Shown piece by piece: positions 1 through 42,226 of a DNA stretch of 42,226 nucleotides (position 1 is the first letter of the stretch; every line of letters begins with the position of its first letter). The DNA comes from a virus: positions 1 through 42,226 of the IMG/VR virus record IMGVR_UViG_3300033154_000104, one strand, 5' to 3'. The position numbers and the translations under genes are program-made. The notes under the pieces are model-generated. The model was not told the DNA's origin and made no database searches. It saw only the letters and a program-made list of their open reading frames with translations.

Positions 1-22
1 CAGTAGCCAGGGCCAGCACTAG

Positions 23-56
23 AAGCCCCGGTGGGACAGCCAACCATCGGGGCTTT
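23..56. terminator. Hairpin, possible terminator of an upstream gene
   Basis: Arms at 23-34 and 44-55 pair over 12 positions (AAGCCCCG with CGGGGCTT, then GTGG with CCAT, including one G-U pair) around a 9-nt loop. The arms start with AA and end with TT, as in a bidirectional intrinsic terminator, but only a short T run follows. A TAG at 4-6 could end a gene that lies mostly outside the window. Call by structure only. Confidence 0.45.
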
Positions 57-138
57 CGTCTGCCTGGAGCAGGTGAAGGGGAGGAGGCGATTTCCGTCCC
101 CCTCTGGCCCGCAGGGCTGCCGTGGTACGATTTCCGCG

Positions 139-546
139 ATGCCTCCGTCCGATCACACCGGCATCGACCGCTCGCCTCCTGAGCCGTCTGAGGCCGACCG
201 AGCCGATCAGGTCCACCGACGTCGTTGCTCGATCTGCCAGAACGTCAGGCGGGCCGAGATCAAGGCGGCTTACCTCGCTTGGGAGCCGGTGCGGGCGATT
301 GCCGTGGCCTTCGACGTCCGGCCCCTGGACGTGAGGATGTGCGCAGCCTTCCGGGGCTGGGTCGAGATTGCCCACCGCGACGTCGATCCATCGACGCTTG
401 CCAAGCTGGGTCATGTGGCTGTGCGCCTCCGCGACCAAGCGTCGAAGGAGCGAAGGCAGCGCCAACGCGACCTGGATGACGAGGCGCACGCCCAGGCCGA
501 CGCAAGCGAAGAGGACGATGAGGGCTGGGAGGCGGGGATCGAATGA
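139..546 (+). CDS. Candidate small terminase or DNA-binding protein
   Basis: This is a 135-residue protein starting at ATG 139. The frame is open further upstream, but only into the hairpin. I see a CSIC (CxxC) motif near residue 31, then a helical stretch around AEIKAAYLAW and IAVAFDVRPLDVRM that resembles a helix-turn-helix, then a charged coiled-coil-like C-terminus ending in an acidic tail. Position just upstream of the large terminase, plus a probable DNA-binding helix, suggests the small terminase subunit that recognises packaging DNA. No family match was confirmed, and a transcription regulator is an alternative. No good SD precedes the ATG. Confidence 0.5.
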   Translation: MPPSDHTGIDRSPPEPSEADRADQVHRRRCSICQNVRRAEIKAAYLAWEPVRAIAVAFDVRPLDVRMCAAFRGWVEIAHRDVDPSTLAKLGHVAVRLRDQASKERRQRQRDLDDEAHAQADASEEDDEGWEAGIE

Positions 547-596
547 AGGCATGGGGGCTTCGAGGCCGAGATGGAACGATCCACCGCGGCGCAAAT

Positions 597-692
597 CTGA
601 ATCCTTCCTCCTCGCAGACAGAGAGTAGGAGTCCCTTCTTGAAATCGGAGTCCCAATTTTTTAGGAGTCCCAAATTCCGTAAGGAGGTCCGC
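597..692. promoter_or_regulatory. AT-richer gap with three GGAGTCCC direct repeats
   Basis: GGAGTCCC occurs at 628-635, 647-654 and 664-671, start-to-start 19 and 17 bp apart, in a stretch visibly richer in A and T than its surroundings. The frame open from ATG 543 crosses it but loses the usual G/C third-position bias, so I treat it as non-coding. An SD (AAGGAGG, 681-687) for the next gene closes the region. Next to the packaging genes it could be a pac or small-terminase site, or an operator. Confidence 0.4.
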
Positions 693-1091
693 ATGGCGAT
701 CGTTGCTCACAGGTGCGCGGAGGGTCACGAGGATTGTTCGGTGAGTGGGTCTGGGGGGTCGTGCACGAATCCGGTTCGTCGGGTGGTCGGGGCGAATCCG
801 AGTTCTCCGGTGAACGATCCGCTCGACCTGGCGGCGGGTGAGGCGGGCGGTTCGATTCCGAAGTACCACGCGGAGGCGGTGGATCAGGCGTCGAACGCTG
901 TTCCTATTCGTCCGATCGACAATTGGGCCGACAAGGCGACGTTCGTGTGCGCGACGTGCATGTGGTTCATGGTCAAGGGCCCGGTGTTCGGTCATAGCGA
1001 CATGGGCCGTTGCCGGAAGAAGGCGCCGACGTTGCAGGGTTGGCCGGCGATGTTCTCGACGGACTTTTGCGGGGATCACAAGATCCGATGA
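693..1091 (+). CDS. Cys-rich small protein, unknown function
   Basis: This 132-residue protein starts at ATG 693, chosen over in-frame ATG 543 because AAGGAGG lies six bases upstream and the 543-692 stretch lacks coding-type third positions. It contains two early cysteines (HRCAEGHEDC) and a later set: FVCATCMWFM, then a Cys before RKK, then DFCGDH near the end. This pattern could bind zinc. The stop overlaps the start of the large terminase (ATGA), so the two are probably co-translated. I do not recognise the family; a packaging accessory role is only suggested by position. Confidence 0.7.
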   Translation: MAIVAHRCAEGHEDCSVSGSGGSCTNPVRRVVGANPSSPVNDPLDLAAGEAGGSIPKYHAEAVDQASNAVPIRPIDNWADKATFVCATCMWFMVKGPVFGHSDMGRCRKKAPTLQGWPAMFSTDFCGDHKIR

Positions 1092-2899
1092 GCCGATCGC
1101 CCGCGGATCTGACGTTCCCTGAGTTCTCGGAGGAGTACTTGCGGATCACGCCGAAGCTGGGCGGCGTGGTTCCGTTCGTGCTGAACAAGGCGCAGATGCG
1201 TGTGGACGCGATCATCGAGGAGCGCCGGGCGGCGGGGAAGCCTGTACGGATCATCATCCTGAAGGCTCGTCAGATGGGGTTCTCGACATATTCGCTGGGC
1301 CGGATGTACCACTACTCGACGACGCAGCGTGGTGTGACGACGTTCCTTGCGGCGCACGACGAGGATTCGACGCGGGATCTCTTCGAGCGGGTGCGGCTGA
1401 TGTACGAGATGGCGCCCGCCAGGCCGATGTCGCGGAAGAACAACCGGATGGAGCTCGACTTTGCGAATCCCGATCCGAAGACGGCGAAGGGGAACCCCGG
1501 ATTGCAGTCGAAGATCCGGATCGGCACGGCTGGGAAGTCGAAGTTGGGCCGGTCGAAGACGTTGCGGTACTTGCATCTGTCGGAGGTTGCGTTCTGGGAC
1601 AACGCGAAGCGGGTGTTGTTGGGGCTCGAACAGGCTTTGCCGGACGATCCTGCGACGGTGCAGATCATCGAGTCCACGGCCAACGGCGTCGGAGGGGAGT
1701 TCTACGACCGCTGGCAGCGCAGTCAGAATCCGGAGGAGGCGGGGGATTGGATCGGGGTGTTCTTCCCGTGGTGGGAATTCGACGAATACCGCCGTCCGAT
1801 CGAGGCAGGAGCGATGGTTCCGGTTCCGTCGAGCGTGGTCGATCGTGAGGAGTTCCGGGTTGCCGAAGGGTTGATGAAGGCGCAGTTCGACCTGGACGAC
1901 GATCAGTTGAACTGGCGGCGCTGGGCGATTGTGAACAAGTGCGGCAACGACCTGGATCTGTTCCACCAGGAGTACCCGACGACGCCTCAGGAGGCGTTCT
2001 TGACGTCCGGCAGGCCGATCTTCAACGCGCGGAAGCTGGTCTACCGGCACAACGAGCTGACGGCGCTCGATTTGCGGATTTCGGCGTCGGATGGCACGCG
2101 CCGGCCACGCGGGCTCGAGGGCGACATTCGGCGGAAGGGTGCGCAGGTGCGGTTCGTTCCGAAGCCGGACGGGCCGCTGATGATCTACCGGATGCCGGAG
2201 CGTGGGCGGGAGTACTGGATCGGCGCGGACGCCTGCCGCGGGATCGTCTCGCCGAAGAATCCGGACCCTGATTTCGCGGAGGCCCACGTCTACGACTCGA
2301 AATCGTGGGAGCAGGTTGCGGTCTACCGCGATCGGATCGAGGCGTCGAAGTTCGCCAAGGTGGTGACCGCGCTGGGCTGGTATTTCGGCGGGGCGCTGTT
2401 GATTCCGGAGTCGAACGACCACGGCAACACGGTGATCGTCTCGATTCAGAACGAGGGCTACCCGAATCTGTACGTCCGGCACGACACCGACAAGATGGGG
2501 ATGGAGCCGATCAAGCGGTTCGGCTGGGAGAACAACCGGAAGACCCGTCCGCAGGTGGTGGATGCGGTGGACGACGCGATCAACGAGGACCTGGCGACGT
2601 TCAACGACATTCCGACGATCGAGCAGATGATGACGTTCGTCCGGAACCCGTCGACCGGCAAGCCGGAGGCCGATATTGGCTGCCACGACGACGGCGTGAT
2701 CGCTTCCGGGCTGGTATTTGTCGTTGCGGAACTGCAACAACCTGGGGATATGTCGAACAAGCGGCTGGATCTGGACCGATTGCCTCCTGAACAGTCGATG
2801 GTGATGCGTGATATTCTCAGACAGAAGCGTGCTGTGGTCCTCCAGCGCAATCAGGCCTGGGGGAACACGCAGCACGACGAGAATCTATTCGGAGGCTGA
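1088..2899 (+). CDS. terL: Terminase large subunit (TerL)
   Basis: This is a 603-residue packaging motor: the ATPase translocates DNA into the prohead and the nuclease cuts concatemers. Start is ATG 1088, overlapping the previous stop. ATPase motifs are a Walker-A-like KARQMGFST (59-67), Walker B LHLSE (162-166) and the coupling motif STANG (196-200). The TerL-typical HQEYPTTPQEAF lies at 293-304. In the RNase-H-like nuclease domain the acidic residues are D381 (in IGADAC), E441 (in LIPES) and D534/D535 (in CHDDG). All motifs look intact. Third positions favour G and include TTG leucines, unlike the C-favouring capsid genes downstream. It acts at the portal vertex with the protein at 4703-6937. 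Confidence 0.95.
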   Translation: MSRSPADLTFPEFSEEYLRITPKLGGVVPFVLNKAQMRVDAIIEERRAAGKPVRIIILKARQMGFSTYSLGRMYHYSTTQRGVTTFLAAHDEDSTRDLFERVRLMYEMAPARPMSRKNNRMELDFANPDPKTAKGNPGLQSKIRIGTAGKSKLGRSKTLRYLHLSEVAFWDNAKRVLLGLEQALPDDPATVQIIESTANGVGGEFYDRWQRSQNPEEAGDWIGVFFPWWEFDEYRRPIEAGAMVPVPSSVVDREEFRVAEGLMKAQFDLDDDQLNWRRWAIVNKCGNDLDLFHQEYPTTPQEAFLTSGRPIFNARKLVYRHNELTALDLRISASDGTRRPRGLEGDIRRKGAQVRFVPKPDGPLMIYRMPERGREYWIGADACRGIVSPKNPDPDFAEAHVYDSKSWEQVAVYRDRIEASKFAKVVTALGWYFGGALLIPESNDHGNTVIVSIQNEGYPNLYVRHDTDKMGMEPIKRFGWENNRKTRPQVVDAVDDAINEDLATFNDIPTIEQMMTFVRNPSTGKPEADIGCHDDGVIASGLVFVVAELQQPGDMSNKRLDLDRLPPEQSMVMRDILRQKRAVVLQRNQAWGNTQHDENLFGG

Positions 2900-2900
2900 G

Positions 2901-3116
2901 ATGAGTCTTTCCGATGGCGAGCTGGACAAGCGATTCATGGCGGCCCCGGACCTCGATACCGGGACAGAGATGGCGGTGGCGCAGGTCAAGGAAGCCCTGT
3001 ACCAGGCCGCCCGTACCATCACGCAATCCGGGAAGGATTGCCGCGAGCGCAGCATCGCGCTCACGAAGGTCGAAGAGGCGCGGTTCTGGGCCGTGGCCGC
3101 GATAGCGCGGGAGTAG
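2901..3116 (+). CDS. acb2: Acb2-family anti-CBASS cyclic-nucleotide sponge
   Basis: This is a 71-residue helical protein starting at ATG 2901, one base after the terminase stop, with GGAGG ahead of the start. From residue 50 it reads RSIALTKVEEARFWAVAAIA. That closely follows the signature I recall for Acb2/Tad1-hairpin proteins (a basic residue, S-x-A-L-T-x-x-E-E-A, two residues, W-A, then A-A-I-A-R). The N-terminal DKRF also resembles the family's ARF motif. Acb2 proteins form hexamers that sequester cyclic di- and trinucleotides and block CBASS, and in some cases Thoeris, signalling. Placement directly behind terL inside the late operon is notable. Nucleotide binding is inferred from the family. 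Confidence 0.8.
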   Translation: MSLSDGELDKRFMAAPDLDTGTEMAVAQVKEALYQAARTITQSGKDCRERSIALTKVEEARFWAVAAIARE

Positions 3117-3119
3117 GCC

Positions 3120-3299
3120 GTGCCGAGCCCGATCATCAAGAAGCTCGAGCCGAGGAAGGAGGCAACCGATGTCGAAGAAGCGAACGCCGAAGAAGCGGCG
3201 CCCGCTGTGCCGGGAAAAGGCAACGGGGGCGACCCTGACGCTGCGCGACCTGGTGCTGGGGGCGAAGCTCCATCCACCGTGCTACGAGGGGATCACTGA
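3120..3299 (+). CDS. Possible overlapping small ORF
   Basis: A GTG-started frame of 59 codons begins four bases after the Acb2-like gene's stop, with GGGAG just upstream. Its first sixteen or so codons end almost only in G or C, as in real genes here. After about 3169 the bias weakens because the next gene uses another frame. The product would be rich in Ala, Glu, Gly and Pro. It may be a true short overlapping gene or a leader that couples translation to the 3169 gene. Confidence 0.28.
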   Translation: MPSPIIKKLEPRKEATDVEEANAEEAAPAVPGKGNGGDPDAARPGAGGEAPSTVLRGDH

Positions 3300-3375
3300 G
3301 GCTGACGGCAGCGAGATCCTCGAGAAGGTCCGGCAACACCTGAACGAGAAGATTGCCGAGCACCTCCGTGGGTAA
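3169..3375 (+). CDS. Small basic protein, unknown
   Basis: This 68-residue protein starts at ATG 3169 behind a textbook SD (AGGAAGGAGG, then six bases). The N-terminus is very basic (KKRTPKKRRP), with a Cys at residue 14 and another near 39. The C-terminal half looks helical (EILEKVRQHLNEKIAEHL). Third positions are strongly G/C in this frame, supporting coding. I do not recognise it; the basic arm could contact nucleic acid. The end overlaps the next start by 8 bases. Confidence 0.65.
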   Translation: MSKKRTPKKRRPLCREKATGATLTLRDLVLGAKLHPPCYEGITEADGSEILEKVRQHLNEKIAEHLRG

Positions 3376-3742
3376 GGGCACGCCGTACCGCGTTCCGGAC
3401 AAGTACCGACGTTCCACGGGGAACAAGCGGTATCAGTTCGACGACACCGGGCTGGCCGCCCTGGTCAGCTTCGTCTACCTCAAGGGCTGGGAGGATCGGG
3501 ACGCGATCGAGTGCAAGCGGAAGGCCGCCGAGGAGGGCCCGCTGAAGGCTGACGAGACGCTCGCCGGGCGGCACGAGAAGCACCGATTGGACATCCCCAG
3601 CGAGATTTTAGCCTCCCGCGTGGTCCAGGTAGGGCGTGACGCGATCGGCATGATGCGGAGTGAATCCGCGAAGAGACGCTCCAAGCTGATCGGTCTGGAC
3701 GGGGCAAGTCTTGTGGTACCCTCGGAGGGGAAGCCCAACTGA
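3368..3742 (+). CDS. Hypothetical protein
   Basis: This 124-residue protein is taken from GTG 3368, which overlaps the upstream stop by eight bases. TTG 3353 is an in-frame alternative, and neither has a strong SD. The sequence is mixed charged with a predicted helical middle (LAALVSFVYLKGW) and a basic segment (AKRRSKLIGL) before the end. There is no motif I can name. It belongs to the small-gene cluster between terminase and portal, where packaging accessory, decoration or host-takeover proteins are common. Confidence 0.6.
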   Translation: MGKGTPYRVPDKYRRSTGNKRYQFDDTGLAALVSFVYLKGWEDRDAIECKRKAAEEGPLKADETLAGRHEKHRLDIPSEILASRVVQVGRDAIGMMRSESAKRRSKLIGLDGASLVVPSEGKPN

Positions 3743-3767
3743 TAGTGGGGGAGCACAGGAGGTCGAT

Positions 3768-4067
3768 GTGCAGAACGCCCGCGAGGTAGTGATCCAGCCC
3801 GGCAAGGCCCGGTTCAAGCTGACCCCGGAAGTGGCGGTCGGTCTGATGGCGGCCCTGTGTAGCGACGGCGTCGAGCCGATGAACGAGTCCGCGGCGAGGA
3901 TGCGCTCCGCGATGACTCAGGAAGGCCCGGAGCGCCAGGCCTACATCGACAAGCGCCGGAAGCGAGCTTCCGCCCAAGGAGCGGCCACTCCGAAGGCGAC
4001 CAAGCCGAAGCCCCCCGTGGCGGTAGCCGCGGCCAAGCCCTCAGGCGGCAAGGGCAAGGGCAAGTAG
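3768..4067 (+). CDS. Hypothetical protein with Lys/Ala/Pro-rich tail
   Basis: A 99-residue product starts at GTG 3768, four bases after AGGAGGT. The frame is open upstream to 3711, but the SD fixes the start; ATG 3766 is in another frame. Residues 1-60 look like a small folded domain. From about residue 60 on it is low-complexity and basic, with repeated AxxKxxKPKPP-type runs and a GKGKGK end, probably disordered and possibly DNA-binding. No family recognised. Confidence 0.6.
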   Translation: MQNAREVVIQPGKARFKLTPEVAVGLMAALCSDGVEPMNESAARMRSAMTQEGPERQAYIDKRRKRASAQGAATPKATKPKPPVAVAAAKPSGGKGKGK

Positions 4068-4078
4068 GCAGGAGAGAC

Positions 4079-4114
4079 GCGGGGGCGGTCTGGTGGTCTT
4101 CGGCCCGCCCCCGC
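4079..4114. other. Strong GC hairpin between genes
   Basis: GCGGGGGCGG (4079-4088) is an exact inverted repeat of CCGCCCCCGC (4105-4114) with a 16-nt loop. It sits between the stop at 4067 and the ATG at 4125. No T run follows, so it is a poor intrinsic terminator. It may act as an RNA stability or attenuation element, or hold back translation of the next gene. Confidence 0.5.
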
Positions 4115-4124
4115 AGTCCCCGTC

Positions 4125-4400
4125 ATGGCGAAGCAATCCAAGAGCCCTTTCCCGGTCCTCGAGCAACAGTCTCGGCGCATCTCCCAGATGCGTGGTGCCG
4201 GATCTCCCAAGCCGCAAGCGTCAATCACCCGAGCTGCAGGTGTGCTTCTCCGGCGCCAGCGAAGTCAGGACAATCCGTACAACCTGACGCGGCTGCGTGC
4301 GGCTTACGGGGTCGGTAGGGGCGGGTCGATGCGCACGGGCTACGGGCGGCTGCTGACGCCCGCCTTCGGACGGCTCGCCAAGGGGAGGTTCTACTCGTGA
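4125..4400 (+). CDS. Small Arg-rich protein, unknown
   Basis: This 91-residue, strongly basic protein starts at ATG 4125 just after the GC hairpin, without a convincing SD. It is rich in Arg, Gly and Ser (for example RLRAAYGVGRGGSMRTGYGR), and there is no transmembrane segment or known motif. Its TGA overlaps the GTG of the next gene (GTGA), implying coupled translation. The composition suggests nucleic-acid contact or a minor virion protein; function not recognised. Confidence 0.5.
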   Translation: MAKQSKSPFPVLEQQSRRISQMRGAGSPKPQASITRAAGVLLRRQRSQDNPYNLTRLRAAYGVGRGGSMRTGYGRLLTPAFGRLAKGRFYS

Positions 4401-4702
4401 CGACCCAGGAAATACTGCTCGGCCTGGTCCTCGCCTTGCTGGGAATGCTCGGCGGGGTCGGATACCTCCTCTGGGGGCTGGTCCGGGACGCTTACAAGCG
4501 GCTCGCCGAGACTCAGAACATGGCGGCCCGCTGGCTCGAGTCCAGCGCGGCGCAACAGGGTGTCGAAGGTCCGGACAAGGAAGAACTACTTGGGTACACG
4601 CCCGTAGCTGGGGGCGGCTATGTGCGAGACGACGGCGCCGAGTTCGACGCTGCCGGGAACCTTGTACCCCTCATTCCACCCGAGGTCCGCGCCGATGGGT
4701 AA
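4397..4702 (+). CDS. Single-pass membrane protein, unknown
   Basis: This 101-residue protein starts at GTG 4397, inside the preceding stop. Residues 5-28 (ILLGLVLALLGMLGGVGYLLWG) form a clear transmembrane helix near the N-terminus, followed by a short amphipathic helix and a Gly/Pro/acidic tail. The stop TAA is followed directly by the portal's GTG. Membrane proteins are unusual between terminase and portal; it could be a holin-like, superinfection or assembly-site protein. No family identified. Confidence 0.6.
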   Translation: MTTQEILLGLVLALLGMLGGVGYLLWGLVRDAYKRLAETQNMAARWLESSAAQQGVEGPDKEELLGYTPVAGGGYVRDDGAEFDAAGNLVPLIPPEVRADG

Positions 4703-6937
4703 GTGGGAGCACAAGGCGTACCAGGAATAGCCGGTAAGTTCGCCGGCCAAGTCAACGCTCTCTACCAGGACGCGAAATCGAAGGCGTCGGCGATCGCGGG
4801 AAAGCTGCGCGCCGACGAGTCGAAGCCCGTCCCCTACTCGCCCACCGCGGACGAGCTGTACTGCCTCAAGCTGGTCGACGAGGCGAAGCGCGTCCGGTTG
4901 GCGACTCTCGAGGCCTTCGAGCCCGTATGGACGAAGGCGATCCTGTTCTGTGCCGGGGTGCAGCACCTCCGGTACATCTCAGCCTCGAGGAACTTCGAGC
5001 CGACCCGCTACGAGGACTGGATGCCGATGCCGGTGTTCAACTTCATCCAGTCCAAGATCCAGCGGATCATCGACTTCTTCACCCGGAACGATCCGACCGC
5101 GATGGTCGACCCGATCGACAAGACCGAGCTGAACCGCGAGGCGGCCAAGCTGGGCGAGACGGTGCGGAGCTATCTCTGGGAATACAACGACGAGCCGGAC
5201 AACTTCGACGAGGCGGCGACCTGGGCCGCGGTCACCGGCAACGCATTCAAGCGGAACTACATCGACGGCTCGATGCGGAACTCCCGGCGCGTCCCGAAGG
5301 TGATGGTCAGCGAGGAGCCGATACTTGACCCGATGACGGGCGAGCTGGTGATGCAGCCGGACGGCCAGCCGATGATGACCCCGCGCCACGCGATCGCCCG
5401 ATCGCCGGACGGCCAGATCCAGTACGAGGAGGTCCCCCAGGCCGAGCTCAATAGCTACATCGTCGGCCCGATGTCGATGACGCTGCCGCTGGCGACCCGG
5501 AGGCTGAAGGACGCCCCGTGGGTCATGGAGACGTCGCTCCAGCCGGTCGAGACGCTCCGGCAGCTCTACCCGAGGTTCGCCGACCACATCCCGAAGCAGG
5601 GGACGGTAATCACGTCCGACCTGTACCAGCACCGGCTGACGTCGCTTCTGACCTCCGGCCTGCACGGCGTCGTCCGCTCGCTCGACCCGTTCACGCTCGA
5701 CGGCTACATCATCGTGCACAACTACGAGCGCGCGCCGAACCGCGATTTCCCCACGGGGCTGAACATCGTCGAGGCCGATGGCCTGCCGCTCCATATCGGT
5801 GCGCTGCCCGAGCAGACCGAGTTCAGCTACAACCATTTCGGCTACTTCAGGACGGTGGGTCGCTTCTGGTTCCGCGGCGCGGTCGAGGACCTGATCCACC
5901 CGCAGGAGCAGATCAACAAGCTCGAGCAGTTCCAGCAGCTCAACGACGCCTTCAACGTCAACCCGCAGACCTACGTTCCGAAGGAGTCGGGGATCGCCGA
6001 GGGCGCCCTGCGCAACAAGCCGGGCAAGGTCACGCGCTACAAGTACCCGTTCAAGCCGGAGACGACTCCGGGGACGCCGCTGCCGCCGTCGATGATCCAG
6101 CGCCGCGGGATCTACATGCAGGACATCGAGGAGATCTCCGGCGTGCGCAACGTGATGATGGGCGATGCGCCCCCCGGCGTGACCGCGGGCGTGGCGCTGA
6201 ACCGTCTGAGCGAAGAGGCCGAGGGGATGTTCGCGCCGATCCAGCGTCGGTGGGAGACGTTCATCGAGCGCGACCAGACGTTGAAGCTGAAGCTCGTCCA
6301 GCGGTTCTACACCCTGCCGCGCTACATCTCGCTGAAGGAACGCGGGAGCCTGACCGAGATCAAGGATTTCATGGGCTCGCAGCTCCGCGGCAACACCACG
6401 GTCAAGATCCAGGCCGGGTCCTACCGCCCGCGCTCGAAGGCCGGTCAGCAGCAGTTGATGATCGACGCGCTGGGCATGGGGCTCCTGCCGGGCGTCTACA
6501 CCGACCCCGAGCAGCTCCGCGACTTCCTCGTGCGCCTGGGCGTGGACGGCTTCGATCCTCCCGAGGGCCTCGACTCGAAGCGGGCCAAGTGGGAGAACGA
6601 AATGCTCTCGAGGATGGACGGCTCCGAGCAGGTCACCCGCGAGCCTGCCGACAACGACTTCATCCACCTGATGATCCACAACAACTACCAGAAGACCGAC
6701 GACTTCCGGCGACTGCCGATGATGATGCAGACCGTTCACCACCTGCACATCGCCCACCACTTGCAAGCGGTGATCGAGGCCGAGGGGCACGACACGAACC
6801 AATTCGATCCACAAGACGAGGACCTCGAGCCTGCCGGTGGTTCCGGTGGCGGCGAGGGGTCCGAAGAAGGCCCAGGCGGGGGAGAGGCTGATAACGCGCT
6901 GGGCGAGGAGGTATCAGATGCGACGAATACTGCGTGA
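4703..6937 (+). CDS. Portal protein
   Basis: This 744-residue protein is the ring through which DNA enters and leaves the capsid and the docking site for terminase. The start GTG follows the previous TAA without a gap, and no in-frame alternative is better. Support comes from position between terL and the scaffold and capsid genes, from length in the range of P22-like podovirus portals, and from portal-like segments. These are the FNFIQSKIQRIIDFFTRNDP region early on and the VRNVMMGDAPPGVTAGVALN stretch with its long helical surroundings in the last third. The C-terminus is Gly/Glu-rich and probably disordered. It overlaps the scaffold start by 20 bases. Confidence 0.88.
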   Translation: MGAQGVPGIAGKFAGQVNALYQDAKSKASAIAGKLRADESKPVPYSPTADELYCLKLVDEAKRVRLATLEAFEPVWTKAILFCAGVQHLRYISASRNFEPTRYEDWMPMPVFNFIQSKIQRIIDFFTRNDPTAMVDPIDKTELNREAAKLGETVRSYLWEYNDEPDNFDEAATWAAVTGNAFKRNYIDGSMRNSRRVPKVMVSEEPILDPMTGELVMQPDGQPMMTPRHAIARSPDGQIQYEEVPQAELNSYIVGPMSMTLPLATRRLKDAPWVMETSLQPVETLRQLYPRFADHIPKQGTVITSDLYQHRLTSLLTSGLHGVVRSLDPFTLDGYIIVHNYERAPNRDFPTGLNIVEADGLPLHIGALPEQTEFSYNHFGYFRTVGRFWFRGAVEDLIHPQEQINKLEQFQQLNDAFNVNPQTYVPKESGIAEGALRNKPGKVTRYKYPFKPETTPGTPLPPSMIQRRGIYMQDIEEISGVRNVMMGDAPPGVTAGVALNRLSEEAEGMFAPIQRRWETFIERDQTLKLKLVQRFYTLPRYISLKERGSLTEIKDFMGSQLRGNTTVKIQAGSYRPRSKAGQQQLMIDALGMGLLPGVYTDPEQLRDFLVRLGVDGFDPPEGLDSKRAKWENEMLSRMDGSEQVTREPADNDFIHLMIHNNYQKTDDFRRLPMMMQTVHHLHIAHHLQAVIEAEGHDTNQFDPQDEDLEPAGGSGGGEGSEEGPGGGEADNALGEEVSDATNTA

Positions 6938-7703
6938 CCTGATCGGGGTGTTCTTTCCCTTCCATAGGGAACCGGACGCACCGCCGACAGACGGTGGGGG
7001 TACTGCCGTCGAGACTCCGGAGGCTGGGGATACCGGCGCCGGAGAGGGCGACAATCCAGCTCTGGCCGCGGCGGCTTCGCTAGAAGCAGCCAACACTCGC
7101 ATCAGCGAGCTTCAAAGCCAGAACGCGGAGCTGGCCGGCTCAATCGAGGCACGAGCCGAGCAGATGTTGAACGAGGTCATGCCGGACGTGGGCGACTTGT
7201 CCAGGTCCGCGCCACCGCCGCCGACGCCGCCTCGGCAAGAGGCGTTCGAGATCGACGGCGAGCGAGTCAACGCGGAGGACCTCACTCCGGAGCAAGTGGC
7301 GACGATCGAGATCCAACAGCTCCAGCAGCGTGTTCGGGGCATGGAGGATCAGCAGGTGGCCGATCGGCTGAACATGCAGCTCGACGGCTACCAGCAGAGG
7401 TTCAAGCACATGGACCGGCACCGCATCATCACGTTCCTTGGGAGTCTTCCCGACGAGCGGGCGGCGCAGGTCAACATCTCGAAGCTCTGCGAGATCAGCC
7501 ACCAGAAGGAAGAACGGAAGCTCAACGCCTACGCCGACGAGAAGATCGCAGCGAAGCTCGCGGAGATCTCCGGTGGGGCCCAACCCCCTCCCGTCCCTGG
7601 GCAGGGCGCAGCCGACCCGGTCGAGACGTCAACGCCGAAAAGTTGGAAAGAGGCGAAGACGACGCTCGTCGAGAAGCTGCGCGCACGGGGATTCGGGAGC
7701 TGA
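6918..7703 (+). CDS. Scaffold protein (candidate)
   Basis: This 261-residue acidic protein starts at ATG 6918 after GAGGAGG; the frame is open further up, but that part is shadow of the portal's tail. After a short hydrophobic and basic start (MRRILRDLIGVFFPF) comes a Pro/Gly/Asp-rich linker. A coiled coil follows (SLEAANTRISELQSQNAELA onward), then a second helical block rich in Gln and Glu, and a basic C-terminal helix (TLVEKLRARGF). Sitting between portal and coat with this coiled-coil and basic-tail layout is classic for scaffolds, which guide coat assembly and then exit. No sequence match was verified. Confidence 0.75.
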   Translation: MRRILRDLIGVFFPFHREPDAPPTDGGGTAVETPEAGDTGAGEGDNPALAAAASLEAANTRISELQSQNAELAGSIEARAEQMLNEVMPDVGDLSRSAPPPPTPPRQEAFEIDGERVNAEDLTPEQVATIEIQQLQQRVRGMEDQQVADRLNMQLDGYQQRFKHMDRHRIITFLGSLPDERAAQVNISKLCEISHQKEERKLNAYADEKIAAKLAEISGGAQPPPVPGQGAADPVETSTPKSWKEAKTTLVEKLRARGFGS

Positions 7704-7715
7704 TAGGAGTACCCG

Positions 7716-9002
7716 ATGAAGTCACTGATTCAGTTCATCATTCGGGCCTTCCTGCCCTGCGTCACGAGCGCGGACCTGACGACCCTTTCCGAGATCCTCA
7801 AGGAGGTCTACGACCCCGTGATCGAGGATCAACAGAACCTCGAGGCGTTCACCTGGAAGGAATTCCAGGACGGGGACGACGAGCTGGGTGGTCAAGGTTG
7901 GTTCTTCGCCGTGAAGGTCGGGGGCAACCAGGAAGGCATCGGCGCCCGCGCCGAGAAGGGCACGCTCCCCGTGCCTGCACACCAGCGGTGGCAGAACGGC
8001 CTGATCTACTGGAGGTTGCTCTACGGAGCCTTCGAGCTGAGCGGGCCCGTGATCGAGGCCGCCAAGACCAACCTCAAAGCCTTCGCCAACGCCCGCACGG
8101 ACGAGATCGAAGGCCTCACCCGCGACACGATCAAGGACTTCAACCGTCAGATCTTCGGCGACGGTACCGGGATCATGGCGCTCTGCACCGCGATCAACTC
8201 GACGGTGACGCAGGAGGTCGACAACGCGCAGTACCTCCGCGTCAACATGATGATCGACATCTGGGACGACGGTAACCCGGACGCCATCATCGGAGACAGC
8301 CTGCAAATCACGGCCATCTCCCCGAACGCGGACGGCACCGCGGACCTGACCACGGACACCGGATCGCACACGACAGCCGTGGGCGACATGATCCGGCGCG
8401 AGGATGCAGCGGTCGACGACGGAGCGGGAGACGCGACGTCCTACGAGATGACCGGCCTGCAAGAGATCATCGACGACGGGACGATCGCGGCGACGTTCGA
8501 GAACATCGTGCGAGCGGACTTCCCGATCTGGAATGGTCACGTCCTCGACAACAGTGGAACGGATCGCAACCTCACTCTCGACATCCTGCAACAGGCCGAG
8601 GATGCGGTGTACCGCGCCGCGTCGAAGCGGCCCAACTGGATCCGCATGAACTTGGGCCAGCGCCGCAAGTTCTTCGACCTGGTCGCTCCGGACAAGCGGT
8701 ACATGAGCGGTCGGATCGACGGCGGCTGGGAGCGGCTCGAGTACAACGGCCTCGAGCTGACGGTCGACGTGGACGCCCCGAAGGGCAAGATCATCTTCCT
8801 CACCAAGGAGACGATCAAGAAGTACAGCCTGCGGAAGTTCGGGCTGATCGACTTCGATGGCCTGGTCCTGCGCCAGAAAGACGGCAAGGACCTCTGGGGC
8901 GGCTACATCGGTGCGTACTGCAACCTGGGCAGCAAGCGGCCCAACTGCAACGCGATCGTCACCGATCTCTCGGAGCCGACCGAGGAACAGTGGGTCTGGT
9001 GA
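7716..9002 (+). CDS. Major capsid (coat) protein
   Basis: This 428-residue protein starts at ATG 7716, preceded by TAGGAG. It directly follows the scaffold and has the length and mixed alpha/beta composition of HK97-fold coats. The N-terminal part (ILKEVYDPVIEDQQNLEAF), a middle basic/aromatic segment (SKRPNWIRMNLGQRRKFFD) and the C-terminal VDVDAPKGKIIFL to GLIDFDG run resemble unprocessed-type phage coats I know. A beta-rich acidic insertion lies near residues 200-260. A structured intergenic hairpin follows the gene. The fold assignment rests on context and general resemblance. Confidence 0.85.
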   Translation: MKSLIQFIIRAFLPCVTSADLTTLSEILKEVYDPVIEDQQNLEAFTWKEFQDGDDELGGQGWFFAVKVGGNQEGIGARAEKGTLPVPAHQRWQNGLIYWRLLYGAFELSGPVIEAAKTNLKAFANARTDEIEGLTRDTIKDFNRQIFGDGTGIMALCTAINSTVTQEVDNAQYLRVNMMIDIWDDGNPDAIIGDSLQITAISPNADGTADLTTDTGSHTTAVGDMIRREDAAVDDGAGDATSYEMTGLQEIIDDGTIAATFENIVRADFPIWNGHVLDNSGTDRNLTLDILQQAEDAVYRAASKRPNWIRMNLGQRRKFFDLVAPDKRYMSGRIDGGWERLEYNGLELTVDVDAPKGKIIFLTKETIKKYSLRKFGLIDFDGLVLRQKDGKDLWGGYIGAYCNLGSKRPNCNAIVTDLSEPTEEQWVW

Positions 9003-9020
9003 TCTGAGGCCCCAATAGGA

Positions 9021-9063
9021 GGGGGGGCGGTAGTCCAACATGCGGACCTGGGCATCGCCCCCC
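9021..9063. other. Hairpin after the coat gene
   Basis: GGGGGGCG at 9022-9029 pairs with CGCCCCCC at 9056-9063, with an inner GTCC/GGAC stem (9033-9036 with 9044-9047). It lies between the coat stop and the next ATG at 9081. There is no T run behind it. It could be an attenuator or RNA stabiliser that sets coat mRNA levels above the downstream genes. Confidence 0.45.
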
Positions 9064-9080
9064 AGCCTTTCGAGGAGAAG

Positions 9081-9536
9081 ATGGAAATCAACCTCCGAGC
9101 CAGCGAGCACAGCTACGACTTCGATCGGCCCATGACGGTGTCCGCGCTGGCTATGTTCGATCCGGACCTGCGCCTGGTGCTCAACAAGCGGTACGAGCTG
9201 TTCCAGGTCATGCGGGTGCGCAACCGATACCGCAAGTTCTGGTCGCCGACGATCGGGAACATCTGCTTCATCGAGCCGGTCCTGATCTGGGTGGTCGACT
9301 GGAAGCAGGGCCTCGAGCACCGTGACGACCCGCGCCCGCTGATCCACGAACTCTGGGAGTGCGACGTTCTGCGCCATCCCAAGCTGATGAAGGAACGGCG
9401 CGAGCTGGTCGAGAAGAACGCCGAGCAGGCACGCAAGACAGTCAAGGACAACTACCGCCACGCGCTGCTCGACAACTGGCGGATCTTGCAGAAGGCATTC
9501 GAGCCGCTGGTCAATTCGCCAGGGCTCGTGAATTAG
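9081..9536 (+). CDS. Hypothetical protein downstream of coat
   Basis: This 151-residue protein starts at ATG 9081 after CGAGGAGA. The first half is mixed, with a beta-like WSPTIGNICFIEPVLIWVVDWK stretch (shown here only as positions about 73-94). The second half is a long charged helix with ERRELVEKNAEQARKTVKDN. There are no recognised motifs. Immediately downstream of the coat gene, a head-completion, decoration or connector role is plausible but unproven. Confidence 0.6.
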   Translation: MEINLRASEHSYDFDRPMTVSALAMFDPDLRLVLNKRYELFQVMRVRNRYRKFWSPTIGNICFIEPVLIWVVDWKQGLEHRDDPRPLIHELWECDVLRHPKLMKERRELVEKNAEQARKTVKDNYRHALLDNWRILQKAFEPLVNSPGLVN

Positions 9537-9544
9537 GGGGAGAG

Positions 9545-10102
9545 ATGGACCTACTGAACGCGAGTCTCCAAGACATCAAGCAACGCTACGACAGCCGGAA
9601 CTACACGATCCCGGCGCTCGAGTGGACGACGGTCAGCGATGCAGCCGGCCACTTCATGCTCGAGAAGTGCAAAAGCCGCGGCCTGGTGATGATCCGCTAC
9701 AACGACGACATCGAAGTGCTGAAGCTCAAGGGCATGACCAATGCGATCCGGCGCTACGAGTACGCGGTCGAGCATCACAAGCGGACCAACATGCGCCAGG
9801 ACGAGCTGAAGTTCCCTCCGGTGCCGAAGTCGCAGATGGTCCGCGAGTCCGAGGAGCAGATCCCGGCGCTCAAGAAAGCGATCGCGGCCCTGCAAGCGAG
9901 GGTCGATCCCAAGAAGGCCAAGGTACGCGCCGAGAAGCTGGACGCTCTGACCGAGAAGGCGATCGAGCTGCCCGGCCTGGCCGAAATGACCGTGGAGGAC
10001 CTGCGCGACGAGGCCCGCAAAGAGAAGATCGAGTTCAAGAACAACTGGACCCGCAAGATGTTCATCGACAAGCTGACCGAGAAGGCCAGTCAGGTCGCGT
10101 AG
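9545..10102 (+). CDS. Protein with C-terminal HeH/LEM-like DNA-binding motif
   Basis: This is a 185-residue protein starting at ATG 9545 with GGGGGAGAG upstream. The N-terminal half is unrecognised and the middle is helical and charged. The last ~38 residues (MTVEDLRDEARKEKIEFKNN onward) match the pattern of HeH/LEM/SAP-like helix-extended-helix domains, with T-x-x-x-L-R-x-x-A-x-x, then a basic residue, and an I-D-K-L-T end. Such small domains often bind DNA and recur in phage head genes and Rho N-termini. The stop TAG is part of the next gene's SD. Possible head-tail or DNA-organising protein. Confidence 0.6.
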   Translation: MDLLNASLQDIKQRYDSRNYTIPALEWTTVSDAAGHFMLEKCKSRGLVMIRYNDDIEVLKLKGMTNAIRRYEYAVEHHKRTNMRQDELKFPPVPKSQMVRESEEQIPALKKAIAALQARVDPKKAKVRAEKLDALTEKAIELPGLAEMTVEDLRDEARKEKIEFKNNWTRKMFIDKLTEKASQVA

Positions 10103-10111
10103 GAGAGGCCG

Positions 10112-10396
10112 ATGCTGAGAGCGACGGCGATCGTTGTCGACAACGCGGACGTCATCATCGAGTGCCGGTCGTTCCTCGGCGGCCTGTTCCTCGGTGGGGG
10201 CTCCGGCGTGGCGTTCTACAGGGGGTACCTCGCCATCGCGGCGAATCACATCGGTTCGGTGGCGAGCGGCCTGCACCTGAAGGATTTGTCGTTCCCGATC
10301 GACGTCGACATCGTGAGATCCGGACGCGACCAGAGCGGATTCTTCGTCAAAGCCGCGGCGACAGGGTCGAAAGTGGTCGTCTACGTCAGCAAGTAG
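10112..10396 (+). CDS. Five-member paralogue cassette, copy 1
   Basis: This 94-residue, beta-rich protein is the first of five tandem relatives between 10.1 and 11.6 kb. It shows the shared skeleton: a short start, then C-R-S-F-L-G-G at about residues 17-23, then a Gly-rich turn, F-Y-R-G, A-N-H-I, P-I-D-V-D and a VVVYVSK end. It is closest to copy 5 (both have ATAIVVDNA and GTGSKV). No family recognised. Its place after the coat and connector-like genes suggests a capsid decoration or small tail beta-protein. The stop codon merges into the next SD (TAGGAG). Confidence 0.72.
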   Translation: MLRATAIVVDNADVIIECRSFLGGLFLGGGSGVAFYRGYLAIAANHIGSVASGLHLKDLSFPIDVDIVRSGRDQSGFFVKAAATGSKVVVYVSK

Positions 10397-10403
10397 GAGC
10401 GCC

Positions 10404-10694
10404 ATGCTCAGAATCACAACAGTCCACTGTACGACCAACGTCTTCATCCCCTGCCGGTCCTACCTCGGTGGGTACGCGGTATCCAACCAGACGAACATCT
10501 ACAGGGGCGCGACGGCGTCGGTGGACGAGAACCTGATCTCCTCCCTCGACGCTTCCGACGTGGGTGGCCCGCGGAACCACACCCCGCACTGGCCGATCGA
10601 GGTCGACGTCGACGGATTGACTCCGGGAGTCAAGCGCAGCGGGATCTACGTCCAGGCCGTAGGGAATCAGTGTGTCGTCTACGTCAGCAAGTAG
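10404..10694 (+). CDS. Five-member paralogue cassette, copy 2
   Basis: This 96-residue protein starts at ATG 10404, seven bases after copy 1. It is a near twin of copy 3: both begin MLRIT, share IPCR-x-YLGGYAV and a DIYRG or NIYRG element, and contain GPR followed by H-x-P-H. They also share PIEVDVDG and the VYVSK ending. The insert around GLTPGVKR makes it slightly longer than copy 3. Predicted to be all beta. The CTACGTCAGCAAGTAGGAG end block is identical to those closing copies 1 and 3. Function unknown. Confidence 0.72.
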   Translation: MLRITTVHCTTNVFIPCRSYLGGYAVSNQTNIYRGATASVDENLISSLDASDVGGPRNHTPHWPIEVDVDGLTPGVKRSGIYVQAVGNQCVVYVSK

Positions 10695-10702
10695 GAGCTG
10701 CC

Positions 10703-10975
10703 ATGCTCAGGATCACAGCCGTTCGCTGCACCACCGACGTCCACATCCCCTGCCGGGCGTACCTCGGCGGGTATGCGGTGACCGGGCAGACCGACATCTA
10801 CAGGGGCGAGAGTGCTACGGCGGCGCAACAGATCGGGGCCCTGGATTCCTCAGACGCCATCGGCCCGCGGAAGCATGACCCGCACTTCCCGATTGAGGTC
10901 GACGTCGATGGCGAGAACAGCGGGATCTTCGTCGAGGCTTCCGGGAACTCGTGCATCGTCTACGTCAGCAAGTAG
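10703..10975 (+). CDS. Five-member paralogue cassette, copy 3
   Basis: This 90-residue protein starts at ATG 10703, which has the SD; the in-frame start at 10670 lies inside copy 2. It is the shortest member and the closest relative of copy 2, with the same MLRIT start, CRAYLGGYAV, DIYRG, GPRKHDPH and PIEVDVDG elements. It ends in VYVSK followed by the shared TAG stop and SD block. Together, copies 2 and 3 look like the youngest duplication in the cassette. Confidence 0.72.
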   Translation: MLRITAVRCTTDVHIPCRAYLGGYAVTGQTDIYRGESATAAQQIGALDSSDAIGPRKHDPHFPIEVDVDGENSGIFVEASGNSCIVYVSK

Positions 10976-10984
10976 GAGATCGAG

Positions 10985-11272
10985 ATGGGCCCACGAGCTA
11001 ATGCGGTGAGGGTGGTCAACGCGGACCTCACGGTTCCGTGCCGGTCTTACCTCGGATGCATGTATATCGGCGGCGGCGGAACGGTCGCAATCTTCAAGGC
11101 AGAGGCCGGGATTCACGCGAATCGGCTGACCTACGTCTCCGCTGGCAACAGCCACGAGCCCTCACACCCGATAGAAGTGGACGGCAAGCTATCGACGGGT
11201 CAGAACGTCAGCCAGATCGTCATCAACGCGGCAGGATCGAACACGACCGTCCTGGTCTACTACGGCGAGTAG
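10985..11272 (+). CDS. Five-member paralogue cassette, copy 4
   Basis: This 95-residue divergent member starts at ATG 10985. It retains the family skeleton (PCRSYLGCMYIGGGG, an IFKAE element, PIEVDGK) but ends VLVYYGE instead of VYVSK. CMYIGGGG is shared in style with copy 5's CMWLSGGS, so it may be related to the outer pair. Spacing and the TAGGAG junction match the rest of the cassette. Function unknown. Confidence 0.68.
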   Translation: MGPRANAVRVVNADLTVPCRSYLGCMYIGGGGTVAIFKAEAGIHANRLTYVSAGNSHEPSHPIEVDGKLSTGQNVSQIVINAAGSNTTVLVYYGE

Positions 11273-11281
11273 GAGCACACG

Positions 11282-11563
11282 ATGGGCCTGAGAGCGACCG
11301 CGATCGTCGTCGACAACGCGAACAAGATGATCAATTGTCGGCATTACCTCGGCTGCATGTGGCTCAGTGGCGGGAGTGGGGTCGGCATCTTCAGGGCCAA
11401 CTCGCTGACCGCCAATCACATCGCGTCAGTGTCGTCAGGGAACCACCACAACCCGGCGTTCCCCGTCAACTGCTCTGGCATTTCGGGAGGGAACCCCTAC
11501 GAGAGGATCTACGTCTCCGGGGAGGGGACCGGATCGAAGGTGATCGTGTACGTCAGCTTTTAA
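11282..11563 (+). CDS. Five-member paralogue cassette, copy 5
   Basis: This 93-residue last member starts at ATG 11282. It matches copy 1 best (LRATAIVVDNAN near the start, TANHIASVSSG in the middle, GTGSKVIVYVSF at the end), so outer copies 1 and 5 look older than the inner pair 2 and 3. It carries CRHYLGC and a His/Asn-rich NHHNPAFPVN. After its TAA there is a small GCGA-looped hairpin (11573-11586) before the next gene, unlike the TAG junctions between the copies. Function unknown. Confidence 0.7.
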   Translation: MGLRATAIVVDNANKMINCRHYLGCMWLSGGSGVGIFRANSLTANHIASVSSGNHHNPAFPVNCSGISGGNPYERIYVSGEGTGSKVIVYVSF

Positions 11564-11572
11564 CCCAAGTAT

Positions 11573-11586
11573 CCGGCGCGAGCCGG
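11573..11586. other. Small GCGA-loop hairpin after the cassette
   Basis: CCGGC (11573-11577), loop GCGA, then GCCGG (11582-11586). It is a stable five-pair stem with a GNRA loop in the 47-base gap behind the last paralogue. It may mark a transcript end or an RNase-resistant 3' end, but no T run follows. Weak evidence. Confidence 0.3.
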
Positions 11587-11610
11587 GGCCAACTATGGAG
11601 GGACAGAGAG

Positions 11611-12078
11611 ATGATCAGACAACGGAACATGGACCCCGAGGGAGCGCCAGGACTCTGGCTGTTCCACTCGCAGATGAGCGAGGCGGTCGCCAACGTCGAC
11701 GACTCCGCGGGGATAGTCCTCGCCGACGTCGAGAAGGTCGACCTGGTCGAGCTGGGGATCTGGGTCGCCACGCTATCGGGCGGAACCCCCAACCTCGGAG
11801 TCGCGCTCTACACGGCGGGCGATGCGACCTACGGAGGGGCGGCCACGGAGATCCAGAACGGAACCCTCGCCACCGCCGCGAAGCAGGTGAAGGTCGACAA
11901 GTTCACCGACGTCTCGGTCATTCCGGACTACTCCGCGGCCTCGACGAATGTGGCGACGACCGGCTTTTCTCGCACCGGCGGGGTGATGAAGCTCGCGCTG
12001 ATCCCGATCGGCGATGCGACGGCATTCACCGCGAACGTCTGGGCACTTCTGCGCGTCTGGAAGCGCAAGGACCTGTAG
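11611..12078 (+). CDS. Hypothetical beta-rich structural protein
   Basis: This 155-residue product starts at ATG 11611 after GGGACAGAGAG. The open frame upstream is only a shadow of the cassette. The sequence is beta-rich with Gly/Ala/Thr segments (VDLVELGIWVATLSGGTP and SRTGGVMKLALIPIGDATAF) and a basic WKRKDL end. This composition is typical of head or tail structural proteins. No family recognised. The stop TAG forms part of the next SD (TAGGAGG). Confidence 0.62.
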   Translation: MIRQRNMDPEGAPGLWLFHSQMSEAVANVDDSAGIVLADVEKVDLVELGIWVATLSGGTPNLGVALYTAGDATYGGAATEIQNGTLATAAKQVKVDKFTDVSVIPDYSAASTNVATTGFSRTGGVMKLALIPIGDATAFTANVWALLRVWKRKDL

Positions 12079-12087
12079 GAGGACACC

Positions 12088-12696
12088 ATGCTCGACCGAA
12101 GCCACATCACCGGGAAGGTCGTCACCATCCTGTCCACGCCCGACAAGCGGAAGCGCCAGTTCGGGAAGGGCTGGGATTGGGAGTACAAGGACGGCCTGTA
12201 CCGGGTCCGCAAGCAGTCCCGGAACATCGTCACCAACGACGGCGACCTGTACTACGCGCAGCGGGCAGCTCTGCTCACGACGGGCACGCCGATCGCCCCG
12301 GTCCCGACCGACTTCACGGACGCCAACGGCGTGCCGGACATGGTCATGGAGCTGTACGCCGACTGCTCCACGGCGCCGGCCAAGGGGAACGATCGCAGCT
12401 CGATGGCGGGCGGCGCGGTCGTCGCGTCCTCGGAGCAGGCGCTCGAGAGCGGCTACCCCAAGGTCAACGACGGGGACGGCGACAACACGGGTGCGGGCGT
12501 CGACATCGTGACCTACACGGTGATCTACACCACCGGCACCCTCGACGACACGGGCATCGACGACGTCTACCTGACGAATCCCTCGCCGGGAGCGTCCGAG
12601 AACCTACTCTGCCACGCGGACGGCCTGGGCAGTCGCACGATCACCACCGCGGACTCCTTCAAGGTGATGGTCAACCATGAGCTGCTTGGGGTCTAG
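12088..12696 (+). CDS. Hypothetical virion-type protein
   Basis: This 202-residue protein starts at ATG 12088 with TAGGAGG nine bases upstream. A compact N-terminus (HITGKVVTILSTPDKRKRQF, then GKGWDWEYKDGLY) is followed by a long mixed segment and a beta-like, Asp/Thr-rich second half (VTYTVIYTTGTLDDTGIDDV). It lies in the tail-side gene block and ends right against the next start (TAGGTG). No motif identified. Confidence 0.6.
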   Translation: MLDRSHITGKVVTILSTPDKRKRQFGKGWDWEYKDGLYRVRKQSRNIVTNDGDLYYAQRAALLTTGTPIAPVPTDFTDANGVPDMVMELYADCSTAPAKGNDRSSMAGGAVVASSEQALESGYPKVNDGDGDNTGAGVDIVTYTVIYTTGTLDDTGIDDVYLTNPSPGASENLLCHADGLGSRTITTADSFKVMVNHELLGV

Positions 12697-13053
12697 GTGG
12701 CGCTCAAGGACAGACTGAGAGGCCGGGAGACGGTGGTCGCAACCGTGACTCGCGGCCCCTTGTTCTGGCGGATCTACTACGGGGACGGCTCGCACGTCAG
12801 GTCGGAGGATCTTCAGTGGGATGAGGCTCCCTCCGACAACGTGCAGGCCGTTCTCGTGTTCCGCCTTTCCCCTCGAGGCGACTGCCTGCACAGCGAAGCG
12901 CGTGCGGGGACTGACGAGTACCGGCTCGAGGGCCACGACGAAGTGAAGATCGGGAAGTGGTGCACCGACATCGACAGGATCATGGTGGACGTCAACGCGG
13001 AGCAGCGGAGACAGCTCGCCAGGCCGATCGCGGAGATCATCGGTGGCGATTAA
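12697..13053 (+). CDS. Hypothetical protein
   Basis: This 118-residue protein starts at GTG 12697, directly after the upstream TAG. It contains an aromatic beta segment (GPLFWRIYYGDGSHV), one cysteine near CLHSEAR and another in KWCTDIDRI, and ends in a helical, basic C-terminus (NAEQRRQLARPIAEII). The next gene's GTG overlaps its 3' end by 11 bases. No known family. Likely translationally coupled to its neighbours. Confidence 0.55.
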   Translation: MALKDRLRGRETVVATVTRGPLFWRIYYGDGSHVRSEDLQWDEAPSDNVQAVLVFRLSPRGDCLHSEARAGTDEYRLEGHDEVKIGKWCTDIDRIMVDVNAEQRRQLARPIAEIIGGD

Positions 13054-15202
13054 GTACTACCTACGCTCGCAGGATACCGACGCAACGTGCGATGCGGGCG
13101 CGAACGACGCCGACTACGACCTCGACGCTGCGGTCGGCAGCGGGCCGAACGGCGACCAATCGAGCGACTACAACAACTCGACGTGGGTCGAGGCGTGGAC
13201 GTTCGACATCGACGTCTCGTCAGGGGTCACGAAGTCGACCGGCGATCACAGCGTCAGCGTGGAGATCTCCGCGATCACCGCGGCCCCCGGCGTTCGCTGG
13301 AGAATTCAGGAGATCAGCTCCGGCTGCGCCGTCCTGAACAGCTCGAGCTACACGGGCGAGTACACCAGCGCCGGGGTCAAGACCGACACGCTGAACCTGA
13401 CCTGGAGCACCGGCGTCCGGCTGCGGCTATCGGTCGAGATGCGCCGCAACACGGGCCACTCGAAGTCGCGGGCGACCCTCTCCCTCGAGGACGCCGACAG
13501 CTTCGTGAACACGCCCTGGACGGTCGCCGGTATCGACTACACCTCGGTCAAGGACGAGGACGAGAACATCGACGAGGCCGTGCTGACCGTGGCCGAGGTC
13601 GTCACCCAGATCGACAGCGCCGAGAACATCGACGACGCCCTGGTGGTCCTGTCCGCTTACGTCTCGCAGGCCGACAACGCCGAGAACATCGACGAGGTAG
13701 TGCTCAACCTCAAGAGCACCTTCTCGCTGACCGACAGTGACGTGACCCTGGTCGAGGCGATCGTGGCCCTTTCGGCCTACGCCTCCCAGGTCGACAAGGA
13801 CGTGCACCTGGTCGAGGCCGTGCTGACCCTCGCGGGCTACGTCGCCCAGACCGACGCCGACGAGAGCCTCGTCGAGCTGGTGCTCGCTCTGAGCAACTAC
13901 GCCACCGTGAAGGACGCCACTGAGAGCATCGACGAGTCCACTATCGCTCTCGGCGACCTGAATCAGGTGGACGACGACGCTGAGAACATCGGCGAGGAGG
14001 TCGTCTCCCTCAAGGGCACCGGGGGGACGAACTACAAGTCGGTCATCGACAACGACGAGAGCCTGAACGAAGTACTCCTCGCGCTGGCGGCCTACGTCTC
14101 CCAGATCGACAGTACCGAGAACATCGACGAGTCCGTGCTGCTCGCGGGCGACATCGCCAAGGTGGCCGGCGACACCGAGAGCCTCGACGAATCCACCGTG
14201 GCCCTCGGCGACCTGGTCAACGTCGACGACGACGCGGAGAACATCGGCGAGGACGTCGTCTCCCTCAAGAGCACCGGGGGGATCGACTACGACTCCGTCG
14301 CCGACAGCGCCGAGAACATCGGCGAGGCGGTCATCTCCGTGGCCGCCCTGGTCGCCATCGCCAACCGGCAGGAGACGATCGGCGAGACGGCCCTGGGCTT
14401 CGGGGCGCTGACCAAGGCCCTCAGTGAGTCCGAGAACATCACCGAGGGCGTCATCGCGGTCGGCGACCTCCTGGCCCTGTTCGGTGAGACGTGCTCGATC
14501 GTCGAGTCGGTCGTCACCTCGTTCTCGTCGCTGCTCCCGTCCACCGGGCCCGCCCCGGACGATGGCTGGGAGCGGCCTGACCCCGTGGGTAGCCCCTGGG
14601 AGTCGATCATCACCGCCGAGAGCGAGTACGCCGGTCGCGGCCTGACCGACACCGAGTACTTCACGCAAGATCCGGCGCAGCAACAGTGGAATCAGTTCAT
14701 CCCGACCTGGGACTTCAGTGAGGACAAGGACTGGGCTCTCACCGGGAATGCGACCATCACCTCCGGCCACCTGAAGCTCCGGACGGTCAGCTTCGGGAGC
14801 GGCACTACGACAAGCGGCCACGCCCAAGTCCTGATGCTCCCGACCGTGGTCGGCGATCGCTACACCCTGAAGTGCCGCATCTACGGCGGGAGCGCCTACG
14901 ATCAGGACAACGAGTGGGACAAGCTCTCCTGCAAGCTCAACTGGTCGGGCGGCGGAGTGAACGCCCTGTTGGTGCGGAAGTTCGCGGGGTACCAGGAGTT
15001 CACCCTCCTGAAGGACTGGATGGCCCCGTCGAATCAGCTACAGATCCGGTTCGACAACGTCCCCTACTCATTCCAGCCTGCGTTGTGGATCAGCGAGTGG
15101 TGGGTCGATTGGGTGAGCATGAAGCTGGCTGTTGAAGAAGCGGGACAGGACGACCCCACGGAGTACACACCCGCGGACGGCGCCTCGACCGTCTGGAGCT
15201 AA
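13043..15202 (+). CDS. 719-aa repeat protein with C-terminal jelly-roll-like domain
   Basis: Likely an exposed fibre or tail-side protein. Start GTG 13043 overlaps the previous stop. Residues 1-170 look like a beta-sandwich ([40 protein letters not shown]). Residues 171-500 are sixteen tandem units with a 20-residue period: acidic start, E-N-I-D/G-E, then V/A-V-L-x-L and a hydrophobic Y-V-x-Q stretch. Two units (8 and 12) are 25 residues because of a Thr-Gly-Gly insert. Residues ~530-700 resemble a carbohydrate-binding jelly-roll ([20 protein letters not shown], later [12 protein letters not shown]). Function is unproven; the ends suggest glycan or cell-surface contact. Confidence 0.75.
13553..14542 (+). 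repeat. Sixteen tandem ~60-bp protein-coding repeats
   Basis: The DNA encodes consecutive units of about 20 residues that start with DSAENIDE-like blocks. Units 7-8 ([13 protein letters not shown], then the TGG insert) and 11-12 ([13 protein letters not shown], then TGG) are nearly the same, so an 80- to 85-residue block was duplicated. Units 2 and 3 also share DNAENID/DSAENID. The period is too regular to be chance, and this is not a CRISPR array because the units are coding and vary between copies. Confidence 0.85.
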
Positions 15203-15204
15203 CC

Positions 15205-15933
15205 ATGATCCTTGCAGCGAACACGACAGATTTCGCCTCCGGCGCCCTCGGCCTGGTCGAGCTGGCCTTGTCGTACCTGAACGACAGGAAGCAGCAGTAC
15301 TACTCGAAGTCCGAGATGATCGAGTACATCAACCAGGAGCAGTTCAAGCTGGGCAGCCTGATCAACCGGCTGCACGAGACGTACTTCGTCACCAGCGCGA
15401 CGACGCCGAGCACGACCTCGTCGACCTACCAGCTCCCGACCGACCTGGTGCACCTGATGGGGATTGAGCTGGGGGAGAGCGCCAGCGACAGCGACCCGAA
15501 GGACCTGATGGAGGTCCACGTCACCGACCGCAAGTTCTACCAGGAACTCGACGCGGTCAACAACAAGCGCCAGTTCGGCTTCTTCATGGTGCAGGGGCGC
15601 GAGTTCACGATCATGCCCTCGGACGCCGAGGGCGGGAACCTCCTCCGCGTGTTCTACGTCCAGCGGTTGATCCCGTTCCTCGCGGACGGCACGGAAGACA
15701 CCCGCGAGAGCATCATCCCGAAGGAGCACCACGAGCTGCTCGCCCTCGGAGCCGCCCGGCGCGGGCGCCTGAAGCTGGGCCGCCCCAACATGGAGCTCGC
15801 GGCGGCCTACGGGGAGGCGCTCGAGCTGCTCGAGGACACGGTCATGCGCTTCTCGCCGCAGCGTGAGGAGCGGATCGAGCCGTTCTACGGGACCGATGGG
15901 CCGAAGCTCCCGATCACGGGAAGGACGGGCTGA
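15205..15933 (+). CDS. Head-tail adaptor-like protein
   Basis: This 242-residue protein starts at ATG 15205. It has N-terminal helices ([20 protein letters not shown]), the [16 protein letters not shown] segment with the Y-x-L-P-x-D element seen in phage adaptor and connector proteins, and a C-terminal helical block ([16 protein letters not shown]). It sits between the repeat protein and the large tail-hub protein, where P22-type phages place adaptors that join portal and tail. Moderate confidence; no database check. Confidence 0.65.
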
Positions 15934-17925
15934 GTGGGCAAGCAGGGGCCAGAGTACACGCGGTACAACGACTTCTCGGAAGGGCAGAACGATACCGTCA
16001 ACGACGCGATCGCCAACCCTCGAGCGGCGTCCCTCGCCAGGAACATCGACCTGGACCGCGACGGCGCGATCGCCAAGCGCAAGGGCGCGAACGAGCTGCA
16101 CACCGGGATGGCGGGGTCGCCGTCAGAGATCGGCATGATCGCGCAGTTCCGGCCTTCCGCGGGGGTCGAGAAAAAGCTGCTCGCCTACGCGACCCGCGTG
16201 GCCGAGTGGGACGGCGCGACGGGCGTGACCGACCTGATCACCGGCTTCACGGCGAACAAGCTCTGGATTCCCACGGCGTTCAAGAACTTCATGTACCTCA
16301 GCAACGACACCGACCCCCCGTGCGTCTACTGGCCGGGCGCTCCGGCCACGCCAGCGGCGCCGAGCGGGGCGCACCGCTACCTGTTCCGGCCAGGTGCGCC
16401 GCAGCCTGCATCGGCTCTCGCTGACGGTGGCGCCGTTGCGGGGAACATCTCGACAGCAGGCGTGATCAAGGCTCGAGTCCGGTGGGTCAGCGTCGAGGGT
16501 GACGAGTTCTTCGGCGAGCCCTTCCCGGAGGCCGGACGTGAACTCACGATCTCCGGCGAGCCGACTGGCTGGAAGCTCTCCAACTGCCCCGTCTACAACG
16601 GCGTCGTCACGCCGAACTACAGGATTGCGAAGCGGGCGGTCGAGCGCACCACGGTCGGCGGCGGAATCTTCTACCTCGACGGCTACATCGACGACAACAC
16701 GGGGACGGACTACGACTTCGTGGACGACGACTACGTCCTGATCGCCAAGAACGTGGGGCCGAACCCCGGCTGGCGGATCCAGATGCCGGTCCTCTACCCG
16801 ACGATCAAGCACAAGAACCGCATCGTAGGCGCGGACCCGAGCGACATCGGGTCGATCATCTGGAGCGAGATCGACGAGTACGGCCTCCTCCCCAGCTTCT
16901 TCCCGGAGAGCTACCAGATCTACCTCGACATCGAGGACGAGGGAGATGCGCCTGTTGCCGTAGCACGCTTCGGCGAGTACCTGGTCTTTTATTGCGGGCG
17001 GTCGCTCCACCAGGTCTACATCGACGAGGGCGGCACGGCCTACGCCAGGCGCCTGGGCAACTTCCGCCTCGGCTTCCCGAACGCCCGCTGCGTCGTCGAG
17101 CTGCCTGGCGGCCACCTGCTCTGGAGCTACAAGGGGCCGTACTTCTTCAACGGCAACGACCTGATCTTCATCGGCGAGCGGATCGAGACGGAGATCCGAG
17201 AGAACATCAGCAAGCTGGGCCTCGCGGATATGTATGTGATCCACCGATCGCAGGAGCGGCGGCGCCAGGTCAAGTTCGTCTTCCCGTCCGCGAGCGGGAC
17301 CGAGAACAACTTCTCCGCCAAGTACCACTACCGGCGCGTCACGCTCAACCCGGAGGGCTTCCCTACCGCGCACGCATGGACGTTCGACGACGGCTTCTCG
17401 GCCAAGAGCGGCGCGATCATGCTGGACGTCAACACGAACGAAGAGATCGAGTATTCGGGGACCTACGACGGGAAGCTGTACCAGGAGGACACCACCGACT
17501 CCGACGAGCACGACACAGACGGCAAGATCGACGGTCGCTGGCGTACCCGCTGGCTCGACATGAACACCCCGCACCTGATCAAGGACTTCGAGGAGCTGAC
17601 GCTGGTGATGGCCGGCGACCCGGCGAAGACGATCAACATCGTCTGGGAGGTCGAGTGGGGCCAGGGCGCCAGCGGTGGCGCGGGGGTGATGGCCGCGGGC
17701 GGCTCCGACGCTGCCGTATTCGGTGTTGCGAAGTTCGGCGAGGATCGCTTCTTCGGCGGCGACACCTTCGAGCGGCAAATCTTCCTCAGCCAGGACGGTG
17801 TTGCCGCGCAGGGGCGGCGCATCCGGCTCACGTTCTCGAACAGCGAAGCCGATAGTGCGTTCACGATCCTCGAGATGATCTTCAAGTGGAGCATCAGGAG
17901 GGACCGAGGCGATGCGCCTAGCTAA
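15934..17925 (+). CDS. Tail hub / DNA-stabilisation-like protein
   Basis: This 663-residue protein starts at GTG 15934, right after the preceding TGA. The N-terminus (YNDFSEGQNDTVNDA, then RNIDLDRDGAIAKRKG) matches the F-x-x-G-x-N-D, R-N-x-D and D-G-x-x-K-R-x-G pattern I associate with P22 gp10-like tail stabilisation proteins, which build the lower neck and hold packaged DNA. The rest is beta-rich, with repeated W, Y and G strands as in a beta-propeller. The adaptor gene just upstream strengthens the call. The 3' end overlaps the next start by 14 bases. Confidence 0.72.
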   Translation: MGKQGPEYTRYNDFSEGQNDTVNDAIANPRAASLARNIDLDRDGAIAKRKGANELHTGMAGSPSEIGMIAQFRPSAGVEKKLLAYATRVAEWDGATGVTDLITGFTANKLWIPTAFKNFMYLSNDTDPPCVYWPGAPATPAAPSGAHRYLFRPGAPQPASALADGGAVAGNISTAGVIKARVRWVSVEGDEFFGEPFPEAGRELTISGEPTGWKLSNCPVYNGVVTPNYRIAKRAVERTTVGGGIFYLDGYIDDNTGTDYDFVDDDYVLIAKNVGPNPGWRIQMPVLYPTIKHKNRIVGADPSDIGSIIWSEIDEYGLLPSFFPESYQIYLDIEDEGDAPVAVARFGEYLVFYCGRSLHQVYIDEGGTAYARRLGNFRLGFPNARCVVELPGGHLLWSYKGPYFFNGNDLIFIGERIETEIRENISKLGLADMYVIHRSQERRRQVKFVFPSASGTENNFSAKYHYRRVTLNPEGFPTAHAWTFDDGFSAKSGAIMLDVNTNEEIEYSGTYDGKLYQEDTTDSDEHDTDGKIDGRWRTRWLDMNTPHLIKDFEELTLVMAGDPAKTINIVWEVEWGQGASGGAGVMAAGGSDAAVFGVAKFGEDRFFGGDTFERQIFLSQDGVAAQGRRIRLTFSNSEADSAFTILEMIFKWSIRRDRGDAPS

Positions 17926-18211
17926 GCTGCCCATCGACGTCGGGGGCATGGACCCGCGGCTGCGCGAGTTCTGGAAGCGCACGCTCGAATCGAACGCGAG
18001 GCCGCGGAAGCAGGTCAGCGTCGAGTTCGATACCGTCGCCGCGGACGTCGAGCTGAGGATTCGCCACCACCTGCCTCAGACGCCTGACGGGTGGGGCCTG
18101 CTCAACCAGGACATCGCCGGAAGCGTCTACCAGACACGGCCCCCGGACAAGTACTACATCTACCTGGCTTCGGACACCGCGGCCATGACCGCCAAGCTCG
18201 ACATTGGATAG
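17912..18211 (+). CDS. Small hypothetical tail-side protein
   Basis: This 99-residue protein starts at ATG 17912, overlapping the hub gene, with AGGAGGG upstream. The N-terminus is helical and basic (LREFWKRTLESNARPRKQ); the C-terminal half is beta-like (ADVELRIRHHL, DKYYIYLASDTAAM). The stop belongs to a TAGGAG junction. It could be a short tail or fibre-joining protein; no family recognised. Confidence 0.6.
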   Translation: MRLAKLPIDVGGMDPRLREFWKRTLESNARPRKQVSVEFDTVAADVELRIRHHLPQTPDGWGLLNQDIAGSVYQTRPPDKYYIYLASDTAAMTAKLDIG

Positions 18212-18220
18212 GAGTACGCC

Positions 18221-18979
18221 ATGAACCGCTTCGAGAGAATCGCCTTCCGATCCGCCCTCGTTCTGGTGCTGTTCGTCGCGGTCGGCTACCTGGCCTCGGA
18301 CACGCTGAACATCCCGAATACCTTCTCCACGGGGGAGGTCATCACGGCGGCCAAGTTCAACAGCAACTACGCAGCGATCGAGTCCGTCATCAACGGCACG
18401 CTCAGCGACGTGAACCTGAAGAACGACGGGATCACGGCCAGCTCGAAGATCATCAACGAGACGATCGACCTGGCGGCGATGGCGACCTCCTCGGTGAACA
18501 GCGCGAAGATTGTCGACGAGTCGATCGCCAGCGTCGACATCCTCAACGGGACGATCGCTACGGAGGATCTCGCGGCGAAATCGGTAGTGAACATCGTTGC
18601 AGCGACATCGACGGTCAGCGGAGAGCCCCCGAATACCTACACCATCGACCACGCGACGATCGACATCGACACGCAGGCTGGGACGGCTGGGCCGGTACTG
18701 ATCACGGCGGGCCCGTTCTCCGTGGAGAACTGCGGGTCCAACCATCTTGACGCACGGCTCTGGCGCGAGAACAGCACCGAGCTGCACGAGTGGCAACTCA
18801 AAGACTCGTCGAATAGCAGCGCCGCCATGACCATAACGCTCGTGTTCCTCGATGAGGACCCCCCGGACGGGACGACCGTGACTTACGACATTCAATTCAA
18901 GGCGACCAGTTCGGCGGCTTGCACGATCTTCGCCGATCACAGCACACAGATCATCGCTCAGGAATTCAGGAACCAGTAG
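18221..18979 (+). CDS. Fibre-like protein with N-terminal signal or anchor segment
   Basis: This 252-residue protein starts at ATG 18221. Residues 9-24 (FRSALVLVLFVAVGYL) form a hydrophobic leader. Then comes NTFSTGEVITAAKFNSNYAA, like the trimerising N-terminal segment of phage fibres. Next are coiled, repetitive pieces (ASSKIINETIDLAAM, VNSAKIVDESIASVDILN) and a beta-rich C-terminal region (ELHEWQLKDSSNSSAAMTIT). A leader is odd for a virion protein, so it may be host-membrane or secreted. The stop is part of TAGGAG. Confidence 0.6.
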   Translation: MNRFERIAFRSALVLVLFVAVGYLASDTLNIPNTFSTGEVITAAKFNSNYAAIESVINGTLSDVNLKNDGITASSKIINETIDLAAMATSSVNSAKIVDESIASVDILNGTIATEDLAAKSVVNIVAATSTVSGEPPNTYTIDHATIDIDTQAGTAGPVLITAGPFSVENCGSNHLDARLWRENSTELHEWQLKDSSNSSAAMTITLVFLDEDPPDGTTVTYDIQFKATSSAACTIFADHSTQIIAQEFRNQ

Positions 18980-18988
18980 GAGGCCGAC

Positions 18989-19681
18989 ATGGGACTCTGG
19001 GGAAAAATGAAAGCGCCGTTCAGCGGCGGCCCGTCCACTCCGGAATACTCAGAATTCACTCCGGACCCCTACGTCGGTAGCAAGGGCTATCAGGACTCGA
19101 CGAAGAGGATGGGCGCAGGGTACGAGAAGGCCTTCATGGACTACCAGAAGCAGGACCCTGGGTATTCCGAGAAGGACCTGCACTCGATGTACATGCTTCC
19201 CGCCGAGCAGGTGCGCGGCGAGGAACAGCAGGCCCTCAAGCGGCTGAACCAGGGCAAGAGCTTCCGCGGCGGATTCCAAAGCGGCGGTCGCACGAGAGAG
19301 GCCGGGAACATCATGGCTGCCGGTATGGGCACTCGCGGCGAGCTGCGTCGTCGCACGCGCCTGGCGCAGGCCGAGGCATCCCTCAAGGAGCGGATCAACA
19401 AGCTCCTGATGTGGCAGAACGAGATGCGTGGCCGCGAGGGAATGGGGATGCAGCACACCGGCATGGAGAATCAGTGGAACATGAACATGAACCTGATCGC
19501 CCAGCAGGACTACCAGACGGCCCTCGGTAAATACGAGAGGGACTACGCGACGGGCATGAACACGATCAACTCGATCGGCAAGCTGATCGCCTCGAAGGGA
19601 ATGTCGGGCGGCGGCGGCATCGGCCAGCATCCCTCGGACGACACAGGCGGAATGATGAGCGGCATGGGCGGCGGCCAGTAG
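18989..19681 (+). CDS. Met/Gln-rich internal or tail protein
   Basis: This 230-residue protein starts at ATG 18989. It is rich in Gly, Met and Gln, with a helical middle (RRRTRLAQAEASLKERINKL) and Met-heavy stretches (GREGMGMQHTGMENQWNM). The end is Gly/Met-rich (GMMSGMGGGQ). Such composition resembles phage ejection or tail-assembly proteins that are made just before large internal proteins. It is followed at once by the next candidate. No family match made. Confidence 0.55.
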   Translation: MGLWGKMKAPFSGGPSTPEYSEFTPDPYVGSKGYQDSTKRMGAGYEKAFMDYQKQDPGYSEKDLHSMYMLPAEQVRGEEQQALKRLNQGKSFRGGFQSGGRTREAGNIMAAGMGTRGELRRRTRLAQAEASLKERINKLLMWQNEMRGREGMGMQHTGMENQWNMNMNLIAQQDYQTALGKYERDYATGMNTINSIGKLIASKGMSGGGGIGQHPSDDTGGMMSGMGGGQ

Positions 19682-19693
19682 AAGGAGGACCAC

Positions 19694-21361
19694 ATGCCTT
19701 ACGGGATGAACATGGCGAGAAAGTTCGGGCAGGACTACGACAAGTACGGTCCTCCCGAGCACCCCAACATGCCGCGACCGGACTACACCCGTCGCCAGGC
19801 GGGCTTCGAGCCGACCGAAGAGGAGAAGATCGAGGAGGAGTTCCAGCGACTCGAAGGTGTCTACGGACCCGAGGGGGCCCCGAAGGCGCCGGAGCCTCCC
19901 ACGCCGCGCTCGACGCGAACGATCAAGGCTTCCCCCAACACTTCGGGGGACATTCCCGAGCCGGTCTTCGCCAAGATCCGCGAGATGTGGCACCGCGACA
20001 AGCAGCTCAAGAAGAAGGGCGAGCGGGGCCCGGAGCGCAGGGCCGCGAAGGACCGGCTCCACCGCGGGATCTACTCAGCGAAGGACGAGAAGGGCACCAA
20101 CTATCAGTACGACCGTTACGGCGACCTCGTCGCCGAGGGCTTCACCCCGAGCCGCGGGCGACCGCCGTGGGTGAGCAAGGTGCGCTACGTCCTCGAGCGG
20201 TCGTCCCCGCTTGACCGCGTGGAGCACGACCAGACAGCACAGAGGCGCCAGGTCGATCGACGTGCGGGGATGCTGGCCGACCAGCAGCAAGCGTCCCAGC
20301 GCAACTTCGACGACATGATGAAGTACCGCTACGAGTCGATGGAGCAGGACGCGAAGTACCGCGAGGCCGGGATGCGGATCAAGGCCGAGGAGAACGTGCG
20401 GGAGCGCGACAACCGGCTCGAGACGGCCAAGCTGACCGCAGATCACCGGGAGCGCATGGCCGAGATCCACGCGGCGCCCAGGGACAAGGCGATGGACCCG
20501 TTCGAGCGGGCGCAGTACGAGTGGTACCAGCGGAACCCGGAGGCCTTCGACGCGATGATGGCGCGAGAGACGCGCTACGGCGGGAACAAGCCGCCCATGA
20601 CCGCCGACCAGGCTCGCAATGCGATGACGCAGAACACGGAGCGCATCGGAGAGATCGGGGAGAGTCTCGCGGCGATCGACGCTGAACTCCAGGGCGAGGG
20701 GTTCTGGAACCTCGCAGGCAACGATCCCGTCACGGTCTACTTCAACCGCAAGGCGTTCAAGGTTCCCGCCGCTGACTTGCAGCACTTCCGCGATCGCCTT
20801 CTCCAGCAGAGGACCTTGATCGAAGGCCAGATCAAGACGCTCGAGCGGTACACGACAACCGGCGAGTGGTACTGGCCGAGCCAGAATCAGCCCGACTCGC
20901 CGTGGGGCCAGCAGGGCGACCCGTACCAGGTCTTCGGCGACAACTACAACGACATCGGGCGCGAGGGCGTCGGTAGCGGGCGACCGAAGAAGAACGACTA
21001 CGGCATGGTCGACGCCGCGTGGGACCTGACCAAGAACAAGTTCAACCCACCGTTCCAGTCCGCGGTCGCGGGCGAGGAAGGCCCGCCGCAGGCGCCGCGG
21101 CCACCTGTCCGGACCAACGAGATGCAGATCGGCGACGGGCCCGAGCAGCGGGCGGCGATGCCTCCCCAGGCGGAGATCGAGCAGATGGAACTCATCGACC
21201 AGATCTTCTTCGAGATCCTCGGCAGCGATCCCAACGTGACGAATCGCCAGGCTGACGACATGGCGAAGCAGGTGATGAAGAACCTCGGCGAGACAGAGCG
21301 CGGCATCAAGACCAACGCGGTGGCGAATCCGCCTGGGACGGCCAGAGCAGCGGGAGAGTAA
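19694..21361 (+). CDS. Ejection/internal virion protein candidate
   Basis: This 555-residue, Glu/Arg/Gln-rich protein starts at ATG 19694 after AGAAGGAGG. It begins with a charged helix (PTEEEKIEEEFQRLEGVYG) and a basic linker. Long coiled-coil-like segments follow (DDMMKYRYESMEQDAKYREA and ENVRERDNRLETAKLTADHR), with a Pro-rich tail and a last helix (QMELIDQIFFEILG). It sits directly before the giant polyvalent protein and could accompany it into the cell. Function inferred from position and composition. Confidence 0.55.
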   Translation: MPYGMNMARKFGQDYDKYGPPEHPNMPRPDYTRRQAGFEPTEEEKIEEEFQRLEGVYGPEGAPKAPEPPTPRSTRTIKASPNTSGDIPEPVFAKIREMWHRDKQLKKKGERGPERRAAKDRLHRGIYSAKDEKGTNYQYDRYGDLVAEGFTPSRGRPPWVSKVRYVLERSSPLDRVEHDQTAQRRQVDRRAGMLADQQQASQRNFDDMMKYRYESMEQDAKYREAGMRIKAEENVRERDNRLETAKLTADHRERMAEIHAAPRDKAMDPFERAQYEWYQRNPEAFDAMMARETRYGGNKPPMTADQARNAMTQNTERIGEIGESLAAIDAELQGEGFWNLAGNDPVTVYFNRKAFKVPAADLQHFRDRLLQQRTLIEGQIKTLERYTTTGEWYWPSQNQPDSPWGQQGDPYQVFGDNYNDIGREGVGSGRPKKNDYGMVDAAWDLTKNKFNPPFQSAVAGEEGPPQAPRPPVRTNEMQIGDGPEQRAAMPPQAEIEQMELIDQIFFEILGSDPNVTNRQADDMAKQVMKNLGETERGIKTNAVANPPGTARAAGE

Positions 21362-24300
21362 ATGGGCAAGTGGCTCACGAGCGCCGATCGAGCTGGGTGG
21401 GAAGACGTTGCGCCTCCGCACCCGGTCGAGGGAGGGCAGGGCGTCGATACGCCTCCGCCACCTGTGACGCCGCTGAGTATGCAGATCAACCCGAAGTCTC
21501 CCGAGGAGCTGTTCGAGGAGCAGGAGGACAAGGGCTGGTTCACTTCCGACAAGCGCGAGGGCGACCTGGCCTACGCGCCGCAGGGCGAGACGGACTACGG
21601 CTACCGGAACGTGATCCAACACGGCATCGGCGAGTCCCTGCCCGCCCGTGCGGCACAGCTCGCGCTCAGTCCGGTGATGAAGGCCTACTTCCCGAAGGAG
21701 TGGGAGGAGTACCGCGAGTTCCAGAGCACCATCAAGCCTCGAGGCGGCGGCCAGGAGTTCGCTCACGGGCTCGCCGCGATCCTTCCCGAGCTTCCCGCGT
21801 TCAGTCTCGGCGGCGCGACGACGCGGGCCGCGCTGGCGCAGGTCGCCGGGCGGCAGTTCATCAAGCGCGAGGTCGCCAAGGGTGGCGTCCGTGCCGGAGT
21901 GATCCTCGAGCGCCTGGGTGAGGAGGGAGCCGTCGCTGCCGGGGCCGCGCTCGCCGCGGAGGCCGGGACAGAAGTTCTCGCGCAGGTGACGCGCCGGACC
22001 CTGGCACGAAAGTACGGCACGCAGATCTTCGCGGAGGCCATCAAGGGCGGCGGCGCGAAGGCTGCCGGACTGAAGGCTGCGACGAGCGCGGGGATGTTCG
22101 GCCAGGTCGACGTCGTCCGCGAAGGCCTGATGCAGGCGACCGAGGGCTACTTCTCTCCAGCCGAGATGGCGAAGGCCGGACTACACGGCGTCGTCGTCGG
22201 TGCGGTGATCGGCGGATCGGGCGCCCCGTTCGCTCGAGCGGCGGGACGCATCCCCGCGGAAGCCGCCGCGATGACGGTGGCCGGCGCGGCGCTCGAGGGA
22301 GACGCTCCGAAGATCGAGGACTTCGGCGTCAACGTGCTGTTCTTCTCCGCGCTGAGCGCGGTCCACGCAGCCCCCAGCCTCCAGGGCCAGATGCGCCAGA
22401 TGGCTTACAACTGGCGCTCGCGCCTGGGATGGGCCCGCGGCGGCAAGCTGCTCGAGTCGATCAAGTACGCGGACCCGAAGGCCGTCCAGGCGATGACCTA
22501 CGCGATGGATCAGGCGCGGCAGGGCAATCCGCACTACTACAGCATGATGGCCTTCATCGGCCCGGAGAAGTTCCGATCGCTCGCCAAGGCCGAGATCGCC
22601 TACGAGGAAGCGAAGGCGGGCGGCGACAGCGCGACGGTCGAACGGGCGCGCGCCGAGTTCGAGAGCGCCAAGCGCCAGATGAACGACACGGTCGACGGGT
22701 TCCGCAAGGAGTGGGCGCGGACGCTCGAGAAGGCCGAGGAGCGGAGGCAGGACCCGGTTGTCGATGCGGAGCGCGAGGAGCGGGAGCACCGCAAATTCCT
22801 CGAAGACTCAGAGCGTCAGATGCAGCGGTACCAGCAGGAGCTCGACGAGCTGCGGATCTTCGGCGAGTCGGACACCGACCGCGGTCGTGCGGCCCTCGCA
22901 GCCTGGGAGGAATACCTCGAGACGAACATCGGCATGTACAAGCGCGACCTGGCGCGTGCCGAGCCGACCCGCGAGATCCCGATCCTCGAGGGTGGCGAAG
23001 CGCGACCCGAGGGTGTTGTCGAACGGGCCGAGCCCGAGCTACCGGAAGGTGTCGTCGGCGAGGGCAGGAAGCAGCCCGGCCCAGCGGAGCCGCCGATCCT
23101 CGAGGCCGGAGAGGACCCGCGCCTGGTGAAGGGCAAGCCCGAGGAGCTGCCGCCCGGCGAGATCGTCAGCCCTACCGGCGAGCAGGCGCGACTCTCCGCG
23201 CTGGCCGAGCAGATGTTCTCGATCGAGCAGGACCTCGAGGGCGCCCGTCGCCTGGAGGACATCGGCGAGCGCGAGCGCGCCGTGAGGGACCTGGAAGCGG
23301 CCCGCATCGAGACGGCACGGCAGATCGACGCCGCGCTGGAGACGTCGAAGCGGAAGCGGGCCGAGGCCGCCGAGGCGGAGAGGAAGGCCAAGCAGGAGAA
23401 GCGCACGCCGAAGGCCGCGGAGGCACCGGCCAAGTACAGCCGACAGTGGTGGAATCGCAGGAACGCCGCGTTGCGCGAGCTGGGCTACGACAAGAAGCAG
23501 ATCGAGGAGATGGACGAGGGCGCCGCCGACCGGATCATCCGGGAGAGCGCGAAGCCGGGCACGCTGCCGTTGCAGACCGTGACGCGGGAGCAGATGCCGT
23601 CGTTCATCCCGAAGGAGTCGAGGGGCGAGGTCATCGCCACTCTCAGGGCCGCGGGCTACACGCCGAAGCAGATCAGGGACCTGAAGGAGGCCGCCCGCGA
23701 GGATTGGGGCGACATGGCGTGGGCCTACTACGAGGTCACTGGAAAGCTGCCGTCCGGTACGAGCCTGCGCGGAGAAGCTGAGGGGCGTCCGTCAACTCCG
23801 CGTGAGGAGCCTCCGACCGAGAAGCCTCCGCCCTCGGACGTGTCTCCCCCCGCCGAGGGCACGGAGAAGGCGGAGGCCCCGCCAAAGCCACTGACCGAGG
23901 CTGAGATCAAAGCGGAGGCCGACGCTGCGATCGCCGAACTGGAGGGGGAGGAGCCACCGAAGCCGGAAGCACCAAAGCCGGAACCCACCGCGCCCGCGCC
24001 GGAACCGGAGGCTCCCCCCTCGGACAAGCCCACGAAGGCCTTCATCGTCCCGACCCGCGGCGAGAAGGGCGGCGTCGAGATCAAGGTCGAGCCGGTCGAG
24101 GTCGAGAAGCCAGTCGAGCTTCTTCGAGTCCTTGTCAACGAGATCAAGACCGAGCCGCAGCCCGAAAAGCCGAAGGAGTTCACCAACGAGGAGATCGAGA
24201 AGGCCGCCGCCGAGGACGAGGCCAAGCTATCGCGGGAGGACCGCGAGGCCAGCATGGACCGCGACTACGAGGAGTTCGACGCGCAGGTGGCCGACGAGAT

Positions 24301-27300
24301 GGCCGCCGCGGAGATCGCCAACCTCGAGCCCTCGAAGCCGCCCAGCAAGCCGCGGAAGGCAACCACGAAGGTCAGCACCCCGCAGCAGCTCCGCGACAAG
24401 ATCCTCGAGGAACCCGGCGTCGAGGACGCGCTCAAGACGCTGAAGGACGTCTGGAAAGGGAAGAAGCTCTACGACTTCCCCGGCCCGCTGGTCGACCCCG
24501 ACGTCCACAAGGCGGTCATCCGGCTGGGGGTCGCCACGATCCGCGTACTCAGCAAAGAGTTCGGCAAGGTCGTCAAGGGCTGGTGGAAGCAGCGCATGAA
24601 GGACGTCTTCTCCAGCCAGGGAATGACGATCACCGACAGCGACCTCGATTCGATATGGAACCTCGACAGCGTCAAGGCGTTCGTCACACGGGAGGAGAAG
24701 GCCAATGCAAGCGCAATTACTCGTGGCGGCGGCAAAAAAGCGGGACAGCCTGGCACCGGAAAGGGTCGTCGACCTGATGTGCCGGCCACCGAAGGAGCTG
24801 AGGAACCCGGAGTACCAGCAGGCGGCGCAGCACGTCCAGAGATGGCTGGCGCTGGGGGAGAAGCTGGTCGACCTGGGGGTGGCGAGGTCGAAGGAGGACG
24901 TCGCGGTGGCAAGGTTCAGGGGGCTCGAGAAGGCCAAGCACTTCAAGGCCGCACATCCCGCATGGACACCCGACTCGAAGGTGATAAGCCGGTTGAGCTT
25001 ACGCCTAAGCCGCGGCGGGAGATCAACGAAGAAGTAGAGCGCATCCTTTCGACGAAGACGCTCGACGATCTCACCGACACCGACCTCGAACTGATCCGCC
25101 AGTACACGGGATGGGGTGGCCTCGGCAAGAGCAGCAAGGACGTCGACGTCGCCGCGCAGCTCGAGGAAGGCCACCGCGGAGTCCTGTGGCAGCACTTCAC
25201 CAGCTACCAGGTCGCCGACTCCATCTGGGGCAAGCTCGAGGCGCTCGGTATCAAGCGGGAGCGACGTGCGATCCAGGTGCTCGAGCCTGCGGTGGGCTCC
25301 GGCAACTTCCTCGGCCTGAAGCCGAAAGGGCTCCGCGCCAACTTCGTGGGGCTCGACGTCGAGGACACACCCGCGAAGGTCGCCAAGGCGCTCTACCCGC
25401 AGTCAGACATTCGGATCATGCCCTTCCAGCAGCTCGAGGGGATGGAAGGCAAGTTCGACCTGGTCATCGGCAACCCGCCGTTCGCGTCGAGCTGGAAGGG
25501 GCAGAAGCTCCCCGGAGGCAAGCCCTACGCCGACGTTCAGGCGCTCCACGATATGTTCGTGGTGAAGGGGATCGACCAGCTCAAGCCCGGTGGCGTGCTG
25601 GCCTACGTCATCTCGACCGGCTTCATGGACAAAATGACGAGCGACGTGCGCCAACGCATCGCCGGGAAGGCACGCCTCGTCAGCGCCTACCGGCTGCCGT
25701 CCGGCACGTTCTCGAAGAATGCGGGATTCGCCGGGCCGGTCGATGTGGTGTTCTTCCAGCGCCTCGGCGCCGATCGCGTCGGCAAGGTGCCGAAGGTCGA
25801 GGTGGACCGCTGGGTCAAGTCGTCGCCGCCAGGGAAGGATCAGCCCTACCTGAGCGCCTACTACCAGAACAACCCGAAGCACATCCTCGGCGATCTCGAG
25901 ATCGGCCTGGGCCAGGGGAAGGGCGCGCAGAAGCGGTGGGGCGTGCGCGGGAAGTTCAAGGGCTTGCCCGAGGACGCCATTAAGCTCGAGTCGATCCGCG
26001 CCAGGCCCGAGAAGGAAGCCAAGGTCGAGCCGCCCCCGGACCTCACCGACGCCGTCCCCGCTGGCGATCGCGTGACGGACGAGTTCTTCACCGAGAACAA
26101 GAAGCTCTACCGGGTCCAGTCGGTCGAAGGCCGGAATTGGGGCGTGCCGTACAAGAGCAGCGACAAGGGAAAGGTGATGGTCGCCGCGGGCGCGATCGAG
26201 CTGGTACGCAAGATCCAGCAGGCCGAGCTTGCCGGAGAGTCGAGCAAGGTAGCGAAGACCGCGCTGGGCCGATTGCTCGATATGTGGATGGCGAAGGAAG
26301 GAAAGCCGTTCGCCGAGTTCGCGGCGATGCTGAAGAAGTTCCCCGACCACCAGCGATTCACGCTCGAGCAGCTCATCCGGGAGGACGGGACCTACGCCGC
26401 GATCGTCACCAAGCCGACGATCTTCAACAAGGCCGTGCGCCCCCCGGCGATCGACACGCGCAGCTTCGACCAGGTCAGCATGGACATCGGGAAGCGCCAA
26501 GGCTTCGTGACGGCGCAGGAGTTCCTGAAGGAGTACACCGGCAAGGACCTGAAGACCCTCGATGACGTCACGACGAAGTTCGCCAGCTTGTCCGAGTGGA
26601 ACCGCACGAACGAGGGCTGGGTCCACGACAGCGACTACAAGGTCGGCGACGTCAGGTCCAAGATGCGCGAGGCCGAGGCGATGGGCCTGACGCACCAGGT
26701 CGAGAAGCTGCGGAAGGTGCTGCCGGAGCAGCTCGACCAGGAGTCGTTCACGAAGTCAGAGGACGTCGCCACGCTGGCCGCAGGCTACCTCAGTGAGAGC
26801 GGCGTCGAGGACTTCTGGAACTACATCGGCTCCGATCTCCTTCTCGCCAAGGTCGGCGTGAAATGGCAGCTCGAGGGACGGGGCCATCAGACCAAGCGGA
26901 TGTTCCGCAAGGTTCCGAAGTACGAGCGGCTCTCGGCGGCTACGGAGATCCTCGGCGTCAAGATCCCGGCAGACACGGACGGCAGGCCGATCGTCAATGC
27001 GGAGGCCCTGCTCGTCGCTCGACTGAACGGCACGATCTACAAGGCGACGAAGGACCGCACCGACCCGCGCACGGGCGCGGTCACGCCTGGCCGGTCGGAA
27101 GCCGAGGCCAAGGCCATGAACGAGGCGCTGCGCGCCGCCGACGAGATCTTCCGCAACTACCTCGAGCGGCAGCCGAAGGCGGCGGCCAAGTTCCTCGCCG
27201 ACTACAACGAGCTGTTCCGTTCGTTCGTCGATAAGAAGTTCCCGGAGGACCTCGATGTCGAGGGATTGTCCACCGAGTACTTCAAGCACATCCATCCGTG

Positions 27301-30300
27301 GCAGGGGACCGCGGTCAACTTCGCCCTCCACACTGGCCGCGGGATCATCGGGCTCGGTACCGGCACCGGGAAGACGTTCATCGGAATACTCCTCGGCCAG
27401 AAGCTCCGGCAGACGGGCCAGGCCAAGAAGCCTCTCTACGTCGTCCCAAAGAGCGTGCTCGTGAAGTGGGAGCGCGAGTACATGCTGGCGTTCCCCGGCG
27501 CGAAGATCCTCCGGCTGGGCACCCTCGGCAAGGATCGGGTGAAGCTGCTCACCAAGTTCGCGCTCAACGACTACGACGCGGGCATCATCTCGGTCGAGGC
27601 GCTGAAGAAGGTCAACCTGAGCACGCCTCGCCTCCAGGCCTGGTACCAGCGGAAGCTCCAAGAGTCGCTCGACGCCCTGGCGAAGGCCAAGGGCAGCGGG
27701 ATCACCGAGCGGTGGGTCCAAGAGCAGATCGCCAAATGGGAGGAGAAGCTCGAGAGGCTGACCGACTACCAGGAAGACGCCGACGCCGGGATCTTGTTCG
27801 AGCAGCTCGGTGTCGATGCGCTGATCGTGGACGAGGCCCACAAGTACAAGAACCTCGCGCCGGTCGGCGGGGGGCTCCAGAACGAGCTGGGGATGGGCGG
27901 CGACTCCGACCGTTCGATAGACCTCGAGATCAAGAACGACTTCATCCTCAAGCAGAACGGCAACCGGAACGTCTTCTTCCTGACGGCCACGCCGACACCG
28001 AACGCGCCCATCGAGATCTACTCGATGCTCTACATCATGGCGCCCGACGTCTGGAGGCGGCACGGGATCAACAGCCTGCACGAGTTCCTGCTCACCTTCG
28101 GCGAGGTCGCGCCGAAGATGGTGGTCGACGAGCAGGGCTACGAGAAGACGAAGTCCGACCTGGTCGGATTCAAGAACCTGATCGACCTGCGTGCGATCTT
28201 CCACCGCTACGTCTACTTCCGCACGTCCGACAAGCTGAAGCAGGACTTCCCGAACTACACCTACCGGCAGCCGAAGGGCAAGCAGGTCCGCGTGGAGCTC
28301 GACCCGCCGCCCGAGACGGAATCGCAGATGTCCGAGGTCACGCGGGACGCGCAGAATCCGCCCACGGACCCGAAGGCGCGGCGCGGCCACATACTCAGGG
28401 TCGGCAACAAGGCGATCTCCGTCGCGGTGGGCCCCGGCCTCATGGACGAGAAGCTGGCCGACAACCGGCACCCGCACGACAAGCTGACCCGCGTGGCGAA
28501 CAACGTCGCCGAGCACTACATCAAGCTGAAGGCCGAGCGGCGCCGACCGTCCGTAGAGGACGACCCGAACGCTCCCGACCTCAACGGGCAGTTGGTCTTC
28601 CTCAACCGCTACGGGGGCAAGGCCGCCGAGATCTACACGATGAAGCGCAACTACCACGAGCGGGCCCGCGACCGCATGGTGGAGCTGGGCATCCCGCGTG
28701 AAGAGATCGCAATCATCAACGGCGAGCAGAACAACAAGCCCGAACAGAAGCAGCGGATCGCCGACCTCTACAACGAAGGCAAGCTCCGAGTGGTCATCGG
28801 ATCGACCGCGTCGATGGGCGAGGGGATGGACCTCCAGCGCATCACGACCGCGATCCACCATTGGGACATGGACTGGAACCCCGAGCTGATGCGGCAGCGC
28901 GAAGGCCGCGGTATCCGGCAGGGCAACCTCGGCGACGAGGTCCTGACCTACTACTACACGATGCGGCAGACGCACGACGGCAAGTTCTTCTCGAAGCTCG
29001 AGTCCAAGAGCAACTGGCAGATCGAGCTGCTATTCGGCACCGCCGACAAGATGGAGAACCCGCTGGCGCTCTCGAAGGGCATGGACAGCCTGGCCTCGAT
29101 CGCCGAGGACCTGATGGCGAAGCCCGCCGATCGCTACGTCCGCGAGGCCCGCGGGGAAGCCAGGGTCGCCGGGATTGCCCTCGGCCAGCTCGAGGACGCC
29201 CTCACGCTGACCGGCAACAACCTCGACAAGGTGCGCGAGGAGCAGCAGGTCAGGAAGGACCGCGTCGAGGAGTACAAGCGCCGGGCGGCCCTCTCGAAGC
29301 AGGAAGGCGCGTTCTCCACGCTGATCGACAAGGAGCTGGACAAGCTGGGTGCGCTGGCCGACGCCGAGAAGGTGCTGGCCGCCGAAGTCAACAAGCTCAA
29401 CGACCAGATGCCGGAGGCGCAGCAGAGGCTCGCTGACGAAAAGATCTCCGAGGACGCGGCGCTCCGCGTGCGCGACCTGGTGCAGTTCGACAATCAACCG
29501 CTGGGGCGTGCGATCCAGGAGGTCGCGTTCGAGGGCTACAAGGAGAAGCTCCCGAAGAAGTTCGACCTCGAGCTGTTCGCGCAAGAGCTGAGTCGGCTGG
29601 GGATGGATACGACGATGGCCGCGATGGTCGAGTCCGGCTCCGTGACGATCCCCTCGATTTGGCTGATGAACAAGCTGGACCGCCCGAAGCTCGAGCAGGC
29701 CTACAAGAACCTGGGCTACGGCTCGATGCCGGAGTTCCGCCCGAAGGTCAAGACGGCGATGGGCGCGGCGAGCCCGAGCGAGTTCTACCAGGCCGAGCGT
29801 GACCGGCAGTACCTCCAGGCCCAAGCCGAGTACATCCTCGATCGGGCCAAGGAGATGGGGATCAACCTCGACGGCGGGGTGCAGAAGAAGCTCGAGAAGG
29901 TGCGGCGCGAATCCCAGGCGACCACGCGGGTCAACATGAAGGACAGCGCGATACCGACCGGCAAGAAGGGCCGCGAGCTGGACAGCGCCGAGATCCAGAT
30001 CCTCTCGAGGGAGGGGCTGGTCGACCACGAGAAGATGGCGCACCTGGGCAAGGAGGCGGTCCCCGAGGAGGCGATCGACGCCATGACCCCGGCGCAGAAG
30101 CTCGTCCACATGATGCGGCGCGTCGATGCCGCGATGGACGTCCGGCACATCGAGAACATCCTCAAGGCGAAGAAGTACAAGACCTGGGCGCTCTCCGACG
30201 AGGACGCGCAAGCCCTGATGACCAAGGTCGGCTTCCGGATGCGCAACGACGACATCGCCAGCTACCCGAAGAAGCTGCGCGGGTTCATCAAGCAGATGGA

Positions 30301-30790
30301 GCAGGGCGAGGAGCCCGGCCTGGTCAGCAAGAAGAAGCTCGCCAGCGGCAGGATGAAGCGCACGGCCTTCGGACTGTTCCCGCCTCGCACGGCGCTCCGC
30401 GGCACCGGGATCTACGAGCGGTACCACGTCGCCTACGAGGGCATGAAGCGCGAATGGAACCTCCGATCGAGTGTCGGCGAGAAGGAGATCTTCGTTGACC
30501 CCAGCGGCAGGCGCGTCAAGGCCGACAGCATCGACGACAAGCTGATCTACCTGCTCCTCGACAACCCCGAGGGCGACGAGCGCCACCTGGCCCGGCCCGA
30601 CGTCCGTATGCCCGATGGCCGGCGCATGGCTCCGAAGGAGTGGCACCGCGATCGCGCCAAGATGCTGAAGGAGGTCCTCGACGACCTGGCCGACCGGCAA
30701 GGCCTCGAGAAGGGCCGTCAGCGGAAGTACTACGCCACGCACATCATGGACCGGCTGCTCGAGCAGGAGGCGGCGACCGGGCCGATCTGA
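21362..30790 (+). CDS. Giant polyvalent protein: N6-methylase and SF2 helicase (DarB-like)
   Basis: A 3142-codon frame. Residues ~1-350 are Ala/Gly-rich with membrane-like helices; ~350-1110 are charged, coiled-coil and Pro/Glu-rich. From ~1200 comes the methylase: YTGWGG start, VLEPAVGSGNF (1306-1316, motif I) and NPPF (1371-1374, motif IV, adenine-N6 type). The helicase follows: GTGTGKT (1999-2005), DEAH (2157-2160), TATP (2208-2211) and QREGRGIRQ (2512-2520), all intact. P1 DarB, a virion-borne antirestriction protein, has this kind of layout. Here it lies in the ejection-protein position, so delivery with the DNA is likely. Coding moves to another frame at 24705-25037, where this frame becomes Gly/Pro-rich with poor third positions. 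The methylase part could instead begin at Met 1201 (24962). Confidence 0.85.
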   Translation: MGKWLTSADRAGWEDVAPPHPVEGGQGVDTPPPPVTPLSMQINPKSPEELFEEQEDKGWFTSDKREGDLAYAPQGETDYGYRNVIQHGIGESLPARAAQLALSPVMKAYFPKEWEEYREFQSTIKPRGGGQEFAHGLAAILPELPAFSLGGATTRAALAQVAGRQFIKREVAKGGVRAGVILERLGEEGAVAAGAALAAEAGTEVLAQVTRRTLARKYGTQIFAEAIKGGGAKAAGLKAATSAGMFGQVDVVREGLMQATEGYFSPAEMAKAGLHGVVVGAVIGGSGAPFARAAGRIPAEAAAMTVAGAALEGDAPKIEDFGVNVLFFSALSAVHAAPSLQGQMRQMAYNWRSRLGWARGGKLLESIKYADPKAVQAMTYAMDQARQGNPHYYSMMAFIGPEKFRSLAKAEIAYEEAKAGGDSATVERARAEFESAKRQMNDTVDGFRKEWARTLEKAEERRQDPVVDAEREEREHRKFLEDSERQMQRYQQELDELRIFGESDTDRGRAALAAWEEYLETNIGMYKRDLARAEPTREIPILEGGEARPEGVVERAEPELPEGVVGEGRKQPGPAEPPILEAGEDPRLVKGKPEELPPGEIVSPTGEQARLSALAEQMFSIEQDLEGARRLEDIGERERAVRDLEAARIETARQIDAALETSKRKRAEAAEAERKAKQEKRTPKAAEAPAKYSRQWWNRRNAALRELGYDKKQIEEMDEGAADRIIRESAKPGTLPLQTVTREQMPSFIPKESRGEVIATLRAAGYTPKQIRDLKEAAREDWGDMAWAYYEVTGKLPSGTSLRGEAEGRPSTPREEPPTEKPPPSDVSPPAEGTEKAEAPPKPLTEAEIKAEADAAIAELEGEEPPKPEAPKPEPTAPAPEPEAPPSDKPTKAFIVPTRGEKGGVEIKVEPVEVEKPVELLRVLVNEIKTEPQPEKPKEFTNEEIEKAAAEDEAKLSREDREASMDRDYEEFDAQVADEMAAAEIANLEPSKPPSKPRKATTKVSTPQQLRDKILEEPGVEDALKTLKDVWKGKKLYDFPGPLVDPDVHKAVIRLGVATIRVLSKEFGKVVKGWWKQRMKDVFSSQGMTITDSDLDSIWNLDSVKAFVTREEKANASAITRGGGKKAGQPGTGKGRRPDVPATEGAEEPGVPAGGAARPEMAGAGGEAGRPGGGEVEGGRRGGKVQGAREGQALQGRTSRMDTRLEGDKPVELTPKPRREINEEVERILSTKTLDDLTDTDLELIRQYTGWGGLGKSSKDVDVAAQLEEGHRGVLWQHFTSYQVADSIWGKLEALGIKRERRAIQVLEPAVGSGNFLGLKPKGLRANFVGLDVEDTPAKVAKALYPQSDIRIMPFQQLEGMEGKFDLVIGNPPFASSWKGQKLPGGKPYADVQALHDMFVVKGIDQLKPGGVLAYVISTGFMDKMTSDVRQRIAGKARLVSAYRLPSGTFSKNAGFAGPVDVVFFQRLGADRVGKVPKVEVDRWVKSSPPGKDQPYLSAYYQNNPKHILGDLEIGLGQGKGAQKRWGVRGKFKGLPEDAIKLESIRARPEKEAKVEPPPDLTDAVPAGDRVTDEFFTENKKLYRVQSVEGRNWGVPYKSSDKGKVMVAAGAIELVRKIQQAELAGESSKVAKTALGRLLDMWMAKEGKPFAEFAAMLKKFPDHQRFTLEQLIREDGTYAAIVTKPTIFNKAVRPPAIDTRSFDQVSMDIGKRQGFVTAQEFLKEYTGKDLKTLDDVTTKFASLSEWNRTNEGWVHDSDYKVGDVRSKMREAEAMGLTHQVEKLRKVLPEQLDQESFTKSEDVATLAAGYLSESGVEDFWNYIGSDLLLAKVGVKWQLEGRGHQTKRMFRKVPKYERLSAATEILGVKIPADTDGRPIVNAEALLVARLNGTIYKATKDRTDPRTGAVTPGRSEAEAKAMNEALRAADEIFRNYLERQPKAAAKFLADYNELFRSFVDKKFPEDLDVEGLSTEYFKHIHPWQGTAVNFALHTGRGIIGLGTGTGKTFIGILLGQKLRQTGQAKKPLYVVPKSVLVKWEREYMLAFPGAKILRLGTLGKDRVKLLTKFALNDYDAGIISVEALKKVNLSTPRLQAWYQRKLQESLDALAKAKGSGITERWVQEQIAKWEEKLERLTDYQEDADAGILFEQLGVDALIVDEAHKYKNLAPVGGGLQNELGMGGDSDRSIDLEIKNDFILKQNGNRNVFFLTATPTPNAPIEIYSMLYIMAPDVWRRHGINSLHEFLLTFGEVAPKMVVDEQGYEKTKSDLVGFKNLIDLRAIFHRYVYFRTSDKLKQDFPNYTYRQPKGKQVRVELDPPPETESQMSEVTRDAQNPPTDPKARRGHILRVGNKAISVAVGPGLMDEKLADNRHPHDKLTRVANNVAEHYIKLKAERRRPSVEDDPNAPDLNGQLVFLNRYGGKAAEIYTMKRNYHERARDRMVELGIPREEIAIINGEQNNKPEQKQRIADLYNEGKLRVVIGSTASMGEGMDLQRITTAIHHWDMDWNPELMRQREGRGIRQGNLGDEVLTYYYTMRQTHDGKFFSKLESKSNWQIELLFGTADKMENPLALSKGMDSLASIAEDLMAKPADRYVREARGEARVAGIALGQLEDALTLTGNNLDKVREEQQVRKDRVEEYKRRAALSKQEGAFSTLIDKELDKLGALADAEKVLAAEVNKLNDQMPEAQQRLADEKISEDAALRVRDLVQFDNQPLGRAIQEVAFEGYKEKLPKKFDLELFAQELSRLGMDTTMAAMVESGSVTIPSIWLMNKLDRPKLEQAYKNLGYGSMPEFRPKVKTAMGAASPSEFYQAERDRQYLQAQAEYILDRAKEMGINLDGGVQKKLEKVRRESQATTRVNMKDSAIPTGKKGRELDSAEIQILSREGLVDHEKMAHLGKEAVPEEAIDAMTPAQKLVHMMRRVDAAMDVRHIENILKAKKYKTWALSDEDAQALMTKVGFRMRNDDIASYPKKLRGFIKQMEQGEEPGLVSKKKLASGRMKRTAFGLFPPRTALRGTGIYERYHVAYEGMKREWNLRSSVGEKEIFVDPSGRRVKADSIDDKLIYLLLDNPEGDERHLARPDVRMPDGRRMAPKEWHRDRAKMLKEVLDDLADRQGLEKGRQRKYYATHIMDRLLEQEAATGPI
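24705..25037 (+). CDS. ORF nested in the giant gene, different frame
   Basis: This 110-residue protein starts at ATG 24705 with GGGAGGAGAAG just upstream and stops at TAG 25037. In this frame nearly all codons between 24705 and ~24960 end in G or C, as in real genes here. The enclosing frame ends in G or C at only about half its codons there and becomes Gly/Ala/Pro-rich. The product looks natural: ELRNPEYQQAAQHVQRWLAL and EKLVDLGVARSKEDVAVARF are helical, and the end is basic. It may be an independent gene between two former genes that lost a stop, or a true overprint. No homologue recognised. Confidence 0.7.
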   Translation: MQAQLLVAAAKKRDSLAPERVVDLMCRPPKELRNPEYQQAAQHVQRWLALGEKLVDLGVARSKEDVAVARFRGLEKAKHFKAAHPAWTPDSKVISRLSLRLSRGGRSTKK

Positions 30791-32331
30791 CCAACACGCT
30801 GAGCTCGAACATCTCGAGGGCGAAGGCGCTCCAGATCACCGACTACATTCGGACCAAGAACCCGCGGAGCATGAAGCGGCTGAAGCGGGCGATCGACACC
30901 ATCCTCGGCGCCGACGATATGCAGATGATCCCCAAGGAGCTACGGCAGCCGTACCTGAAGAAGCGCACCGGAGCGACCCCGTACAAGATCTCCGCGATGC
31001 TGATGTACGAGTCCTACCTGCGGTACGCGCTGCGGAAGATCCACATCGAGCCCGCGGTCCTCGAGGCGAAGCCGATCATCGAGTCCATGCCGGGCCAGGG
31101 CGAGAAAATGGGCCCGTTCATGTCGCAGCGGGAGTACGCGACCCGCTACACCAACCAGGTGCTTGGCCGCCCGACCAGCGCCGACATCATGGTTCAGGGG
31201 AGGCTCGACGCCTTCGCCGAGTTCACCAAGGGCATCCCGCTGAAGATCCCGATCATTCGGCACTTCTTCGGCCCCAAGCCGGTGACCAGGGCGATCTCGA
31301 TTCTGAACCGGGCGCAGTACTTCCGGCTGCTCGGCTTCGCCATCGACTCGATGCTGACGAACCTGACGCAGGGCGTGAACACGATGGCGAAGTACGGCCT
31401 GCGCGACACCATGAAGGGCTACCTGAAGCTGGCGACCGACCCTGAGACGTGGAAGACGATCAAGAGCGAGCAGCTCACCCAGGAGTTCAAGTCGTTCTAC
31501 ACCGGGCCGGGGCAGCTCTGGCAGAAGCCGTTCTCCCTCATCGAGCGAGTCGCGCTGAGCCCGTTCCAGATCGGCGAGTTCATCAACCGCGGCGCAGCGT
31601 TCGCTGCCGGGCTGGAATCGGCCAAGCGGCGGGGCATGTCCTTCGAGGAGTCCCTCCGGATCGGGCGCGGGAAGGTCAGCGAGCAGCTCCTCGAGCACAA
31701 GGGCGACATGGCGCGGAAGGCCTTCTACTCGTCCGAGGCGCTGGAGTACGCCAGGCGCGGCGTGATCGAGACTCAGTTCGGCTACTCGCCGGTCGAGGCC
31801 TCGCCGATGTTCGGCACGCCGCTGGGCCGGTTCATGTTCCAGTTCTGGAGCTACCCGTCGCAGCAGGCCGCCGTGTTCTGGGACAACGTCGTCCGGCCAC
31901 CGAGGAAGCGATGGCGCGGCGAGCTGCGTGCCGGTGACGTGATGACCAGCGCCCCGTTCCTTCGCCACCTGCTCCTCCTGGGGATGATGGCCGGAGGCGC
32001 CCACCAGCTCGCCAGCGCGATGGGCGTGGACGTCCGGAACCTGTGGTCGTTCTACGGGATCTTCCCGCAGGGCTTCGGGCCCAACCCGGAACTCGCTCAC
32101 AACCTGATGCGAGCCATGCCCTACATCACCAGCGGCGGCGAGCGCGGCGACTGGACCGCCTACCAACGACTGAAGATGGACTACGGCAGCGGCGTCCCGA
32201 TGCGGGGGCCGGGCAAGGTCTGGAAGTACGGACCTCGAGGGCTCCTGCCGGTCAGGCCCTACAAGCCTCAAGGATCACGATCGGTCACCCGCGACGTGCG
32301 GCGAGCCGTGGATAGGGGAACGAACCGATGA
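30787..32331 (+). CDS. Continuation of the giant protein after a frame break (LPD38-like C-terminus)
   Basis: The main frame ends at TGA 30788-30790, but coding-type third positions continue at once in the -1 frame to 32331, about 514 residues. There is no ATG, GTG or TTG before ATG 30871; CTG 30787 is the first possible non-standard start. AGGAGG lies at 30765-30770. Residues around LGFAIDSMLTNLTQGVNTMA fit the N-L-T-Q style of large polyvalent protein-associated domains (LPD38 type), which end such giants. A hydrophobic stretch (FLRHLLLLGMMAGGAHQ) and basic ends follow. Read through, the product would be about 3,650 residues. The frame change could be programmed, a real mutation or a sequence error. 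Confidence 0.65.
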   Translation: MTNTLSSNISRAKALQITDYIRTKNPRSMKRLKRAIDTILGADDMQMIPKELRQPYLKKRTGATPYKISAMLMYESYLRYALRKIHIEPAVLEAKPIIESMPGQGEKMGPFMSQREYATRYTNQVLGRPTSADIMVQGRLDAFAEFTKGIPLKIPIIRHFFGPKPVTRAISILNRAQYFRLLGFAIDSMLTNLTQGVNTMAKYGLRDTMKGYLKLATDPETWKTIKSEQLTQEFKSFYTGPGQLWQKPFSLIERVALSPFQIGEFINRGAAFAAGLESAKRRGMSFEESLRIGRGKVSEQLLEHKGDMARKAFYSSEALEYARRGVIETQFGYSPVEASPMFGTPLGRFMFQFWSYPSQQAAVFWDNVVRPPRKRWRGELRAGDVMTSAPFLRHLLLLGMMAGGAHQLASAMGVDVRNLWSFYGIFPQGFGPNPELAHNLMRAMPYITSGGERGDWTAYQRLKMDYGSGVPMRGPGKVWKYGPRGLLPVRPYKPQGSRSVTRDVRRAVDRGTNR

Positions 32332-32915
32332 AGCACCTGGCGCTTGTGATGAGTCTCCTGGTCTGCTTGCTGGCCGTGGGTCAGCCTGTAGCGGAATACT
32401 CCGACCCACGGGACCGCGGCACGACACCGGACCCTGGGAACTCCGCGGGCGGCAAGGTGTCCTCGAGGGACGCGATCTACATCGACGAGCAGACCGGCTG
32501 GATGTTCGTCCACCGCGGGAGGGAATGGTTGTCGCTCGGCTGGCCGGACTGCTCGGCAGATCCGCCAACGGAGAGCCCCTGCGTGGACAACACCTACTGC
32601 ATCAGCGAGACGGCTCGTGCGTGGTGGTGCAACGACGGGACGTGGGCGGGCCTGACGGCGACCGAGCCCTCGAGCTTCTACTGCGGACTCGATTGGGACG
32701 GGGACGGCGATACCGACGCGGACGCGGGCGACCTGTACGCTTGCCTCGAGGCGGCGAACGATTCGCTGACTGTGGCCTCGGACGACACGGGCGACGAGCC
32801 CGGCACCGACAATGCGGTCACGGTCCACCTGGCGTCCGGCAACTTCGACTTCTGCGACTCCGGGCTTCCCGCGGGCAATCCGTGTCCTGTCCGTACACCC
32901 TCAAATCTGGGATGA
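32328..32915 (+). CDS. Tailspike N-terminal part with signal peptide and dockerin-like loop
   Basis: A 195-codon frame, coupled by ATGA to the gene above. Residues 1-22 (MKHLALVMSLLVCLLAVGQP) look like a signal peptide. A Cys-rich stretch with several C-x-x/D-N-T pieces follows. Residues 122-140 (DWDGDGDTDADAGDLYACL) resemble the calcium-binding loop of dockerin repeats. The end (VTVHLASGNFDF) is the start of a beta-helix. The frame breaks at a tandem TGTCC duplication (32883-32892). Removing one copy joins it in frame to the next ORF as NPCPYTLKSG, giving a 726-residue spike. As sequenced, it ends at TGA 32915. Confidence 0.68.
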   Translation: MKHLALVMSLLVCLLAVGQPVAEYSDPRDRGTTPDPGNSAGGKVSSRDAIYIDEQTGWMFVHRGREWLSLGWPDCSADPPTESPCVDNTYCISETARAWWCNDGTWAGLTATEPSSFYCGLDWDGDGDTDADAGDLYACLEAANDSLTVASDDTGDEPGTDNAVTVHLASGNFDFCDSGLPAGNPCPVRTPSNLG

Positions 32916-34513
32916 ACCTGACCGGCGTGCGCCCGCGGCTGAAGGACACCTCCGCCCAGGACGCGCAGGATCTCAACATGGTCCCCAACGGCGGGACGTG
33001 GATCGACGGCAACGGCGTCAACTCGAGCGGCGGGATTTTCACCGGCACGCAGGTCCGCAACATCTCGATCAGGGACATGGGCTTCTACAACATGGAGGAC
33101 GCCCTGGTATTCGGTGCGCCGGATGAGGACGGGATCGGGTTCAGCGAGTTCCGGAACATCTTCTGTGCTGGGATCACTCCCGCGAACGGATCGGGCACGG
33201 ACTCCTGTATCTGGCTGACGAACATGCAGCACGTTCGGCTCGATCACGTCAACGCCTTCGAGTGCGACGAGTGCTTCCGGTTCACGCAGGAACACGCCGA
33301 CATCCAGTACGGCAATAGCGTGATTACCGACCTGTACGCCTACGTCTACCAGGCGGGTGGCGCGAACACCTACGGAATCTGGTGGGAGTGCAACTACGGC
33401 GGGGCTGGCAACGGGAACCTCATCAACTACTTCTCGGTCCTTCGCCCGCAGATCAACGCCTTCGGCACGCTGGGCGACAACATCTTCATGGACGGCGAGA
33501 GCAACTGCAAGATCAACTCTTTCACCCTCATAGGGACAGACACGGAGGGCGCTGGCGCCACCTTCCTCAAGATGCGGAACGTCGTCAACAGCAGCATCGA
33601 GATGGCCGGGTCGTCGCCCAGCCATACGCAAGGCCCGAATCTCGACATTGATGCGACGTGCACGCAGAACTACCTGCGAGCGGTCGGTCGGCAGTCGATC
33701 GTCGACCCGTTCCCGGTCAATGGAACGAACGAGTTCCACGGCAACTGGGAGGGCCACGGCTACACGCTGTTCGGCACGAACGAGCTGTGGGGCTTCATCA
33801 TGGACCTCGACGCGGGGTCGAAGACGCAGCTCGGCGTCAATCGCATCGAATCCCGTCCTCAGTTCACCGACCGGACAGCGGACCTTACGACATGGGAACA
33901 AAGTTCGATCTACAGCAGCGGGGAGTCGACCGAGGGCAACAGGCCCAACCTGTTCGGAACCTCGACCACCATGAACGTCATCACCGGCAACACGAGCCCC
34001 AACTACTCGAACCTGCGGGGCCACACGGCCTTGCTCAGCCTGTCGGACAGCGGGTCGGCAACCAACGTCAAGTTCAACGAAGCGTTCGTCATTGAAGCGA
34101 ACGCCACCCTCAACGAGAACGCAACCGACACGATCACGGTCGACAAGCTGCGGTTCTTCAACGCGAAGCACCGGGGCTGGACCGGCTCGGACCAGACGAC
34201 GATCAACTGGCTGGACTTCTTCAGGGTCGACGATCTGGGCTCCGGCGCGAACGCCAGCTACCTGAACGTCAACGGCTTCTACATCTCCGACCTCGAGGGC
34301 CGCGGCAGCACGACGAACCGCGCCATCTACGTCGCCTCTCAGTCCGGCGCGGACGCCGACAAGGGCAACATCGAGATGGCCGGGGGAGCCTGGAACACCG
34401 GGCACCTGGTCGTCGGCACGGTCCACATCTGGCAGAACGGCACCGATCTCCGCATGAGCGTCGGCGAGCCTACCGGCGCCACGGACGGCGCTATCATCGG
34501 GAGCGACCCGTAA
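32912..34513 (+). CDS. Tailspike/pectate-lyase-like beta-helix protein
   Basis: A 533-residue product if translation restarts at ATG 32912, which overlaps the upstream stop (ATGA). The sequence is a right-handed beta-helix by its repeated short strands, N/G turns and asparagine ladders (NISIRDMGFYNMEDALVFG, FSEFRNIFC, INSFTLIGTD). A smaller beta domain with mixed strands forms the C-terminal third. Tailspikes with this fold bind and often degrade host polysaccharide. The catalytic residues cannot be assigned by eye. The upstream frame, read without the TGTCC duplication, would supply the N-terminal cap and the helix entry. Confidence 0.7.
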   Translation: MNLTGVRPRLKDTSAQDAQDLNMVPNGGTWIDGNGVNSSGGIFTGTQVRNISIRDMGFYNMEDALVFGAPDEDGIGFSEFRNIFCAGITPANGSGTDSCIWLTNMQHVRLDHVNAFECDECFRFTQEHADIQYGNSVITDLYAYVYQAGGANTYGIWWECNYGGAGNGNLINYFSVLRPQINAFGTLGDNIFMDGESNCKINSFTLIGTDTEGAGATFLKMRNVVNSSIEMAGSSPSHTQGPNLDIDATCTQNYLRAVGRQSIVDPFPVNGTNEFHGNWEGHGYTLFGTNELWGFIMDLDAGSKTQLGVNRIESRPQFTDRTADLTTWEQSSIYSSGESTEGNRPNLFGTSTTMNVITGNTSPNYSNLRGHTALLSLSDSGSATNVKFNEAFVIEANATLNENATDTITVDKLRFFNAKHRGWTGSDQTTINWLDFFRVDDLGSGANASYLNVNGFYISDLEGRGSTTNRAIYVASQSGADADKGNIEMAGGAWNTGHLVVGTVHIWQNGTDLRMSVGEPTGATDGAIIGSDP

Positions 34514-34536
34514 TCCCTCAACCCAAGGAGACTCTC

Positions 34537-35073
34537 ATGCAACGGATCGTGATCGCGGCAATCTTGCTTCTGCTCGCCACGCCCGCGCTCGCCGGAGAGA
34601 TCGGCCTTACTTGGAGCGCGTCTGACGGCGCGTCCGGCTACGACGTGGGCATCGGCTCCGCACCAGGGGAGTACACCCCGCCGCATACCGACACGGCTGG
34701 CGCGACGGACATCGTCCTCACCGTTCCCGGAGGTTGCGTGGTCCGATTCTTCGCCGTGCGAGCGAAGAACGCAGCGGGTAGCTCTGGATGGTCCGTGGAG
34801 GTCGCCAGCATAGCGCGGCCCGAGGTGCATGACGGAACCTTCAACGAGAGCGGCCTGCACACGCTATTCGGCGACAACTTCTCCCCGGACGTCGAGATCC
34901 ACATTGACGGGTCGTCGAACCCGATCGGCCTCAACTCAGTCGAGTGCGGCAAGATCACGTTCCCCGCGGCCCCCTTCACTACGCTCACGGTCACGAACCC
35001 AGGCGACGACGGGGACTTGATTGTCCCATTCAGCTTCCCGCTCTCTGCGCCGGGTGGGTTCGGAGTCAACTAG
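34537..35073 (+). CDS. Secreted two-domain beta protein (FN3-like)
   Basis: This 178-residue protein starts at ATG 34537 after AAGGAG. Residues 1-19 (MQRIVIAAILLLLATPALA) are a clear Sec signal peptide with an ALA cleavage site before GE. Next is a fibronectin-III-like region (LTWSASDGASGYDVGIGS, then FFAVRAKNAAGSSGW). A second beta domain follows, IPT/TIG-like (LHTLFGDNFSPDVEIHIDG, TFPAAPFTTLTVTNPG). A signal peptide on a protein in a virion operon suggests export to the periplasm or outside, for example a surface or lysis function. The stop is again TAG in TAGGAG. Confidence 0.68.
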   Translation: MQRIVIAAILLLLATPALAGEIGLTWSASDGASGYDVGIGSAPGEYTPPHTDTAGATDIVLTVPGGCVVRFFAVRAKNAAGSSGWSVEVASIARPEVHDGTFNESGLHTLFGDNFSPDVEIHIDGSSNPIGLNSVECGKITFPAAPFTTLTVTNPGDDGDLIVPFSFPLSAPGGFGVN

Positions 35074-35085
35074 GAGCAGCACCAC

Positions 35086-35319
35086 ATGACCCTCGAGCCC
35101 ACCATCCTGGTAGCCATCGCGTCCGCGCTCGTCGTCCTCGGCGTGTTCCTCGGCTCGTTGCGCTCGTCCACCAGGTCGGCGCACCACCGGCTCGACAAGC
35201 TGGAAGGGAAGCTGACCGACGAGTTCCGCGAGCTGCGCAGGACGCTGAAGGAATCTATCGAGAGCGCCTACCTGCATTGTCCGCTCGCAAGAGAACAGCA
35301 TGGCCGAGCTCAAGATTGA
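35086..35319 (+). CDS. Small membrane protein with coiled-coil tail
   Basis: This 77-residue protein starts at ATG 35086. Residues ~5-24 (PTILVAIASALVVLGVFLGS) form one transmembrane helix, followed by a charged helix (RLDKLEGKLTDEFRELRRTL). One transmembrane helix plus a coiled coil is typical of i-spanins and some holins. It is the first of several tiny membrane genes (35.1-36.5 kb) that look like a lysis cassette. The next gene starts inside its end. Confidence 0.55.
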   Translation: MTLEPTILVAIASALVVLGVFLGSLRSSTRSAHHRLDKLEGKLTDEFRELRRTLKESIESAYLHCPLAREQHGRAQD

Positions 35320-35491
35320 CGCGAAGACGGCGGCGTGGTTCGCGCTGCTCGCCCTCTGGGGTCTACTTGGCTGGATCTGCCTACGTGAGATCGGCAGAAT
35401 CGACGTGCTGGTGATCGACGGGCGGGCGACCGACAATGTGATCGACGACCTGGCCGGGAACCTGGCCGAGTGCGAATGCAAGGAGGACTGA
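35300..35491 (+). CDS. Small single-pass membrane protein
   Basis: This 63-residue protein starts at ATG 35300, 20 bases inside the previous gene. Residues 12-28 (AWFALLALWGLLGWICL) are a transmembrane helix. After it come acidic residues and an E-C-E-C-K-E-D end. It could be a holin partner or small spanin. No family named. Confidence 0.5.
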   Translation: MAELKIDAKTAAWFALLALWGLLGWICLREIGRIDVLVIDGRATDNVIDDLAGNLAECECKED

Positions 35492-35493
35492 TC

Positions 35494-35733
35494 GTGAAAG
35501 AACTATGGAATCACTTCTGGTCATCGCAGGCGTTCGCCGTGCGAATCATGCGGGTGCTGTTCATCGGCCTGGGAACGGCGCTCCTCGCCGGCCAGCTCGA
35601 CGGACTCATCGAAATCTGGCCGGTGCTGACCGTGGGGATCTTGAAGACCGTGGGCGTGCTGCTGAACCTGGCGGGCTCGCTCCTCACGGGCGGCGCGAAC
35701 GGGGTAACCAAGCCCGGACAGCCGGGGACATAG
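35494..35733 (+). CDS. Small hydrophobic holin-like protein
   Basis: This 79-residue product starts at GTG 35494 with AGGAGG seven bases upstream; the open frame above is not used. It has two hydrophobic segments (IMRVLFIGLGTALLAGQL and VLTVGILKTVGVLLNLAGSL) and a short tail. Two transmembrane helices in about 80 residues fits a class-II-like holin. Call based on topology only. Confidence 0.5.
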   Translation: MKELWNHFWSSQAFAVRIMRVLFIGLGTALLAGQLDGLIEIWPVLTVGILKTVGVLLNLAGSLLTGGANGVTKPGQPGT

Positions 35734-35746
35734 GGGAGTGTTGATC

Positions 35747-36052
35747 ATGGGAGTAATCAAGTGGGCGAGGATGGCGATCCGCTGGCTGACGAAGCGGGCC
35801 ACGCAGATCAAGGAGGCTCGCCTCAAAGCACAGGAGGTCGCTCGGATCATCACCGAGGGGACCAAGTACCAGATCGCCTACGAGCGGTTCTGCGAGAAGA
35901 TGGCCGTCGTCGAGTCCACCTACGGCGCGACCACGATGGCGTGGAAGACGATCCAGAAGGCCAAGAAGGGCGACGAGGTCGTCATCACAGCGAACGACGC
36001 GGAGTACCTGCGTCAGTTCAAGAAGACGTTCGACCAGACTTTGAAGAAGTGA
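35747..36052 (+). CDS. Small basic hypothetical protein
   Basis: This 101-residue protein starts at ATG 35747 after GGGAG. It is basic and helical (WARMAIRWLTKRATQIKEAR) with no clear membrane segment, and carries one Cys in ERFCEKM. It ends in a charged helix (LRQFKKTFDQTLKK). Its stop overlaps the next GTG (GTGA). Could be a regulator or lysis accessory; unknown. Confidence 0.5.
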   Translation: MGVIKWARMAIRWLTKRATQIKEARLKAQEVARIITEGTKYQIAYERFCEKMAVVESTYGATTMAWKTIQKAKKGDEVVITANDAEYLRQFKKTFDQTLKK

Positions 36053-36393
36053 TCCAGGTCGATGTTCGAGTGGGCCACTGGCTTCCCCGCTGGCTCGATG
36101 TATGCGCCGTGGCCCTGCCGCGGCGCATCTACTTCCAGGCCCTTGAGGTCGACCGCCGAATGCTCGTGCACGAGCTGGTGCACGTCGATCAGTGGGAGCG
36201 GTTCGGGGTCCTGGGGTTCCTGGCTCGGTACGTCTGGTGGTCGCTCTGGCGGGGCTACCAGAAGCACCCGCTCGAGGTCGAAGCTCGAGCAAAGGCAACG
36301 GGGGTGGAAGGATGCGATGGAATCGACTGGATCGACGGTACTGGCTCACGCTGGGGGTCCTACTTGGTGCGCTTCTCGTCTGGGCCTGGCTGA
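36049..36393 (+). CDS. Small zincin-like HExxH protein
   Basis: This 114-residue protein starts at GTG 36049, coupled to the upstream stop. The metallopeptidase motif HELVH is at residues 41-45 with VDQW behind it, and HPLEVEARA (73-81) could supply a third zinc ligand (E76 or E78). Aromatic stretches (GVLGFLARYVWWSLWRGY) might place it at a membrane. Similar short HExxH proteins occur in phages and may process virion or host proteins. No lysozyme or amidase is visible nearby, so a lytic peptidase role is possible. Activity unproven. Confidence 0.5.
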   Translation: MIQVDVRVGHWLPRWLDVCAVALPRRIYFQALEVDRRMLVHELVHVDQWERFGVLGFLARYVWWSLWRGYQKHPLEVEARAKATGVEGCDGIDWIDGTGSRWGSYLVRFSSGPG

Positions 36394-36524
36394 GCGCCCC
36401 GGAGCCGGAGGTCCTGATTATGGGGACTTCCACGTTCGGGACCGCTGGAGCGCCCGAATCGGGCCTGCCTGGCGGCCCCAGCGAGGCGATCGAGCCTCCC
36501 CCGGAGCACCTGGACGCCGAATAA
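36312..36524 (+). CDS. Small single-pass membrane protein
   Basis: This 70-residue protein is read from ATG 36312, with GGAAGG immediately ahead. Residues 10-26 (YWLTLGVLLGALLVWAW) form one transmembrane helix; the rest is a Gly/Pro/Ser-rich, mildly acidic tail. It overlaps the HExxH gene's end. Spanin or holin-type topology is possible, but there is no motif. It is the last gene before the long non-coding control region. Confidence 0.45.
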   Translation: MRWNRLDRRYWLTLGVLLGALLVWAWLSAPEPEVLIMGTSTFGTAGAPESGLPGGPSEAIEPPPEHLDAE

Positions 36525-36982
36525 TTGCGCGTCTCCTGGGGGATCTCAGGGGGTCACCGAAAGGGGTACCGCAGCCTGGTGGAGATGCGGTAACCCTTTC
36601 CAAGGCCGCACGCTCCGCGACCCATCATCTCACGAGAATGGTGGGTCGTCAGCCAGAGCGAGGGCAATAACCCCCCCCATAGTCAGCACAAATCGCCCGT
36701 AAGTCCCAATGATTCGACGGGCTTAGGCCTTTCCAGAAGATTCGGACATTCAAAAGGTCGAAATGGATGTCCGCAACCGTAGTCAGCGGAATAATGGGGG
36801 GGTAATTGCTCGCCGTGCTAACCTCGACCGTGCGAGGAGCAACTCGTCACCGCCCCGTTGGGATTCGGTCCGGGGCTCGCGCTCGCCGCTCCAGGGGTCG
36901 GGTTGCCTCCGCTCCTGGGGCGGCAAATTCCCTCCTTGCTTCTGCGTCTCCCCTCGGATACCATGTCTCCGGAGGGCGACAC
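36525..36982. promoter_or_regulatory. Non-coding control region with several inverted repeats
   Basis: About 460 bases without a convincing gene. Stem-loops are GAAAGGGGTACCGC (36559-36572) with GCGGTAACCCTTTC (36587-36600), and CGACCCATCA (36618-36627) with TGGTGGGTCG (36639-36648). Smaller stems are GCCCGT/ACGGGC (36695-36722) and CGGACAT/ATGTCCG (36743-36773). A long-range pair links 36664-36680 to 36794-36809, with C8 and G7 tracts. TAGTCAGC occurs at 36680-36687 and 36780-36787, exactly 100 bp apart. It separates the late and early-like blocks, so promoters, operators or an origin are likely. No clean -10/-35 pair was found by eye. Confidence 0.55.
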
Positions 36983-37171
36983 ATGCAGATTAACCTGGCG
37001 GCGATCCTCGAGGACCGTGGGCTGACGCAGGGCGACCTGGCCGCGAAGGCAGGCACGGCCCGCACCCACATCAATGCGCTCGTGAACGGCAAGAAGCTGC
37101 CCACGATCGAGACGGCGTTGCGCATCGCCCGCATTCTTGAGGTTCCCGTCGAAGACATCTGGGCTGCGTAG
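36983..37171 (+). CDS. XRE-family HTH repressor (Cro/CI-like)
   Basis: This 62-residue protein starts at ATG 36983 after GGAGGG; the frame open upstream is non-coding. It is essentially one helix-turn-helix domain: LAAILEDRGLTQGDLAAKAG, THINALVNGKKLPTIETAL and RIARILEVPVEDIW match the XRE pattern. It likely binds operators in the region just upstream and controls the right-hand genes, the left-hand late genes or both. Confidence 0.85.
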   Translation: MQINLAAILEDRGLTQGDLAAKAGTARTHINALVNGKKLPTIETALRIARILEVPVEDIWAA

Positions 37172-37197
37172 ACCACCCGCAGTCCGAAGGAGGCGCT

Positions 37198-38313
37198 ATG
37201 CCGATCGAAGCGTTGGGTCTGAAGCCCCGCTTGCCCCGGATTGGAAAGATCCGTCTGGGCGAGATGGCGAAGAACAGCAAGGGCAAGGAGTACCCCAAAG
37301 CCCTGGACTACTTCAGCTTCCGGGATGTTCCGGAGCTGGCCGAGATGCTCGGAGAGAAGGACTGCCGCCGCATCCCGCGGATCATGGTCCCCGCCGAGAA
37401 GGAAGATGATTGGTTCCCCGTGAGCTGGACCGCCTACGGCAAGAGCACGGGGATCTTCTGCCGCTCCTGGGACGGCGAGACGGCCACGCGGACCTACATG
37501 GGCGATGCCGACGCCCAGGGCCACGCCTTCATCAAGGATCAGGGCCTCCAGGTCGCAGACGGCGAGATGTTCGACATGCCCTGCACTCAGGAGGAGTGCC
37601 CGTACTACGTCAAGCAGCGGTGCAAGCGGCTGGGCCGTCTGTTCTTCTTCGTCCTCGATTCGCCTGTGTTCGGCGTCTACGAGATCTCCACCACCAGCAT
37701 CAACTCGATGCGCAACGTGATCAGCGCAGCGCGAGCGATCAAGGAGACGGCGGGTCGGATCGCCGGTATCCCGCTGACCCTGACTCTCGAACCTGCCCAG
37801 GTAGCGCCGGGTGGCCGGCGCAAGACCGTCTGGGTGCTGAACCTCACCTTCGAGGAGGGCGGGATCAAAAAGCTGCTCCAGGTCGCGGAGAGTCGGCACA
37901 TCGCCAAGCTCCCGGCAGCGAGCGAAGTGCGAGAAGCTGCAGCTCGGAGCGCGGCGGTACCGGAAGACCTCTACCCGGACGGCGGGGAGGACCTCGATCA
38001 GTCCCTCGGCGCAGAGGAGAAGGCCGACCACGAAGCCCACGAGCGGGGGGACGTCGAGTACCGGCTTGCCGACGACGAGCCGCTGAACACCGGGGACGAG
38101 ATCTTCGCCGAGGCCAACGAGGCGGATCGCGCCGTCAGCGAGGAGCACAAGCCCACCGGGGAGCAGGTGGCTCGCGCCGTAGAGAACGCCGAGAAGAACC
38201 GCGACAAGCCGCCGCACGGCCAGCGCCGCCGCCCGACCCCTCGGCCCCAGCCCCAGACCCCGACAGACAACGTCGCTCCCGAGCGGGGCGAATCCGGCTT
38301 CATCGACTTCTAG
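37198..38313 (+). CDS. Cys-rich metal-binding protein, RDF-like (Gp3-type)
   Basis: This 371-residue protein starts at ATG 37198 after GAAGGAGG. The N-terminus (RLPRIGKIRLGE, then SKGKEYPKALDYF) recalls the Gp3-like family that includes the phiC31 recombination directionality factor and proteins labelled hydrolase or metal-binding. C88 and the C129-x4-C134-x7-C142 set probably form a metal site. Residues ~240-371 are acidic and Pro/Gln/Arg-rich, probably disordered, unlike compact RDFs. No integrase is in the window. Adjacent nuclease and SMC genes point to DNA recombination or replication. Confidence 0.5.
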   Translation: MPIEALGLKPRLPRIGKIRLGEMAKNSKGKEYPKALDYFSFRDVPELAEMLGEKDCRRIPRIMVPAEKEDDWFPVSWTAYGKSTGIFCRSWDGETATRTYMGDADAQGHAFIKDQGLQVADGEMFDMPCTQEECPYYVKQRCKRLGRLFFFVLDSPVFGVYEISTTSINSMRNVISAARAIKETAGRIAGIPLTLTLEPAQVAPGGRRKTVWVLNLTFEEGGIKKLLQVAESRHIAKLPAASEVREAAARSAAVPEDLYPDGGEDLDQSLGAEEKADHEAHERGDVEYRLADDEPLNTGDEIFAEANEADRAVSEEHKPTGEQVARAVENAEKNRDKPPHGQRRRPTPRPQPQTPTDNVAPERGESGFIDF

Positions 38314-38322
38314 GAGGCAACC

Positions 38323-39498
38323 ATGACCCAAGCGAAAGCATCGCCCATCCCGATGGCGCGATATTCGGTATCTCCGTCCAAGCTGCGGACCTTCGGGTGT
38401 CCGTATCGGTACATGAAGAAGTACATCAAGCGCACGGAGGAGCCGCAGGTGCTCCCGTTCGCTATGGGCTCCTTGACGCACGACATCGCCGCGGAGTACT
38501 TCAGCGCGTGCGCATCTTCCGGCCTGACGTCGAACGACCGGCTCTACAGGATCACGGACGATTGCTGGTTCAAGCGCGATCCGCTGATCGAGGCCGACAG
38601 TTGGGACGACGTCGACATGTTCGTCCGCACCCTCGCGGAGTACCCGATCGACCCGAAGGCGATCGTGGGAGTCGAGCAGAAGCTCAGCCTCCGCGAGGAC
38701 CTCACGGTGACGGCCTGGGACACCACCGACGTCGCCTACGGCGGGATCATGGATCTCGTCACCGCGGAGGGCTCCGGCTACCAGATTGTCGATTGGACGA
38801 CCGCGGCCCTCGGCGGGGTGCACCAGCGGCAGAAGGAGTTCCAGCTTCGCTTCTACGGCTGGCTGTTCTACACCTACCTCGGCTTGACCGCCGAGAACAA
38901 CCGGCGCAACGAGATCGCCGTCCGCACCAAGAGCTTGCGCACCGGCAAGGAGATCGAGGTCCAGCTAACCCCAGACGACCACGCGAAGACCTGGTCCCGG
39001 ATCGAGATCGAGCGTCGGCGCATCATGGAGCGGGTCGACAACGACGGGCCCTGGGAGGCCTGCGCGGGTTCGCTCTGCGCGATCTGCCACCTGGACTGTC
39101 CGCTGGAGAAGATCGAGGGGGCCCCGCCCGTGCGTATCGACGACGCCAAGTCGGCGGGCGAGGTTCACCAGCGGCTCATCCTCGTCGATCGTGAGCGGAA
39201 GCTCCTGACGTCGCTCCTGAAGTCCTACGTCGGCGTGCACGGCAGCGTCGAGTCCAACGGCGTCGAGGCGCGGATCGACTCGACCGAGAAGCACAACTAC
39301 GACGTGCCCGGCATCATCGAGTGCCTCTCGGCGTCCGGCTGGAACGAGCGGGACATCCATGCGGTCCTCTCGGTCAACCGCACCAAGCTGAAGAAGGCCT
39401 GCAATAAGGACGAGGCGACGTGGATCGCGTGCGAGGCCGAGGACGACCCCAGCTTCTCCGAGCGGTTCACCCCGATCGGGACCGTCAAGGAGGCGTGA
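38323..39498 (+). CDS. RecB/Cas4-like PD-(D/E)XK Fe-S nuclease
   Basis: This 391-residue protein starts at ATG 38323 with TAGGAGG upstream. Motifs: SPSKLRTFGCPYRY with C26, GSLTHD (H53), GVEQKL (E118), GIMDLV (D144), D157-W-T-T where the family normally has D-x-K, then Q174 to Y178 (QLRFYGW). C252-x2-C255-x3-C259, perhaps with C26, would ligate a 4Fe-4S cluster as in Cas4 and AddB. The usual catalytic Lys is Thr159 (ACG, one base from AAG), so activity may be lost or the Lys may have moved (K171 is near). Likely role is trimming DNA ends with the ATPase downstream. Confidence 0.75.
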   Translation: MTQAKASPIPMARYSVSPSKLRTFGCPYRYMKKYIKRTEEPQVLPFAMGSLTHDIAAEYFSACASSGLTSNDRLYRITDDCWFKRDPLIEADSWDDVDMFVRTLAEYPIDPKAIVGVEQKLSLREDLTVTAWDTTDVAYGGIMDLVTAEGSGYQIVDWTTAALGGVHQRQKEFQLRFYGWLFYTYLGLTAENNRRNEIAVRTKSLRTGKEIEVQLTPDDHAKTWSRIEIERRRIMERVDNDGPWEACAGSLCAICHLDCPLEKIEGAPPVRIDDAKSAGEVHQRLILVDRERKLLTSLLKSYVGVHGSVESNGVEARIDSTEKHNYDVPGIIECLSASGWNERDIHAVLSVNRTKLKKACNKDEATWIACEAEDDPSFSERFTPIGTVKEA

Positions 39499-39743
39499 TG
39501 CCCGACAACCCCATCGTGGCCCACACCGTCTCGTGCTGCGTCTTCGTGAAAGGCAAGGAGAACGCCAGCGCAGCCGCCAACGAGTTCGTCCGAAGGCTGC
39601 TCGACGGCAGACGGCTCCTACATTGCAAGCCCATCCGCCAGGATCTCACCAGCGGCGACACCATCTACTGCGGTGCCGACGTGCAGGAGATCGTCGAGTT
39701 CGTTCCCACCGCAGTCGTCAAGAAGAAAAAGGAGGCAACCTGA
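39498..39743 (+). CDS. Small hypothetical protein in the nuclease-ATPase operon
   Basis: This 81-residue protein starts at ATG 39498, overlapping the upstream stop (TGATG) with AAGGAGG just before. It has paired cysteines in SCCVF and single ones further on (LLHCKP, IYCGAD), and ends in a KKKKEAT basic tail. It overlaps the ATPase start by TGATG too, so the three genes are tightly coupled. Possible small partner of the nuclease or ATPase; not recognised. Confidence 0.65.
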   Translation: MPDNPIVAHTVSCCVFVKGKENASAAANEFVRRLLDGRRLLHCKPIRQDLTSGDTIYCGADVQEIVEFVPTAVVKKKKEAT

Positions 39744-41632
39744 TGTACCTGCGCAGTATCGAAATGAAGAACTTCCGATGCTTCGAGAAGACGCTGATCG
39801 AGCCATTGAATATGGTCAACGTCTTCGCGGGGCTCAACGGAGAAGGCAAGAGCACGATCCTCGACGCGATCGCCGTCGCGCTCACCGGCACCTGCCGGGG
39901 CGCGGAGACGGGCCGCAACCTTGGGGACCTGCGCCGCACCGGCTCGCGGCGCAAGTGGGAAGTGACGCTCACCGACAACGACGGCAACATGATCCCCCGG
40001 CGCGAAGGCGAGGGGCCCAAGAGCGCAACCCAGGACGCGATCAACACTCAGTTGGGGTTCACCGAGGCACGCGCCGCGATCCGGGCCTGCCTCTACTCGA
40101 CCGAGATCCTCCGCATGAAGCCCGCCGAGGCGCAGGCGCTCATGCTCGACCTGGCGCAGCCCGCCGCGGTCAAGATCCCCATTGAGTACCAGGAGCTACT
40201 CATCAACTGGATGAAGCGCGACGTCGAGGAAGCTGGGACCGCCGAGGTCGGCGAACTGTACGCCCAGGCCTACGACCGCAGGCGCGAGGTCGGCTCGGAG
40301 CTCCGGACGCTGGGCGAGGTCAGTCTCGACGTCCCGGACGCGCTGAAGGACAAGACGCTCAGCGACCTGGAGGACCTCGACCTGCGCGTCACGGCTCGCG
40401 TCAAGGAGATCGAGAACGAGGCCGGGGAGCTACAGCTCGAGGTAGCCACGCTCGACCGCAAGGGCGAGCAGCTCGAAGACAAGCTCGCCCGCATCGACGC
40501 GGCGCTCGCCGACATCGGCGACCTCGACGACACCGCCGACGAGATCAAAGCGGACACGAGCAAGCTGCTCCAGCAGCTCGCCGACGCGACCGAGGCCCGC
40601 AAGCTGACGCTCGCCAAGCTCGCCACGACCACTGAGAGGGTCGCGGAGGCCAAGGGCGACATCAAGGCCATCGAGACTTACGCGCAGCAGGTCGGCAAGG
40701 ACATCAAGGCCTGCCCGATGTGCACGACCAAGTTGCAGCCGGCGAAGCTGAAGGCGCTGCGGCTGACGCTGAAGGAGCGAATGGGCGCCGTGGCCCGCGG
40801 CTCGCAGAAGGACCGCATGGAGCTGGGCAAGCTGAAGGAGAACGAGGTCGAGTTCGAGAAGGTCCAGGGCAGCCTGGAGCGGGAGATCGCCAAGGTCGAG
40901 CGGCGCGAGCAACACTACATCCAGAACCGCGACCGTCTCGCCAAGTGTGAGGCCATGAAAGAGGCTGTCCAGGCTGAGATCAAGGCGCACGGCAAGACGC
41001 TGAAGGCTGACCGGGAGGAGCGGCTCGCCAAGATGGGCGCCCTGGAGGACCGAGCCAAGCAGGGCCGGGAGAAGCAGACGATGATCCGCGAGGCCGTCGT
41101 CGCCCGCAAGGCGATGGCGACCCACGGCGACCGCTACGCCAACCTGAAGCGCGAACAGGACGACCTCGACGCGCTCGTGAAGGGCCTCTCGCCGACCGGG
41201 CCGATCCAGGCGGAGCTGGCTGCGGGCGACGAGGTCGCGGCCTTCGAGGGCCAGCTACTTGAAATCATGGCCCTGTGGGGCTACGAGGGCGTCTCGATCG
41301 CGCCGCGGCTTTCCGAAGGCAAGGAGCCCCTGGTGTGGGAGCGCCCGGCCAGGCTGCTCTCGGACGCCCAGAGGACCCTGTTCGGGGTGGCGTTCCAGAT
41401 CGCCACGGCGACCGTGACGAAGATCGGCATGGTGGCGATCGACAACCTCGAGCACCTGGATCCGGCGACCTCCGGCAAGGTGCTCCAGCTTCTCCGGGAG
41501 TGCACTCATCAGTCGTTCGTGTTCAAGGTCCAGTCAAAGGACCTTCCGAGTCGTATGCCGACCGACGTCAGCATCTTCGAGGTCAACGCCCGTGAGACAA
41601 TCCGGCCCCACGGCGAAGAGATCACGGTATGA
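39743..41632 (+). CDS. Rad50/SbcC-like SMC-family ATPase
   Basis: This 629-residue ATPase starts at ATG 39743 with AAGGAGG upstream. Walker A GLNGEGKST is at 30-38, followed by a long Arg/Glu/Lys coiled coil. CPMC (324-327) is a zinc hook, then comes the return coiled coil, a signature-like LSDAQRT (539-545), and Walker B VAIDN with D567. The glutamate expected at 568 is Asn (AIDNLEHLD). Phage relatives with DN at this spot exist in my memory, but that is not checked. Such proteins bridge DNA ends and work with a nuclease (Mre11/SbcD). No Mre11-like gene is visible here, so the RecB-like nuclease may fill the role. Confidence 0.85.
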   Translation: MYLRSIEMKNFRCFEKTLIEPLNMVNVFAGLNGEGKSTILDAIAVALTGTCRGAETGRNLGDLRRTGSRRKWEVTLTDNDGNMIPRREGEGPKSATQDAINTQLGFTEARAAIRACLYSTEILRMKPAEAQALMLDLAQPAAVKIPIEYQELLINWMKRDVEEAGTAEVGELYAQAYDRRREVGSELRTLGEVSLDVPDALKDKTLSDLEDLDLRVTARVKEIENEAGELQLEVATLDRKGEQLEDKLARIDAALADIGDLDDTADEIKADTSKLLQQLADATEARKLTLAKLATTTERVAEAKGDIKAIETYAQQVGKDIKACPMCTTKLQPAKLKALRLTLKERMGAVARGSQKDRMELGKLKENEVEFEKVQGSLEREIAKVERREQHYIQNRDRLAKCEAMKEAVQAEIKAHGKTLKADREERLAKMGALEDRAKQGREKQTMIREAVVARKAMATHGDRYANLKREQDDLDALVKGLSPTGPIQAELAAGDEVAAFEGQLLEIMALWGYEGVSIAPRLSEGKEPLVWERPARLLSDAQRTLFGVAFQIATATVTKIGMVAIDNLEHLDPATSGKVLQLLRECTHQSFVFKVQSKDLPSRMPTDVSIFEVNARETIRPHGEEITV

Positions 41633-41835
41633 GCGTCCCCGACCAGCACCTCGACCCGCCCGAGCCCAACAACTGCCCGCGCTGCTTCGCGGACTACAAC
41701 GCGGGCCTCTCACCCCAGGAAGCTGAGGGGCCCGACTACGACCCGGAGGAGTGGGACATCTGTCCACGCCACGCGAAGGAGAAGGCCGACGAGCTGCGCT
41801 TCGAGGCCAAGTGGGAAGACCGGCCCGATGACTAA
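41629..41835 (+). CDS. Small zinc-binding-like acidic protein
   Basis: This 68-residue protein starts at ATG 41629, coupled to the ATPase stop (ATGA). It has NCPRCF and later DICPRH, so two C-P-x-C/H elements could bind zinc. It is acidic in the middle (QEAEGPDYDPEEWD), with a charged helical end. Probably a small accessory to the recombination module; no family named. It overlaps the next gene by 8 bases. Confidence 0.62.
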   Translation: MSVPDQHLDPPEPNNCPRCFADYNAGLSPQEAEGPDYDPEEWDICPRHAKEKADELRFEAKWEDRPDD

Positions 41836-42037
41836 GCTCATGGTCAAGAACAATCGGACGTACTGGGTCCAGACTTCCCCCAACGGCGTATCGACGTTCG
41901 TGGAGCTGGACGACACGAGCGGCTGGCTCGTCCCGCGACCGTGGTGGAAGCGGATCTTCTGCCGACTCTGGCCGTGGGCCAAGGCGGGCAAGTTCGACTT
42001 TGTCGAGGACAAGGACATCTGCCTCGACGACCTGTAG
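41828..42037 (+). CDS. Small hypothetical protein
   Basis: This 69-residue protein starts at ATG 41828. It is Trp-rich (RTYWVQTSPNG, GWLVPRPWWKRIFCRLWPWA) with single Cys residues in IFCRLW and DICLDDL. The Trp cluster could be a membrane-surface or protein-contact helix. The stop is followed by GAAGGAGGAG, which drives the next gene. Not recognised. Confidence 0.55.
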   Translation: MTKLMVKNNRTYWVQTSPNGVSTFVELDDTSGWLVPRPWWKRIFCRLWPWAKAGKFDFVEDKDICLDDL

Positions 42038-42051
42038 AAGGAGGAGCGACC

Positions 42052-42226
42052 ATGAAGAAGGTCACCACCGACATGCAGGACAACTGCCGCTCCTGCAACG
42101 CACGCATCGTCTGGGGCCAGGACCAGGACGGGACGCGAATGCCGTTCAACTACGTCCGCGTCCGCGCCTACCGCTACGAGGGCCTGATGGCGCCAGACTT
42201 CCAACCCATCTTCAAGAAATCAAAGG
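42052..42226 (+). CDS. Zinc-ribbon-like small protein, 3' end outside window
   Basis: Begins at ATG 42052 after AGAAGGAGGAG and is still open at the window edge after 58 codons. CRSC near residue 12 is followed by NARIVWGQDQDGTRMPFN. This matches common phage small proteins with C-x2-C, a W, and a P-x-N/D turn that bind zinc and perhaps DNA. The second cysteine pair, if present, lies beyond the window. Confidence 0.55.
   Translation, partial: MKKVTTDMQDNCRSCNARIVWGQDQDGTRMPFNYVRVRAYRYEGLMAPDFQPIFKKSK

Follow-up and report, generated by a model that had tools for sequence, protein, structure and literature searches.

A 71-residue Acb2/Tad1-hairpin family protein with a probably altered dinucleotide pocket, encoded directly behind terL in a viral contig

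Results

The locus and its neighbours

The window analysed here, a 42,226-base IMG/VR virus record taken at full length, opens with two unassigned ORFs, followed by terL, an acb2-like ORF, several small ORFs for which searches of Pfam and PHROGs gave no match, a portal gene, one further unassigned ORF and the gene for the major head protein (Table 1). The acb2-like ORF, with the translation MSLSDGELDKRFMAAPDLDTGTEMAVAQVKEALYQAARTITQSGKDCRERSIALTKVEEARFWAVAAIARE ahead of its stop codon, is a real gene. It contains no internal stop or frameshift, its codon use is neighbour-like, and its third-position GC of 0.83 matches that of its neighbours (0.85 in terL). Its reading frame is also open upstream, with a GTG at 2808; we placed the start at the ATG at 2901-2903 because of the family alignment and of a GGAGG ribosome site, read directly in the sequence, within the 3' end of terL. 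The one-base junction with terL reported in the initial annotation is confirmed, G2900 alone separating this ATG from the TGA at 2897-2899. For terL itself, we inferred a start where its ATG overlaps, as ATGA, the stop codon of the ORF that ends at 1091.

Table 1. Features of the window discussed in the text
Feature	Position	Strand	Evidence
Terminase large subunit (TerL), 603 aa, start ATG 1088	1088..2899	+	PHROG 2, E = 8e-23; PHROG 24361; tblastn relatives annotated terL
GGAGG ribosome-binding site of the acb2-like ORF	2891..2895	+	sequence
Acb2/Tad1-hairpin family protein, 71 aa	2901..3116	+	PF24729, PHROG 1454, AF2, BFVD
Codons F12 to L33, aromatic/His-free after F12; A14-A15 at the place of T4 Y8	2934..2999	+	family alignments
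Small ORFs between acb2-like gene and portal gene (3169-3375, 3353-3742, 3711-4067, 4397-4702)	3169..4702	+	no family match
Portal protein, P22-like	4703..6937	+	PHROG 156, 2e-25; PF16510, 9e-13
Major head protein	7716..9002	+	PHROG 14242, 4e-52
3142-aa ORF	21362..30790	+	Eco57I/N6 DNA-methylase and ResIII/Helicase_C domains
Gp3-like recombination-directionality-factor-like protein, then PD-(D/E)XK exonuclease, SMC/SbcC-like ATPase	37198..41632	+	PF18897, 129 bits (first protein)

The gene order fits the late-operon placement proposed for the acb2-like gene, which would then be expressed with the virion genes. Nearly all large genes of the window, the right-end nucleases included, lie on the + strand, so that strand alone is no sign of late expression, and a sigma-70 promoter scan over positions 1-9100 found none (1.0 expected by chance).

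The phage is distant from all cultured phages: its TerL shows at most about 40% identity to those of other viral contigs, and its portal protein 22-24% identity to those of Arthrobacter phage Jasmine and Microbacterium phage Shocker. The single 3142-aa ORF in its right half recalls the large DarB-like antirestriction proteins and is possibly a second anti-defence gene of this phage.

Family membership and fold

The 71-residue protein matched the Acb2/Tad1 hairpin family PF24729 over residues 20-70 with 47.5 bits (E = 2e-12; curated cut-off, 27 bits) and PHROG 1454 with E = 2e-12, and the motif ALT-x-x-EEA-x-x-WA-x-AAIAR, from which an Acb2-like protein had first been proposed, is found at residues 53-70. 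PADLOC and NCBIfam searches with the protein gave no match, and a search of viral contigs with this single sequence returned no close relatives. Many phage proteins align to it at near-full length, the nearest (L046 and L023) with 46% and 44% identity, respectively.

Among proteins of solved structure, the best sequence match is Acb2 homolog 43 (PDB 9ptq), found with E = 0.017 by phmmer with the protein alone and with 1.5e-12 by a T4-free family profile of 67 sequences, which matched Tad1 entries at about 1e-4. Both proteins carry the hairpin motif REKS..TKLEEAMF; at the N-terminus the homolog keeps F-x-x-H (FDTHL), whereas the window protein has F-M-A-A. A match of a different profile (A1) to T4 Acb2 (PDB 7uq2) was discarded as circular, T4 Acb2 being inside that profile, and hhalign of the family profile against the lone T4 sequence aligned 21 columns (probability 69%). 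The link to T4 Acb2, the product of vs.4, is therefore taken not from hhalign but from Pfam, where this protein is likewise a PF24729 member (71.5 bits). It has the T-K-x-x-E-A-x-x-W-A core, a lysine at K23 and alanine at three hexamer-interface positions in common with the window protein, from which it differs by its longer inter-helix loop and by overall sequence, identity being about 19%.

An AlphaFold2 model of the monomer, built with 66 viral relatives, reached a pLDDT of 90.2 and predicts helices at residues 5-12, 23-42 and 48-70, that is, a short N-terminal helix followed by two long antiparallel helices, which is the fold of PF24729. Acb2 protomers have been described in the same terms (PMC12043709, PMC10419184), and the arrangement recurs in the Acb2 of phages PaMx33 and PaMx41 (PDB 8h2j and 8ixz, where it is called p26), the founding anti-CBASS sponge, which the family profile missed at E 0.1. 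In BFVD, the structural neighbours of the model are phage Acb2/Tad1-hairpin proteins, themselves predicted, with a probability of 1.00 and TM values of up to 0.87. Foldseek against the PDB gave no significant match, which we take as uninformative for a helical protein of 71 residues; missing significance is common among small helical bundles. Tad1 (Thoeris anti-defence 1) shares with the window protein the hairpin domain and the R-E..A-L-T..E-E-A..W motif, but has in addition an N-terminal beta-sheet domain, whereas the model contains no strands; the Tad1 architecture is thus absent here.

Profile matches, alignment and fold together make it clear that the protein belongs to the Acb2/Tad1-hairpin family, and we regard its homology as settled. 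The initial annotation as an Acb2-like protein is upheld by these data, and the structure prediction that it had proposed as a check returned the expected helical hairpin in the monomer along with the Acb2/Tad1 matches in BFVD. The protein is short, helical and alanine-rich, and a chance ORF resembling an Acb2 hairpin might be considered, but the probability of this is negligible in view of the Pfam and PHROGs E-values, the ribosome site, the coding-like composition and the near-full-length alignments; the family match rules it out.

Location of acb2-family genes with respect to terL

T4 vs.4 sits in the tk-vs-regB cluster, away from the terminase, and the acb2 gene of PaMx41 lies beside replication genes and is oriented against the structural genes, whereas the gene described here adjoins terL. 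The view that this junction is unlike that of known phages therefore stands with respect to T4 and PaMx41 but fails for the family as a whole, since at least nine further viral contigs also have acb2 immediately after terL. The intervening distance ranges from an overlap (L283, and L039, a Nonomuraea antri contig) through gaps of 8 (L029), 9 (L075), 18 (L180 and L297), 31 (L312) and 64 (L034) bases to one of 88 bases (L274); in L075 a portal-like gene begins 4 bases after acb2. The TerLs of such contigs fall into three groups (L034; L075; L029 and L180 with the L039 group), and BLASTP and phmmer gave no alignment between these groups or of any of them with the TerL of the window. Because the groups do not align, the terL-acb2 order occurs in at least four TerL groups, that of the window included. 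In a literature search not directed specifically at the junction, we found no paper describing its recurrence.

Members of the family also occupy other places. They lie upstream of the terminase genes in Aminay, Eponine, Bernal13, Jasmine (two genes before terL) and many contigs, between endolysin and holin genes in Jace, between tail genes in cyanophage S-2L, and among DNA-metabolism genes in Deloris, Syleon, Theresita and Talia1610. The S-2L gene is an unannotated PF24729 ORF (MW334946, 35199-35408; L003:4001-4210; 69 bits) between the genes for a tail protein and a tail assembly protein, the latter being annotated to begin inside the end of this ORF. In deposited actinophage genomes, several other PF24729 genes are labelled "hypothetical protein", namely Jasmine gp9, Aminay gp3, Bernal13 gp1 and Eponine gp5, and Balomoji gp102 was deposited as "cyclic nucleotide inhibitor".

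In our first scan, a PHROG-2 TerL was detectable in 33 records, and acb2 lay directly behind terL in 4 of them; among contigs of at least 20 kb it did so in 2 of 19, where the rough expectation is a fraction of one. An enrichment estimate was dropped as evidence of frequency, both because single-linkage clusters merged at lower thresholds and because two of the three scans had been seeded with terL-adjacent members; these later scans prove the recurrence of the gene order, not its frequency. Among the 21 other records with a related TerL, mostly fragments, PF24729 was found in only one, about 4 kb upstream of terL, and for this reason the acb2-like gene has the look of an accessory gene inserted into this phage lineage.

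As to timing, the left arm of cluster K mycobacteriophages is transcribed late, as seen by RNA-seq of Adephagia (PMC11373665), and in Aminay and Eponine the acb2-family gene precedes the terminase, at the left end. Adephagia was rejected as a timing proxy, the acb2-family gene being absent from it. By analogy, late expression of some family members would be expected rather than exceptional, and the gene in the window may well be expressed late.

The pocket and the helical core

In T4 Acb2, stacking on the cGAMP bases is the role of Y8 and F82, further contacts to the ligand come from H11, K23 and R79, and the hexamer is made by L29, A66, A73 and A77 (PMC10097602). Mutation of Y8 abolishes binding and function (PMC10097602; Y8A also PMC12657230), T68M lowers the affinity (PMC12657230), and the pockets for di- and trinucleotides are separate and independent (PMC12043709). 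We compared these residues in an alignment of the window protein with 84 relatives and T4 Acb2.

The T4 Y8 position is occupied by alanine, at residue 15 or 14 depending on the alignment; both are Ala, so that the loss of the stacking residue, which is a histidine in the branch to which the window protein belongs, does not depend on alignment choice. Indeed, whatever the alignment, His, Tyr, Trp and Phe are all missing from the stretch between F12 and Y34, as they are in only two other members, those of Aminay (L004) and Theresita (L019). At the residue-15 column, 80 of 84 relatives carry H, Y or W, and at column 26 an H, Y, W or F is present in 71 of 85 sequences. An H or Y at residue 15 is retained by the two nearest relatives, and the terL-adjacent contigs keep H there (F-x-x-H), uncertain cases of the L330 type excepted. 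The positions of T4 F82 and R79 are likewise alanine (A69 and A66), which is non-discriminating, as the branch has alanine at these positions in 80 and 81 of 84 members, respectively. The basic residue at T4 K23 is K30 in the window protein and R in 81 of 84 relatives.

The rest of the protein is strongly conserved. Twelve of 15 near-invariant family columns are kept, with R48, E49, A53, T55, E58, W63, A64, A66, A69 and R70 all present; A53, A60 and A64 correspond to the T4 hexamer-interface residues A66, A73 and A77, and T55 to T4 T68. The three changes from the family consensus are H15A, R30K and N65V; with three near-invariant columns changed, the protein may have lost its activity or have another ligand. 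On this comparison, the dinucleotide site is probably altered. Canonical binding of cGAMP appears doubtful because the Y8 position holds neither an aromatic residue nor histidine and Y8 mutants of T4 Acb2 are dead.

Discussion

The Acb2 family and its anti-CBASS role in T4 and the PaMx phages are already known, and putative Acb2 calls in actinophages have been published (PMC13348362, PMC11953737). What the sequence comparison adds is a family member whose pocket appears unusual.

We consider it reasonably probable that the protein is co-expressed with the packaging genes and acts, as an oligomer, as a sponge for an immune nucleotide of the host, its preference having shifted off cGAMP. This proposal is made because the stacking residue is lost while the helical core and K30 are kept. 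The protein would be translated from a terminase-portal message via its own ribosome site and would assemble into an oligomer, which is a hexamer in solved relatives. The oligomer would then sequester a nucleotide-derived signal of host immunity produced during infection, with a ligand preference away from classical 3'3'-cGAMP and possibly towards cyclic trinucleotides, which have a pocket of their own in solved Acb2. Oligomer, sponge activity, ligand, timing and anti-CBASS effect are all what we infer for this protein.

Two other readings deserve consideration. The protein may be an Acb2 of the usual kind that binds 3'3'-cGAMP and other dinucleotides as the T4 and PaMx33 proteins do, another residue taking the place of the aromatic one. 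Family and fold are the same, K30 preserves the basic residue, and with alanine so general at the F82 position the branch may hold its ligand differently from T4. We nevertheless judge this unlikely, given that the Y8A protein of T4 is binding-dead and that the F12-Y34 stretch is devoid of residues that most relatives possess at the residue-15 column and at column 26.

It is improbable, too, that this is a degenerating or repurposed member which keeps the fold and has lost sequestration, or which serves in packaging or assembly with its terminase and portal neighbours. The joint alteration of three near-invariant columns, the location between terL and the portal gene and the rarity of the family among related-TerL records, where its one occurrence is at another place, would agree with such a fate. 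Those 21 records are mostly fragments, however, and the intact frame, the neighbour-like codon use and the strongly kept core residues argue against this reading; packed late regions, moreover, often carry unrelated accessory genes.

The protein is a divergent natural variant in the Acb2 family, without a residue regarded as indispensable for binding dinucleotides, and it makes ligand choice in this large branch of actinophage and environmental sequences directly testable. In staphylococcal phages, the RNA that activates the CBASS cyclase derives from terS-terL (PMC10686824). By analogy, it is conceivable, if a long shot, that a sponge on the terminase message couples the CBASS trigger with its antidote in several unrelated phage lineages, the window protein being a re-tuned, non-cGAMP version; if so, a phage making the terminase message, by which the cyclase is alarmed, would always make a sponge for the cyclase product along with it. 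More generally, Acb2-family genes recur directly behind terL in unrelated phages, so that such antagonists also occur outside early-gene clusters. Should they be expressed late, their targets would have to be late-rising signals, such as any that terminase or capsid products set off.
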